A stretch of 64,000 nt of DNA, from positions 557,549-621,548 of the forward strand of contig OZ007518.1 of NCBI GenBank assembly GCA_963931865.1, in the 5' to 3' direction. The position numbers and the translations under genes were made by a program. Positions 1 to 64,000 of the stretch are shown here, piece by piece. The notes under the pieces are model-generated. The model had not been told where the DNA came from. It ran no database searches and saw only the letters and a program-made list of their open reading frames with translations. This DNA comes from Axinella damicornis. Its lineage: Eukaryota > Porifera > Demospongiae > Axinellida > Axinellidae. The stretch's first letter is position 1. Each line of letters starts with the position of its first letter.

Positions 1-241
1 CATGGGCACTTGCCCACCTCCCATACACCATGAGCATGCAACATGATCGAGTCCACCTTGCAGTTTGATGATGTAGGAGTGGTACCAGCCGCTTATACTT
101 GTGCGGTTCAAAGGTCACATGCGGCAGTCAGGAAAGCAGAGGGAGATGGCCTGGGAACAACTCTTATGTCCAGTACCAATGATAATTCTTGGAATGAGAC
201 ACAATTCATTGCCTAGACCTTGTGTATCTACTGCTGTGCAG

Positions 242-1586
242 GACCACCTCCTGAAGCTCAAGCAGCAGGCACCGCAGTTACAAGATCTACTGGAGCGGGC
301 AACTTCCCTGCTGACCTCTGACCTCTGCCAGCAGTACCACCCCGCCCACGATCTTAGAGAGCAGTGCAGGGAGATGGAGGGAAAATGGAGGAAGCTTGAG
401 GAGAAATTGCAGTTGGCGTTGGAAGACGTGGAGGAGAAGGTAGGGAGGAGGTCCTGTGACTTCTTATGCTCTATACTAGCCGATGGTTCACAACAAACTT
501 AGTTTATCATCACAAGCGTTTCAAGCACACTTCGTTAGTCTTCCTCAAATGCTTTGTGAACTAGTGCCTAGTATAGAGCATGTACCTAGCCACACTGAGC
601 TGATCTAGTGTGTCCTAGCCACACTGAGCTGATCTAGTGTGTTGTATTCATGCTGAGCTTTTGGTTACCTTGCAGCATACCTTGAAGTCAAATTCAATAG
701 CTTGATAGCTCAATACAGTTGATGCCTATGTTGCAAACAGCTGAGAAACAGCAGGCTAGTGCAGCAGGTAGGAGGAACTCACTTTCAGGGTTTTACTCGA
801 AAGACTTTGAGAGTCTGATTGCATCCACCAGCTCGTACCGTACAGCTAGCAGGATTCCCAGGTTGCTTCGTAGGTGACGAGCTTACGGTTCACCAACAAT
901 CATGTATGTGGATGCAATGTCACACACAGCATTGTTTGAGGGTTAAAATTTAGCTATAATATTGAGCTACCAGCAGTGTGGTTGCATGTTCAATAATGGA
1001 TTTCAGGAAACGGTAATGCAATGGCTCATACATTTAGACCACTAAAGTTAATACCTACCAGGGTTTCATTTAAGGGAGCAGGAGGGGGACACTTGACCCC
1101 CCTTGAGTCTTTGCTGCCCCCCCTTGAAAGATATACAGGTGTATACCCAAGAAGTAATATATGATATACGTATACACTCATGCCTACCTGCCCCCTTACT
1201 TCGCCACGCTACAATTTTGTCCCCCCTCAAACGATTTCCTAAATGAAACACTGCCTACCTAATCTGCTGTATGCCCAAATTGATGTTATCACCTTTATTA
1301 ATAATAACAGGCTGCCAGATGGAAGGCTGAAGCCATCTACAGCATGAGAGAAGTCAAATTGATGGAGCATCGCATGGGAACTATGACAACACAGATCGAA
1401 GAGCAAGAAACGCTAATAGAACAACTCAAGGCAAAGCTGGCAGATGCAACAAACCTGGACAGCAAGCCGAGGAGCCATGGCCTGTTCTCCCTCCCCACCT
1501 TCGTCTCCCTCCTGTGTGTCCTGGCAGCTGTCCTGGTACTCTACCTCTTCCTGGCCATCGAGCCTCCAGCAGTAAAACCCTTTTAG
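242..1586 (+). CDS. Spectrin-repeat tail-anchored protein, last two exons (copy A, partial)
   Basis: Two exons are visible: 242-439 (66 codons, phase 0 to 0, acceptor tgtgcag, donor gtaggg) and 1311-1586, ending in TAG. The first encodes a spectrin-type helical segment starting DHLLKLKQQ. The second encodes a charged helix, then a hydrophobic span of about 20 residues (from FSLPTFVSLL to LYLFLA) and a short tail ending EPPAVKPF. This predicts a type IV (tail-anchored) membrane protein with spectrin repeats on the cytoplasmic side. The rest of this copy lies to the left of the window. The same two exons recur at 26,068-26,265 and 27,551-27,826. The nearest architecture is nesprin-like, but the long lumenal KASH peptide of classical nesprins is absent. 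Confidence 0.72.
440..1310 (+). other. Intron before the tail-anchor exon, copy A
   Basis: The intron has about 870 bases. It contains a short direct duplication around 590-645 (cctagccacactgagctgat twice) at the site where copy B carries a 336-bp hairpin element. It also has a C-rich stretch near 1,080-1,215. I see no gene in it. Confidence 0.6.
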
Positions 1587-3921
1587 ATTGACCGTCTCCT
1601 TTATAGACACTTTCAAAGTTTATAGCCTCCTTATTTTTTCCTCCGTGATTGTAGAACTCTCCTCAGCTGCTTGTACTCTCACATGACCCACTGTACTGTC
1701 ACATGATCCATTGTACTGTCACATGATCCATTGTACTGTCGCATGGTTTGTAACTCATCCAAACCTTGGTCACCACTATCTTCTGCCCCATGGCTTTCTG
1801 GTTATCACAGCCTCTTTCAGCTATCACTATCAGCAGACACCAGTATATTCTTCTACCCCTAGTACCAGTTCATGTGTACTGTCACATGATCCATTGTACT
1901 GTCACACGATTCATTGTAGTGTCACATGATTCATTCAGCTATTGCTGTTAGCAGACACCAGTGTTATTCTTCTACCCCTAGTATGAGTTCACCCAATTGA
2001 ACTTATTACTACTGAAAATTCCATGTCCTGTTCAAAGCGTTTGTTCAGGGACTATTATGCATGCTAATGAGTGTTTGGAATGTCACATGAGCAAGATCCA
2101 TGCATCTGGAGGATCAATGGTATTGAGAGTGTTCTCAAGTCTGCAAGCAAGGTGTGCTTAAACCAATGGTCCAGAGACACCAAGTATCAGGACATGCTTG
2201 AAGTTTGGAATATAATATAGCAAAGTGTTAATTACTTATCAGATTCTGTGTATAGCTTTCCCCACCCCTGTATGTTAATGTTTATCTATTGTACGTCCCA
2301 TGCACACTCTTTTCCTGCGTATAGCTGTTTCCTTACCAAGTTCTGAAATGTATTTTGGATGTCTAGAGCTATTCTATAGCCTAGAGCTATTCATGCTTGT
2401 ACTGTTTATGTAGCAAAAACAACAAGAAAGCTCTGGATGACGGCAGCTTGATCATCCATTGGCAACTGTAACTCTATAATTATAGAAGACATTATTGAGT
2501 CTGATGTGCAACAGGTAACGAAAACATGTCAGTCAGTATCCTGAAGCCTGGCCTCGATCATTACTCTACAGCGATTGTGTCAAGCACATTTCATCTCCAC
2601 TCTATACAATAGATCCACTCTCACAACTGCAACCTCATAATATTATGAGGTTGAGCTATTTAGCTAATTACATGAATCTTTTCTTTATGATCCTGGGGGT
2701 TGATTAGCCTCATTCCCATGTCCTGCCCGTCTCCTTCGTGTAACTGATAGCGGTGCATGGGCCCGGGAACAAGGCTTGGGGATTACTCTTTGATTGGCCT
2801 TGTTACAGTTATTATATTACCGGCGCCCATTAGTATATTATCCATGCACATAGCTAGCTGCGCCACACCAGGTTGTCCAGTATTCTCATAATTATTATGA
2901 GAAAACTGGACAACCTGCAGCTGTGTGGTGAAATGGACTTCACCTATAGCTATGATGAGTCGCACTACATGTACATTACAGCATGCATTGCCAATGTCGA
3001 TCTGAATTTATGTCCATGCACACCAGTTTGTACTAGTCTCGGAACCAGACCCTTCGCGCAGACCCTCCTCCTCCCCCACGCGAAGGGTCTGGTTCCGAGA
3101 CTAGTGTTGTACATGTAGTAGTGAGACGTAATAATTATTACAGTATATGATTACAGTATGATTATGATTACTGATAAATGTGCTCGTTACAATTACCTAG
3201 AATCGAACATTAACAGGCAAGTGATTAGAAAAGAAGAGGTTTACATATGCATGTTCCCGTTGCACAAAACCTTAAATCACACGAGGTCATGAGTCATGTA
3301 GATCTATTAGAACAACATTGTCTAAAAGTTGAACATGAATTAGCCTAGCTCGTCCCAACGATGAATATAATGGCTTCATGAGCTAATCTCTAAATCATAG
3401 TCCACATGCAAGTTCACAACTACGTGGGAATGACAGATTAAAATTAAAGCCACTCAATTACAATTACTGTATCAGAAAACTGTAATCACTACGAAATTAA
3501 CAAGCTATTCTAGTTCTTCAATTACTACATCACTGATGCACACTCCACATGCACTGCTATTAAGTTTGGCAAAAATTGAAGTCCTTTTACGGCATAGCGT
3601 GGCCACACCCCATTGGCCCAGGAGCCCGCATCCTTTATCGGCTCCTATATAATTCCGTGCGGTATGTTGTATAATTTTGTTTCATGATTCAGCTGCTATA
3701 ATTATAATGGCCCCCGAAAAACTTAACACTGCACGCTTAGAGCTTTCACTTTCAAAGAGCTCTTGAATTGTATGCCGTTCATCGGCTACGGCCACCAACT
3801 TCTGTGTACACGTACACGCGCGCATGCTCGATCACAAAGGTCAGAGTGCAAAAGATCATCAAAACAAACCTCGTTCCCGGTCAGCTACTGTGACCTGGGA
3901 ACGAGACAGTGCAACAAAATG
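1587..3921. other. 3' UTR and intergenic region between the convergent genes, copy A
   Basis: This holds the 3' UTR of the spectrin gene and the spacer to the convergent kelch exon. At 1,680-1,945 a motif of the form tgtcacatgat plus a short spacer is repeated several times; the same motif expands differently in copies B (27,898-28,215) and C (51,868-51,945). A hairpin element sits at 3,034-3,103. Parts of 2,100-3,900 align with copy C 52,080-52,880. No supported gene was seen. Confidence 0.6.
3034..3103. mobile_element. Micro-hairpin element, TAGTCTCG family
   Basis: Arms at 3032-3058 and 3079-3105 are perfect 27-bp reverse complements around a 20-bp loop. The ends read TAGTCTCGG and CCGAGACTA, which places the hairpin in the same family as the elements at 22,348, 26,420, 31,579, 39,115, 52,345 and 52,893. 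Its flanks resemble each other only weakly (about 6 of 9 bases), so the insertion looks old. Confidence 0.7.
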
Positions 3922-4860
3922 TCAATCCACTATAGTAGCTATGTCGACGAGAGTAGTGAGTGTGGGGTGCTGATCGTCTCCTCCTGAAACCAGGAATTCA
4001 CCGCTCGGTAGTAGAGCAACTGAGCAATAGTATCGTGGTGTAGGTACCTCCCCAACCTTGGTCCATTTGTCTGTTTCCGGGTGATAGAGATGGATGGCTG
4101 TGCTGGCAGTGTTGCCATGGCGACCCCCCACGGTCAGTAGTGATCCGTGGAGGGCAATGGCGGTAGAGTCTTCCAGCGGTGCGTCACGAAGACGACGCCA
4201 TTGTGCGGGTGCGGTGTTAGTGGCGGACATGGTAACAGTTTGTGGGGTGGTACAGAGTTCAGGGAGGGAGGTATACACGACTTGTTTACTGGCAGTGATG
4301 ATGTACCAGTTGTCGTGTAAGATGGCTGACGTCTTGAGGGCACACGGTACGGGTAGCTGCGTGGCGGTCAGCCATTGCTCACTAGCCCCAACGTGCAGTA
4401 CCTCCACTGTGGCTAGGTTCCTCCTGCCATCATGCCCACCTGCCGCCAGTAGGTAGTTGTTGTAGGTGGCTACTTCTGGTCTCATACGAGGTGTAATCAT
4501 GGGTGGGTATGGCTGCGTCCATTGCTGTGAGGACGGATCCCACACTCCGAGCTTGTTGGTCACCTTGAGAGTGTGTCTGTCCCGACCGCCCACCAGAGTG
4601 AGGTGGCGGCCATTGATGAGGGACATCCCAAACCAGTAGTATTGATATTCTGGTAGCTCGCTCCAGCTGTCAGTAGTGCACTCGTACTGTAGTACATTAC
4701 ACCACTCACTGACACTGCCACTGACACTGCATCCTCCTCCCACGTAGAGAGTGGTGTGGAGTTGGACTGTCTTCGGGTACCACTCCATTCCCCACAACAT
4801 GTCTCTTCCCTTCCGCCACCTCAATTTGAGAGGTGTTCGTAGCTCCCTCTGGGGGCGCGT
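3922..4860 (-). CDS. Kelch-propeller terminal exon, copy A
   Basis: This single exon has 312 codons plus TGA. Six blades are recognisable from the repeated pattern of a hydrophobic strand, a double glycine (LYVGGG, LTLVGG, LLAAGG, LLTVGG, FLVSGG) and a Trp at the blade end (DSWSELP, QQWTQPY, DKWTKVG). The reading frame stays open upstream to a TAA without any ATG, while tattccag lies just before the ACG codon at 4,860. I therefore treat it as a spliced 3' exon that accepts phase 0. Residues 26-27 (EW), the residue before FGMS (W), and the residues after TPR, VPC, APL and RY differ from copies B and C, as do the loops after each double glycine. Confidence 0.8.
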   Translation of the reverse strand, partial: TRPQRELRTPLKLRWRKGRDMLWGMEWYPKTVQLHTTLYVGGGCSVSGSVSEWCNVLQYECTTDSWSELPEYQYYWFGMSLINGRHLTLVGGRDRHTLKVTNKLGVWDPSSQQWTQPYPPMITPRMRPEVATYNNYLLAAGGHDGRRNLATVEVLHVGASEQWLTATQLPVPCALKTSAILHDNWYIITASKQVVYTSLPELCTTPQTVTMSATNTAPAQWRRLRDAPLEDSTAIALHGSLLTVGGRHGNTASTAIHLYHPETDKWTKVGEVPTPRYYCSVALLPSGEFLVSGGDDQHPTLTTLVDIATIVD

Positions 4861-7800
4861 CTGGAATACAGAGGAATTTACCACTCGTAATGGGTGTCGT
4901 AAAGTGGGTGTTTAGTAGAAATTTATCAGCCAGTGAGTACTTTCACTTTTAGGGCAGCATTTTCTAATTAATATGGGGCATGTAATAGCTACAGGCATTA
5001 ATTATGTAGCGGCATAGATTATATATGCACAGAAATCCTGTGCCTATATTTTCTATGGTAATACCAAGAGTGTATTGAACCACAGTGGGGAGAGAGGGTC
5101 ACAGGTAGCGGAATACTGTTCAAATTGAATTTTACTGGCACCAGTACACCAATTTGCATTCTCTACAAACAGTACTGCATGCCCTCGCCGCCTCCAGCAG
5201 GTTCATACACCCTTGATAACAGTAAGACCATGCCTACCAGGGCTTTATTGTGAGTAAAGAGCAGTAAGCCCAAGAGCTCATCAATAAAGGACGCCAGTAG
5301 GTGTGGTCTACTGTATTCTGCTGCTTTTGATAGTATGAGTTCCCAGGATAGTTGGTTATAGCTCCAGATAACAGCATTTCTCATTTTTCTTCAAATTTCA
5401 TTTGAAACTAGCAGTAAGACAAGAAGCAATTTCAGTGATTTTAGCACGGGGGTTTTGTAAAAATAACTTTGCCTAACAATAGAACAGCACTGGTCAATTC
5501 CACTTTAAGCAGGCAAAACATTTTTTTGGTAGCTGTACATGGAGCCATCCAACTAGCTAGGACTGCATACTAACAGAAGCTTGGACTCACCTTTTCTTTT
5601 CCTAGCAAATAGTCCTCAGGCAATTCTCTACTCTACTACCAATAGAAAAGCTACACAAGTCTAAACAGGTAGCCACAGTGAGCTACTCACGCTACTACTA
5701 CTGCTGACCTACTGCTTCTCAACGTAGCTACGCAACTGAACATGAATTACAGCTGCACAAATAGCGCCGAGCTTTCGTACTGCGCGCATGCGCGCTATGC
5801 TGCTCGTAAGCTGCAGGCTAACCGGAAATCCGGCGGAACTGAGCGCTGCACGATATAGAGAGTACTCGATATAGATACGATCGAAGTATACATAGCTAGT
5901 GTAGTCTCGCGAGGCTACGATCGAAGTACTTCAACACATGCCGTCTGCATTTCCGCAGCTTAAGTTGATTCTCAAAAATTTACAGCATGGCATCTTCCAC
6001 TAACCTCAATTTCAGCTGGTTTAGAGATCTGTCTACCAGCATGGTTATAGACAACACAGCGGTACTGCCCTTTGTCTGACTTCTGCACGTTAGGAATGGT
6101 TAACGTAGGCTCCTCCACGTCACATGGTCGCCACTCCTCACTCCCATCTCCCTCCTCAGCTGGCTTCCACTGCCACTGATAGCTCAAAGGTTTTGTTCCA
6201 GTGGCTTGGACAGTAAATGCCACAGCTTCGCCCGGACTGACTTCTTTCAGGCATTTAGGATGGCTAGTGATCTTGGGAGGTTCATCTACATCAACAACAG
6301 AACAGAAATACATTAGACCCAGCAAGCAGTCAAATTACTATAGAAGTACACCTGCCAAAATTTATCACACAGCTTACCAAGTTGTGCGTGAAGCTGTACT
6401 TCAAACTCCTTCCTGGCCTTCACTTCTCGCACTGCAGCCTCCCTCTCTGACTCTGCTCGCTGCTTCTGGTACTCAGCATCCTGCAGTCTGCGTTCAAGTT
6501 CAGCAATCTGGGTCATCAATGTGAGTGATTCCAAGAGCTGTTCTGGAGTAGTGGCAACTTGAAGGTGTTCTGCTGTAGCTTCCTTCATCCGGAGGGAGCT
6601 TGTTAATGCTTCGATCTCTTCACTGAGCTGGTGGATGCTGGCATTGCAGGCATCGATTTGTTGCGACTTGAGCTCTGACTCTTCTTTGTTACTGATCATT
6701 TGTTGCTGCAAGGAAAAAAGCTTTGCAGATCATCCATAACGTTATAGTGGCTACAAGCTTTCTGATAGGCTATCTTGCGTGATCGAACTGATGCGGGGAA
6801 TAGGTGACGGCATCCGTAATAATCACGCATGCATCAGCTCAGAGCACGTACAGTGGACAATAATTTCCTATTGATATTTTGCTATACTGATTTTTAGAAT
6901 CATTGTCTTGTGCATGCGCACGTGCAGTATGAAACATTGCACTGGGCCAGTGTATCAGACAGTATGATATGAGTACCTTCATTTCTTCTTTCTCTGAAGT
7001 AAGAGCGACTGCAATCTGCATCAGGTGGCTAACTTGCTGCTTCTGGATGTTGTAGGAACAGGCCAGTTCCTCCTTTTCTCTTTGTAGTTCTTTCACTTCC
7101 TCGCTCGTCTTCTTTACTTCTGCTCGAGCTTGTGACAGTGCTTGTTGCCGGGTCTGGGCTTCTTGCTGGACAGACAGGAGTTTGCATTCCATCTTTTCTA
7201 GTTCTTCTCTCAACTGTTTGATCTTTTTCTTTTTCTTGGCTATTTTGCTTTGTAGAAACCACACGTTGTACGCTTTGTCTTCTTTCATTTCCGACAGCAG
7301 TTGGCACTCATGCTCTTTGAACTTGAGCTCCATTTTAATGCTGCTCTTCTCTTGGGCAATTTTCTGCACATCTTCTTTCAGTTTCTCAAGTTCACTCAAT
7401 TGTTCTTTTGCATTCTCATTCGCTATCCGTTTGGACTCCTGTGATTGTCTTAGATGCTCTTCACTATCTACCAATCTTTTTTCATCTTGTTTAAGATCAT
7501 TTCTGTGCATCCGTATATCTTCACATAGCTTGGCTCCAGTTACCTTAATAATTAATTCAAGAGAGACATTGTGAACTGTGCTCTATGTAACTCTGATCTA
7601 TAGCATGCTTAAAGCTGACACCACCTTACTTCATTATGGTGAGGAAAGTTATTCAGCTGCTCCAACACAGTTTCATCGTCTGGCTCCTCTGGAGTAGGGA
7701 TTCCTGAGACGAGAGACAGGGGAAAGCTATCACACCGGTATACGTAGTACAGACTTGCACAATGTTCACCTAATACGTATGCAGGTCTATGTTAATCATC

Positions 7801-10800
7801 AGGCTCAGGCTGACATGCAAACTACAATTCAGTGCAAAACAACTAATGTAAATCCAAGTGAAAAACTCACCATGTTTTCGTGCTAGTTCAGAAGCCAAAC
7901 GTCGCATCCCTATTCCCACCAATGCCTGGACCACAGCAGACCATGTGGGAATCACGTTGTTCTGCCACTCTTTGAGCATCATGGTACGACGCTCCTCAAT
8001 GGTTGCAATTGGACGCTCCATCTCAATTGCATCTAATTTCTCCATTTTAATTCCCAGGTAGAGGCCGAAGGCTTTCCAATTGTTGACACCCCGAAGCTCT
8101 CTCACCAGGTCAAGTAGTTCAGGAACTGGCAGCAGGAAAGGTGACAATCAAGTATAGCTCTGCAGCTGCTTAAACTCGACCAAAGAACATGTACATATAC
8201 CTACCAACAGTAACAGTGAGGCTAGCTCGCTGTGAGATTTCACTTCCAGCAGAGTTGGAGACCACACACCGGTAGTCGCCTGCATTGCATGCCTGGACAC
8301 CAGCGAGCTTCAGTCCACCTTCCACCTCTTGGAATGTGGTACCATCGCAGGACAGATCTTGCCACTCATGCTGCTCACCCTCCGTCCCAGCTGGTTTCCA
8401 CTGCCACTTGTAGGTCAGCGGCTCAGATCCAGTGGCTCTGATCATGAAATGAAGTGGACTCCCTTTCAGAATATCCTTGTGGCTCGTTGGCTGGGAGGTA
8501 ATCTCAGGAGGTTTAGCTGCACAAATGAATGAGAATAACAGGAAATGAACTAAACGTACAAAACTTGAGTGACTTGTGGAGGGTTTAATTTGCCACATCA
8601 TAGTTCAGTAACAAATGCTTTATTCGGAATTACAGTATGCTTACCGACAGTGAGGCTAGCACGCTGTGAGATTTCACTTCCTGCAGAGTTGGAGACCACA
8701 CACCGATAGTCCCCTGCATGGCATGCCTGGACACCAGTGAGCTTCAGTCCAGCTTCAACCTCTTGGAATGTGGTACCATCGCAGGACAGATCTTGCCACT
8801 CATACAGCTCACCCTCCGTCCCAGCTGGTTTCCACTGCCACTTGTAGGTCAGAGGCTCGGTTCCAGTGGCTCGAACCAAATGTATTATTGATCCTCCTGG
8901 TAGGACGTCATTCTGGCTTGTCGGGTGCAAGGTGATATGTGGAGGCTGAGCTGCATGAATGAAAGAGGATAACAATGTAGCTAGTGTGTGTACTATGAGA
9001 CTAAATGCACTCCCCTTCCGGTTGATAAGACCACTATCTGGCAGTCTATGTATACTGTGGTCAGTCGTATTGATGTAGTGTATTGACAATTTCTCTCCCA
9101 AGGAATGGAAGTTCAGGGCCAGGTGTACTCGCTTTTCCCTACACCTCACCCCTGCGAGAGAAAGTTGGTCTAGCTATTCCCAATCAACAATTTTACTATT
9201 GCAAAAACTATGACGACACGGTTACCGATCAACCACATGCAATGACCTGACTTCAGGAGTTGTGTGCTAAGATACCAAGTTAATCCATGATTGAAAATGT
9301 GTTAAAGTGACCCAGTCACCCGATTCAGCTTGAGTTTTGAATGAGTAAATTGTGCAAACATGATTCATCACTCAGTGTATTGACTTCACAGTGTTGTTCT
9401 AGTTCACCAATAAACATTGGGGGAGTAACTGTAGTCTAGTTATTTCATGTTACAGCTAAGGCTTGGCTTAAGGTAGGAAGCATGGCATCGGCGAAATCGC
9501 GCAATTTTGCTCATGAATAATCAATGAGATGACGTCACTCGCATACGGTTATATAGAGTTATTAATCTGTTTACGTTTTCCCATGGCGGCAACCGGAATA
9601 AACAAGGGGGGCTTCTCTCTTTGATGCGGCTAGCGGCCCTTTCAAGTTTCAAATCGGTACTCTGATGTGGCCGTGCGGTACTTTGAAGATTTGTTACAAC
9701 ACTCTTCTTTTTTTTTTTAAGTAAGGAGCTATTCTGGCTTATTGAATGTAGCGATGGGCTATCTGAATGTGAATAGCTAGGTTAGAGTGAGCAGAATGTT
9801 TGTTGGGCTGCTGAAGTGGCCGAAGAACTGCAGCCTGGAAAGTGAACAGCCTCCGACAGCTCCCTGGCCAAGGTACTCTAGAGAGTTGATCTTTTGGCAT
9901 TACAGGCCCCGTCCACTTTCGTGTTAGGGTGAATTTGGCTGGTTTGGTAGCTGGACTGGGCTGGTGAGAGGGAGTAGATGTGTGGCCAAAACTCTGTAAC
10001 CGAGAGGTGATCGTGGTTGACCTTTTGGAAACTGGCCTTGGCTTTGGTCTGTTTTAGTTGGTGTGCGCGGAATTTTTTTGGAAAGCCTAGGGTAGCCAAA
10101 CCCGTTTTTGAGGGCGGCAGTGAGTTTTGGGCTGTAGCCTGCAACTGAGGAGAGCAGGTGGTAAATCCATCCGTTGTTTTTTGGCCTGTTTTGTGTGTGT
10201 ATTGATGATGGGGTCAGAGTGTGGGTGGGGCCTTGGAGAGGGTTCAAATTTTCAGTTTAGTAGAGGGCCTTAAAATTGAGTTTTAGGCCGTTTTCAAGCA
10301 GAGAGAGCAGTTTGATGCAAAGTATTGCTGAAACTTGTGTACGCTTTGATGCTGCCCATTTATCCATCAACTTGGTTTCGGAGATCGCTCTACCCATGTT
10401 TCCTACCTTAACTACTCTCCTTCACCTTTAGTAAAATCATGGATAATACAGACTACGTAAACGTAGTCTGTATTATCATGGTAAAATGAAAGGGAAAAGC
10501 TTTTCTGTTTCAGTACAGGTATTGCTGCTTTCATCTAGACAGTTTGGCTAGTGATGAACAACCACTATGAATATGAAGGTGTGTACAATGCACATACGTT
10601 ATACCTGATGCATTTGCGTGTACAAGCAGGTCCATTGTATGCACTGCATGACATTAAATGTGCACGACTCTCAGAAAGGATCCCGGAATGTGGTCTCGGT
10701 CCCAGACCTAACCAACCCCAGCACAGATCGCTTTTAGTATCGTACTGGAAGCGACACACACACTGGATAAACAGTCTGGGAACGAGACTAATGGTACTCT

Positions 10801-11631
10801 AAGAATAGTCGTCACATCTGCACCCGGCCATCTAGACAGTGTGTAAGTTAGTTGCTTTATACACTTGTAGATTCAAGCTTGAGCGTTATAACTGTACAAC
10901 GTCTTGCCCTTCAACTGCACACCACCACAAAGCTTCATTTCAAGTGCACGTTAATCACTACAGATACTACTCTGGGGTTAATTGGTAGCAGCACAGCATG
11001 TTAGGAATTTTGAATTCAATACTCATTACTAGTTCATACCTCCCTCCTGGTACAGAGAAGCGAACTCAAACAGCTTGCTGCTCTTCCAGTGGGTCAGGAG
11101 GGTGGAGCAGCTGTCTGTTGTGACGACATGGAGGTCTGCTCCCTTCCTGTTTAGCTGATTGGGAGACACCAGAAAGAGTTCTGGCTGGACTTCGATGGTT
11201 AACTTCTGCGGTGGTTCTGCTTCCGGTACGTGACACAGAATGCTCTCCAGATTACGTGACAGCAGAGAGTGAAGCTTTGTCTCCAGGGCAGACTTCACCT
11301 CCCCCATCGCAAGGAGGAATTTGCTCAAACATGACTCGGAGGTGAACACGGTATGGAAGAGCGGGGACTGTTCGTAATAGAACGTGTCGACGTGGTAGAC
11401 CCCGTACCGATGCAAGATCGGTGAAACCGCATTTGCGATCAACCAGAGCTTCGTGCTGCTTGTGCTACCAGAATGGCAGACGTTCAGAACTGGACCTTCG
11501 TAGTTTCCTTCTTTGACGGTCCTGATCTCTGTGCTTTTCCCGTCCACCAGAACCTTCGTTCGTAACAGGAAAAAGTCGTTATGGTAACTGGTGTGGAGCT
11601 GGAACTCCTGATCGATCTCAAGACACTGCAT
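3922..11631 (-). CDS. Ig-Ig-Death-coiled coil-Ig-kelch receptor-like protein, copy A
   Basis: Nine exons join in phase: 11631-11040, 8950-8645, 8516-8205, 8125-7871, 7703-7630, 7543-6977, 6705-6378, 6285-6005 and 4860-3922, giving about 1,217 aa. The ATG at 11,631 is preceded by an in-frame TAA five codons upstream. Domain order is a novel N-terminal region (1-197), two Ig domains (about 198-403), a Death domain (about 404-488), a charged linker and coiled coil (about 490-810), a third Ig domain (about 815-905) and a six-bladed kelch propeller (about 906-1217). I see no signal peptide or membrane span, so a cytosolic protein is likely. Death domains recruit partners by homotypic contact; kelch propellers bind ligands on one face. 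A sensor or adaptor role is inference. The link from Ig3 to the kelch exon spans an unusually long intron and is the weakest join; the kelch exon could instead be a separate gene. Confidence 0.72.
5163..5384 (-). other. Conserved open stretch in the Ig3-kelch intron, copy A
   Basis: This stretch encodes 73 residues beginning MRNAVIWSYNQLSWELILSK and is nearly identical in copy B (33,060-33,308). In copy C the matching frame carries a TGA (TTA changed to TGA near 54,830), so it is not constrained as protein in all copies. It also contains an AATAAA on the minus strand near 5,250 in copy A. It could be an alternative 3' end of the gene upstream of the kelch exon, or an old inserted sequence. 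I assign no function. Confidence 0.3.
5591..5632 (-). CDS. Candidate 42-nt microexon between Ig3 and kelch, copy A
   Basis: On the minus strand a tattggtagtag acceptor, 42 bases in phase 0 to 0 and a strong GTGAGT donor are all conserved in copies B (33,540-33,499) and C (55,233-55,192). The peptide is SRELPEDYLLGKEK in A, with Asp changed to Gly in B and C. Inclusion or skipping would keep frame between Ig3 and the kelch exon. Without transcripts this stays a prediction. Confidence 0.4.
6005..6285 (-). CDS. Third Ig-domain exon, copy A
   Basis: The exon is I-set-like: it starts DEPPKITSHP, has the core Trp in SYQWQWKPAEE and the F-strand motif KGQYRCVV. The B-strand position that usually holds the first disulfide cysteine is AVAFTVQATG, with no cysteine, which fits a cytosolic Ig fold. 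The exon enters in phase 1 and leaves in phase 0 at a GTTAGT donor. It is conserved in copies B (34,165-33,885) and C (55,812-55,532). Confidence 0.75.
6378..7543 (-). CDS. Coiled-coil exons, copy A
   Basis: Two exons, 7543-6977 (189 codons) and 6705-6378, encode a long Glu/Lys/Gln-rich helix with heptad character (for example ENAKEQLSELEKLKEDVQKI and ESLTLMTQIAELERRLQDAE). This likely drives oligomerisation or spaces the Death domain from the Ig3-kelch module. The acceptor before GTA ACT GGA and all donors are conserved in the other copies. A lysine run (AKKKKKIKQLREELEK) sits mid-exon. Confidence 0.75.
7630..7703 (-). CDS. Short acidic linker exon, copy A
   Basis: This 74-nt exon enters in phase 1 and leaves in phase 0 at GTAAGG. 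It encodes IPTPEEPDDETVLEQLNNFP and a few further residues, linking the Death domain to the coiled coil. It is identical in layout in copies B (35,474-35,401) and C (57,211-57,138). It is too short to be picked up as an independent open frame, but splice signals and phase are clean. Confidence 0.65.
7871..8125 (-). CDS. Death-domain exon, copy A
   Basis: The 84-codon exon is phase 1 at both ends. It has the Death-domain fold pattern: PELLDLVRELRGVNNWKAFG, the LG-x-K-x-x-x-LDAIE turn (LYLGIKMEKLDAIE), a MMLKEWQNN helix, PTWSAVVQAL, and a final MRRLASELARKHG helix. Death domains mediate homotypic assembly in apoptosis and NF-kB-type signalling. Copies B and C lack two residues present here in the ERPIATIEERR loop. 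The flanking exons are Ig domains and a coiled coil. Confidence 0.82.
8205..8950 (-). CDS. Tandem Ig-domain exons, copy A
   Basis: The two exons 8950-8645 and 8516-8205 are phase 1 at both ends and clearly duplicated from each other: PPHITLHPTSQNDV versus PPEITSQPTSHKDI, both followed by YKWQWKPAGTEGE and AGDYRCVVSNSAGSEISQ. As in Ig3 the B-strand cysteine is missing (HLVRATG, HFMIRATG). Phase 1 at both ends is the classic shuffling configuration for Ig exons, so further repeats could be gained or lost without breaking frame. Confidence 0.8.
9472..10407. mobile_element. 936-bp TTAA-site transposon in the first intron of copy A
   Basis: The element begins GGTAGGAAGCATGG, ends CCATGTTTCCTACC, and is flanked by TTAA at 9468-9471 and 10408-10411. 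Copies B and C lack it at the corresponding place (near 37,240 and 59,200), so it inserted after, or is polymorphic between, the copies. A TTAA target is typical of piggyBac and Kolobok superfamilies; no transposase is encoded, so it is non-autonomous. A related copy lies at 16,188-18,657. Confidence 0.75.
10697..10792. mobile_element. Hairpin element shared by all three copies
   Basis: The left arm reads ggtctcggtcccagac and the right arm gtctgggaacgagact. The interior contains accaaccccagcac and a ctggaagcga segment. Counterparts lie at about 37,470-37,566 and 59,425-59,521, so it predates the triplication. The interior matches the 30-bp satellite at 49,485-50,425. Confidence 0.6.
11040..11631 (-). 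CDS. Novel N-terminal domain exon, copy A
   Basis: The first coding exon has 197 codons plus one base and a GTATGA donor. I do not recognise the domain. It has alternating hydrophobic strands (FFLLRTKVLVDG, KLWLIANAVSPIL) followed by helical stretches (KFLLAMGEVKSALE) and a mixed C-terminal part (LTIEVQPELFLVSPNQLNRK). It is the most conserved exon of the gene: copies B (38,402-37,811) and C (63,401-62,810) have exactly the same length and only a handful of changes. No signal peptide is apparent. Confidence 0.7.
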
Positions 11632-11772
11632 CGCTACAAGCCCTTACTGAGCGCAAAAAGAAACCTTTGCTGACAAAGCACATTCCTCAGCCCCACCCAC
11701 GAACCGCACCATGCACGGTGGGTGTGTCACGTTAAATTTCCACGCATGCGCATTCAGCACTAGCTGGCCCTG

Positions 11773-11785
11773 GCCTTATACCTAG
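11773..11785. other. Duplication junction: kelch-gene upstream region fused to the spectrin gene
   Basis: Up to about 11,779 (ggccttatacct) the sequence matches the region upstream of exon 1 in copies B and C, which continue into a shared gctggacc..gcatcacttcga sequence. Here it instead continues with agatcgaggatctcag, in frame with a spectrin-repeat exon. This marks either a tandem-duplication breakpoint or an assembly join. Confidence 0.65.
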
Positions 11786-14700
11786 AGATCGAGGATCTCA
11801 GCAACTCGGCCAACGCTGCCAAGGTGCGTCTGCAGCTGTTCATCGAATGGTGGGTGGAGTACTGCAGTAACCATGGCGATGTGGTCCCCTGGCTGGAGGG
11901 GGCGGAGTCTCGGCTGGAGCAGCTTGTGGCCAGGGCAGAGAGTACCCAGAGCCCCCTGGTCTCCCCCGTAGAGCTGCTGCAAGATGCCAAGGTGTACGTA
12001 CGTGTGCAGTGTCCTAGTGATGTCATTGTGATGTCATTAGTTCCTGTCTGAGTATTGGCAGACTAATATAATTCACTCCCCTTTTGCAGATACATACAGT
12101 GTACTGTAACAAAAATACCTCCTCCAAAAGTATGCACATATGCATGCACACATACATACGTGTTCACACCCATGCATATATATACCCACCCTCAACGCTC
12201 ACAAACATGTTCACATACACACCCTCAACGCTCACACTTTCACACACACACACACACATGCACACTCACAGGAGCTTGAAGGAGAAATGGCAGAGAAGGT
12301 TGTTGTACTGCAAGCTCTGACCGCCACGGGCCAGAACATTCAGGATGAGATGGAGTCAAAGGGCGCTCCTCCGAGTGAGATATCGGACAAGCTTCTAGAC
12401 ATCCGCGGGAGGTGGGACACTCTCTCCTCCAGGCTGAGCGTCCAGGTGACTAGACTGGAGACGGAGGCTGACCAGTTTAACAAGTTCTTGACTAGTTTTA
12501 CTGGTTTCATGAGCTGGTTGGGGGAGTTTCACGACACCTTGTATGACGAGGTGTGTGTGCAGATCCCACAGAGGGCTAGTGATGAGACCGTGCTCCACCA
12601 CAAGACACAGCTCCAGGTGTGTACTGGGAGGAGGAGGGGGGAGGTGGAGGGGAGGGGGGAGGAGGGGAAGGGGAGGAGGGGAGCGTGTGTGTGTGTGCAG
12701 ATCCCACAGAGGGCTAGTGATGAAACTGTGCTCCACCACAAGACACAGCTCCAGGTGTGTACTGGGAGGAGGAAGGGAGGGGGGGGGGGGGGGGGGGGGG
12801 GAAGTGGAGGGGAGGGGGGAGGAAGGGAGCCTGTGTGTGTGTGCAGATCCCACAGAGGGCTAGTGATGAAACCGTGCTGCACCACAAGACACAGCTCCAG
12901 GTGTGTACTGGGAGGAGGAGTGGGGGGAGGGGTGAGGGAAAGGGGGATGGAAGGGGGGGTGGCGAGTGTGTGTGTCTCAGACCCCACAACCATCTGCATC
13001 ACAAGACACATCTCCAGGTGTGTGTTGGGAGGAGGAGGGGAGGTGGGGGTGGTGAATGGTGAGTGCGTGGGTTGGAAGGAGAGAGGAGGTGTTGAGTGTG
13101 CCCTCGAGAGGGAGGAGGTGCATGCATGTTTTGTGCCAAAATTGGCTCGTTTTGTCCTATTTTGGCTGATGTACCGTTTCTGTCAAAATGGACCAATGAA
13201 CCAAACTTGGTATTGCGAATAGACTTGGAAGAGAACGTTGCAGTAGTTATGTGAATACGATATGAAGCCGGGGGTTGTGCCATTGTGGTCAGCATAGAAA
13301 GAGCTTTCAAATGATGTCCTTAAAATGATTTTTTGAGTCGGTCAATTTTTTGCCAAAAATCGCCCTCAACCGAAGGCTATACTCCCTGATTTGGGGTCAA
13401 AATTCAACGTACAGCAAAATGGACATCATTGGAATGCTCCATTCATGCTGATCACAATGGTGCAAATCCCAGCTTCATATCTCCTTCCTAGCCCAAGATA
13501 CCTAGCATAGTATGCATACAAACTACATGTATAATATACATACTGTATTATAGGAGTCTAACATCCAAGGAAAGTTGCATTGTATCTCAGTATGTGAATG
13601 AGATATGAAGCTGGGAACTGTACCATTGTGATCAGCATGAATAGAGCTTTCAAATGATGTCCTAGAAAAGGATTTTCACATTGGTCACATTTTTGCAGAA
13701 AATCACACTCAACCAAAGGCTATAATCCATGGATTTAGGGTTAAAATTCAACCTACAGCAAAAGGACATCATTGGAAAGCTCCATTCATGCTGATCACAA
13801 TGGTGCAAATCCCAGCTTCATATCTCATTCCTAGCCCAAGATAGCTAGCATAGTACTTAGCTCAAACATCCGGCCTAACTCTATATACAGCTAGTACATC
13901 CTTTGTCACAATGCACCCACCAACACCATGCACACCACACCCCCTCCCCCCATGCACACCACACCCCCTCCCCCCATGCACACCACACACCCTCCCCCCC
14001 ACACACACACATGCACGCATATGAAATTATTGTTTATACATAAAATGTACATTACATTACATTACACAGGATTTCCGTCAGGAGGTAGGATTGCGGGAGT
14101 CTGAGTACAACGTAGTGACGTCGCAGTGTGAGGTCTGGGCGGACCATCTCATCCCAGACGAGAGTCTCAGCGACCTCCCCTCGCCCTCCGAGGAGTCTTG
14201 TATGCCATTAACATGTGGCGGTACTCTGTCTCAATGATAGCCTCATTCCCAGGCTGTGTCAGCCTCACTCCCGGTCCGAGTGGGCCAGTGTTAAACCTTG
14301 ATGAAAGGACGTTTGCTGATAAAAATGGAATTATTTCTGGGCGGGTAGAGAGAGATAGCTCAGAGCTACCATTCCTGATTTTCAAGGTCATGTGCACGTG
14401 TCTATAGGTTTCAGGATTTATTTAGTGCTGGTTGTAGTGACGACTTCAAATATATACCACCTCTTTCTCTTTGCAGGTGAGGAGGCTACTGATTTCCCCT
14501 TTGAAACCCAGCTCCCGTACATCAGGAACCGCGTGAAGCTGGCGGCCAAGAAGTGGTCCAGCGTGCAGCGTCTGCTGGAGGAGAGGGAGCACCAGCTGGA
14601 GATGAGCATGGGGAGCATGGTGGCCTTCCTGGAGGCCGTGGCGGAGCTGCTCACCTGGACGGAGGAGAAGCTACGTCTGGACGCCCTCAGTGCCACGCCT

Positions 14701-14811
14701 CCTGCGAGCCTGCCAGCGTTGAGAGGATACGTGGAGACATTGGAGGTAACGGGAAGAGTTTCATATTTCAAAATGACACTGGAGCAAAGATCCATGCACA
14801 CACACACAACA

Positions 14812-14852
<41 letters not shown>

Positions 14853-17800
14853 ACACACACACACACACACATGTACATGGACACATGCACCACACACAAA
14901 ATTAGAATGTAATGTAAAATTAAATGATTTGATCGACAGTGCAATTTGTCACACACATGCACACACACACCACCACACATGCATGCACACACACCACAGA
15001 TGCACACACACACACCACACACACACACACATGCACACACACACACACACACACGCACACACACACATGCACACACACACCGCGCACACACACACAACAG
15101 TCAACACGTGGAGAGCTAACCGACCAGCGGCTTCCCTTGAGGAGAGGTCTGGAGAAGACAGCTGAATCTCTGAGGGTCCAGCTCTCTGGCACCAATGCAG
15201 AGAGGGTGGAGAAGCAGCTGGGCGAGGTGGCACGGCAGTGGCAGTGGCTGGAGGACACTCTGGACAGCAGGGAGAAAGGTAGCGCATCACACACTCCGGA
15301 GGACCAGTGGTGCCATTGCCTTCTTTCCCCAGCACCTTTTCAGGCAAGCAGTAGCCATGTGAAATACTGCTATGTTCAGCTCTCCCTCCCTCCCTCCCTC
15401 CCTCCCTCCCTCCCTCCCTCCCTCCCTCCCTCTCCCTCCCTCCCTCCCTCCTTCCCTCCCTCCCTCCCTCCCTCCCTCCCTCTCCCTCCCTCCCTCCCTC
15501 CCTCCCTCCCCCTCCCTCCCTCCCTCCCTCCCTAGCTCCCTCCCTCCCTCCCTCCCTCTCCCCCTCCCTCCCTCCCTCCCTCCCTCCTCCCTCCCTCCCT
15601 CCCTCCCTCCCTCCCTCCCTCCCTTCCTCCCTCTCTCCCTCCTTCCCCCCTCCCAGTTGTCTCTGCCCTAATCTCCCACATTGAGAGCTACTGGTCCTGG
15701 TCCTCGGTAGCCAAGATTGAAGCGTGGCTGGGAGTGGGGGAGGCCATGCAGAGTGTGGACCCATTGGAGCCAACCTCCAGAGACTTGTAGAACAAAGCCC
15801 GATACTCGAGGTGGTTACACAGTCACAGTGTCACTCACTCCCCACACAGTCACAGTGTCACACTGTCACAATACAGTCAGAGCTACGGTCATGCAGTCAC
15901 AGCGTCACAATCATAGTGCTCCCTACACACCATCCAATCACTCGGTCCTCCCCTTCTCCCTTTCCCTGCAGTCCTTCCCCCTTTTTCCGTCCTCCCTTGC
16001 CCTCTCCCCCTCTCCTAGCCGTCCCCCCCCCCCCCCCCCCCCTACTTTCTGTTCCCCCCCTCTCCCCCTCTCCTTCCCGTTCCCCCTCTCCCCCTCTACT
16101 TCATCCACCCCATCTCTATAATTTGTAGCCATATACATGTATTTATTTTATTACCCACTGATTTTGTAAACATTCTATTTATGGTATGGTAGGAAGCACG
16201 GCATCGGCGAAATTGCGCAATTTTGCTCATGAATAATTAATGAGATGACGTCACTCGCATACGGTTATTTAGAGTTATTCATCTGTTTACGTTTTCCCAT
16301 GGCGGCAACCGGAATAAACAAGGGAGGGGCTTCTCTCTTTGATGCGGCTAGCGGCCCTTTCAAGTTTCAAATCGGCACTCTGATGTGGCCGGGCGGTACT
16401 TTGAAGATTTGTTTGAACACTTTCTTAAGTAAAGAGCTATTCTGGCTAATCATAGACTCGGTAGAGTCTATATGTAGGGATACGACGTACACGCAATACA
16501 TGCCAATACAAAAAAATCTCTCCAAATCTCAGAAACGGTACACTTATAAGCCTTTATAACCACATACCGTTCATCTTCGAGTGTTTTCATGACCAACGAG
16601 ACTCCTCGCATCGCGAAAACCCGTCGCGAAAGTACCACACCAGGCACTCGCAAAACGGCAAATTGTTTTTCTTTCTTTCTTTCTTTCTTTCTTCAGACAA
16701 CTTAGCTCAACGTTGCCTCAATCTGTCACGATGGTTTTCGCACGAAACAGCAGCATTTTCACCCGAGCAGTGCAACGTCCCATCGCTTTTTCGCTACCTC
16801 CAAGTCTTCACCAGGCGGCTGCAGCTGCCCACTCAATAACTATGGCTTCGTTTGCCACGCCATTTTCATGTTTGTACGCATGCGCACTTAAACGATCACT
16901 AAGCAACGATACATAATTATTACTCAAGATCGCTGAATTAGAAATAGTGGGGAAGATGCGATGTGTTGTCAAACGAGGCACTCTTTATAAGACTGAGGTT
17001 AGCCCCTGTACGCATGATTTAGCTAAGATTATATTGCAACCTATAGTCATACTGTATTCTGTGAGCAGGGTGAATGCCTATCTCAACTCTCAACACCCGT
17101 ATGGTCTTCAGACAGGGAGAACTCAGTGGCTTTGTCATCCATCTAGGGAACAGTTGACTTGAGATGCCCGAGCCTGATTCTTCAGCCAATGCTGGAAGTG
17201 TAATACCTGAGTAATATTGTCCATATACTCTACTGCCCAGGTGCCTGTGAGGTCACTGACTTCTGCAGCAAACTTCAGCTCAAACATGCGCCTGCTGCCA
17301 AAATTTTTTACATAAACAAGTAGTAAAAACATCAAAAATGTAGCAGGATGTAGGGATACCAGAACGGCAAAAAGTAAGGAAACGAGGGATGATCGAACAT
17401 AACAGTGAAGTATACATCACCCCTACATATCTTTTTTCATTGTACATGTATATATGGAAGAAGATCTCTGTATGGGTGATTGTATACTTCACTGTTATGT
17501 TCGATCATCCCTCTTGTTTCCTTACTTTTTGCCGTTCTGGTATCCGTACATCCTGCGGGCGTTACTAAAACCCGGGACGGGACGGGACGGAGGCGGGACG
17601 TCCCGTCCCGTCCCGGCTACTAAAATCCGGGACGCGCATGGCCGTCTGTATTCGGTGGACTGGACTCGGGACTGGACGGTGGGACTGGACTCACAGAAAG
17701 TTGCGCTCGTCATTTCTGAAGGCCAGAAAACAGGAAATTTCGGAACGGCACTATATAGCTGCCACCGTAGATAATAGCTTACCAAGTACGCGAGGTGTAC

Positions 17801-20483
17801 CAACACAGCTGTCACCATGTAGACAGCCTGCCGTGGTCCTACATGCAAAACCAGCTCGACTTCGTTTCGGTGCGATTCGTCCATGATCTGACGACGACTT
17901 CGAGGAACACATGGCGGTCATTGCTAGCAAACTCTCGTATACCAAGTGGTACAACCATTTTGCAGCTTCTTGAACTGTACGTTTCTATGCATGCTCCTGC
18001 CAAGTTTGGCCGTGGCGCTTCCGTTCCTGCTTACAGAATACAGACGGCCTGGCCATGCGCGTCCCGGATTTTAGTAGCCGGGACGGGACGGGACGTCCCG
18101 CCTCCGTCCCGTCCCGTCCCGGGTTTTAGTAACGTCCCATCCTGCTACATATTTAATGTTTTTACTACTTGTTGAATGTAGCGATGGGCTATCTGAGTGT
18201 GAATAGCTAGGTGAGTGAGCAGGAATGTTTGTGGGTCTGCTGAAGTGGCCGAAGAACAGCCTGGAAAGTGAACAGCCTCCGACAGCTCCCTGGCCAAGGT
18301 ACTCTAGAGAGTTGACCTTTCGGCATTACAGGCCCCGCCCATTTTCGTGTTAGGGCGAATTTGGCTGTTTGGTAGCTGGACTGGGCTGGTGAGAGGGAGT
18401 AGATGTGTGGCCAAAACTCTGTAACCGAGAGGTGAACGTGGAAAAGCATCCCTAGTTTTGCAGGGGGTAGGTTGACCTTTTGGAAACTGGCCTTGGCTTG
18501 AGTCGGTTTTAGTTGGTGTGCGTGAATTTTTTTTGAAAGCCTAGGGTAGCCAAACCTCTGTTTTTGAGGGTGGCAGTGAGTTTTGGGCTGTAGCCTGCAA
18601 GTGAGGAGAGCAGGTGGTAAATCCATCCGTAGTTTTTGGGCCTGTTTTGTGTGTGTANNNNNNNNNNNNNNNNNNNNNNNNNNNNNNNNNNNNNNNNNNN
18701 NNNNNNNNNNNNNNNNNNNNNNNNNNNNNNNNNNNNNNNNNNNNNNNNNNNNNNNNNNNNNNNNNNNNNNNNNNNNNNNNNNNNNNNNNNNNNNNNNNNN
18801 NNNNNNNNNNNNNNNNNNNNNNNNNNNNNNNNNNNNNNNNNNNNNNNNNNNNNNNNNCCCTCTCCTTCCTGTTCCCCCTCTCCCCCTCTCCTTCCTGTTC
18901 CCCCTCTCCTTCCCGTTCCCCCTCTCCTCCTCTCTTTCCTGTTCCCCCTCTCCTTCCTGTTCTCCCGCCTTTCCCTCTCTCCTTCCTGTTCCCCCTCTCC
19001 CCCTCTCCTTCCTGTTCCCCCTCTCCCCCTCTCCTTCCTGTTCCCCCTCTCCCCTCTCCTTCCCGTTCCCCCTCTCCCCCTCTCCTTCCTGTTCCCCCCT
19101 CTCTTCCCCCTCTCCCTTCATCCACCCCATCTCTATAATTTGTAGCCATGCATATACAATGTATATATTTTTTTCACCCACTGATTTTGTAAACATTCTA
19201 TTTAATATGCAGGACTCTCAGGTAGACAGCCACTGGCTGATGAGACATTCCTGTCGAAAATTCTGTCTATCTATCTATCCTTTCCCTCCCTTCTCCTTCC
19301 TGTTTCCCTTCTCCCCCTCTACTTCACCCACCTCCTCTCCTTTCCCCCTTTCCCCCTTCTCCTTCCTCCTCCCCTCCCCTTCACAGACTCTTGACGAAGA
19401 CATTCTAAACCACAAGAAAGCCCCCCGAGGATCTCCATTCTGAAGCTATGAATATCATTACAGAGTGCTGTGATGGGTCTGGAGATGAAATTCTAAACCA
19501 TTCCCGCCAGTTGCAAGCTCGTTTCGATGCCCTCTCCCAAAGCTCCCTGGAGTCACAGGAGCTGTGCGAAGAAGCGACATCAGCGTTGCAAGAGTTGCAG
19601 ACGGAGTTTGACTCGTTTGTCCGCTGTCTAGAGAGGATGGCGGGGAAGCTGGCGGAGCGACGGAAGATCAAGTACCCAATCGGCACCATCCAGAATGAGC
19701 TAGACGAGCACTACGTGAGTTCTAGATGGTTGCTGTCGAGTGCACAGTAGTTCTTATCACTGGAATCTCTATAGATATAGGCCACCCTTGTCAAATGAAT
19801 TGGAGGTACATGTATTCTAGCCTCGTTCCCAGGCCCACACTAGCTTGCAATACAGTTAAGCTGGAGAAGGCTGGCCTGGTAAGGTTATCACGTGAGTGAT
19901 ATGTCAGGGTAGAGAAAGAAGATCTAAAATGAACGTGGGGCTCAGAACAGCAAGAATGCACTCTACACTATCTCCCACATGTAGTACATGTGATGCAAGC
20001 TCTAGTCTCTTGTAACTGAATTTACATGTCCGTATGAAAAATGTTTTCCTCTGTAGGATTTCATGCGAGATTGTGAGCAGCAGACTGACCAATACTCTGA
20101 TCTCTATTGTCATGGCAACCGTCTGTCGGCCAGGTACAAGCCCAGTGACACTCTTGATGCGATGATGTCATCATTACATGATCGGTGGGTGGGATCGTCG
20201 GCCAGCTCGGAGAGAGGTGCGAGGAGCTGCTCGGGGTGCAGGAGCTATGGATGAAGTACGAGCGGGAGGTGAAGCAGCTGCTGAACTGGATCATTGCAGA
20301 GGCGGACAAGTTCTCATCCGAGGTGACGACGCAGGGGGACAAGGGGATCGAAGATCACATCACATCGTGCAAGGTGGGAAGGACATGCGTGCTTGTGTTG
20401 TTGTATGTTGTGTGGTTGTGTGTTGTGGGTGTGTGGCTGTAATATGTAATCGTTCTGGTATTCTACGGAACAATTGCACCATG

Positions 20484-20515
<32 letters not shown>

Positions 20516-23500
20516 GCAGTCATTCCAGTGTGGTACCAAACTGAATGCACCCACTCACATACACATTCACACACCCAACACACATTCACACACCACACCA
20601 GGTGTTGTCAGACACCCTGGAGGAGAAGCAAGCAGCAGTTGTCGATATCCAAGACCTGCAGAGATTCTCCGAGCAGAGGACGGAGAGAAGAAGAACGGAA
20701 CCAGCGACGTGGAGTCGAGGTGAGCAGTGTCACCTGCAGCCGAAAGCTGACAGGAAATGGGAGGGGAGGGAAGGAAAGTACGACCACATCAAACGAGTAA
20801 ATGCAAAGGAAATGAGGCCAGGAAAGGAGGGAGGGAATGAGGGAGAGAGGGGAGGGATGAGGGGAGGGAGGGAGGGGTGGGTGGGAGGGAGGGAGGGGGC
20901 GAGTGAGGGAGGGGGTGAGTGAGGGAGGGAGGGGTGGGTGAGGGAGGGGTGAAGGAGGGAGGGAAGGGTGAGGGAAGAAGGGAGGGATAGAGAGAGGGAG
21001 GGAGGGAGCAACATGTTAACACTATTTTGGTCTTCCATAGCACAGACTACATGTACCCTCCTTTGGGGATACACGGTGTCCTGCTTTAGCAGTACCAGCT
21101 GTCTCTTAGCAACCAGTCATCTCACCACCACCTCCCCTCATACATGTACCTGCAGGTGGAATGACGTCAACCAGCACTGGAACTCCTTGTGCAAGCTGCT
21201 AGCAGAGACTCTGTTGCGCCTCGAGGCAACGTATGCTGAAGTCCGCCATGTGTTGCAGATTACTGAAGAGGAGTTTGACTGGCTGGAGAGTTGTGAGCAC
21301 GCTGCACAAGTGCGCCGACCCACTCGAGGAGACTTGCAAATTGGGCAAGAAGAGATTGACACACACTATGTGAGCGGGCCACAGGGAATAAAGTCCTCCC
21401 TCCTTCTGCCCCTCCCTCCATCCCTCCCTCCCTCACTTCCTCCTCCCCTACTGCTCCTCCCTTCCTCCCTTAATTAATCCTCCCCATTTGCTTCTCCCTC
21501 CTTCCTCTTACCCATCCCCCCCCCCCCCCCCCCCCCCTGCATGCTGTGTGAGCAACCAATGCACCTCTCTCCTCCGTCCATCCTTCCCTCCCTTCCTCCC
21601 CTACCATCTCACTGCCTCCCTTCCCCTTTGCCGTCTCTCACTCCGTCTTGTTCCCTCTCCAGCAACTCTCCCAGGAAATACAGGAGCATCAGAAGGAGGC
21701 AGAGTTTATTCAGCAGACAGTGAACTTCCTAGTGGAACACTCCCACAAAGAGCGGAGGGAAGAGATAGAGCTGAGAGCAAAAGACTTCGTACAGTGGTAC
21801 CAGGTCCTCAGCTCGTCCGTGGACACCTATGTTAGCTGCATGCAGGATTCCATTCCAATCTGGAAGGAGTTTAGCGCCCACGGCCAGGGAATGCTTGAGT
21901 GGCTCAACCACATGCACGGGGAACTGGAATCGGATTACACCCAGCCCGGGAACGCGTTCGTGACCGAGAGGAGCCTGGGGAACACCGAGGTAGGGGGAGC
22001 AGGCTGATGTGGGATTTAGTATAGAAAAGTTGTCCAGGGCTCATGGTAATGTCCGGCCAACAGACATTTTCCGGTCAAACACTGGTAGTGTAGATGTATG
22101 AGCATATCCCAGAATGTCCAGACAATACGTCCACACATTCCTTTGAACTGATAGCAGCTTTTTTGTATATGGATATAATCTGGAGTCTGCACAATTGTTG
22201 TGATACCTCAATTCTTTTCGAGGTCCCTTCATCTGCATACAGAAGTCTGGGGAAAACTACATGACTGCACACTAGCCCCCCCCCCCCCCCCCCATCCACC
22301 TCATGTCACCTGACATCATTCGTGTGATGACTTTTCCTGTTTGCCACTAGCCTCATTCCCAGGTTCTCGTTCTTGAAAGCCTGGGAACGAGGCTAGTTTG
22401 CCATTAGCTCTATGGCAGCACAAAGCTAAGAATGGAAACAGGATATGAAGCTGGGAAAGGAAGTTGTCTTCCCTCCCTCTCAGCTCACACCCTCACTCTT
22501 TACACCTCCATCCTCACATTCCCACCTCACCTCCCACCCTCACACCTCACAACTCCACCCTCACACCCACCCTCACACCTCCCACCCTCACACCTCCCAC
22601 CCTCACACCCTCACACCTCCCAGGTACTCCTTCATGACATCCAGGACCACCAGGACGCGCTTGTGCTCCTGAGAACAGCTGTGAAGAGTCTTGCTTGGCT
22701 GTGCGGCCCTGAAGACCAAGCCTTTGTGCTGGGTCGGATGGGGGAGGTGGAAGGGGAGATGGGGGACGTGTCCGAGCAAACCAGTGGCCGGGTTGATGTG
22801 CTGGAGCAGAGACTGAAGAGCTGGCAGGTCAGTGTGCACTGAGGTGTATGGTGTACGTGTATAATATAGTAGTAGGGCTGATGTATAACAATACATGTAC
22901 TACTATACAATGTATTTGAGGGAGAATCATTGTAGTACTGATGAGTGATGACGTCAGGAGCCCATAACGAGAAGGAGCGTCCAACTTAGCATTATAGCAA
23001 CAGAACGTGTTCAGTCAAACAGCAGCAACCTAACTGTGCCCTTATTTGGAACCTCTTTATGTAATGAGCCGACCTTCCTGTACTCTAAGTACATGTACAT
23101 GTAGGTGTTGGCCCCCCCACTGGTTCGTGAGTGTGACTACAGTACAGATAACCCAGTTGCTGTATATGGTCAAGCACTAGCGCTATTGGACCAGACTTGT
23201 TCCGTAGTTGGACGTTCCTTCTCATTATGGCCTCCTGATGACGTATATAGTACATGTACGTCTGAGGGATAGCCATGATAGTACTGGTATAGCATCATGT
23301 GATGAAGATTCAACCATCAGGATAACCACCTGCATAATGTACTGTGATTTACGTGCATAACTCTGCATACCTCTGCATAACTCTGCGTACTTCCGCATAA
23401 CTCCGCATACCACTGCATAACTCTGCATAACTTTGCATACCTCTGCATAACTCCGCATACCTCTGCATAACTCTGCATACCTTTGCATAACTCCGCATAC

Positions 23501-23973
23501 CTGTGCATACTAGGTGTTTCCAGTTGAGGAGGCCAAGGTAGTGCAGGAGTTCCTGGAACAAGCAGAGGGGGAGGTGGAGGAGGAGTTGGCGGAGGATCTG
23601 AGTGCCGAAGAGCTCCTGCAGAAGTTGGAGCGTCTGGAGGCCCTCCACGAGATGCAGATGCACAATGAGGACAAGGTGGCAACCATCGACGAGTCGGCTG
23701 AGAGTGAGGACGTTAAGAAAGCACTGGAGAAGAACCCCGATATCTCCAAGGAGAGAAGCAACCTTCTGCAAGGTGGGAGACACGCACACGTTTGAAATCA
23801 TTACTATAGTCGCCACACAATAAGAGCTCTAAACCTGCCGGATGCCTGAACTCATAGTCACATGTGTGCATACGTACAATGATTGGTAGACGTGGGTGCA
23901 TGTGCTGTAGCACTTGACCCATCGCTCTCTCCGCGTCACGCTCGCTCTTTCTTCACTTGAGGGTAGACTGGAG

Positions 23974-24039
<66 letters not shown>

Positions 24040-24052
24040 TGTGTGTGTCTGT

Positions 24053-24106
<54 letters not shown>

Positions 24107-27100
24107 TGTGGTGTGTGTGTGTGTGCATGTGTGTGTGTGTGTGTGACCACTCCTCTGCCACCATGTTGGGTTGACGAGCACTCCTGCAGGTACTCTATTC
24201 ACTTTTCCACTTTCTCTTGCGTACAGGTGCTGTGTGAGGAGGTGGAGGAGAACGGAGAGAAGTTTGAGGCACTGAGCAGAGGGAGTCAGCAACACTTGTT
24301 TGGTGAGGAGGAGGAGGTTCAGAGAGTGGAGCTGAAGTTCAAGAAGGTTGAGCGAGGATGGCATTCAGTGAAGGAAGGTACGTTTGAATTCATTACTACA
24401 ACCACCTCCCACTTCTTTCACCATAAAGAAGGTTGAACAAGCGCTGCATTGCAGCCGGCCTGCAGTTAGTTTTGGCATGACAGCTGTCATATATACATGT
24501 ACTCAAGAACAGCTGTCATACAGGTACTCAAGAACAGCTGTCATACTCAAGAACTGTTACAGCTGTCATACTCAAGAACTATAGCCTTGTTCCCATGCAG
24601 GCCCACACGTGGGCCTGGTGACACTTGGCAAAATTCCTGTATGTGCACAGTCAGCATAACTGCGTAAGCGATGACATTCCTTACTTGGATGCAGTCGAAA
24701 TCACGCGGAAGGTAGCTGTTGGTGATGGGTAAGTAGAAAGTCCTTGCCAAGGAGCGACCATGCAGAGGTGAGTCTTGAAGGCTAGAACAGCCGTTTTATC
24801 GAACGACTACATTTTTCACGGAAATGGACGAACGTGATTCGCCTACCCGAAATCAAGACTGCTGAGCTCAGCACATATGGGAATTTTGCCAAGTGTCACC
24901 AGGCCCACTTTCGCGTTTCGCGTGTGGGCCTGGGAACGAGGCTACTCAAGAACAGCTGCCATACTCAAGAACTGGATGTAAACTGGTCGTACGTATTAGT
25001 CCGTATTCGTATGCGCCTGTAAGTGAGCTGTGCTTAGTAACGTGCAACTACCATAGTCCATATTCCAGTCACTGGTGATCAGGGAATGGAACCAGTTGGT
25101 GAGGTTCACGGTGCTCCTTATTCATCCTGAAGGTGTGAAGACATTGCCTGAAGCCATTCTGCCGTGGAAGGACCTGACTGACCGGTTTGATGAGTTGAGC
25201 ATCTGGTTGGACGAGCTAGAGGGGAGGGTGGAACGTGACCTCGTGAGGGTGGAGGAGGGGATGGAAGGGGGAAACCCCCTTGACCTCATTGTCAACATTA
25301 AGGTAGAGTTGAGCGTTTGTTATTCGAGACTCTACGTGTAACACTGGGATGCAGTAGCCTCTACCCCAGACGTCCATTTTCTTAGCTTGACCTTTGAACC
25401 TAGTGAAAGAAGCTGGAGATGGCCTAGTACTACTCCTACATCATCAGACTGCGAGGTGAACCTGAGCATGACTTACGTCGACTTGGTTTTCTAGTAACTA
25501 CGGCAACATGCCCACACAAAATGAAAGAGGCACAAAATGACTACTTTCTATAGCTACGGCACAGAAGTCAGCAAGTCAGATGCCAGCTGTGTTTTGATGA
25601 GAAGTTCAAGGACCAACGGCACCAGATTCCTAGCGAGTTATTGTTGACTTTTACAGTACGGAAGTGGACCACTGGAGGCATGATCAGGTATGGAGCTCCG
25701 TGTACCACTGGAGGCATCGGGTATATATGGAGCTCCTGGTTGTAGTGGGTAGCTCCAATAGCTTACCAAGCACTTAGCACATCTGGGTATGTGCTAGAGC
25801 TTACCACCACATCACTGCTCACAAGAAAGTTGCCACTTGCATACCTCGCATACAACATGATCGAGTCCACCTTGCAGTTTGATGATGTAGGAGTGGTGCG
25901 TACCAGCCATTTATACTTGTGCGGTTCTAAGGTCACATATGCGGCAGTCAGGAAGCAAAGGGAGATGGCCTGGGAACACGTCTAGTGTCCAGTACCAAAT
26001 TCAGTAATGATAATTCTTGAAATGAGACAGAATTCATTGCCTAGACCTTGTACCTACTGCTGTGCAGGACCACCTCCTGAAGCTCAACCAGCAGGCGCCC
26101 AAGTTGCAAGATCTACTGGAGCGGGCAACTTCCCTGCTGACCTCTGACCTCTGCCAGCAGTACCACCCCGCCCATGATCTTAGAGAGCAGTGCAGGGAGA
26201 TGGAGGGAAAATGGAGGAAGCTTGAGGAGAAATTGCAGTTGGCGTTGGAAGACGTGGAGGAGAAGGTAGGAGGTCCTGTGACTTCTTATGCTCTATACTA
26301 GCTGATGGTTCACAACAAACTTATCACAAGCGTTTCAAGCACACTTCGTTCGTCTTCCTGAAATTCTTTGTGAACTAGTGCCTAGTATAGAGCATAAGTG
26401 TACCTAGCCACACTGAGCTTAGTCTCGTGCCCAGACCCCACCCCTCGCGGGAAAGAGGGTCTGGCGACTTTGCGCTGAAGCCTCGGTCTTCATTAAAAAT
26501 TCATACTTCTTAGGCAGGAATTTCAGACTGCCAATGAAATCATAGAGAATTCAATTTTGTCTTTATTAGGAGCGAGAAGTTGTAGAAAATTCAAATTTCT
26601 CTTGCAATTACGTATATCATTTCACGCGTAGGACTTCCGGTTCTGTCCGGTTTCAGGCGGTTAGCTGAGCTATGAATATTCAATGAAGACCGAGAATGTT
26701 GCTGAAAGTCACCAGACGGATATTCCGTACACGTTTCCGGCTGGGCACGAGACTACACTGAGCTCTGTATGCAGAGGCCAGGGTGGCTAGTACTAGGATC
26801 ACATGATGTCAGTGTACGGTCATAATTATGATGTCAGTGTGTGGTCATATGATGTCAGTGTACGGTCATGTGATCTCTCTTTTGGGGATTGTGTAAGGTG
26901 TTGTGTACATGCTGACCTTGCGGTCACCTTGCAGCAGCAGCATACCTTGAACTCGAATTCAATTGCTTGTTAGCTCAACACAGTTGATTCCTATGCTGCA
27001 ACCACTGAGAAACAGCAGGCTAGTGCAGCAGGTAGGAGGAACTCACTTTCAGGGTTTTACTCGATCATGGATAGACTCTGATTGCATCCACCAGCTCGTA

Positions 27101-27826
27101 CCGTACAGCTAGCAGGAGTCCCAGGTTGCTTCGTAGGTGACTAGCTAACGGTTCACCAGCAATCATATATGTGGATGCAATGTCACACACTGCATTGTTT
27201 GAGGGTTAAAATTTAGCTATAATATTGAGCTACCAGCAATGTGGTTGCATGTTCAATGGATTTCAGGAAACGGTGATGCAATGGCTCATACATTTAGACC
27301 ACTAAAGTTAATACCTACCAGGGTTTCATTTAGGGGGGCAGGAGGGGGCACTTGACCCCCCTTGAGTCTTTGCTGCCCCCCCTGAAAGATACCCAAGAAG
27401 TAATACATGATAAGCGTATACAAGGCAACTCATGCCTACCTACAATTTTGTCCCCCCTCAAACGATTTCCTAAATGAAACACTGCCTACCTAATCTGCTA
27501 TATGCCCAACCTGCTAAATTTGCTGTTATCACCTTTATTAATAATAACAGGCTGCCAGATGGAAGGCTGAAGCCATCTACAGCATGAGAGAAGTCAAATT
27601 GATGGAGCATCGCATGGGAACTATGACAACACAGATCGAAGAGCAAGAAACGCTAATAGAACAACTCCAGGCAAAGCTGGCAGATGCAACAAACCTGGAC
27701 AGCAAGCCGAGGAGCCATGGCCTGTTCTCCCTCCCCACCTTCGTCTCCCTCCTGTGTGTCCTGGCAGCTGTACTGGTACTCTACCTCTTCCTGGCCATCG
27801 AGCCCCCAGCAGTAAAGCCCTTTTAG
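11780..27826 (+). CDS. Spectrin-repeat tail-anchored protein (5' partial)
   Basis: Recognisable exons are 11780-11991, 12272-12616, 14070-14199, 14477-14745, 15101-15278, 15657-about 15752 or 15786, about 19464-19714, 20057-20373, 20602-20719, 21156-21369, 21663-21989, 22624-22827, 23514-23772, 24227-24377, 25069-25302, 26068-26265 and 27551-27826. Together they give roughly 1,250 residues, or ten or so spectrin repeats; typical segments are RLQLFIEWWVEYCSNHGDVV and RWDTLSSRLSVQVTRLETEA. The last exon holds a membrane anchor ending EPPAVKPF. The role is probably cytoskeletal linkage to an internal membrane, nesprin-like in layout. Exons 20057-20373 and 20602-20719 each need one extra base to stay in frame. 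Phase mismatches after 23,772 and 24,377 suggest missed small exons, and the assembly gap interrupts an intron. The start lies outside, or was lost at, the junction near 11,780. Confidence 0.68.
11992..12271 (+). repeat. CA-rich intron
   Basis: The intron contains cacacac runs at about 12,130-12,270 and reads through into the acceptor cactcacag before the exon at 12,272. Two phase-0 donors are possible upstream, gtgtac at 11,992 or gtacgt at 11,998. Confidence 0.55.
12563..13020 (+). repeat. Tandem duplication of an exon end with splice-like borders
   Basis: The last 54 bases of the exon ending at 12,616 (coding IPQRASDETVLHHKTQLQ) recur at 12,701-12,754 and 12,847-12,900, with a degenerate fourth copy at 12,981-13,017. 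Each copy is preceded by gtgtgtgcag (a usable acceptor) and followed by gtgtgtactgggagg (a usable donor), separated by G-rich spacers. In copy 1 the gtgtgtgtgcag is coding (VCVQ); in the later copies it reads as a 3' splice site. The unit is 18 codons, phase 0 to 0. Confidence 0.75.
13228..13515. mobile_element. Foldback element, copy 1
   Basis: The left arm contains gatatgaagc, attgtggtcagcat and gctttcaaatgatgtcc. The right arm contains the reverse complements (gacatcattgg, atgctgatcacaatgg, gcttcatatct). Two more copies occur at 13,570-13,860 and 48,434-48,735. No coding capacity is seen. Confidence 0.6.
13570..13860. mobile_element. Foldback element, copy 2
   Basis: This has the same inverted-repeat structure as 13,228-13,515 and directly follows it in the same intron, separated by about 55 bases. 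The tandem arrangement points to local duplication or repeated insertion. Confidence 0.6.
13917..14068 (+). repeat. C/A-rich simple repeats before an acceptor
   Basis: The unit catgcacaccacaccccct is repeated about three times, followed by CA repeats and attacattacattacacag, which is the acceptor for the exon at 14,070. Confidence 0.6.
14796..15100 (+). repeat. (CA)n microsatellite intron
   Basis: About 300 bases are dominated by CA and ACATGC units between the donor at 14,746 and the acceptor at 15,100 (cacaacag). Long open frames through it on both strands are repeat artefacts. Confidence 0.85.
15379..15656 (+). repeat. (CCCT)n microsatellite serving as polypyrimidine tract
   Basis: About 270 bases of CCCT/CTCC repeats end in cccctcccag, the acceptor of the exon at 15,657. 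The sense strand is pyrimidine-rich, as in the other simple-repeat introns of the window. Confidence 0.85.
15950..16185 (+). repeat. Direct repeat left of the transposon nest and gap
   Basis: The CT-rich tract followed by tcatccaccccatctctata and gattttgtaaacattctatt recurs at 18,858-19,206 on the other side of the gap. Only the right copy continues without interruption into atgcaggactctcag. This fits a haplotype switch across the scaffold gap, or a duplication flanking the insertion. Confidence 0.65.
16449..18173 (-). mobile_element. Composite foldback element, inverted copy
   Basis: This matches 59,580-60,718 in reverse. One end has a motif around agactcggtagagtctat and gtagggatac. The other end is a foldback whose arms begin aacaagtagtaaaaacat and contain gtagggataccagaacgg. 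An internal 60-70 residue open frame (FARNSSIF..PPSLHQAA) is shared with the copies at 60,331 and 62,158, but it is not recognisable as a protein family. Confidence 0.55.
17557..18137. mobile_element. 581-bp MITE with 8-bp target duplication
   Basis: The termini GGGCGTTACTAAAACCCGG and its complement extend into inverted repeats of about 100 bp built from gggacgggacgg. The flanks carry CATCCTGC at 17,549-17,556 and 18,138-18,145. It lies inside the right arm of the composite foldback, so it is the youngest layer of the nest. Confidence 0.78.
18658..18857. other. Assembly gap (200 N)
   Basis: Exactly 200 N separate two contigs. The round length marks a scaffold gap of nominal or estimated size. 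The right end of the TTAA-family element is expected here. Confidence 0.98.
18858..19206 (+). repeat. Pyrimidine-rich tract, second copy of the 15,950-16,185 repeat
   Basis: Repeats of ccctctccttcctgttcc lead into the shared tcatccaccccatctctata block. A CT-rich tract with tctatctatc follows to 19,386, where a cacag acceptor and a short in-frame stretch (TLDEDILNHKKAP) resemble the start of the next exon (GDEILNHSRQ), possibly a duplicated exon start. Confidence 0.6.
19715..20056 (+). other. Intron between two spectrin exons
   Basis: Donor gtgagt and acceptor tctgtag bound it. It includes a single tagcctcgttcccaggccc arm near 19,820, a likely remnant of a hairpin element. Nothing else is recognised. 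Confidence 0.6.
20374..20601 (+). repeat. Intron with a G30 homopolymer
   Basis: A run of about 30 G at 20,483-20,512 is followed by CA-rich sequence before the acceptor cacaccag. Homopolymers of this length are error-prone in assembly and may relate to the one-base frame breaks in the neighbouring exons. Confidence 0.75.
20760..21155 (+). repeat. Purine-rich GGGA repeat intron
   Basis: ggagggaggg repeats run from about 20,760 to 21,005; the intron ends at tacctgcag before the exon at 21,156. This is the exception to the pyrimidine-rich sense-strand pattern of other introns. Confidence 0.7.
21370..21662 (+). repeat. Pyrimidine-rich intron with a C homopolymer
   Basis: ccctcc repeats and a run of about 27 C near 21,510-21,537 precede the acceptor ccctctccag before the exon at 21,663. 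Confidence 0.75.
21990..22623 (+). other. Intron with micro-hairpin and C-rich repeats
   Basis: It contains a C run near 22,266-22,293, a 48-bp hairpin element at 22,348-22,395, and caccctcacacctccca repeats at about 22,490-22,620 that run into the acceptor before 22,624. Confidence 0.65.
22348..22395. mobile_element. 48-bp micro-hairpin element
   Basis: The ends are TAGCCTCATTCCCAGG and CCTGGGAACGAGGCTA. The flanks GTTTGCCAC (22,339-22,347) and GTTTGCCAT (22,396-22,404) match at 8 of 9 positions, consistent with a 9-bp target duplication. Confidence 0.75.
22828..23513 (+). other. Intron ending in an 11-bp repeat
   Basis: The first 500 bases are unremarkable. From about 23,345 to 23,510 an 11-bp motif (ctctgcataac with variants) is repeated about 15 times and leads to the acceptor catactag before 23,514. 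Confidence 0.7.
23773..24226 (+). repeat. (GT)n microsatellite intron
   Basis: GT repeats run from about 23,974 to 24,145, interrupted by gtgtctgtggtg units. Phase arithmetic between the exons ending at 23,772 and starting at 24,227 does not close, so a small unseen exon may lie here. Confidence 0.6.
24378..25068 (+). other. Intron with tandem 19-20 bp repeats and a hairpin element
   Basis: actcaagaacagctgtcata-type repeats lie at about 24,490-24,580 and again after 24,945. Between them is a hairpin element (24,582-24,944). Confidence 0.6.
24582..24944. mobile_element. 363-bp hairpin element, TAGCCTNG family
   Basis: The left arm runs tagccttgttcccatgcagg to gacacttggcaaaattcc. The right arm is its reverse complement and ends ctgggaacgaggcta. 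CTCAAGAAC on both sides is a possible 9-bp target duplication, although the surrounding repeats contain the same word. Confidence 0.7.
25303..26067 (+). other. Intron carrying the left edge of duplication copy B
   Basis: From about 25,854 the sequence matches copy A from about 40 onward. Before that it is unique in the window. Direct repetition of ctggaggcat near 25,670-25,720 is the only pattern noted. Confidence 0.5.
26068..27826 (+). CDS. Last two exons of the spectrin-repeat gene (membrane anchor), copy B
   Basis: Exons 26,068-26,265 (66 codons) and 27,551-27,826 (91 codons plus TAG) end the gene that starts left of 11,780. They join in phase 0 to the exon ending at 25,302. Compared with copy A there are few changes (KQQAPQ to NQQAPK; EQLKAK to EQLQAK); the membrane span and the EPPAVKPF tail are identical, arguing for constraint on the anchor. 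Confidence 0.75.
26420..26755. mobile_element. 336-bp hairpin element with 9-bp target duplication
   Basis: The termini TAGTCTCGTGCCCAGACC and GGCTGGGCACGAGACTA are flanked by CACTGAGCT at 26,411-26,419 and 26,756-26,764. Copy A has an uninterrupted cctagccacactgagct at the same place. A 9-bp duplication points to the Mutator-like superfamily. Confidence 0.82.
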
Positions 27827-28850
27827 ATTGACCGTCTCCTTTATAGACACTTTCAAAGTTTATAGCCTCCTTATTGTAGAACTCTCCTCAGCTGCTTGTA
27901 CTGTCACATGATCTACTGTACTGTCACATGACCCACTGTATGGTCACATGATCCACTGAACGGTCACATGACCCACTGTACTGTCACATGATCCACTGTA
28001 CTGTCACATGACCCACTGTACTGTCACATGGTTTGTAACTCATCCAAACCTTGGTCACTACTATCTTCTACCCCATGGCTTTCATGTTATCACAGCCTCT
28101 TTCCTATCAGCAGACACCAGTATATTCTTCTACCCCTAGTACCAGTTCATGTGTACTGTCACATGATCCATGTGTACTGTCACATGATCCATTGTACTGT
28201 CACATGATTCATTCAGCTATTACTGTTAGCAAATACCAGTGTAATTCCTCTACCTCCAGTACGAGTTCACCCAATTGAACTTACTACTACTGAAAGTCCT
28301 ACATTGATGGTAGCCACTGAACAGTTCCCATGTCCTGTTCCAAGTGTTTGTTCAGGGACTACAATATAATTATTATGCTAATGAGCTAGTGATTTTAATG
28401 TCACATGAGCAAGATCCATGCAACCGGAGGATCAATGATATGGAGCAAAGTCTGCAAGCAAGGTGTCGTCATATATAACCGATAGTCCAGAGATACCAGG
28501 TATCAGGAAGTTTGGCATCAATCCTTGGCCCAATTGTTTCACTCCGACAAGGAACAGTGGGCCTACTGAAGTTTTGGTAGATTAGTACATCATAGTCGGT
28601 ACGTGGTGTTGGGGATAATGGTTGTCATCAATAATTCATTGTGCTGTGTTATGGCATCACTTTTGGCCCCTTGGTAACGAAGTAATCAATGCCTCAGCTC
28701 ATTGAATATTTGTGATGTATAGTCATCGCCTAACCGCCGGCGCGCCCCTTACGGCGATTAGAAACTGCATGTTTGCTCACTAATTGTAGCTGCAATAACA
28801 ACTGTACGGTCAAGCACGTCACAGGTAACCCTGTTCATAACTCCAGTTTC
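27827..28850. other. 3' UTR and spacer, copy B
   Basis: The tgtcacatgat motif is expanded here to seven or more units at 27,898-28,030, with further units to 28,215. The remainder matches copies A and C with indels. No gene seen. Confidence 0.6.
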
Positions 28851-30160
28851 TACGGAAGCCGAGAAGGGCCATTCCATTCTGCCGTTCTACCATTCTGCCG
28901 TTCTACCATTCTGCCGTTCTACCATTCTGCTTTTCTGCCATTCTGCTTTTCTGCCGTTCTGCTATTCTGCTGTACGTTCTGAGGTAGGTAGACGTGACTG
29001 CACGTGCGCATCAACAGATGCGCGCGCGTAATTGTAAGTTCGGTCAGCGGAGTATGCATTAGCTAACGGTGACATTGCAAGAATGCTGTGTAACTGTGAC
29101 TGACTTAGCTAGCTAACTACCAGCTAAATCCAGTCCAGGTTATCTATACTTGTTATATTATCAAAACTAATCAAAATGTTTCTTCATCCACCAAGGTACA
29201 TCAACTCCTTTCAGTAACCAATGTGGATAGATCGTCAAGAAATTGAAAGTGATCATGACCACCATGATACAGATATAATCAATGCATTATAGGAAAGCCT
29301 TATTAAGTTAGCTAAGTCAAAGTCCTTTTGAGGTTTATTAGCTAGCTACATACAAACCAATAGAGTGAAGTTCTAGTTGTGGTAATGTTCTGAGTGTGAA
29401 GTGGCGCCTGGCAGGCTTGTAATACTATGGAAGGGGGATGTAACTGAGAATGACCATTCATTCAGCCACATTTTTCAATCCTGCCATTCTTCCTTACTGC
29501 CGTTCTTCCTTACTGCCATTCTTCACAACTGCCGCTCTTCCTTACTGCCGTTCTTCCTTACTGCCATTCTTCACAACTGCCATTCTTCCTTACTGCTGTT
29601 CTTCCTTCCTGCTATTCTGGCATCTTACGGTTGCTATAAGCTTAATGATTGGTCTGTAGCTATATAGTTGCTAATCGGATGATCACCTGCATTTCGACCT
29701 TCTCCTTCGTCAGAAACACCAGTAGCGCTGGACGAACCAATTGCAGATTCTATATCGCTCCCAGCTGTACCGTCCATCGTTTCACTTGTACCTACCTGTA
29801 CTTAGACACACGATTAGCTAGCTACACGATATAGCTACAGCGTTCTTGCAATGTCACCGCAGGACTCCCTGGCAGATCATCCTATGGCTGAGCCTGAAGG
29901 GACTACCTTATGGACGTTGAAAATTAAAATCTACTAACTACTAGATACTTATATTACTACCGTCATTTGTAAGAACGCTGCAATTACGCGCATTGCGCAA
30001 CGATATTGGCGATTGTTCAAGATGCGCACGTGCAGTCACGTGCTACCTCAGAATAGCGCTATAGCAGAACGGCAGCCTTGGCAGAACGGCAGAATAGCAC
30101 AATGGCAGAACGGCAGAACGGCAAAACGGCAGAATGGAATGGCCCTTCTCGGCTTCCGTA
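28851..30160. mobile_element. 1,310-bp foldback transposon, first copy
   Basis: It begins TACGGAAGCCGAGAAGGGCC and ends with the exact reverse complement. The arms continue as arrays of attctgccgttctacc-type units. AGTTTC flanks it at 28,845-28,850 and 30,161-30,166. Copy C keeps the uninterrupted site near 52,690 (gtttccctgccatcaag). Internal arrays of cttccttactgcc lie at 29,480-29,610. No transposase frame is present, so it is non-autonomous. Confidence 0.8.
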
Positions 30161-30261
30161 AGTTTCCCTGCCATCAAGCCCTGGCTGGGGAAACCAGGCC
30201 ATCTCCCACCCACTCATCATCACAGCACGGGGAGTCCACAAACCTCGTTTCTTCTGTCTTG

Positions 30262-31536
30262 TACGGAAGCCGAGAAGGGCCATTCCATTCTGCCGTTCTA
30301 CCATTCTGCCGTTCTACCATTCTGCCGTTCTACCATTCTGCTTTTCTGCCATTCTGCTTTTCTGCCGTTCTGCCGTACGTTCTGAGGTAGACGTGACTGC
30401 ACGTGCGCATCAACAGATGCGCGCGCGTAATTGTAAGTTCGGTCAGCGGAGTATGCATTAGCTAACGGTGACATTGCAAGAATGCTGTGTAACTGTGACT
30501 GACTTAGCTAGCTAACTACCAGCTAAATGCAGTCCAGGTTATCTATACTTATTATATTATCAAAACTAATCAAACTTCATCCACCAAATTGAAAGTGATC
30601 ATGACCACCGTGATACAGATATAATCAATGCATTATAGGAAAGACTTATTAAGTTAGCTAAGTCAAAGTCCTTTTGAGGTTTATTAGCTAGCTACATACA
30701 AACCAATAGAGTGAAGTTCTAGTTGTGGTAATGTTCTGAGTGTGAAGTGGCAGGCTTGTAATACTATGGAAGGGGGATGTAACTGAGAATGACCATTCAT
30801 TCAGCCACATTTTTCAATCCTGCCACTCTTCCTTACTGCCATTCTTCCTTACTGCCATTCTTCACAACTGCCACTCTTCCTTACTGCCGTTCTTCCTTAC
30901 TGCCATTCTTCACAACTGCCACTCTTCCTTACTGCCGTTCTTCCTTACTGCCATTCTTCACAACTGCCATTCTTCCTTACTGCTGTTCTTCCTTCCTGCT
31001 ATTCTGGCATCTTACGGTTGCTATAAGCTTAATGATTGGTCTGTAGCTATATAGTTGCTAATCGGACCTGCATTTCGACCTTCTCCTTCGTCAGAAACAC
31101 CAGTAGCGCTGGACGAACCAATTCCATCGCTCCCAGCTGTACCGTCCATCGTTTCACTTGTACCTACCTGTACTTAGACACACGATTAGCTAGCTACACG
31201 ATATAGCTACAGCGTTCTTGCAATGTCACCGCAGGACTCCCTGGCAGATCAGCCTATGGCTGAGCCTGAAGGGACTACCTTATGGCCGTTGAAAATTAAA
31301 ATCTACTAACTACTAGCTACTTATATTACTACCGTCATTTGTAAGAACGCTGCAATTACGTGCATTGCGCATCGATCGTAGACTAGACTATGTTCAAGAT
31401 GCGCACGTGCAGTCACGTGCTACCTCAGAATAGCGCTATAGCAGAACGGCAGAATGGCAGAACGGCAGAATAGCACAATGGCAGAACGGCAGAACAGCAA
31501 AACGGCAGAATGGAATGGCCCTTCTCGGCTTCCGTA
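30262..31536. mobile_element. 1,275-bp foldback transposon, second copy
   Basis: This is the same family as the previous element and nearly identical internally, starting only 101 bases after it. GTCTTG flanks it at 30,256-30,261 and 31,537-31,542, again a 6-bp duplication. The internal cttccttactgcc array is longer here. Both elements are absent from copies A and C. Confidence 0.8.
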
Positions 31537-31578
31537 GTCTTGTGCGCACAGTTATGCAGCTCTAGATCTCAGCTACGC

Positions 31579-31680
31579 TAGCCTCGTTCCCAGGCCTTCC
31601 ACACCTCCAGCTTTTGATCGCTTCCAGTATACTGGAAGCGATCAAAAGCTGGAGGTGTGGAAGGCCTGGGAACGAGGCTA
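31579..31680. mobile_element. 102-bp perfect palindrome, TAGCCTCG family
   Basis: Two 51-base arms abut without a loop, starting TAGCCTCGTTCCCAGGCC and centred on ccagtatactgg. AGCTACGC lies on both sides (31,571-31,578 and 31,681-31,688), an 8-bp target duplication. Confidence 0.82.
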
Positions 31681-31804
31681 AGCTACGCCCTTCGCCGCAC
31701 GCGCATGCTCGATCACAAAGGTCAGAGTGCAAAAGATTATTAAAACAAAAACCTCGTTCCCGGTCAACTACTGTGACCTGGGAACGAGACAGTGCAACAA
31801 AATG

Positions 31805-32755
31805 TCAATCCACTATAGTAGCTATGTCGACGAGAGTAGTGAGTCTGCCTTGCTGATCGACTCCTCCTGAAACCAGGAATTCACCGCTCGGTAGTAGAGT
31901 AACTGAGCAACGGTATCGTGGTGTAGGTACCTCCCCAACCTTCGTCCATTTGTCTGTTTCCGGGTGATAGAGATGGATGGCTGTGCTGGCAGTGTTGCCA
32001 TGGCGACCCCCCACGGTCAGTAGTGATCCGTGGAGGGCAATGGCGGTAGAGCGTTTCAGCGGTGCGTTACGAAGACGACGCCATTGTGCGGGTGTAGTGT
32101 TAGTGGCGGGTGTAGTGTTAGTGGCGGACATGGTAACAGTTTGTGGGGTGGTACAGAGTTCAGGGAGGGAGGTATACATGACTTCTTTACTGGCAGTGAT
32201 GACGTACCAGTTGTCGTGTAAGATGGCTGACGTCTTGAGGGAACACGGTACGGGTAGCTGTGTGGCGGTCAGCCATTGCTCACTAGCCCCAACGTGCAGT
32301 ACCTCCACTGTGGCTAGCTCCCTGCCATCACTCCTCCCACCTGCCGCCAGTAGGTAGTTGTTGTAGGTGGCTACTTCTGGTCTGATACGAGGTGTAATCA
32401 TGGGTGGGTATGGCTGCGTCCATTGCTGTGAGGATGGATCCCACACTCCGAGCTTGTTGGCCGCCTTGAGAGTGTGTCTGTCCCAACCGCCCACCAGCGT
32501 GAGGTGGCGGCCATTGATGAGGGACATCCCAAAGCAGTAGTATTGATATTCTGGTAGCTTGCTCCAGGTATCAGTAGTGCACTCGTACTGTAGTACAGTA
32601 CACACCTCACTGACACTGCCACGGTCTCCTCCTCCCACGTAGAGAGTGGTGTGGAGTTGGACTGTCTTCGGGTACGACGTCATTCCCCACAACATGTCTC
32701 TTCCCTTCCGCCACCTCAATTTGAGAGGTGTTTGTAGCTCTCTCTGGGGGCGCGT
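31805..32755 (-). CDS. Kelch-propeller terminal exon, copy B
   Basis: The exon has 316 codons plus TGA. Variable positions read TS after GM, C before FGMS, IR after TPR, S after VPC, KR after APL and R after RY. The loops after the double glycines read DRGSVSEV, RSDGRE and VDQQGR. It carries an in-frame 18-base tandem duplication near 32,094-32,130 that doubles TNTTPA. Away from the loops, protein identity to copy A is nearly complete. Confidence 0.8.
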   Translation of the reverse strand, partial: TRPQRELQTPLKLRWRKGRDMLWGMTSYPKTVQLHTTLYVGGGDRGSVSEVCTVLQYECTTDTWSKLPEYQYYCFGMSLINGRHLTLVGGWDRHTLKAANKLGVWDPSSQQWTQPYPPMITPRIRPEVATYNNYLLAAGGRSDGRELATVEVLHVGASEQWLTATQLPVPCSLKTSAILHDNWYVITASKEVMYTSLPELCTTPQTVTMSATNTTPATNTTPAQWRRLRNAPLKRSTAIALHGSLLTVGGRHGNTASTAIHLYHPETDKWTKVGEVPTPRYRCSVTLLPSGEFLVSGGVDQQGRLTTLVDIATIVD

Positions 32756-35700
32756 CTGGAATACAGAGGAATTTACCACTCGTAATGGCTGTCGTAAAGT
32801 GGGTGTTTAGTAGAAATTTATCAGCCAGCGAGTACTTTCACTTTGAGGGCAGCATTTTCTAATTAATGTGGGGCATGTAATAGCTACAGGCATTAATTAT
32901 GTAGCAGCATAGATTATATACACACAGAAATCCTGTGCGTATATTTTCTATGGTAATACCAAGAGTGTATTGAACCACAGTGGGGAGAGGGTCACACGCA
33001 GCGGAATATATACTGTGCAAATGGAGTTTTACTGGCACCAATAAATCAATTTGCATTCTCTACAAACAGTACTGCATGCCCTCACCACCTCCAGCAGGTT
33101 CATACACCCTTGATAACAGTAAGACCATGCCTACTAGGGCTTTATTGTGAGTAAAGAGCAGTAAGCCCAAGAGCTCATCAATAAAGGACGCCAGTAGGTG
33201 TGGTCTACTGTATTCTGCTGCTTTTGATAGTATGAGTTCCCAGGATAGCTGGTTATAGCTCCAGATAATAGCATTTTTCATTTTTCTCAAAAAAAAAAAG
33301 TTTTTCATTTGAAACTAGCAGTATGACAAGAAGCAATTTTGGTGATTTTAGTTCGGGGGTTTTGTAAAAATAACTTTGCCTAACAGTAGAACAGCACTGG
33401 TCAATCCCACTTTATGCAGGCAAAACACTTTTTTTGGCAGCTGTACATGGAGCCATCCAACTAGCTAGGACTGCATACTAACAGAAGCTTGGACTCACCT
33501 TTTCTTTTCCTAGCAAATAGCCCTCAGGCAATTCTCTACTCTACTACCAATAGAAAAGCTACACAAGTCTAAACAGGTAGCCACAGTGAGCTACTCACTA
33601 CTACTGCTGACCTACAGCTTCTCAACGTAGCTACGCAACTGAACTTGAAGAATTACAGCTGCACAAATAGCGCCAAGCTTTCATACTGCGCGCATGCGCG
33701 CTGTGCTGCGCGTGCATGCGCGTAAGCAGGCTAACCGAAAATCCGGCGGAACTGAGTGGATAGAAGTAGCTAGTGTAGTCTAGTCTGGCGAGGCTACGAT
33801 CGAAGTACTTCAACACATGCCGTCTGCATTTCCGCAGCTTAAGCTGATTCTCAAAAATTTTACAGCATAGCATTTTCCACTAACCTCAAGTTCAGCTGGT
33901 TTAGAGATCTGTCTACCAGCATGGTTATAGACAACACAGCGGTACTGCCCTTTGTCTGACTTCTGCACACTAGGAATGGTTAACGTAGGCTCCTCCACGT
34001 CACATGGTCGCCACTCCTCACTCCCATCTCCCTCCTCAGCTGGCTTCCACTGCCACTGATAGCTCAAAGGTTTTGTTCCAGTGGCTCGGACAGTAAATGT
34101 CACAGCTTCGCCCGGACTGACTTCCTTCAGGCATTTAGGATGGCTAGTGATCTTGGGAGGTTCATCTACATCAACAACAGAGCAAAAATATTCTGAGACC
34201 CTACAAAATCACTATCATAGAGTCGTATTCATCACACAGCTTACCAAGTTGTGCATGAAGCTGTACTTCAAACTCCTTCCTGGCCTTCACCTCTTCCACT
34301 GCAGCCTCCCTCTCTGACTCTGCTCGCTGCTTCTGGTACTCAGCATCTTGCAGTCTGCGTTCAAGTTCAGCAATCTGGGTCATCAATGTGAGTGATTCCA
34401 AGAGCTGTTCTGGAGTAGTGGCAACTTGAAAGTGTTCTGCTGTAGCTTCCTTCATCTGGAGGGAGATTGTTAATGCTTCGATCTCTTCACTGAGCTGGTG
34501 GATGCTGGCATTGCAGGCATCGATTTGTTGCGACTTGAGCTCTGACTCTTCTTTCACACTGATCATTTGTTGCTGCAGGGAAAAAATGTTCACAAATCAA
34601 CCATAATGTTATAGTGGCTACAAGCTTTCTGATATAGGCTATCTTGCGTGATCGAACTGATGTGGTATTTTGCTACTGATTTTTAGAATCATTGTCTTGT
34701 GTGCAGTATGAAACACTGCATTGGGCCAGCGTATTACTAGACAGTATAATATTTTAGTACCTTCATTTCTTCCTTATCCGAAGTAAGAGCAACTGCAATC
34801 TGCACCAGGTGGCTGACTTGCTGCTTCTTGATGTTGTAGGAACAGGCCAGTTCTTCCTTTTCTCTTTGTAGCTCTTTCACTTCCTCGTGCGTCTTCCTTA
34901 CTTCTGCTCGAGCTTGTGACAGCGCTTCTTGCCGGGTCTGGGCTTCTCGCTGGACAGACAGGAGTTTGCATTCTGTCCTTTCTAGTTCCTCTTTCAATCG
35001 TTTGATCTTTTTCCTTTTCTTGGCTATTTTGTTTTGAAGAAACTGGTTGAATGTTTTGTCTTCCTTGATTTCCGACAGTAGTTGGCACTCGCGTTCTTTG
35101 AACTTGAGCTCCATTTCAATGCTGCTCTTCTCTTGGCCAATTTTCTGCACATCTTCTTTCAGTTTCTCAAGTTCACTCAATTGTTCTTTTGCATTCTCAT
35201 TCGCTATCTGTTTGGACTCCTGTGATTGTCTTAGATGCTCTTCACTATCTACCAATCTTTTGTGATCTTGTTTAAGATCGTCTCTGTGCATCCGTATATC
35301 TTCACATAGCTTGGCTCCAGTTACCTTAATAATTAATTCAAGAGAGACATTGTGAACTGTACTCTATGTAACTCTGCTCTTAAAGCTGATACCACCTTAC
35401 TTCATTTTGGTGAGGAAAGTTATTTAGCTGCTCCAACACAGTTTCATCGTCTGGCTCCTCTGGAGTAGGGATTCCTGAGACGAGAGACAGGGGAAAGCTA
35501 CCACACCGGTACAATACACACTTGCACAATGTTCTTGCATACACATAATACGTATGCAGGTCTAAGCTCATCATCAGGCTCAGGCTGACATGCAAACTAC
35601 AATTCAGTGCAAAAATTAATGTACATCCAAGTGAAAAACTCACCATGTTTTCGTGCTAGTTTAGAAGCCAAACGTCGCATCCCGACTCCCTCCAATGCCT

Positions 35701-38402
35701 GGACCACAGCAGACCATGTGGGAATCACGTTGTTCAGCCACTCTTCGAACATCATGGTACGACGATCCTCAATGGTTGCACGCTCCATCTCGATTGCATT
35801 TAATTTCTCCATTTTAATTCCCAGGTAGAGGCCGAAGGTTTTCCAATTGTTGACACCCCGAAGCTCTCTCACCAGGTCAAGTAGTTCAGGAACTGGCAGC
35901 AGGAAAGGTAACAATATAAAGTGTAGCTCCATCATTGTCTGCAGCATGCTTATACTCAACCAAAGTATACAGTCTTACCAACGTTGACAGTGAGTGTAGC
36001 ACACTGTGAGATCTCACTTCCAGCAGAGTTGGAGACCACACACCGATAGTCACCAGCGTTGCATGCCTGGACACCAGTGAGCTTCAGTCCACCTTCCACC
36101 TCTTGGAATGTGGTACCGTCACAGGACAGATCTTGCCACTCACGCTGCCCACCCTCCTTCCCAGCTGGTTTCCGCTGCCACGTGTAGCTCAGCGGCTTTG
36201 TGCCAGTGGCTCTGATCATGAAATGAAGTGGACTCCCTGTCAGAATATCCTTCTGGCTCATTGGCTGGGAGGTAATCTCAGGAGGTTTAGCTGCAAAAAT
36301 GAATGAGAATAACAGGAAATGAACTAAACGTACAAAACTTGAGTCACTTGTGGAGGGTTTGCACATCATAGTTCAGTAACAAATGCTTTATTCGGAAGTA
36401 AAGTAGCTATGCTTACCTACAGTGAGGCTAGCTCGCTGTGAGATCTCACGTCCAGCAGAGTTGGAGACCACACACCGATAGTCCCTTGCATGGCATGCCT
36501 GGACACCAGTGAGCTTCAGTCCACCTTCCACCTCTTGGAATGTGGTACCATCGCAGGACAGATCTTGCCACTCATGCTCACCCTTCCCAGCTGGTTTCCA
36601 CTGCCACTTATAGGTCAGCGGCTCAGATCCAGTGGCTCGAACCAAATGTATTATTGATCCTCCTGGTAGGACATCATTCTGGCTTGTCGGGTGCAAGGTG
36701 ATATGGGGAGGCTGAGCTGCATGATAGAAAGAGGATAACAATGTAGCTAGTGTGTGTACTATGAGACTAAGTGCACTCCACTTCCTGGTTGATAAGACCA
36801 CTATCTGGCAGTCTATGTACACTGTGGTCAGTCGTATTTATGTAGTGTATTGACAATTTCTCTCAGTGGAAGTTCAATCAGGGCGAGGTGTACTCACTTT
36901 TCCCTACCCTCACCCTATGAGAGAAAGTTGGTCTAGCTCGATAGACTATCACATGCCATTCCCAATCAACTTTTACTATTGCAAAAACTATGACAACACG
37001 GTTACCGATCAACCACATGCAACGACCTGACTTCAGGAGTTGTGTGTAGATCATGCTAATCCATCACTGAAAATGTGTTGAAGTGACCCATTTCAGCTCC
37101 CAGTTTTGAATTCAATGAATGAGTAATTTCCATTGAGGAAACATGATCACTCACTGTATGGACTTCACAGATTAGTTCACCAATTAAAGTATAAACATTG
37201 CAGAAGTCATATTTCATGTTACAGCTACCGCTTGGCTTAACTTCACTCTTGGTAAAATCAAAGGCGAGTAGGTTTTCTGTTTCAGTATAGGTATTGCTGG
37301 TATTTCATAACGGTTTTGGCTTGTGTTGTCTTTTCTGACCACTATGACTATGAAGGGTGTGTGTGAACGATGCACCCACGGTATACCTGATGCGTTTGCA
37401 TGTACAAGCAGGTCCACTGTATGCACTGACATTAAACGTGCTCGAATCTCAGAAAGGATCCCGGAATGTGGTCTCGGTCCCAGACACAACCAACCCCAGC
37501 ACGGATCGATTTTAGTATGGTACTGGAAGCGACACACACACTGGATAAACAGTCTGGGAACGAGACTAATGGTACTCTAAGAATAGTCACATCTGTACCC
37601 GGCCATCTTGACGGTGTGTAAGTTAGTTGCTTTATACACTTGTAGATTCAAGCTTGAGTGTTATAACTGTACAACGTCTTGCCCTTCAACTGCACACCAC
37701 CACACAGCTTCATTTCAAGTGCACGTTAATCACTACAGATACTACCCTGGGGTTGGTAGCAGCACAGCATGTTAGGAATTTTGAATTCAATACTCGTTAC
37801 TAGGTCATACCTCCCTCCTGGTACAGGGAAGCGAACTCAAACAGCTTGCTGCTCTTCCAGTGGGTCAGGAGGGTGGAGCAGCTGTCTGTTGTGACGACGT
37901 GGAGGTCTGCTCCCTTCCTGTTTAGCTGATTGGGAGACACCAGAAAGAGTTCTGGCTGGACTTCGATGGTTAACTGCTGCGGTGGTTCTGCTTCCGGTAC
38001 GTGACACAGAATGCTCTCCAGATTACGTGACAGCAGAGAGTGGAGCTGTGTCTCCAGGGCAGACTTCACCTCCCCCATCACAAGGAGGAATTTGCTCAAA
38101 CATGACTCGGAGGTGAACACGGTATGGAAGAGCGGGGACTGTTCGTAATAGAACGTGTCGACGTGGTAGACCCCGTACCGATGCAAGATCGGTGAAACCG
38201 CGTTTGCGATCAACCAGAGCTTCGTGCTGCTTGTGCTACCAGAATGGCAGACGTTCAGAACTGGACCTTCGTAGTTTCCTTCTTTGACGGTCCTGATCTC
38301 CGTGCTCTTCCCGTCCACCAGAACCTTCGTTCGTAACAGGAAAAAGTCGTTATGGTAACTGGTGTGGAGCTGGAACTCCTGATCGATCTCAAGACACTGC
38401 AT
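31805..38402 (-). CDS. Ig-Ig-Death-coiled coil-Ig-kelch receptor-like protein, copy B
   Basis: The nine exons are 38402-37811, 36716-36417, 36290-35979, 35892-35644, 35474-35401, 35324-34761, 34572-34245, 34165-33885 and 32755-31805, giving about 1,216 aa with every junction in phase. Domain order is identical to copy A. Differences outside the kelch exon are scattered: Ig1 is two residues shorter (AGKGEHEW), the Death-domain loop is two residues shorter (MERATIEDRR) and the coiled coil one shorter. All splice sites and the stop are intact, so this looks like a functional paralogue or allele. Copy-specific transposons lie downstream of its 3' end. Confidence 0.72.
32756..33884 (-). other. Ig3-kelch intron, copy B
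   Basis: It contains the conserved open stretch at 33,060-33,308 and the conserved 42-nt candidate microexon at 33,499-33,540 (SRELPEGYLLGKEK). Nothing else recognised. Confidence 0.5.
36717..37810 (-). other. First intron, copy B
   Basis: About 1.1 kb, the shortest version of this intron: it lacks the TTAA element of copy A and the 3 kb composite of copy C. It contains the shared hairpin element at about 37,470-37,566. Confidence 0.6.
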
Positions 38403-38590
38403 CGCTACAAGCCCTTACTGAGCGCAAAAAGAAACCTTTGCTGACAAAGCACATTCCTCAGCCCCACCCACGAACCGCACAATGCACGGTGGGTGTGTCA
38501 CGTTAAATTTCCACGCATGGCTGGCCCTGGCCTTATACCCTCCCGCGCTGGACCATGCATCACTTCGATTATGATTCCCCTCTCCCATAT

Positions 38591-39340
38591 TGGCCAGTGC
38601 TTATGGCATGCAGTGGGTATTAAAATATTTACCATGAATCCATGCAGGTTGAGCTATATTATGACACTTGTAACATTTTGTGTACTTTGTACTTCTATAG
38701 CCAAACTTCTACCATGCCGTCAACATGCAGCAGTGAACAGCTAGTGGACATGTACCCTACCACCACTACGTAGAAACATGGACTCATGCATGGAAGAGTA
38801 TAATGTTAAATATAGATGATAGTGGAGCTGACTTAGCTAGCTATAGCCTCGTTCCCAGGCCGTCTGCCGCTTCGAGTCAAATACGTGACCTTTGAACCCT
38901 CGTCAGCTTATCTGACAAGGGTTCAAAGGTCACGTATATGACTAAAAACGAAGCAGCAGACAGCCTGGGAGCGACCATCATGGCTGGTCATAAATGCAAG
39001 CGTTTGTCTGTATACTGTACGCACACGTACTCCCACGCATCCTTTGTACGCACACATACTACCATCCTGAATACTACAGCTGTGGTATAGGAAACAACAG
39101 TGTGGGGTGGACTCTAGCCTCGTTCCCAGGCCGCGTGGGAGCCTGGGAACGAGGCTAGGTGGTCTCATAACCATTGATCATCTTGTGGATGTCTTACAGG
39201 CTCTCCCAGTAACGGTTCAATAACGCACTACTGCCAACAAGATCAGTAAGTGAAAGTGGATTGGAAAGGAAGAAAAGTGAAAGGAGTACACAATCTATAT
39301 TAGCTCCACACACCTATCAACAATATAATTATATCAGTAG
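38591..39340. other. Spacer between the copy B gene and the C2-domain gene
   Basis: It contains a decayed hairpin element at about 38,844-38,975 (arms start tagcctcgttcccaggccgt and include caaaggtcacgta) and a 43-bp hairpin at 39,115-39,157. The 5' end of the Ig/Death/kelch gene and the 3' end of the C2 gene face each other, both on the minus strand. No other gene is seen. Confidence 0.6.
39115..39157. mobile_element. 43-bp micro-hairpin element
   Basis: TAGCCTCGTTCCCAGGC and its complement are separated by only a few bases. The flanks GGTGGACTC and GGTGGTCTC match at 8 of 9 positions. Confidence 0.75.
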
Positions 39341-42300
39341 TTACTGCTTTCTGAGTCTCTGGGAGGCAATGGGGGAGGAGTCTGGTGTCGGTTGTCGGGT
39401 CATGCGAATACGCAGCTTCATATCTGCAGGACACGGAGAGTACGTACGCATCAGGTCAAATTGTGAAGTCTGAGTCTCAAGGTACTAGGTATAGCAAATA
39501 TCAGGGTTTTATTTTATGGGGAGGGGGGAGGTGTTATATGGGTGGCTGTGCTCAGATCCAATATATATACGATTTCATGTACGTGTGTGTGTTGCACACT
39601 AACCATTTCCAATGTCCAGCCATCTTGTAGCTTTCAAGTTGCCCTCAAAGAACTTGTCCAGCGTGATGGTGTGGGTACCAATCTTGATCTTGCTGCCGCT
39701 CTTCAAGTCCACAGTGAGCAGTGTGTCTGAGGGCACAGGGCTCTCCTTCACCTGGATCATGTGATCACACAAGTCTGTCATGTGACCACCATGTGACCAA
39801 GTGATCACCACATGCAATCTGGCAACACTATACTTCGGTCATGCCCAATCCAGGCAATCCTGCAAAGATACTACAAACCAGACCAGCTTCATAGCTTTCC
39901 TACACTAGAGGTGTTCATAGAACACATACCCCGCGCGGAACGTCTACAGGATACAGTGCAGCTACAATCGACGTGACATCTCTGCCGATCGCATCGAACA
40001 AGTGCTATCGCGTATACTGTGTTCGTGTATGGCCATATCCAAGGTGTGGGAGTGACCGCTTACCGTATATACAACAACATGCATAATTATTGTGAAGTTG
40101 AAGAGGTGGGGCCAAACGTTACGAATAATAGGAAATAGCTGGAAAAACAGCCTAAACGAAGCGCCTTCACTTCAGTCAGGTACACATAGAGCAGTTTTTT
40201 GCTATTTGCTATTGTTTGACTCCCTTTCGATGGTTTATGAGGGTCTATGTGGCAAAAGTTCAATTTTATTCGCCTGACAGACAGACGACAGACGACTGAC
40301 TGACTGACTGACGGACAAAACCGATTGCTTAACCCCGCTTCGCGCATGCGCGCGCGGGGTAAATATAATCAATGGTAGAAGGGTTGTGTTGCCATAGCAA
40401 CAGAATCTGGAATCACATCAAGATCTGTTGTACCTACCATGAAGTCTTCCCTCCACTGAGGGTTGCTGGTTCCTCTGAGTACCCTTGTTTTGTGGACCAC
40501 TGGGCCACGCCCAAACTTCTGCTGTCGTTGGTAGCTAGGGCGAGTGTTCAGACGCACCTTTATGTACAGCTCTAAGTGATCTAAAGGAGTGAAATATTGA
40601 ATTTGAAATATGTTGCTTTCACTACGGAAAGATGATGGAGGGATTGAGGGAGGGAGGGAGGGAGGGAGGGAGGGAGGGAGGAGGAGGGAGGGAGGGAGGA
40701 GGGAGGGAGGGAGGGAGGGAGGGAGAGAGGAGGGAGGGAGGGAGAAGGAGAGAGGGTGGGAGGGAGGAGGGAGCGAAAGAGGGAGGGAAGAGGGAAGGAA
40801 AGAGAGAGGGTGGATTAGAGGGAGAGGGAGGGAGGAGGGACGGGGAGAAGAGGGAAGGAGAGAACGGAGACAGACCCCACCTAGCTCCCCCTTCAGTCCA
40901 TCTGCTTCAATGACTTGTCCAGAGATGTTATGGTAGACTGTTGCTTGGCGTTGTCTGCTCCCCCTCTCAAGAGTGGAACGCTTTGAGCTTGAAGAACCAT
41001 CTGGCAGGGAGAGAGTTAAATGGGCTGATCAGATCTTGATGCTCCTGCTATCGTGGCCAATCATAGGCAAGATGTGTCTCTACCTGACCCTCCTTTAAGA
41101 GCCCTCTGAATGTCTGCCTTTGTCTCTGGGTAGCAAGGATGGTTGGGGTCACCACCATCGTCATGGCTACGACGAGAAGTAGGGGCAGATGCAGGGTACT
41201 TGTGGGTGGGATAGCACACCGTGTGTCTGCGCTCTGAGGGGGGTATATATATATATGTGTGAGGGAGTGTGGGGTGTACATGTGAGGGAGTGTGGGGTGT
41301 ACATGTGAGGGAGTGTGGGGTGTACATGTGAGGGAGTGTGGGATGTACGTGGGGGAGTGTGGGGTGTACGTGAGGGAGTGTGGGGTGTACGTGAGGGAGT
41401 GCGGGATGTACGTGGGGGAGTGTGGGATGTACATGTGGGGGAGTGTGGGGTGGACATGAGAGGGAGTGTAGGGTGTACATGTGAGGGAGTGTGGGGTGTA
41501 CGTGTGAGGGAGTGTGGGGTGTACATGTGAGGGAGTGTGGGGTGTACATGCGAGGGAGTGTGGGGTGTACGTGTGGGGGAGTGTGGGATGTACGTGTGAG
41601 GGAGTGTGGGGTGTACGTGCGGGGGAGTGTGGGGTGTACGTGTGGGAGAGTGTGGGATGTACGTGGGGGAGTGTGGGGTGTACATGTGGGGGAGTGTGGG
41701 ATGTACATGTGGGATGTACATGTGGGGGAGTGTGGGGTGTACGTGTGAGGGTGTGTGGGGTGTACATGTGGGATGTACATGTGAAGGAGTGTGGGGTGTA
41801 CGTGTAAGGGTGTGTGGGGTGTACATGTAAGGGTGTGTGGGGTGTACATGTGGGGGAGTGGGGCCTAAAACATGTAACCCAGGAAACACTGAGTCTCACT
41901 CACTCAACCCTGGCACTGTCCCAGACGCAGTCCCCATTCCTGTCCCCTCGGTGAGCTCCAAACAACCTCCCTCGTCCACAGAGGGGAGCACGCCCATGGA
42001 CTTGCCAGAGGGAGAAAGCGAAGTACCTGTGTGAACGCTGATCCCTGAAAAGGGAGGTGGGGAGGGGAGAGAGCATGTTGGGATTGGGGAGGTGGGGAGG
42101 GGAGAGAGCATGTTGGGGTTGGAAGCATTCATATCTATAGGTGTAAATTTCCTCTACCCTCCCACTCCACTACCTTCCCCCCACGCGGCCTGGGAACGAG
42201 GCTAACCCATGACCCTCCCTCAGCACACACACCTGAAGTTGCAGACGAGGGTACCATCTGAGAACTTCCCGTGTCGGAGCGAGAGTCCATCTCCGCCAGG

Positions 42301-44717
42301 ACAGACTCGGAACCAAAAGCACTACTGCTCGAGCTGATGCTGTCGGCCACCATGGAGGCTGGGAATGTAGAGGGAACGTTTTTTAAAAATCTAAATCTTT
42401 AGAGAGCAATTAGAGAGCAATAGGTGTTTCTACACTGTAGGTAAGGTAAGGTAAAGGTAAGGTGTTTAATTTTTACCTCCTGGCCCTTTCAGCCAATGGC
42501 TGATCTCCCAAGGGGAGGAGGGGCGAAGAAAGCACTTCACCAGTGAAGCAACAGGTGGGATTTGAACCAGGGACTTTTGGTCCACAGTCAAATGCTTTAA
42601 CCACTTGGCCACAATTAAGTCACTGGTTTGGTCATGTGACACAACGGTCATGGTCATGTGATCTTACCTCCCACAAGAGGCCTGGATGCCTCATCCAAAT
42701 GGGACCAGTCCGAATCATCCTGAGGATGAACAGAAAGTAAAATTACAGGGCAAGGGTAGTTAGTTAGCCAGCCCCCAGACCATTTCAGTTTTTCATACTG
42801 AAGATTTCAAGCTGCTTGTTCAAAATCCAATTCAAATTTCGGTGCATACACACTGATGAGAGAGCGTGTGGTGTGCGGTTTATATGGCGTAGGCAACTGC
42901 CCGCATGCAGTTGCTCTAACGAACATGCAGTACTTCGCAACTCCCAGCCTGGTCTTCAGGTGCAAAGGTCGTGATCTCGGACAAGCATGCAACCTGAATC
43001 CTCAGTACCATCATGTACAACCAGACCAGGAATGGACTGGGGTCTGAGGCGAGGGTCGCACCCCCACACAGTGTCTCAGGTGGACAGTAGTACAATGAAG
43101 CTACCGTGGCTCACTTGTTGCCATAGCAACACATCCACGCTTACCTCTCTGTAAAATATCTTCTTGATGCCCAGTAGCAGTTCTCCAGTCTTGACATGGT
43201 CCAATCGGCACCATTTTGGGCCATCCTGTCGGAGCAACCACCGTCACGTGAGCACCACACACACACACACACAGTTCATGACACACAAGTGCACCTGAGC
43301 ATTCTCTCTGTACTATTACATGGAGTACCTGAAATCGTGTGAGGCCATCCTCGGACAGCTGGATCGAGCCTATGAAATTGTCTGAGAAGCGATCTTTATC
43401 CCAGCATTCCTGCAAAAATGAAACGGCAAAGTTGCCTAACACTGCATAGTTTCAGCTTGCTTGGTTTGGTGCACTGACCACTTTAATGGTCTTGTCAGGG
43501 GGAGGGGCCGAGAGGGTCACACTCTTGTGCCAGTCCGGATTAAGCGACTTCTTCACAGCCTGAGTCTTGAACATCGTGTCCTGTCCATACTTCACAACCA
43601 CATAGGGGTTACTCAGACCTAATGGGGGTCAGAGTTCAAAGTACAAAGGTGAAGGTCACACACTACATGCAGGGGCGCGGTCTACATATGCGCTCGTCAT
43701 GAACTTGAAAGCATACCATTTGAATCCATTGGGACAAGATTTCTTCCTTGTAAAATTGTAAACTCAACTACGCCTCTGTCTGAGGAGATGAATGGGGAGA
43801 GAAGTACAATGTAGGTAGGGAGGGAGGGAGGGAGGGAGGGAGGGAGGGAGGGAGGGAGGGAGGGAGGGAGGGAGGGAGGGGGGAGGGAGGAGGGAGGGAG
43901 GCAGGGGGGAGGGAGGGAGGTAGGGAGGGAGGGAGGGGGGAGGGAGGGAGGGAGGGGGGAGGGAGGGGGGAGGGAGGGAGGGGGAGGGAGAAGGGAGGGC
44001 TCACAGTTAATCATTCATCCTGAAATGCACTCTCTTACTTTCACAGGGATACTGCATTTTCCTTGCGCTCAGGATCTTGGAGAGTTTCTTCACCTTCTGA
44101 AGGAGGAGTTAAATCACACGTGAACTCTGCTAACACACAGCTGCTTCTTCTTTGATCAGTAATGAGCAGAAACGGAACAGAACAGAACCGGTCAAATCAT
44201 TAGCTGACCCTGTGTCCTAAATTGAGTCAGGCTTTCTAAGTTCAATTTCAGCTTGAATAAGCAATCTGGAGGTGCGGATGCTGTTCACGATTGCCATTTG
44301 GATCTGTTCCATTCCGTTCTGTCCTTGCTTCTCTACCTTCCCCTTGAGGGGTCTGTGAGTGAGTTCAGCTGGGTCTTCAAGGTCACTGGCTGTTGGGAGG
44401 CTTGGGAGCTCTACAGTGAGGGAAAGGAGGAGGAAGAGAGAGAGAAGAGGAGAAGAGAGAGAAGAGGAGGAGGAGAGGAGGAGGAGGAGAGGAGAGAGAG
44501 AAGAGGAGGAGGAGGAGAGAGAAGAGGAGGAGGAGAGAAGAGGAGAAGAGAGAGAAGAGGAGAAGAGAGAGAAGAGGAGAGAGAGAAGAGGAGGAAAGGG
44601 AAGAGGAGGAGGAGAGGATGAGGAGAGGGAAGGAGGAGAGGAAGGAGGGAAGAGAGTAGTGCCATGAAAGTGCACCTTACATGTTCACCAAAGAGGGAGG
44701 TAGGCATACATACATGT

Positions 44718-44751
<34 letters not shown>

Positions 44752-47700
44752 CACACACATACAGCGAGCGTACATGTACCTGCGTGGGCCACGGAGTTGA
44801 CGGATCTGAACACTGTGGAGACAGTGATGTGACCAAGAGACTGACCATCTCGTTGTGTGCTGCCGTCCACCTCCAGCTCCAGCCTGCGCTGTAACACTTC
44901 TGGTTGGTCCTGTGAGGGGGGGGGGGGGGGGGGGGAGAGTGGAGAGAGTGAGGCAGTATAAAGGGAGGGAGGAGAGAGGGAGGGAGGAGGAAGGAGGGAG
45001 GGAGCTGGGGGATCGGAGGATGCTCTCACAATAGTTAGATTCAGTTTGGCCCCACCCAGGACCCCTCCCACCCTCCCTCCTCCCTCCCTCCCTCCTGCCT
45101 TTGTCACCAAAAATGGAACGGATTGTGACCAACACACCTGGAGGGGTGGAGGTACGTTTGAGGGTGTGCATAGTGTGCAGTGTGAGGGTGTGCATAGTGT
45201 GCAGTGTGAGGGTGTGCATAGTGTGCACTGTGAGGGTGTGCATAGTGTGCAGTGTGAGGGTGTGCATAGTGTGCAGTGTGAGGTGTGCATAGTGTGCAGT
45301 GTGAGGGTGTGCATAGTGTGCAGTGTGAGGGTGTGCATAGTGTGCAGTGTGAGGGTGTGCATAGTGTGCAGTGTGAGGGTGTGCATAGTGTGCAGGTGAG
45401 GGTGTGCATAGTGTGCAGTGTGAGGGTGTGCATAGTGTGCAGTGTGAGGGTGTGCATAGTGTGCAGTGTGAGGGTGTGCATAGTGTGCAGTGTGAGGGTG
45501 TGCATAGTGTGCAGGTGAGGGTGTGCATAGTGTGCAGTGTGAGGGTGTGCATAGTGTGCAGTGTGAGGGTGTGCATAGTGTGCAGTGTGAGGGTGTGCAT
45601 AGTGTGCAGTGTGAGGGTGTGCATAGTGTGCAGTGTGAGGGTGTGCATAGTGTGCAGTGTGAGGGTGTGCATAGTGTGCAGTGAGGGTGTGCCTAGTGTG
45701 CAGTGTGAGGGTGTGCATAGTGTGCAGTTATAGGGTGTGCATAGTGTGCAGTGTGAGGGGGTGCATAGTGTGAGGGTGTGCATAGTGTGCAGTTATAGGG
45801 TGTGCATAGTGTGCAGTGTGAGGGTGTGCATAGTGTGCAGTGTGAGGGTGTGCATAGTGTGCAGTGTGAGGGTGTGCATAGTGTGCAGTGTGAGGGTGTG
45901 CATAGTGTGCAGTGTGAGGTGTGCATAGTGTGCAGTGTGAGGGTGTGCATAGTGTGCAGTGTGAGGGTGTGCATAGTGTGCAGTGTGAGGGTGTGCATAG
46001 TGTGCAGTGTGAGGGTGTGCATAGTGTGCAGTGTGAGGGTGTGCATAGTGTGCAGTGTGAGGGTGTGCATAGTGTGCAGTGTGAGGTGTGCATAGTGTGC
46101 AGTATGAGGGTGTGCATAGTGTGCAGTGTGAGGGTGTGCATAGTGTGCAGTGTGAGGGTGTGCATAGTGTGCAGTTATAGGGTGTGCATAGTGTGCAGTG
46201 TGAGGGGGTGCATAGTGTGAGGGTGTGCATACCTGCACAGGTGTGTGTGTGTGGAAGGTGACTGCATGGTGCGAGTGGTGGTGTGAGGGTGTGTGTGTGA
46301 GGAATGTGACTGTGGGGAGGATGCTCTTACCAGAGTTAGGTTCAGTTTGGCTACGCCCAGCAGGTCGTCACCCACGAGGGGACCATCCCAGTCATATACC
46401 ACGAACGTCAGGGACACCTGAGATATACCGGTGCATGATGTAATGATGACATCATTATTCTAGTACAGCACACTCTAGTAAGAGCTCTGCCCCTCCCTCC
46501 CACTGTGTAATCCAGTATACTACTTCAGTGAAGTCAGCAACAGAGCTACACCACTCTCTTTTGTAATCCACAGTAGACCCCAGTAATCCATATATACATG
46601 TAGTATACCCCAGTATACTACATGTACCTCAGTGAAGTCAGCAACAAAAAGCTTCACCCCTCTCAACTATGGAATACTGTAATCCACAGTAGACCATAGT
46701 ATACCCCAGTAATCTGCAGTATACTACCTCAGTGAAGTCAGCAACAGAGTTCACGCCTCTCTCCTTTGTAATCCACAGTATACCCCAGTAATCCACAGTA
46801 GACCCAGTAATCCATAGTATACCCCAGTAATCTGCAGTATACTACCTCAGTGAAGTCAGCAACGAAGAGCTCCACCCCTCTCTCCCACTGCGGTTGCAGA
46901 CTGTCCAGAATGTAGTGGGTTGTCAGAACCTGAGGGGAAGTAGGTATCCATAGTAACCATCTTGGAAATAATAAAAGACTACTCTCCTTCTACACTTCCA
47001 ACCTTTAATCGACAGAGCAAAGGCTAGAGGTGTAGAAGGCTGGGGGAACAAGGCTAGTAGAAACAGTTAACTCCTGAAATTGAAGTACTTCTTGCCTTCT
47101 TCTTGTTGGCCAACACGACACAGTAGGGGTCACTGAGGCTGTCTGGGTCGGCAGAGGCCAGGCCAGAGCCAGAGTGGACGTGGACGTACAGCACACCGGC
47201 AACTGTGGGGGGAGGGGGAAGGATGAGGGTGGGGAGGAGAAGGGAGGAGGGAGGAGGGAAGGAGAAGAGGGGGAGGGGAGAAAGAGGGATGATGGGAGGA
47301 GGGGGGATAGGAAGCGGAGTAGGGGAGGAGAGGAGGGAGAGCAGAAGAGGGGAGGGGGAAGGAAGGGGGAGAGGGGAGGAAGGGAGTGGAGGAGGATGGG
47401 AAGTGGGAACAAGGGAGGGAGGAGGGGGAGAAGGGGAAGAAGAGAGGGGGAGGTAGTGAGGAGATAAGAGAGGAGGTACATGTAGTGAGGAGGGATCAGC
47501 AAATTTGGGATATACATATGTAACAGAGACATGTACAGAGACAGACCACGGACCTTGCAAGGGCTGGAAGTGGTTTCTCGTGTGCAGGGAGAAGGCGGGG
47601 AGGGGGGTGTAGTCAAAGTCCAGGCCGAGGTTGGCCTCTGAGTTGTGCATGTATAATGACCTGTGTGGCAGAGTAGGTACAATACCGTCAGCTAGCTCAG

Positions 47701-50700
47701 GGACACATCCGTCCAATGCACATACATACATCCCTTCACATCCTCATGCACTCACACATACCACACCATCACATTCCACACACCATCCTCACACACCCAC
47801 CTCTCCCCTCACATTCCACACACCCATCTCTCTCCTCACACACCATCCTCACACACCCACCTCTCCCCTCACATTCCACACACCCATCTCTCTCCTCACA
47901 CACCATCCTCACACACCCACCTCTCCCCTCACATTCCACACACCCATCTCTCCCCTCACACACCATCCTCACATACCCACCTCTCCCCTCACATTCCACA
48001 CACCCATCTCTCCCCTCACACACCATCCTCACACACCCACCTCTCCCCTCACATTCCACACACCCATCTCTCTCCTCACACACCATCCTCACATACCCAC
48101 CTCTCCCCTCACATTCCACACACCCATCTCTCCCCTCACACACCATCCTCACACACCCACCTCTCCCCTGCAGACTCTTCCCCGAGCTCGTTGACCAGCC
48201 TCAGGCTGCTCAGCGGGATGGAGTGAACCCCGAGGGTCATGTTGCGCATGACACGACGATGCTTGATCTTCACCACAAGCTGAGGGGAAACACGATTCAT
48301 GATGTAGGACGCACACACACCACAGGGGACGTAGGGACACGTAGCTTCGTGCACGGGCCAACATGGAGAGGGCCTGGTAAAACTGGAGCCAGCTGCAATC
48401 TTGGCTTTGGGTAGCCAGATCACATGACTTGGAGGAGAATGTTGCACTAGGTACGGGTATGTGAATGAGATATGAAGCTGGGAATTGTGCCATTGTGATC
48501 AGCATGAAAAAAGCTTTCAAATGATGTCCTTAAAATGATTTTTAATCTCGGTCACATTTTTGCCAAAAATCGCACTCGACCAAAGGCTATAATCCATGGT
48601 TTTTCATGATTTTGGGTCAAAATTCAACCTACAGCAAAATGGACATCATTGGAAAGCTCTATTCATGCTGATCACAATGGTGCAAACCCCAGCCTCATAT
48701 CTCATTCCTAGCCCGAGATACCTAGAATATTAGTCTGTTCAGCTCTATGCCTAGCCTATAGTTCCCAGGCCTTCTACACCACCAGTTTTTGATTGCTTAC
48801 AATATTTTTGCATACTATAAACAATCAAAACTGGAGGTGTAGAAGGCCTGGGAACGATGCTACGCATGCATGGCAGAATTGGTACACCATGATCAGTCAC
48901 CCTACCGACTAGGAGTGCTGAATTCTGGCTTTATTGGCATGTCAAAATGTGCCATAATTGGTAGAAAATGATTTCCAAAATGTGCCAGTTTTGGCATGTG
49001 AACCTGGTGGAGAGCTATGAACTTCTCCTACAGTTTGTATTTCCACTGCCAGTCATGCTGCTCCATGGAAGTCACATGACAGAGGGATCATTTAACCCTG
49101 TATGTACCTCAGGTCATGTGACAGAGAGATCAGTAACCCTCTGACGTATCTTGTGTCATGTGACAGAGGGATCACTGATACATGTATACCCAGCTGTGCC
49201 CTGATGACATCATGCAGCATTGTCTGTGTGGCTCCCAGCAGGAGCCCTGACAACAGTAATCACCAGTCATGCAAACAAGGTAATTACTCCTCTGTCAACA
49301 CTGTGATTGCTGCATACCTACAGAAGCACTGCAAGTGTCACAGTGCCGGCAACAGGACATCACAAGGTCTTCCACAAGCTCACAGCTGGCAGTAGTCTCC
49401 CTCCCAGACCTATAGGCTATCCAATTTTTCTGCTCCAAACTTCCTGAGCGAGAGAAAATTGTCTAGCTCAATAGACTATACCCCAGACCCAAACCAACCC
49501 CAGCACGGATTGCTCTCTGCTCAAACCAACCCCAGCACGGATTGCTCTCTGCTCAAACCAACTCCAGCACGGATTGCTCTCTGCTCAAACCAACTCCAGC
49601 ACGGATTGCTCTCTGCTCAAACCAACTCCAGCACGGATTGCTCTCTGCTCAAACCAACTCCAGCACGGATTGCTCTCTGCTCAAACCAACTCCAGCACGG
49701 ATTGCTCTCTGCTCAAACTAACTCCAGCACGGATTGCTCTCTGCTCAAACCAACCCCAGCACGGATTGCTCTCTGCTCAAACTAACTCCAGCACGGATTG
49801 CTCTCTGCTCAAACCAACCCCAGCACGGATTGCTCTCTGCATGCTCAAACCAACCCCAGCACGGATTGCTCTCTGCTCAAACCAACCCCAGCACGGATTG
49901 CTCTCTGCTCAAACCAACCCCAGCACGGATTGCTCTCTGCTCAAACCAACTCCAGCACGGATTGCTCTCTGCTCAAACCAACTCCAGCACGGATTGCTCT
50001 CTGCTCAAACCAACTCCAGCACGGATTGCTCTCTGCTCAAACTAACTCCAGCACGGATTGCTCTCTGCTCAAACCAACCCCAGCACGGATTGCTTTCTGC
50101 TCAAACCAACCCCAGCACGGATTGCTCTCTGCTCAAACCAACTCCAGCACGGATTGCTCTCTGCTCAAACCAACTCCAGCACGGATTGCTCTGTGCTCAA
50201 ACCAACCCCAGCACGGATTGCTCTCTGCCCAAACCAACCCCAGCACGGATTGCTCTCTGCTCAAACCAACCCCAGCACGGATTGCTCTCTGCTCAAACCA
50301 ACCCCAGCACGGATTGCTCTCTGCTCAAACCAACCCCAGCACGGATTGCTCTCTGCTCAAACCAACCCCAGCATGGATTGCTCTCTGCTCAAACCAACCC
50401 CAGCACGGATTGCTCTCTGCTCGTGATACTGGAAGCGATCCACACTGGGGTTGGCTTGGGTCTGGGGCTGAGACTAATCTGGTCGACGGTGTCTCATGCA
50501 TGCTCCCCTGGCCTGGATCAATGACCGTATATGGTGTCTCATGCATGCTCTCCTGGCCTGGATCAATGACCGTATATGGTGTGTGAGGGAGCGTGAAAAT
50601 ATAAGTAACATTAGTAGAGTGCAACAGAGGGATCTGTGACATCATCATCATGATGACATCATCATGACATCACCATGACTCACTGTGTCATCCTGCAGGT

Positions 50701-51149
50701 TGTACACTAGGAAGGAGAAGGTTGCGTGCCAGGAGTCTCTCTTGACAGGCAGCTGCAGTTGGTGCTTCTGCTCTCCCAGACGAACAGTGCACCAGCGCCT
50801 GGGGTCATCTGAGAGTGCACGTGCAGGTGTGTGAATTTGTGGATTGTGATATATTACATGAATTCTAAGCTTCCACCATATCCGTCCTTCCTTCACTCCA
50901 CCCTCCCTTCCCCCTCCACTTCTCCCTACTTCTCCCCTCCCTCTTCATCCCCTTTCCACCTTATCCCCCTACACACAATACCATCACACAGACACCACTT
51001 ACTCTGGTACTGCGACTTAGTCCCTGGCGGAGATCCTCGTACCGTCACGGTTATGACCCCCCTTGCTCGTCTGGACACCTCGGGGGCACTGGGTCCCGGA
51101 GGATCACTGGACTGGAAGTTCAGAGTCAACTTTCCCGGGTCAACCAGCA
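39341..51149 (-). CDS. Four-C2-domain protein, extended-synaptotagmin/tricalbin-like (5' partial)
   Basis: Twenty-two exons join with consistent phase: 51149-51003, 50808-50684, 48279-48161, 47660-47554, 47202-47096, 46929-46846, 46417-46331, 44909-44780, 44410-44337, 44096-44039, 43779-43717, 43618-43479, 43409-43329, 43225-43145, 42719-42668, 42358-42233, 42026-41904, 41233-41084, 41000-40881, 40571-40438, 39751-39604 and 39423-39341 (TAA). They give about 770 residues. C2-1 spans the first three exons; C2-2 has SLSDPYCVVL and VVYDWDGPLVGDD (likely calcium ligands); C2-3 has SNPYVVVKYG and ECWDKDRFSDNF; a Ser-rich linker of about 150 residues follows; C2-4 ends KFFEGNLKATRWLDIGN. C2 domains bind membranes, often with calcium. 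No transmembrane segment is visible in the present part, and no SMP domain, which would lie upstream. One intron uses a GC donor. Confidence 0.75.
40634..40860 (-). repeat. GGGA microsatellite (sense-strand CCCT) in a C2-gene intron
   Basis: gggagggagg repeats fill most of the intron between exons 41000-40881 and 40571-40438. On the sense strand this is pyrimidine-rich. Confidence 0.8.
41254..41856. repeat. 24-bp minisatellite in a C2-gene intron
   Basis: About 25 units of period 22-24 based on gggagtgtggggtgtacatg, with variants, fill the intron between exons 42026-41904 and 41233-41084. The long open frames on both strands across it are products of the repeat. Confidence 0.85.
42436..42615 (-). 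mobile_element. tRNA-derived SINE
   Basis: Read on the minus strand, a polymerase III A box (TGGCCAAGTGGTTA, near 42,611-42,598) and B box (GGTTCAAATCCCACC, 42,568-42,554) are spaced as in a tRNA. A non-tRNA body (ggagatcagccattggctg) and a 3' tail of ttacc repeats follow. It sits in the C2-gene intron 42,359-42,667. A CTGTGGA anticodon-like loop suggests descent from a His tRNA, tentatively. The tRNA-like fold is imperfect and the tail is SINE-like, so it is not a functional tRNA gene. Confidence 0.72.
43815..44000 (-). repeat. GGGA microsatellite (sense CCCT) in a C2-gene intron
   Basis: gggagggagg repeats run between exons 44096-44039 and 43779-43717; pyrimidine-rich on the sense strand. 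Confidence 0.85.
44411..44779 (-). repeat. GA-rich repeats and a C homopolymer in a C2-gene intron
   Basis: gaggaggagagaagagg repeats at 44,415-44,650 are followed by a run of about 30 C at 44,720-44,749. On the sense strand the tract is pyrimidine-rich and leads to the acceptor at 44,410. Confidence 0.8.
44910..46330 (-). repeat. 24-bp minisatellite with a duplicated exon fragment, C2-gene intron
   Basis: From about 45,160 to 46,230 some 44 units of gggtgtgcatagtgtgcagt type run head to tail, with occasional deletions and a gttatag variant. At 45,001-45,065 a block re-encodes LGGAKLNLTIVRASS, a diverged copy of the end of exon 46417-46331 (LGVAKLNLTL) plus its donor region. The array is thus bounded by two copies of the same exon-intron junction. 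Confidence 0.8.
46470..46860 (-). repeat. Tandem copies of an exon-donor junction, C2-gene intron
   Basis: The 3' end of exon 46929-46846 with its donor (plus-strand ctcagtgaagtcagcaac) recurs at about 46,522, 46,624 and 46,732, each followed by cccagtaatccacagta-type sequence. The copies are diverged and have lost the reading frame. Confidence 0.7.
47203..47553 (-). repeat. GA-rich intron (sense pyrimidine-rich), C2 gene
   Basis: gggaggagggaag repeats at 47,205-47,475 read as a CT tract leading straight into the acceptor ccccccacag at 47,203. Confidence 0.75.
47770..48175 (-). repeat. 60-bp minisatellite at an exon donor, C2 gene
   Basis: About six to seven units of period 60 (cacaccatcctcacacaccc, then acctctcccctcacattcca) start at the donor of exon 48279-48161. 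Each unit reproduces the sense-strand donor-like sequence agaggtgggtgtg. Confidence 0.8.
48434..48735. mobile_element. Foldback element, copy 3
   Basis: This is a third copy of the element at 13,228 and 13,570, with arms gatatgaagctgggaattgt and its near-complement, in the C2-gene intron 48,280-50,683. Confidence 0.65.
48752..48862. mobile_element. Hairpin element of the TAGCCTNG family
   Basis: Arms start tagcctatagttcccagg and end cctgggaacgatgcta, with inner arms ccttctacacc/ggtgtagaagg. Decayed relative to the palindrome at 31,579. Confidence 0.65.
49485..50425. repeat. 30-bp minisatellite grown from a hairpin element
   Basis: About 31 units with the core accccagcacggattgct are arranged head to tail. 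The array begins after ccccagaccc and ends in gtgatactggaagcgatcc followed by ggttggcttgggtctgggg, which is the right arm of the hairpin family seen at 10,697 and 37,470. It is therefore an expanded left arm of such an element. Open frames of over 250 codons here are artefacts of a repeat length divisible by three. Confidence 0.8.
50426..50683. other. Short duplication near a C2-gene donor
   Basis: A 45-base unit containing atgaccgtatatggtgtctc is present twice at about 50,490-50,583. Repeated catcatgatgacatc words precede the donor at 50,683. Confidence 0.55.
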
Positions 51150-51284
51150 CTGCATGAGACATGTAGATAAGCGGATGTAATCTCTTCAGTAATCTCCAGT
51201 ATTCAGCTTAGAAATTCTGTAATCTTGCATTGGAAACTATATATACAGGCATTCAGTATACCAGTATACAGGTACATTAGCCTC

Positions 51285-51865
51285 ATACCCAGCGTTCCCC
51301 TACCCTCGTACCCGGGCCTTCTCACCCAGCGTTCCCCTACCATCGTACCCGGGCCATCTCACCCAGCGTTCCCCTACCCTCGTACCCGGGCCTTCTCACC
51401 CCAGCATTCCCCTACCCTCGTACCCGGGCCTTCTCACCCAGCGTTCCCCTACCCTCGTACCCGGGCCTTCTCACCCAGCGTTCCCCTACCCTTGTACCCG
51501 GGCCTTCTCACCCAGCGTTCCCCTACCCTCGTACCCGGGCCTTCTCACCCCAGCATTCCCCTACCCTCGTACCCGGGCCTTCTCACCCAGCGTTCCCCTA
51601 CCCTCGTACCCGGGCCTTCTTACCCCAGCATTCTCCTACCCTTGTACCCGGACCTTCTCACCCAGCGTTCCCTTACCCTCGTACCCGGCCTTCTCACCCA
51701 GCGTTCCCCTACCCTCGTACCCGGGCCTTCTCACCCCAGCATTCTCCTACCCTTGTACCCGGACCTTATCACCCAGCGTTCCCCTACCCTCGTACCCGGG
51801 CCTTCTCACCCAGCGTTCCCCTACCCTCGTACCCGGGCCTTCTCACCCAGCGTTCCCCTACCCTC
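51285..51865. repeat. 37-bp minisatellite at the copy C boundary
   Basis: About 16 units contain cctcgtacccgggccttctc and acccagcgttcccctac. The array starts at attagcctcatacccag, resembling the hairpin-family terminus, and ends where the copy C 3' UTR begins (catactgtcacatgatcc). Confidence 0.8.
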
Positions 51866-52344
51866 ATACTGTCACATGATCCATTGTACTGTCACATGAT
51901 CCATTTTACTGTCACATGATTCATTGTAGTGATTCATTCAGCTATTACTGTTAGCAGACACCATGTAATTCTTCTACCTCTAATACGAGTTCACCCAATT
52001 GAACTTACTACTACTGAAAATCTTACATAATTTGATGGTAGCCACTGAACAGTTCCATGTCCTGTTCAAAGTGTTCAGGGACTACAATATAATTATGAGT
52101 GATTATGTCACATGAGCAGGATCCATGCAACCGGAGGATCAATGGTATTGAGAGCATTCAAGTCTGCAAGCAAGGTGTGCTTATAACCGATAGTCCAGAG
52201 ATACCAGGTACAATGTATCAGGACATGCTTGAAGTTTGGCATCAATCCATGGCCCAATAATTGTTTCACTCCAACAAGAAACAGTACTGGTCGAAGTTTT
52301 GATACAGATTAGTTGATTCTAGTGCATCATATATAGTCTGTGGA

Positions 52345-52379
52345 TAGTCTCGCGGGGTGGGTCTGGCCCCGCGAGACTA
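52345..52379. mobile_element. 35-bp micro-hairpin element with 9-bp target duplication
   Basis: TAGTCTCGCGGGG and CCCCGCGAGACTA are separated by nine bases. GTCTGTGGA is duplicated exactly at 52,336-52,344 and 52,380-52,388. It is the smallest member of the family in the window. Confidence 0.8.
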
Positions 52380-52892
52380 GTCTGTGGATAGCTTAATGTG
52401 TTGTTTTTTCGGGGGATTATAATGGCTGTCATCAATCTCTTTCTTGTGCCGTGTTATGGCATCACTTTTCTCCCTAGCTTGTAAGTGAAGTAATCTCGAT
52501 GCCTAATTGAAAGCAAAGCCTTATTGGTCCTCCCCTACTACTTCATATAGATCTAGGAATTATTAGTCAACACTGCATGCGTGAAAGGCAGAAACTGCAT
52601 GTTTGCTCACTAATTGTTACAATGGATACTGAGCATTTCCACTGCAATAACAACTGTACGGTCAAACACGTCACAGGTAACCCTGTTTATAACTCCCGTT
52701 TCCCTGCCATCAAGCCCTCTCTAGGGAAACCTGGCCACCTCCCGCCCATTCATCATCACAGCACGGGGAGTCCACAAACCTCGTTTCTTGTGCGCACAGT
52801 TATGCAGCTAAACGCCCTTCGCCGCACGCGCATGCTCGATCACAAAGGTCAGAGTGCAAAAGATTATTAAAACAAAATCCTCGTTCCCGGTC

Positions 52893-53471
52893 TAGTCTCG
52901 TTCCCAGACCCTCCCGAAACGCGGAAAGAGGGTCTGGTGTTCTGAGCGACATTTCTTGGCGCATGGGCGGGCTATACGGCGTAAGGAATGTAATTATTGC
53001 ATTCTGTCTGTCCACTCCAATGAAAGCGCACCTATCACTATTCTTATAAACGTACTGTAGCAGCGCGTTTGGTCCTTCACGAGGGACACCAAAGGGCTAA
53101 CAACAACGTACAGTTGCCTTGCGCTGGTACAGAATTCTATCTGAGGTTGTCAAAGATGAGTGGAGGGGTCACGAAACAGAGATTTCCCCACACCAGTCAG
53201 CAAGACAATCGATTTGGCTTACTGCTTCAGCTCGCTCTTCGATAGGCCTGTCGTATCCATTTCACTGACATACCGTCCGTACTAGCTACACTGCACTGTT
53301 ACAATACATGTACCGTACCTATGACTTACGCTGATTGGCTACGTCATTCGCGTTCTGCAATCTGATTCGAGCTTTAAAATCCGAGAGCGACCACGCCCCA
53401 TGAATCAAGAAATGTCGCTCAGAACACCAGACCCTCTTTCCGCGTTTCGGGAGGGTCTGGGCACGAGACTA
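52893..53471. mobile_element. 579-bp hairpin-type MITE with 9-bp target duplication
   Basis: The termini TAGTCTCGTTCCCAGACCC and its near-complement extend about 65 bp (to gcgacatttcttg). TTCCCGGTC is duplicated at 52,884-52,892 and 53,472-53,480. Copies A (near 3,877) and B (near 31,756) have the empty site, so insertion is specific to copy C. Confidence 0.85.
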
Positions 53472-53519
53472 TTCCCGGTCAACTACTGTGACCTGGGAAC
53501 GAGACAGTGCAACAAAATG

Positions 53520-54464
53520 TCAATCCACTATAGTAGCTATGTCGACGAGAGTAGTGAGTCTGAAGGGCTGATCTTCTCCTCCTGAAACCAGGAATTCACC
53601 GCTCGGTAGTAGAGTAACTGAGCAATAGTATCGTCGTGTAGGTACCTTCCCAACCTTCGTCCATTCGTCTGTTTCCGGGTGATAGAGATGGATGGCTGTG
53701 CTGGCAGTGTTGTCATGGAGACCCCCCACGGTCAGTAGTGATCCGTGGAGGGCAATGGCGGTAGAGCGTTCCAGCGGTGCGTCACGAAGACGACGCCATT
53801 GTGCGGGTGTCGTGTTAGTGGCGGACATGGTAACAGTTTGTGGGGTGGTACAGAGTTCAGGGAGGGAGGTATACATGACTTGTTTACTGGCAGTGATGAC
53901 GTACCAGTTGTCGTGTAAGATGGCTGACGTCTTGAGGTTACACGGTACGGGTAGCTGTGTGGCGGTCAGCCATTGCTCACTAGCCCCAACGTGCAGTACC
54001 TCCACTGTGGCTAGCTGCCTGCTGCCATCATGCCCACCTGCTGCCAGTAGGTAGTTGTTGTAGGTGGCTACTTCTGGGTGCCTACGAGGTGTAATCATGG
54101 GTGGGTATGGCTGCGTCCATTGCTGTGAGGACGGATCCCACACTCCGAGCTTGTTGGTCACCTTGTCAGTACTAGTGTGTCTGTCCCGACCGCCCACCAG
54201 CGTGAGGTGGCGGCCATTGATGAGGGACATCCCAAAGTAGTAGTATTGATATTCTGGTAGCTTGCTCCAGCTGTCAGTAGAGCACTCGTACTGTAGTACA
54301 GTACAGTCCTCACTGACACTGTCACTGACACTGTATCCTCCTCCCACGTAGAGAGTGGTGTGGAGTTGGACTGTGTTCGGGTAATCCACCATTCCCCACA
54401 ACATGTCTCTTCCCTTCCGCCACCTCAATTTGAGAGGTGTTCGTAGCTCTCTCTGGGGGCGCGT
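53520..54464 (-). CDS. Kelch-propeller terminal exon, copy C
   Basis: The exon has 314 codons plus TGA. Variable positions read VD after GM, Y before FGMS, RH after TPR, N after VPC, ER after APL and Y after RY. Loops after the double glycines read YSVSDSVSED, HDGSRQ, LHDN and EDQPFR; it has a three-residue STD insertion after DRHT. Away from these positions it is nearly identical to copies A and B. Confidence 0.8.
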   Translation of the reverse strand, partial: TRPQRELRTPLKLRWRKGRDMLWGMVDYPNTVQLHTTLYVGGGYSVSDSVSEDCTVLQYECSTDSWSKLPEYQYYYFGMSLINGRHLTLVGGRDRHTSTDKVTNKLGVWDPSSQQWTQPYPPMITPRRHPEVATYNNYLLAAGGHDGSRQLATVEVLHVGASEQWLTATQLPVPCNLKTSAILHDNWYVITASKQVMYTSLPELCTTPQTVTMSATNTTPAQWRRLRDAPLERSTAIALHGSLLTVGGLHDNTASTAIHLYHPETDEWTKVGKVPTRRYYCSVTLLPSGEFLVSGGEDQPFRLTTLVDIATIVD

Positions 54465-57400
54465 CTGGAATACAGAGGAATTTACCACTCGTAATGGCTG
54501 TCGTAAAGTGGGTGTTTAGTAGAAATTTATCAGCCAGCGAGTACTTTCACTTTTAGGGCAGGATTTTCTAATTAATATGGGGCATGTAATAGCTACAGGC
54601 ATTAATTATGTAGCGACATAGATTATATACACACAGAAATCCTGTGCCTATATTTTCTATGGTAATACCAAGAGTGTATTGAACCACAGTGGGGAGAGGG
54701 TCACAGGCAGCGGAATACTGTTCAAATGGAGTTTTACTGGCACCAGTACACCAATTTGCATTCTCTACAAACAGTACTGCATGCTCTCGCCACCTCCGGC
54801 AGGTTCATACACCCTTGATAACAGTCAGACCATGCCTACCAGGGCTTTACTGTGAGTAAAGAGCAGTAAGCCCAAGAGCTCATCAATAAAGGACGCCAGT
54901 AGGTGTGGTCTACTGTATTCTGCTGCTTTTGATAGTATGAGTTCCCAGGATAGTTGGTTATAGCTCCAGATAACAGCATTTCTCATTTTTCTTCAAATTT
55001 CATTTGAAACTAGCAGTAAGACAAGAAGCAATTTCAGTGATTTTAGCTCGGGGTTTTGTAAAAATAACTTTGCCTAACAGTAGAACAGCACTGGTCAATT
55101 CCACTTTAAGCAGGCAAAACACTTTTTTGGTAGCTGTACATGGAGCCATCCAACTAGCTAGGACTGCATACTAACAGAAGCTTGGACTCACCTTTTCTTT
55201 TCCTAGCAAATAGCCCTCAGGCAATTCTCTACTCTACTACTAATAGAAAAGCTACACAAGTCTAAACAGGTAGCCACAGTGAGCTACTCACGCTACTACT
55301 ACTGCTGACCTACAGCTTCTCAACGTAGCTACGCAACTGAACTTGATACAGCTGCACAAATAGCGCCAAGCTTTCGTACTGCGCGCATGCGCGCTGTGCT
55401 GCTCGTAAGCAGGCTAACCGGAAATCCGGCGGAACTGAGCGAGCGCTGCACGATATGCGATATAGATACGATCGAAGTAGCTAGTGTTAAGCTGATTCTC
55501 AAATATTTACAGCATAGCATTTTCCACTAACCTCAAGCTCAGCTGGTTTAGAGATCTGTCTACCAGCATGGTTATAGACAACACAGCGGTACTGCCCTTT
55601 GTCTGACTTCTGCACACTAGGAATGGTTAACTTAGGCTCCTCCACGTCACATGGTCGCCACTCCTCACTCCCATCTCCCTCCTCAGCTGGCTTCCACTGC
55701 CACTGATAGCTCAAAGGTTCTGTTCCAGTGGCTTGGACAGTAAATGTCACAGCTTCGCCCGGACTGACTTCTTTCAGGCATTTAGGATGGCTAGTGATCT
55801 TGGGAGGTTCATCTACATCAACAACAGAGCAAAAATATTCTGAGACCCTACAAAATCACTATCATAGAGTCTTATTCATCACACAGCTTACCAAGTTGTG
55901 CATGAAGCTGTACTTCAAACTCCTTCCTGGCCTTCACCTCTTCCACTGCAGCCTCCCTCTCTGACTCTGCTCGCTGCTTCTGGTACTCAGCATCCTGCAG
56001 TCTGCGTTCAAGTTCAGCAATCTGGGTCATCAATGTGAGTGATTCCAAGAGCTGTTCTGGAGTAGTGGCAACTTGAAGGTGCTCTGCTGTAGCTTCCTTC
56101 ATCCGGAGGGAGCTTGTTAATGCTTCGATCTCTTCACTGAGCTGGTGGATGCTGGCATTGCAGGCGTCGATTTGTTGCGACTTGAGCTCTGACTCTTCTT
56201 TCACACTGATCATTTGTTGCTGCAGGGAAAAAAGGTTTGCAGATCATCGATAACGTTATAGTGCCGCCTGCTACAAGCTTTCTGATAGGCTATCTTGCGT
56301 GATCGAACTGATGCGGGGAATAGGTGACGGCATCCGTAATAATCATGCATGCATCAGCTCAGAGCACGTACACTGGACAATAATTTCCTATTGATATTTT
56401 GCTATACTGATTTTTAGAATCATTGTCTTGTGCATGCGCACGTGCAGTATGAAACATTGCACTGGCCAGTGTATCAGACAGTATGATATGAGTACCTTCA
56501 TTTCTTCTTTCTCTGAAGTAAGAGCGACTGCAATCTGCATCAGGTGGCTGACTTGCTGCTTCTTGATGTTGTAGGAACAGGCCAGTTCCTCCTTTTCTCT
56601 TTGTAGTTCTTTCACTTCCTCGTTCGTCTTCTTTACTTCTGCTCTAGCTTGTGACAGCGCTTGTTGCCGGGTCTGGGCTTCTTGCTGGACAGACAGGAGT
56701 TTGCATTCCATCTTTTCTAGTTCTTCTCTCAACTGTTTGATCTTTTTCTTTTTCTTGGCTATTTTGCTTTGTAGAAACCGCACGTTGTACGCTTTGTCTT
56801 CTTTCATTTCCGACAGTAGCTGGCACTCACGCTCTTTGAACTTGAGCTCCATTTCAATGCTGCTCTTCTCTTGGGCAATTTTCTGCACATCTTCTTTCAG
56901 TTTCTCAAGTTCACTCAATTGTTCTTTTGCATTCTCATTCGCTATCTGTTTGGAGTCCTGTGATTGTCTTAGATGCTCCTCACTATCTACCAATCTTTTG
57001 TGATCTTGTTTAAGATCGTCTCTGTGCATCCGTATATCTTCACATAGCTTGGCTCCAGTTGCCTTAATAATTAATTCAAGAGAGACATTGTGAACTGTGC
57101 TCTATGTAACTCTGCTCTTAAAGTGACACCACCTTACTTCATTTTGGTGAGGAAAGTTATTCAGCTGCTCCAACACAGTTTCATCGTCTGGCTCCTCTGG
57201 AGTAGGGATTCCTGAGATGAGAGACAGGGGAAAGTACCACACCGGTATACGTAGTACAGACTTGCACAATGTTCACCTAATACGTATGCAGGTCTAAGCT
57301 CATCATCAGGCTCAGGCTGACATGCAAACTACAATTCAGTGCAAAACAATTAATGTGGATCCAAGTGAGAAAACTCACCATGTTTTCGTGCTAGTTCAGA

Positions 57401-60400
57401 AGCCAAACGTCGCATCCCTATTCCCTCCAATGCCTGGACCACAGCAGACCACGTGGGAATCACATTGTTCTGCCACTCTTCGAGCATCATGGTACGACGA
57501 TCCTCAATAGTTGGACGCTCCATCTCAATTGCATGTAATTTCTCCATTTTAATTCCCAGGTAGAGGCCGAAGGTTTTCCAATTGTTGACACCCCGAAGCT
57601 CTCTCACCAGGTCAAGTAGTTCAGGAACTGGCAGCAGGAAAGGTGACAATATAAAGTGTTACAGTAGCTCTAACATTTTTAGCAGCATGCTTATATTCTC
57701 AGCTAAAGTATAATTATACTTACCAACAGTAACAGTGAGAATAGCACACTGTGAGATTTCACTTCCTGCAGAGTTGGAGACCACACACCGATAGTCACCA
57801 GCATTGCATGCCTGGATACCAGCGAGCTTCAGTCCACCTTCCACCTCTTGGAATGTGGTACCATCGCAGGACAGATCTTGCCACTCATGCTGCTCACCCT
57901 CCATCCCGGCTGGTTTCCACTGCCACTTGTAGGTCAGCGGCTTTGTGCCAGTGGCTCTGATCATGAAATTAAGTGGACTCCCTTTCAGAATATCCTTCTG
58001 GCTCATTGGCTGGGAGGTAATCTCAGGAGGTTTAGCTGCACAAATGAATGAGAATAACAGGAAATGAGCTAAACGTACAAAACTTGAGTGACTTGTGGAG
58101 GGTTTGCCACATCATAGTTCAGTAACAAATGCTTTATTCGGAAGTAAAGTATGCTTACCGACAGTGAGGCTAGCACGCTGTGAGATCTCACTTCCTGCAG
58201 AGTTGGAGACCACACACCGATAGTCCCCTGCATGGCATGCCTGGACACCAGTGAGCTTCAGTCCACCTTCAACCTCTTGGAATGTGGTACCATCGCAGGA
58301 CAGATCTTGCCACTCATACTGCTCACCCTCCGTCCCAGCTGGTTTCCACTGCCACTTGTAGGTCAGAGGCTCGGTTCCAGTGGCTCGAACCAAATGTGTT
58401 ATTGATCCTCCTGGTAGGACGTCATTCTGGCTTGTCGGGTGCAAGGTGATATGGGGAGGCTCAGCTGCATGAATGAAAGAGGATAACAATGTAGCTAGTG
58501 TGTGTACTATGAGACTAAATGCACTCCCCTTCCGGTTGATAAGACCACTATCTGGCAGTCTATGTATACTGTGGTCAGTCGTATTTATGTAGTGTATTGA
58601 CAATTTCTCTCGCCCAGTTCAGGGCTGGGTGTACCAAACTTGGACTTCCGGTATAGCACAGACAACGATAGGGAGACATGTCCACCGAAAACGCACTTTT
58701 CTCACGAAATGTTGACGAAACTTTCCCACAATATCTACGAAATAGATTGAACAACACTACGTGTCCTCAAATGTGATTCTTTCTTCGCTGCAAAGGCTTT
58801 TCTCCCAGTTGGTGCCCACTGTTGATCCTTGAAATATTGCAATTATTTTACGGTTGCGGTTCGACTGTACTCACTTTTCCCTACCCTCACCCTAACGAGA
58901 GAAAGTTGGTCTAGCTCCATAGACTATCATATGCCATTCCCAATCAACGTTTACTATTGCAAAAACTATGACGACACGGTTACCGATCAACCACATGCAA
59001 TGACCTGACTTCAGGTATTGTGTGTAGACACCAAGCTAATCCATCACTGAAAATGTGTTGAAGTGACCCATTTCAGCTCCCAGTTTTGAATGACTAATTT
59101 CCATTGTGGAAACATGATCATTCACAGATTAGTTCACCAATTACAGTGCAGAAGTCTTATTTCATGTTGCAGCTACGGTTTGGAAAAACTAAACTCCTTC
59201 ACTCTTAGTAAATCAAAGGCGAGTAGGTTTTCTGTTTCAGTATAGCTATAGGTATTGCTGGTATTTCATAACGGTTTTGGCTTGTGTTGAACGTCTTTTC
59301 TGACCACTATGACTATGAAGGGTGTGTGTGTACAATGCGTCATACCTGATGCATTTGCATGTACAAGCAGGTCCATGCACTGACATTAAACATGCTCGAA
59401 TCTCAGAAAGGATCCCGGAATGTGGTCTCGGTCCCAGACCCAACCAACCCCAGCACGGATCGATTTTACTATGGTACTGGAAGCGATACACACAGTGGAT
59501 AAACAGTCTGGGAACGAGACTCTAAGAATAGTCGTCCCATCTGCACCCGGCCATCTTGACAGTGTGAAAGTTAGTTACTTTACAAGTAATAAAAAACATT
59601 TGAAAATGTAACAGGATGTAGGGATACCAGAACGGCAAAAAGTAAGGAAACAAGGTAGGGATGATCGCACAAAACAGTGAAGTATACAACCCCCCTACAG
59701 AGATCTTTTTCCACATACATGTATAATGAAAAAAGATGTGTAGGGGAATTGTATACTTCACTGTTTTGTGCGATCATCCCTACCTTGTTTCCTTACTTTT
59801 TGCCGTTCTGGTATCCCTACATCCTGTTACATTTTCAAATGTTTTTTATTACTTGTTTATGTCATTTTTTTTAGCAGCAGCACATGCAATTTGCCATCAC
59901 AGAGCAGAAGTCGGTGTCCTCACAAGTAGTAGGAGCCCTTGCTTTGGTATATGGACAATATTGACTCCGGTATTCACACTGCCAGCATTGGCTAAAGACC
60001 AAGTCAACCCTTTAGCTACTGGATGGATACTAAGGCAGTAATCCCTGTCTGAAGCCCATAATATTAGCTATACCACAAGTAGCAAGATTTATGTATTGTT
60101 GAGTCTTTAGACAGGCATTCAGCCCTCTCACAGAACACAGTAGGTAGTAACATACATAAATTATAAGCACAGAGTTTAGAATTTACCTCGGTTTTATGAA
60201 GTACGAAATTATGTCAACACAACGGCGCAAGACACTTCTAATTCAGCGATCTTGAGTAATAATTACGTTCGTTGCTAAGTGATCGCGCATGCGTACAAAC
60301 GAGAAAATGGCGTGACTAAAGAAGCCATAGTTATTGAGTGGGCAGCTGCAGCGCCTGGTGAAGACTTGGAGGTTGCGAAAAAGCGATGGCCAGGTGCACT

Positions 60401-63400
60401 ACTCGGTGTAAAATGCTGCTGTTTCGTGCGAAAACCATCATGAGAGATTGAGTCGACGTTGAGCTAGCCCGTCTGAAAGAAGAAAGAAGAAGAAGAAAGA
60501 AAAACAATTTGCCCGTTTTGCGAGTACCTGGTGTGGTACTTTCGCGACGGTTTTTCGCGACGCGAGAAGTCTTGTTGGTCATGAAAACACTCGAAGATGA
60601 ACGGCATGTGGTTATAAAGGCTTATAAGTGTACCGTTTCTGAGATTTGGTGAGATTTTTTTGTATTAGCATATATTGCGTGTACGTCGTATCCCTACATA
60701 TAGAGTCTACCGACTCTATGATAATTATGCACACTTGTGCAGATGGGGGTGGAACACAGTATACATAATATTCTTTGTTATGCACACTTGTGCAGATGGG
60801 GGTGGAACACAGTATAATATTCACACTTGTGCAGATGGGGGTGGAACACAGTATAATATTCACACTTGTGCAGATGGGGGTGGAACACAGTATAATATTC
60901 ACACTTGTGCAGATGGGGGTGGAACACAGTATATATTCTCTGTTATGCACACTTGTGCAGATGGGGGTGGAACACAATATAATATTCTTTGTTATGCACA
61001 CATGGGGGTGGAACACAGTATAATATTCACACTTGTGCAGATGGGGGTGGAACACAGTATAATATTCTTTGTTATGCACACATGGGGGTGGAACACAGTA
61101 TAATATTCACACTTGTGCAGATGGGGGTGGAACACAGTATAATATTCACACTTGTGCAGATGGGGGTGGAACACAGTATATATTCTTTGTTATGCACACT
61201 TGTGCAGATGGGGGTGGAACACAGTATAATATTCTTTGTTATGCACACATGGGGGTGGAACACAGTATAATATTCTTTGTTATGCACACATGGGGGTGGA
61301 ACACAGTATAATATTCACACTTGTGCAGATGGGGGTGGAACACAGTATATATTCTTTGTTATGCACACCTGTGCAGATGGGGGTGGAACACAGTATAATT
61401 ATATAGTATACCGTGTGTACAGGGAAATATCACGAGTCTGTTGCCATATTGTCACGAGTGCCGCAGGCACGAGTGACAATACGGCTACAGACGAGTGATG
61501 TTTCCCAGTACACACTGTATATTTATCAGACCCTACGGCTATAGGAACGCACTGACATCAATATTGAGGCCTTGGTAACGGTCGCGGCTTGGCAACAGTA
61601 GCACCTCACCATCAGCGTACCATAGCTATAGATCACACAAAACAGTGAAGTATACAACCCCCTACAGAGATCTTTTTCCATAATACGTGTATAATGAAAA
61701 AAGATATGTAGGGGGATTGTATACTTCACTGCTTTGTGTGATCATCCCTACCTTGTTTCCTTACTTTTTGCGGTTCTGGTATCCCTACATCCTGTTACAT
61801 TTTAAATGTTTTTTATTACTTGTTTATTTCTTTTTTTTTTTAGCAGCAGGCGCATGCATACTGGACTCTGGCATTTACACTGCCAGCAATGGCTGAAGAA
61901 TCAGACCCAAGCATCTCAAAAGCCAACCCTTTTCTGGATGGATACTAAGCCAGTGCTCCCTGAGCTGAAGTAGTGTAGGTAAAATAGCTATACCAGATAG
62001 TAGTAGTGACACATTGTTGAGTCTTTAGATAGGCATTCACCCCTCTCACAGAACACAGTCTAGTAACATATATAGCACAGAGAATTCACCTCAGTCTAGT
62101 TACGGTAATTACCACAACAGCGCAAGGCACTTCTAATTCAGCGATCTTGAATAATAATTACGTATCGTTGCTAAGTGATCGTTTAAGTGCGCATGCGTAC
62201 AAACATGAAAATGGCGTGACAAATGAAGCCATAGTTATTGAGTGGGCAGCTGTAGCCGCCTGGTGAAGACTTGGAGGTTGCCAAAAAGCGATGGGCTGGT
62301 GCACTGCTCGGTGTAAAATGCTGCTGTTTCGTGCGAAAACCATCATGAGGGATTGAGGCGACGTTGAGCTAGCCCGTCTGAAAGAAAGAAGAAAGAAGAA
62401 GAAGAAGAAAGAAAAACAATTTGCCCGTTTTGCGAGTACCTGGTGCGGTACTTTCGCGACGGTTTTTCGCGACGCGAGGAGTCTTGTTGGTCATGAAAAC
62501 ACTCGAAGATGAACGGTATGTGGTTATAAAGGCTTATAAGTGTACCGTTTCTGAGATTTGGAGAGATTCTTTTGTATTAGCATATATTGCGTGTACGTCG
62601 TATCCCTACATACAGAGTCTACCGACTCTGTGATACACTTGTAGATTCAAGCTTGAGTGTTATAACTGTACAACGTCTTGCCCTTCAACTGTGCACCACC
62701 ACACAGCTTCATTTCAAGTGCACGTTAATCACTACAGATACTACTCTGGGGTTGGTAGCAGCACAGCAGGTTAGGAATTTTGAATTCAATACTCATTACT
62801 AGTTCATACCTCCCTCCTGGTACAGAGAAGCGAACTCAAACAGCTTGCTGCTCTTCCAGTGGGTCAGGAGGGTGGAGCAGCTGTCTGTTGTGACGACATG
62901 GAGGTCTGCTCCTTTCCTGTTTAGCTGATTGGGAGACACCAGAAAGAGTTCTGGCTGGACTTCGATGGTTAACTGCTGCGATGATTCTGCTTCCGGTACG
63001 TGACACTGAATGCTCTCCAGATTACGTGACAGCAGAGAGCGGAGCTGTGTCTCCAGGGCAGACTTCACCTCTCCCATCGCAAGGAGGAATTTGCTCAAAC
63101 ATGACTCGGAGGTGAACACGGTATGGAAGAGCGGGGACTGTTCGTAATAGAACGTGTCGACGTGGTAGACCCCGTACCGATGCAAGATCGGTGAAACCGC
63201 GTTTGCGATCAACCAGAGCTTCGTGCTGCTTGTGCTACCAGAATGGCAGACGTTCAGAACTGGACCTTCGTAGTTTCCTTCTTTGACGGTCCTGATCTCC
63301 GTGCTCTTCCCGTCCACCAGAACCTTCGTTCGTAACAGGAAAAAGTCGTTATGGTAACTGGTGTGGAGCTGGAACTCCTGATCGATCTCAAGACACTGCA

Positions 63401-63401
63401 T
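53520..63401 (-). CDS. Ig-Ig-Death-coiled coil-Ig-kelch receptor-like protein, copy C
   Basis: The nine exons are 63401-62810, 58464-58159, 58035-57724, 57627-57379, 57211-57138, 57062-56496, 56219-55892, 55812-55532 and 54464-53520, giving about 1,217 aa, all in phase. Domain order is as in copies A and B. The first intron (58,465-62,809) is enlarged by a 3 kb composite element and by a 250-base insertion near 58,612-58,870. The Death domain matches the shorter copy B form. The reading frame and splice sites are intact, so the locus carries three apparently functional versions. Confidence 0.72.
54465..55531 (-). other. Ig3-kelch intron, copy C
   Basis: It contains the stretch equivalent to the conserved open frame of copies A and B, here with a TGA, and the conserved 42-nt microexon candidate at 55,192-55,233 (SRELPEGYLLGKEK). 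Confidence 0.5.
60725..61395. repeat. Minisatellite with a 29-56 base unit inside the composite insertion
   Basis: About 17 units contain acttgtgcagatgggggtgg and aacacagtataatattc. Units with and without ctttgttatgcacac alternate irregularly, giving several unit lengths. Confidence 0.8.
61410..61528. mobile_element. Hairpin between the composite units
   Basis: Arms start taccgtgtgtacagggaaat and end cccagtacacactgtata, with inner arms gttgccatattgtcacgagt/tgacaatacggctacag. No target duplication was found. Confidence 0.55.
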
Positions 63402-63539
63402 CGCTACAAGCCCTTACTAAGCGCAAAAACCTTTGCTGACAAAGCACATTCCTCAGCCCCACCCACGAACCGCATCATGCACGGTGGGTGTGTCACGTTA
63501 AATTTCCACGCATGCGCATTCAGCACTAGCTGTCCCTGG

Positions 63540-63895
63540 TAGTGCTGGGCGATACCACATTTTGAATTTCGATACCGATACCAAGTACTTTTGTGCTGGT
63601 ATCGACCGATACCGATACCGATACCAATCTCAAGGTCAACCCCCTTTATTAATGACGATAATTTTTGTCCAAGAAAGCAACATGTACACATGAAGACAGG
63701 ATTTTCTCTTCTACAAGGCTAAGGCGTATAGATATAGATCAGACTCAGAGTCAGATTCTGCTTCTAGCACGTGCCGTGGTCACATAATGTACAGTACTCA
63801 GTATCGATCGATACCAGTCTCAGTACTCGATACCACAATCCTGGATCCTGGTATCGGTAGTATCGATACCTGGTACTTGGTATCGCCCAGCACTA
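63540..63895. mobile_element. 356-bp hAT-like MITE with 8-bp target duplication
   Basis: It starts TAGTGCTGGGCGATACCA and ends with the exact complement of those 18 bases. GTCCCTGG is duplicated at 63,532-63,539 and 63,896-63,903. Copies A (11,763) and B (38,522) hold the empty site. An 8-bp duplication with such termini is typical of hAT elements; no transposase is present. Confidence 0.88.
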
Positions 63896-63917
63896 GTCCC
63901 TGGCCTTATACCTACTA

Positions 63918-63943
63918 GCCTCGGTCCCAGGACCGAGGCTACC
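63918..63943. mobile_element. 26-bp palindrome, hairpin-family remnant
   Basis: tagcctcggtccc is followed directly by aggaccgaggcta. It is absent from copies A and B. It may be the smallest or most eroded family member; target duplication is unclear. Confidence 0.5.
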
Positions 63944-64000
63944 TTAATTTTATACCCTTCCCGCTGGACCGTGCATCACTTCGATTATGATTCCCCCCTC

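Follow-up and report, generated by a model that had tools for sequence, protein, structure and literature searches.

The window, that is, the whole 64,000-nucleotide stretch of Axinella damicornis DNA analyzed here, carries three tandem gene copies (A, B and C), all on the minus strand, on one contig of a 226-megabase genome. The C-terminal exon of every copy is a single kelch exon of 312–316 codons, located at 3922..4860 in copy A (where it comprises six blades and the stop codon), at 31805..32755 in copy B and at 53520..54464 in copy C. Each of these exons is one open frame that follows an AG acceptor (CCTCTGTATTCCAG/ACG, with the slash marking the exon boundary) and ends in TGA, and PF01344 scored over its Pfam cut-off in the kelch exon (E 8.1e-19; 67.2 bits against a cut-off of 20.1). 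The window also contains a run of N at 18658-18857.

Upstream exons of the window genes

In all three copies the exons follow the same 5' to 3' order—an N-terminal domain, two Ig domains, a Death domain, two coiled-coil-like exons, a third Ig domain and, finally, the kelch exon. The upstream exon limits given here, all on the minus strand, are match or open-frame limits rather than splice sites, and we infer that the upstream exons and the kelch exon are joined in one transcript. In copy A, the N-terminal domain exon (11029..11643; no Pfam family above cut-off) is followed by matches to Ig domain 1 (8598..9097), Ig domain 2 (8196..8586) and the Death domain (7844..8148), with a flagged TGA lying just ahead of the Death domain and the domain itself being open; the coiled-coil-like exons 1 and 2 (6868..7582 and 6360..6729) and Ig domain 3 (5972..6310) complete the series, again by match limits. 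The corresponding exons of copy B are the N-terminal domain at 37800..38414 and, within their match limits, Ig domain 1 at 36366..36864, Ig domain 2 at 35923..36362, the Death domain at 35616..35923, the two coiled-coil-like exons at 34663..35363 and 34226..34590, and Ig domain 3 at 33851..34208. In copy C, the N-terminal domain exon (62799..63413) starts near MQCLEIDQEF; it is followed by Ig domain 1 (58112..58618; Ig_3, E 6.6e-10), Ig domain 2 (57659..58111; Ig_3, E 9.4e-10), the Death domain (57350..57658; PF00531, E 3.5e-7), two open frames with coiled-coil-like sequence (56388..57101, with ERM_helical below cut-off, and 55872..56243, with no Pfam family above cut-off) and Ig domain 3, likewise an open frame (55499..55855; Ig_3, E 9e-14). 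The Death domain passes the curated Pfam cut-off (30.7 bits versus 22.6). The two exons between the Death domain and Ig domain 3, where the Pfam matches stay below cut-off, are by our own reading a putative coiled coil.

Database relatives of the N-terminal domain (199 residues) number 296, but no Pfam family exceeds its cut-off there and the PDB has no matching sequence at E<=5; across its family only stray Pfam matches occurred, the commonest in 3 of 71 members. On contig C8, at ~2.12-2.35 Mb, weak matches to this domain (~29-34% identity) are arrayed in tandem, and Death-domain matches are present there too. The number of Ig domains can be larger elsewhere in the family: upstream of the kelch exon at C14:349600, which belongs to the same close group as the window copies (clade 1, below), the Death match comes after eight Ig matches, and a further Ig match lies downstream of the coiled coils. 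By our reading of copy C, the three Ig domains lack the cysteine that is usual in the B strand, and none of the eight exons contains a membrane-like segment. Taken together, these two features suggest that a protein of the window type would be cytosolic, with the reservation that exons may have been missed.

Between the genes, weak C2-domain matches just under the Pfam cut-off lie on the minus strand at 40369-41028 and 47054-47743, between copies B and C, surrounded by long simple repeats. A weak match to a nesprin-like spectrin repeat, also below cut-off, occurs on the plus strand at 21552-22007, and a plus-strand gene may be located between copies A and B. A viral origin was considered and rejected: two stretches matched the viral-contig pattern, and neither encodes a relative.

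Differences among the three kelch exons

A sequence-only reading of the window had described the three kelch exons as nearly identical except at equivalent positions of each blade, and had proposed that these positions form a ligand face under strong diversifying selection or targeted diversification. The residues and codons it quoted are right, e.g., GAGTGG at 4785-4780 in copy A, ACGTCG at 32680-32675 in copy B and GTGGAT at 54389-54384 in copy C. Of 43 gap-free positions that vary among the copies, 33 are in DA or BC loops and 10 elsewhere. Over the 111 codons of this face, the three pairwise comparisons sum to 110.8 replacement and 9.2 silent changes (dN/dS 3.92), versus 20.0 replacement and 17.0 silent changes over the 197 kelch codons outside the face (dN/dS 0.38), and the seven other exons of the window genes range from 0.23 to 0.61. 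The silent distance is 0.041 in the face and 0.039 in the rest of the kelch exon. The variation of the face thus goes beyond neutrality, since dN there is about fourfold dS; put the other way, silent change in the loops reaches roughly one quarter of the replacement rate rather than matching it.

A family of kelch exons in the genome

The three-copy pattern is real, and the three copies turned out to be a small part of a genomic family of about 70 kelch exons (among 127 scored matches listed, with 486 candidates), whose size, like the Death, Ig and kinase exons, had escaped the sequence-only reading. Clade 1 comprises 14 nearly full-length copies at an identity of at least 79% (among the 127 matches listed), besides two broken kelch fragments that are 80-81% identical; the latter (C14:332101-332439 and 352866-353252) contain TAG and lie 2.3-2.7 kb downstream of intact copies. 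The next 55 matches listed are 43-52% identical, and 48 of these 55 fall at 8.4-10.6 Mb on the same contig. The alignment used below holds 69 of 70 copies (L078 was dropped), and the codon tests were run on clade 1 (n=14), clade A (n=28, including L073 and L077, which are located on other contigs) and clade B (n=21), i.e., on 63 of the 69 aligned copies, the six copies outside all three clades being left out.

Codon tests for diversifying selection

Codon mixture models, implemented in our own code and run without simulated nulls, were compared with and without a class of omega>1. Allowing such a class improved the fit in every clade (2dlnL of 510 in clade 1, 539 in clade A and 825 in clade B), and the codons assigned to it at a posterior >0.95 were 40 of 311, 42 of 313 and 46 of 297, respectively. 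An alignment artefact was rejected as the cause, since the selection signal was kept on gap-free columns with a framework-only or a star tree (2dlnL still 331-521; this robust gap-free test was run without L031 and L064). Moreover, 16 of the 292 shared columns were selected in all three clades, whereas 20,000 permutations gave 0.63 on average and never more than 5. The selected, or hot, sites are rich in Tyr (13.9% versus 2.7%) and also in Arg, Asp, Glu and Ser.

The contrast between face and frame is visible among close copies as well: in the six closest pairs of clade B, the frame differs by 1.0-1.2% and the hot-site residues by 30-46%, values that are partly circular because hot sites were taken as the union over clades, and mutually non-independent, as are all pairwise counts among copies. 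Two clade A pairs with a frame difference of 0.4-0.8% show zero hot-site differences, as in fresh duplicates. Gene exchange among copies could inflate omega tests. A four-gamete test on the same, partly circular union of hot sites gave P values of 0.008 in clade A, 0.12 in clade B and 0.98 in clade 1, and recombination was rejected as the explanation, given that this signal is weak and limited to clade A. Diversifying selection on the proposed ligand face is therefore strongly supported by the codon models in three clades, by the shared columns and by the window dN/dS of 3.92.

Placement of the selected sites on a propeller model

The kelch domain was modeled as a six-bladed propeller with a pLDDT of 91. 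In KEAP1 and KLHL20, the DA and BC loops are described as the substrate face in the parts of these sources consulted (PMC6720452, PMC4668279). All 16 of the sites selected in all three clades are in DA or BC loops of the model, as are 29 of the 29 sites selected in at least two clades, against a background of 106 of 292 positions, with none in the AB or CD loops; some of the DA and BC loop limits behind these counts were drawn manually, at places where DSSP strands merged. Selected sites off the face belong to single clades (8 of 40, 5 of 35 and 5 of 45). The expectation that the variable codons fall in the DA and BC loops hence holds on the predicted structure, where they are far from evenly scattered. 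The BC loops vary in length, too.

Related proteins in the databases

The same placement recurs in related database proteins. In two clusters, each ~50% identical to the genome copies, 27 of the 30 most variable sites (n=50) and 24 of 30 (n=21) are in DA or BC loops at the amino-acid level. Of 14 closer database copies, six match genomic copies exactly, and the remaining eight are absent among its 14 clade 1 copies. When compared to their nearest genomic copy, the eight non-identical proteins differ at 17-28 of ~109 face residues and at 3-20 of ~180 other residues. Because their frame is near-identical, these eight probably come from the same species, representing different haplotypes or individuals—a reading drawn from sequence comparison that is weakest for P0014, with its 20 frame differences.

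Kinase heads and possible exchange of kelch exons

Upstream of other kelch exons, a protein kinase domain (PF00069) takes the place held by the Death-type head in the window, e.g., in L080 (E 3.7e-27), L079 (E 2.4e-24) and L084 (E 2.2e-24). A coiled-coil-like stretch follows the kinase in L084 and a kinase-tail match in L081. We assigned heads to the first 69 of the 127 listed kelch matches, 67 of which are in the alignment and two of which are partial exons. Among the matches listed, an N-terminal and/or Death exon lies upstream on the same strand of 34 of the 69 kelch exons (N-terminal and Death in that order in 22, N-terminal only in seven, Death only in five), a kinase lies upstream of 22, no head was found for 13 and both kinds were found for none; the 'none found' and 'only' classes are not firm, since the matches used (37 of 70 for the N-terminal domain, 33 of 150 for Death and 33 of 150 for the kinase, the last amounting to 32 places after two overlapping matches were merged) were picked by eye, mostly near kelch clusters. 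Indeed, C5:11873863, counted as N-terminal only, has a Death match as well. In the opposite-strand control, based on 41 of 70 N-terminal and 36 of 150 Death matches, N-terminal exons were found for 0 of the 69 kelch exons and Death exons for two.

In two clade 1 genes, the kinase head shares 85-86% identity with the clade 2B query, as against 49% for the kelch domains; conversely, kelch domains found under different heads within one clade are 88-89% identical. The simplest reading would be that kelch exons have been exchanged, or their frame homogenized, across head types within the chromosomal cluster.

Comparison with known systems

The closest system by logic is the HNWD family of the fungus Podospora anserina (HET-D and HET-E), in which positively selected sites are reported in the b-c turn and in the loop from strand d of one repeat to strand a of the following one, in a family linked to non-self recognition according to the parts of the source consulted (PMC1805685). 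Both are multigene families in which selection acts on the same two loops of a propeller—on the kelch side, all of the recurrent sites described above. The fungal proteins, in contrast, carry a NACHT domain and WD40 propellers whose near-identical repeats are exchanged from gene to gene, whereas the kelch family is an animal family with diverged blades and Death/Ig or kinase heads. The kelch family is not a member of HNWD, because no NACHT match and no WD40 architecture were found in the exons scanned (WD40 gave only weak matches below cut-off, with E 0.026 and 0.25); by analogy, it would work alike from different parts.

Other systems share single elements. The six-bladed kelch fold and the DA/BC face are those of KEAP1 and KLHL20, but the exons scanned contain no BTB or BACK domain, and the present family is large and varied in its face. 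MALT1 has the order Death, Ig, Ig, paracaspase, Ig and thus combines Death and Ig domains in one architecture; the window genes, by contrast, gave no match to a caspase-like domain in the exons scanned and have the putative coiled coil and the kelch domain instead. The Death-domain NLRs of sponges (NLRD) are, as far as the consulted part of the source goes, an expanded family with a Death-domain head (PMC12909245), and in this they resemble the kelch family, yet no NACHT or LRR match was obtained for the latter in the exons scanned. In a study of two sponges, genes with kelch motifs and genes with Death domains appear as separate entries among those responsive to microbial molecules, and its passages on responsive genes do not describe a combined Death/kelch architecture (PMC6208332). 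No such kelch family was found in the literature searched, which covered titles and abstract openings in listings of up to 8 to 20 papers, with most subscription papers and all bioRxiv preprints lying outside.

Interpretation and alternatives

On this basis, we consider that the locus probably belongs to a germline-encoded, probably cytosolic family of non-self receptors, in which the face of a kelch propeller is under diversifying selection and is attached to Death or kinase heads; we give this reading a probability of roughly 0.68. The kelch exon would be the variable recognition end of this multigene family, with a conserved six-bladed propeller presenting the DA/BC ligand face, which diversifies as the frame and the heads are conserved. 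A microbial or foreign molecule, once bound, would bring the heads together via the coiled coils, and the output would run via the Death domain in proteins of the window type or via the protein kinase in other members. The propeller model, the selection and where its sites fall, the order of the exons and the two kinds of head are computational results, from which the joining into one protein, the cytosolic location, variation within the species, ligand binding, clustering and an immune output are inferred. Strong selection on a propeller face would be expected outside immunity as well.

One alternative, which we regard as doubtful, is allorecognition, with faces that recognize conspecific cells and rare types being favored within the species, in the manner of incompatibility genes in fungi. 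The database copies that keep the frame while bearing different faces are consistent with it, insofar as they come from the same species, and het-d/het-e, the closest functional parallel, is itself an allorecognition family in the portion of the source consulted (PMC1805685). However, with some 70 copies distributed across one contig and several more, the family is better suited to many ligands than to a single self-marker, and the copy C exons seen, with no membrane-like segment, also argue against it. It is improbable, in turn, that the propellers act as substrate adaptors that recruit host or pathogen proteins for degradation in the way of BTB-kelch E3 adaptors, with a face tracking changing substrates: neither BTB, BACK or F-box nor any other ubiquitin-ligase domain was found in the upstream exons and those short open frames that were scanned, and the heads are Death or kinase domains.

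A different explanation places the cause in mutation, with a mechanism that mutates particular codons making the variation and selection only sorting it. Codon changes often involve two or three bases, and this holds for close copies too (in clade B, for 82 of the 157 replacement differences at hot codons); moreover, hot codons with differing residues show more silent third-base difference than the frame: 0.114 versus 0.079 in clade 1, 0.188 versus 0.104 in clade A and 0.193 versus 0.030 in clade B, i.e., an excess of 1.4-, 1.8- and 6.4-fold. Both observations favor localized mutation. The excess is mostly inside the hot codon and, in clade B, also at its 5' neighbors. Against the same idea, hot codons vary less at the third base than at the first two, even if their third bases are more variable than distant ones (replacement changes included), and in the window copies dS is the same for face and frame. 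Furthermore, with hot codons defined from other clades only, fourfold sites within three codons of a hot codon were little or not raised relative to those far away (0.060 versus 0.085 in clade 1, 0.104 versus 0.093 in clade A, 0.034 versus 0.026 in clade B), so targeted mutation is not needed. The silent excess would be explained by ordinary multi-base mutations that selection favored, or by older variation retained at the hot codons. Localized mutation is thus very unlikely as the main cause; of the two options in the sequence-only reading, diversifying selection stood, and targeted diversification became unnecessary, kept in play by the silent excess in the hot codons. Relaxed constraint in change-tolerant loops, or errors of alignment or assembly, might account for the varying BC loop lengths and is extremely improbable in view of the fourfold dN of the window face, the persistence of the signal on gap-free columns, the AB and CD loops devoid of recurrent sites and the repetition of the pattern in database proteins.

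A bolder idea, which we put forward tentatively and think rather unlikely, is an individual-specific, propeller-based repertoire for non-self, diversified codon by codon and partly by localized multi-base mutation, with kelch exons exchanged between Death and kinase heads, whereby a single repertoire would feed two outputs.

If the receptor reading is true, the kelch propeller would be an antibody-like variable surface in an animal, in which hot positions rich in Tyr, Arg, Ser and Asp sit on an unchanging frame that is linked to Death or kinase heads. The logic of the fungal HNWD proteins would then have been invented a second time, independently, and the family would be a concrete candidate for the animal's recognition of microbes or foreign tissue.

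Beyond the family itself, a dense tandem array of Death domains, with at least 30 matches, lies on another contig (C4:13.52-13.67 Mb). More distant kelch genes also form large arrays, at C8:3.5-4.2 Mb, C10:10.1-10.3 Mb, C14:0.37-0.43 Mb and on C1, and several long open frames of these distant arrays join a kinase and kelch repeats, e.g., C14:390823-392961, with 835 aa.
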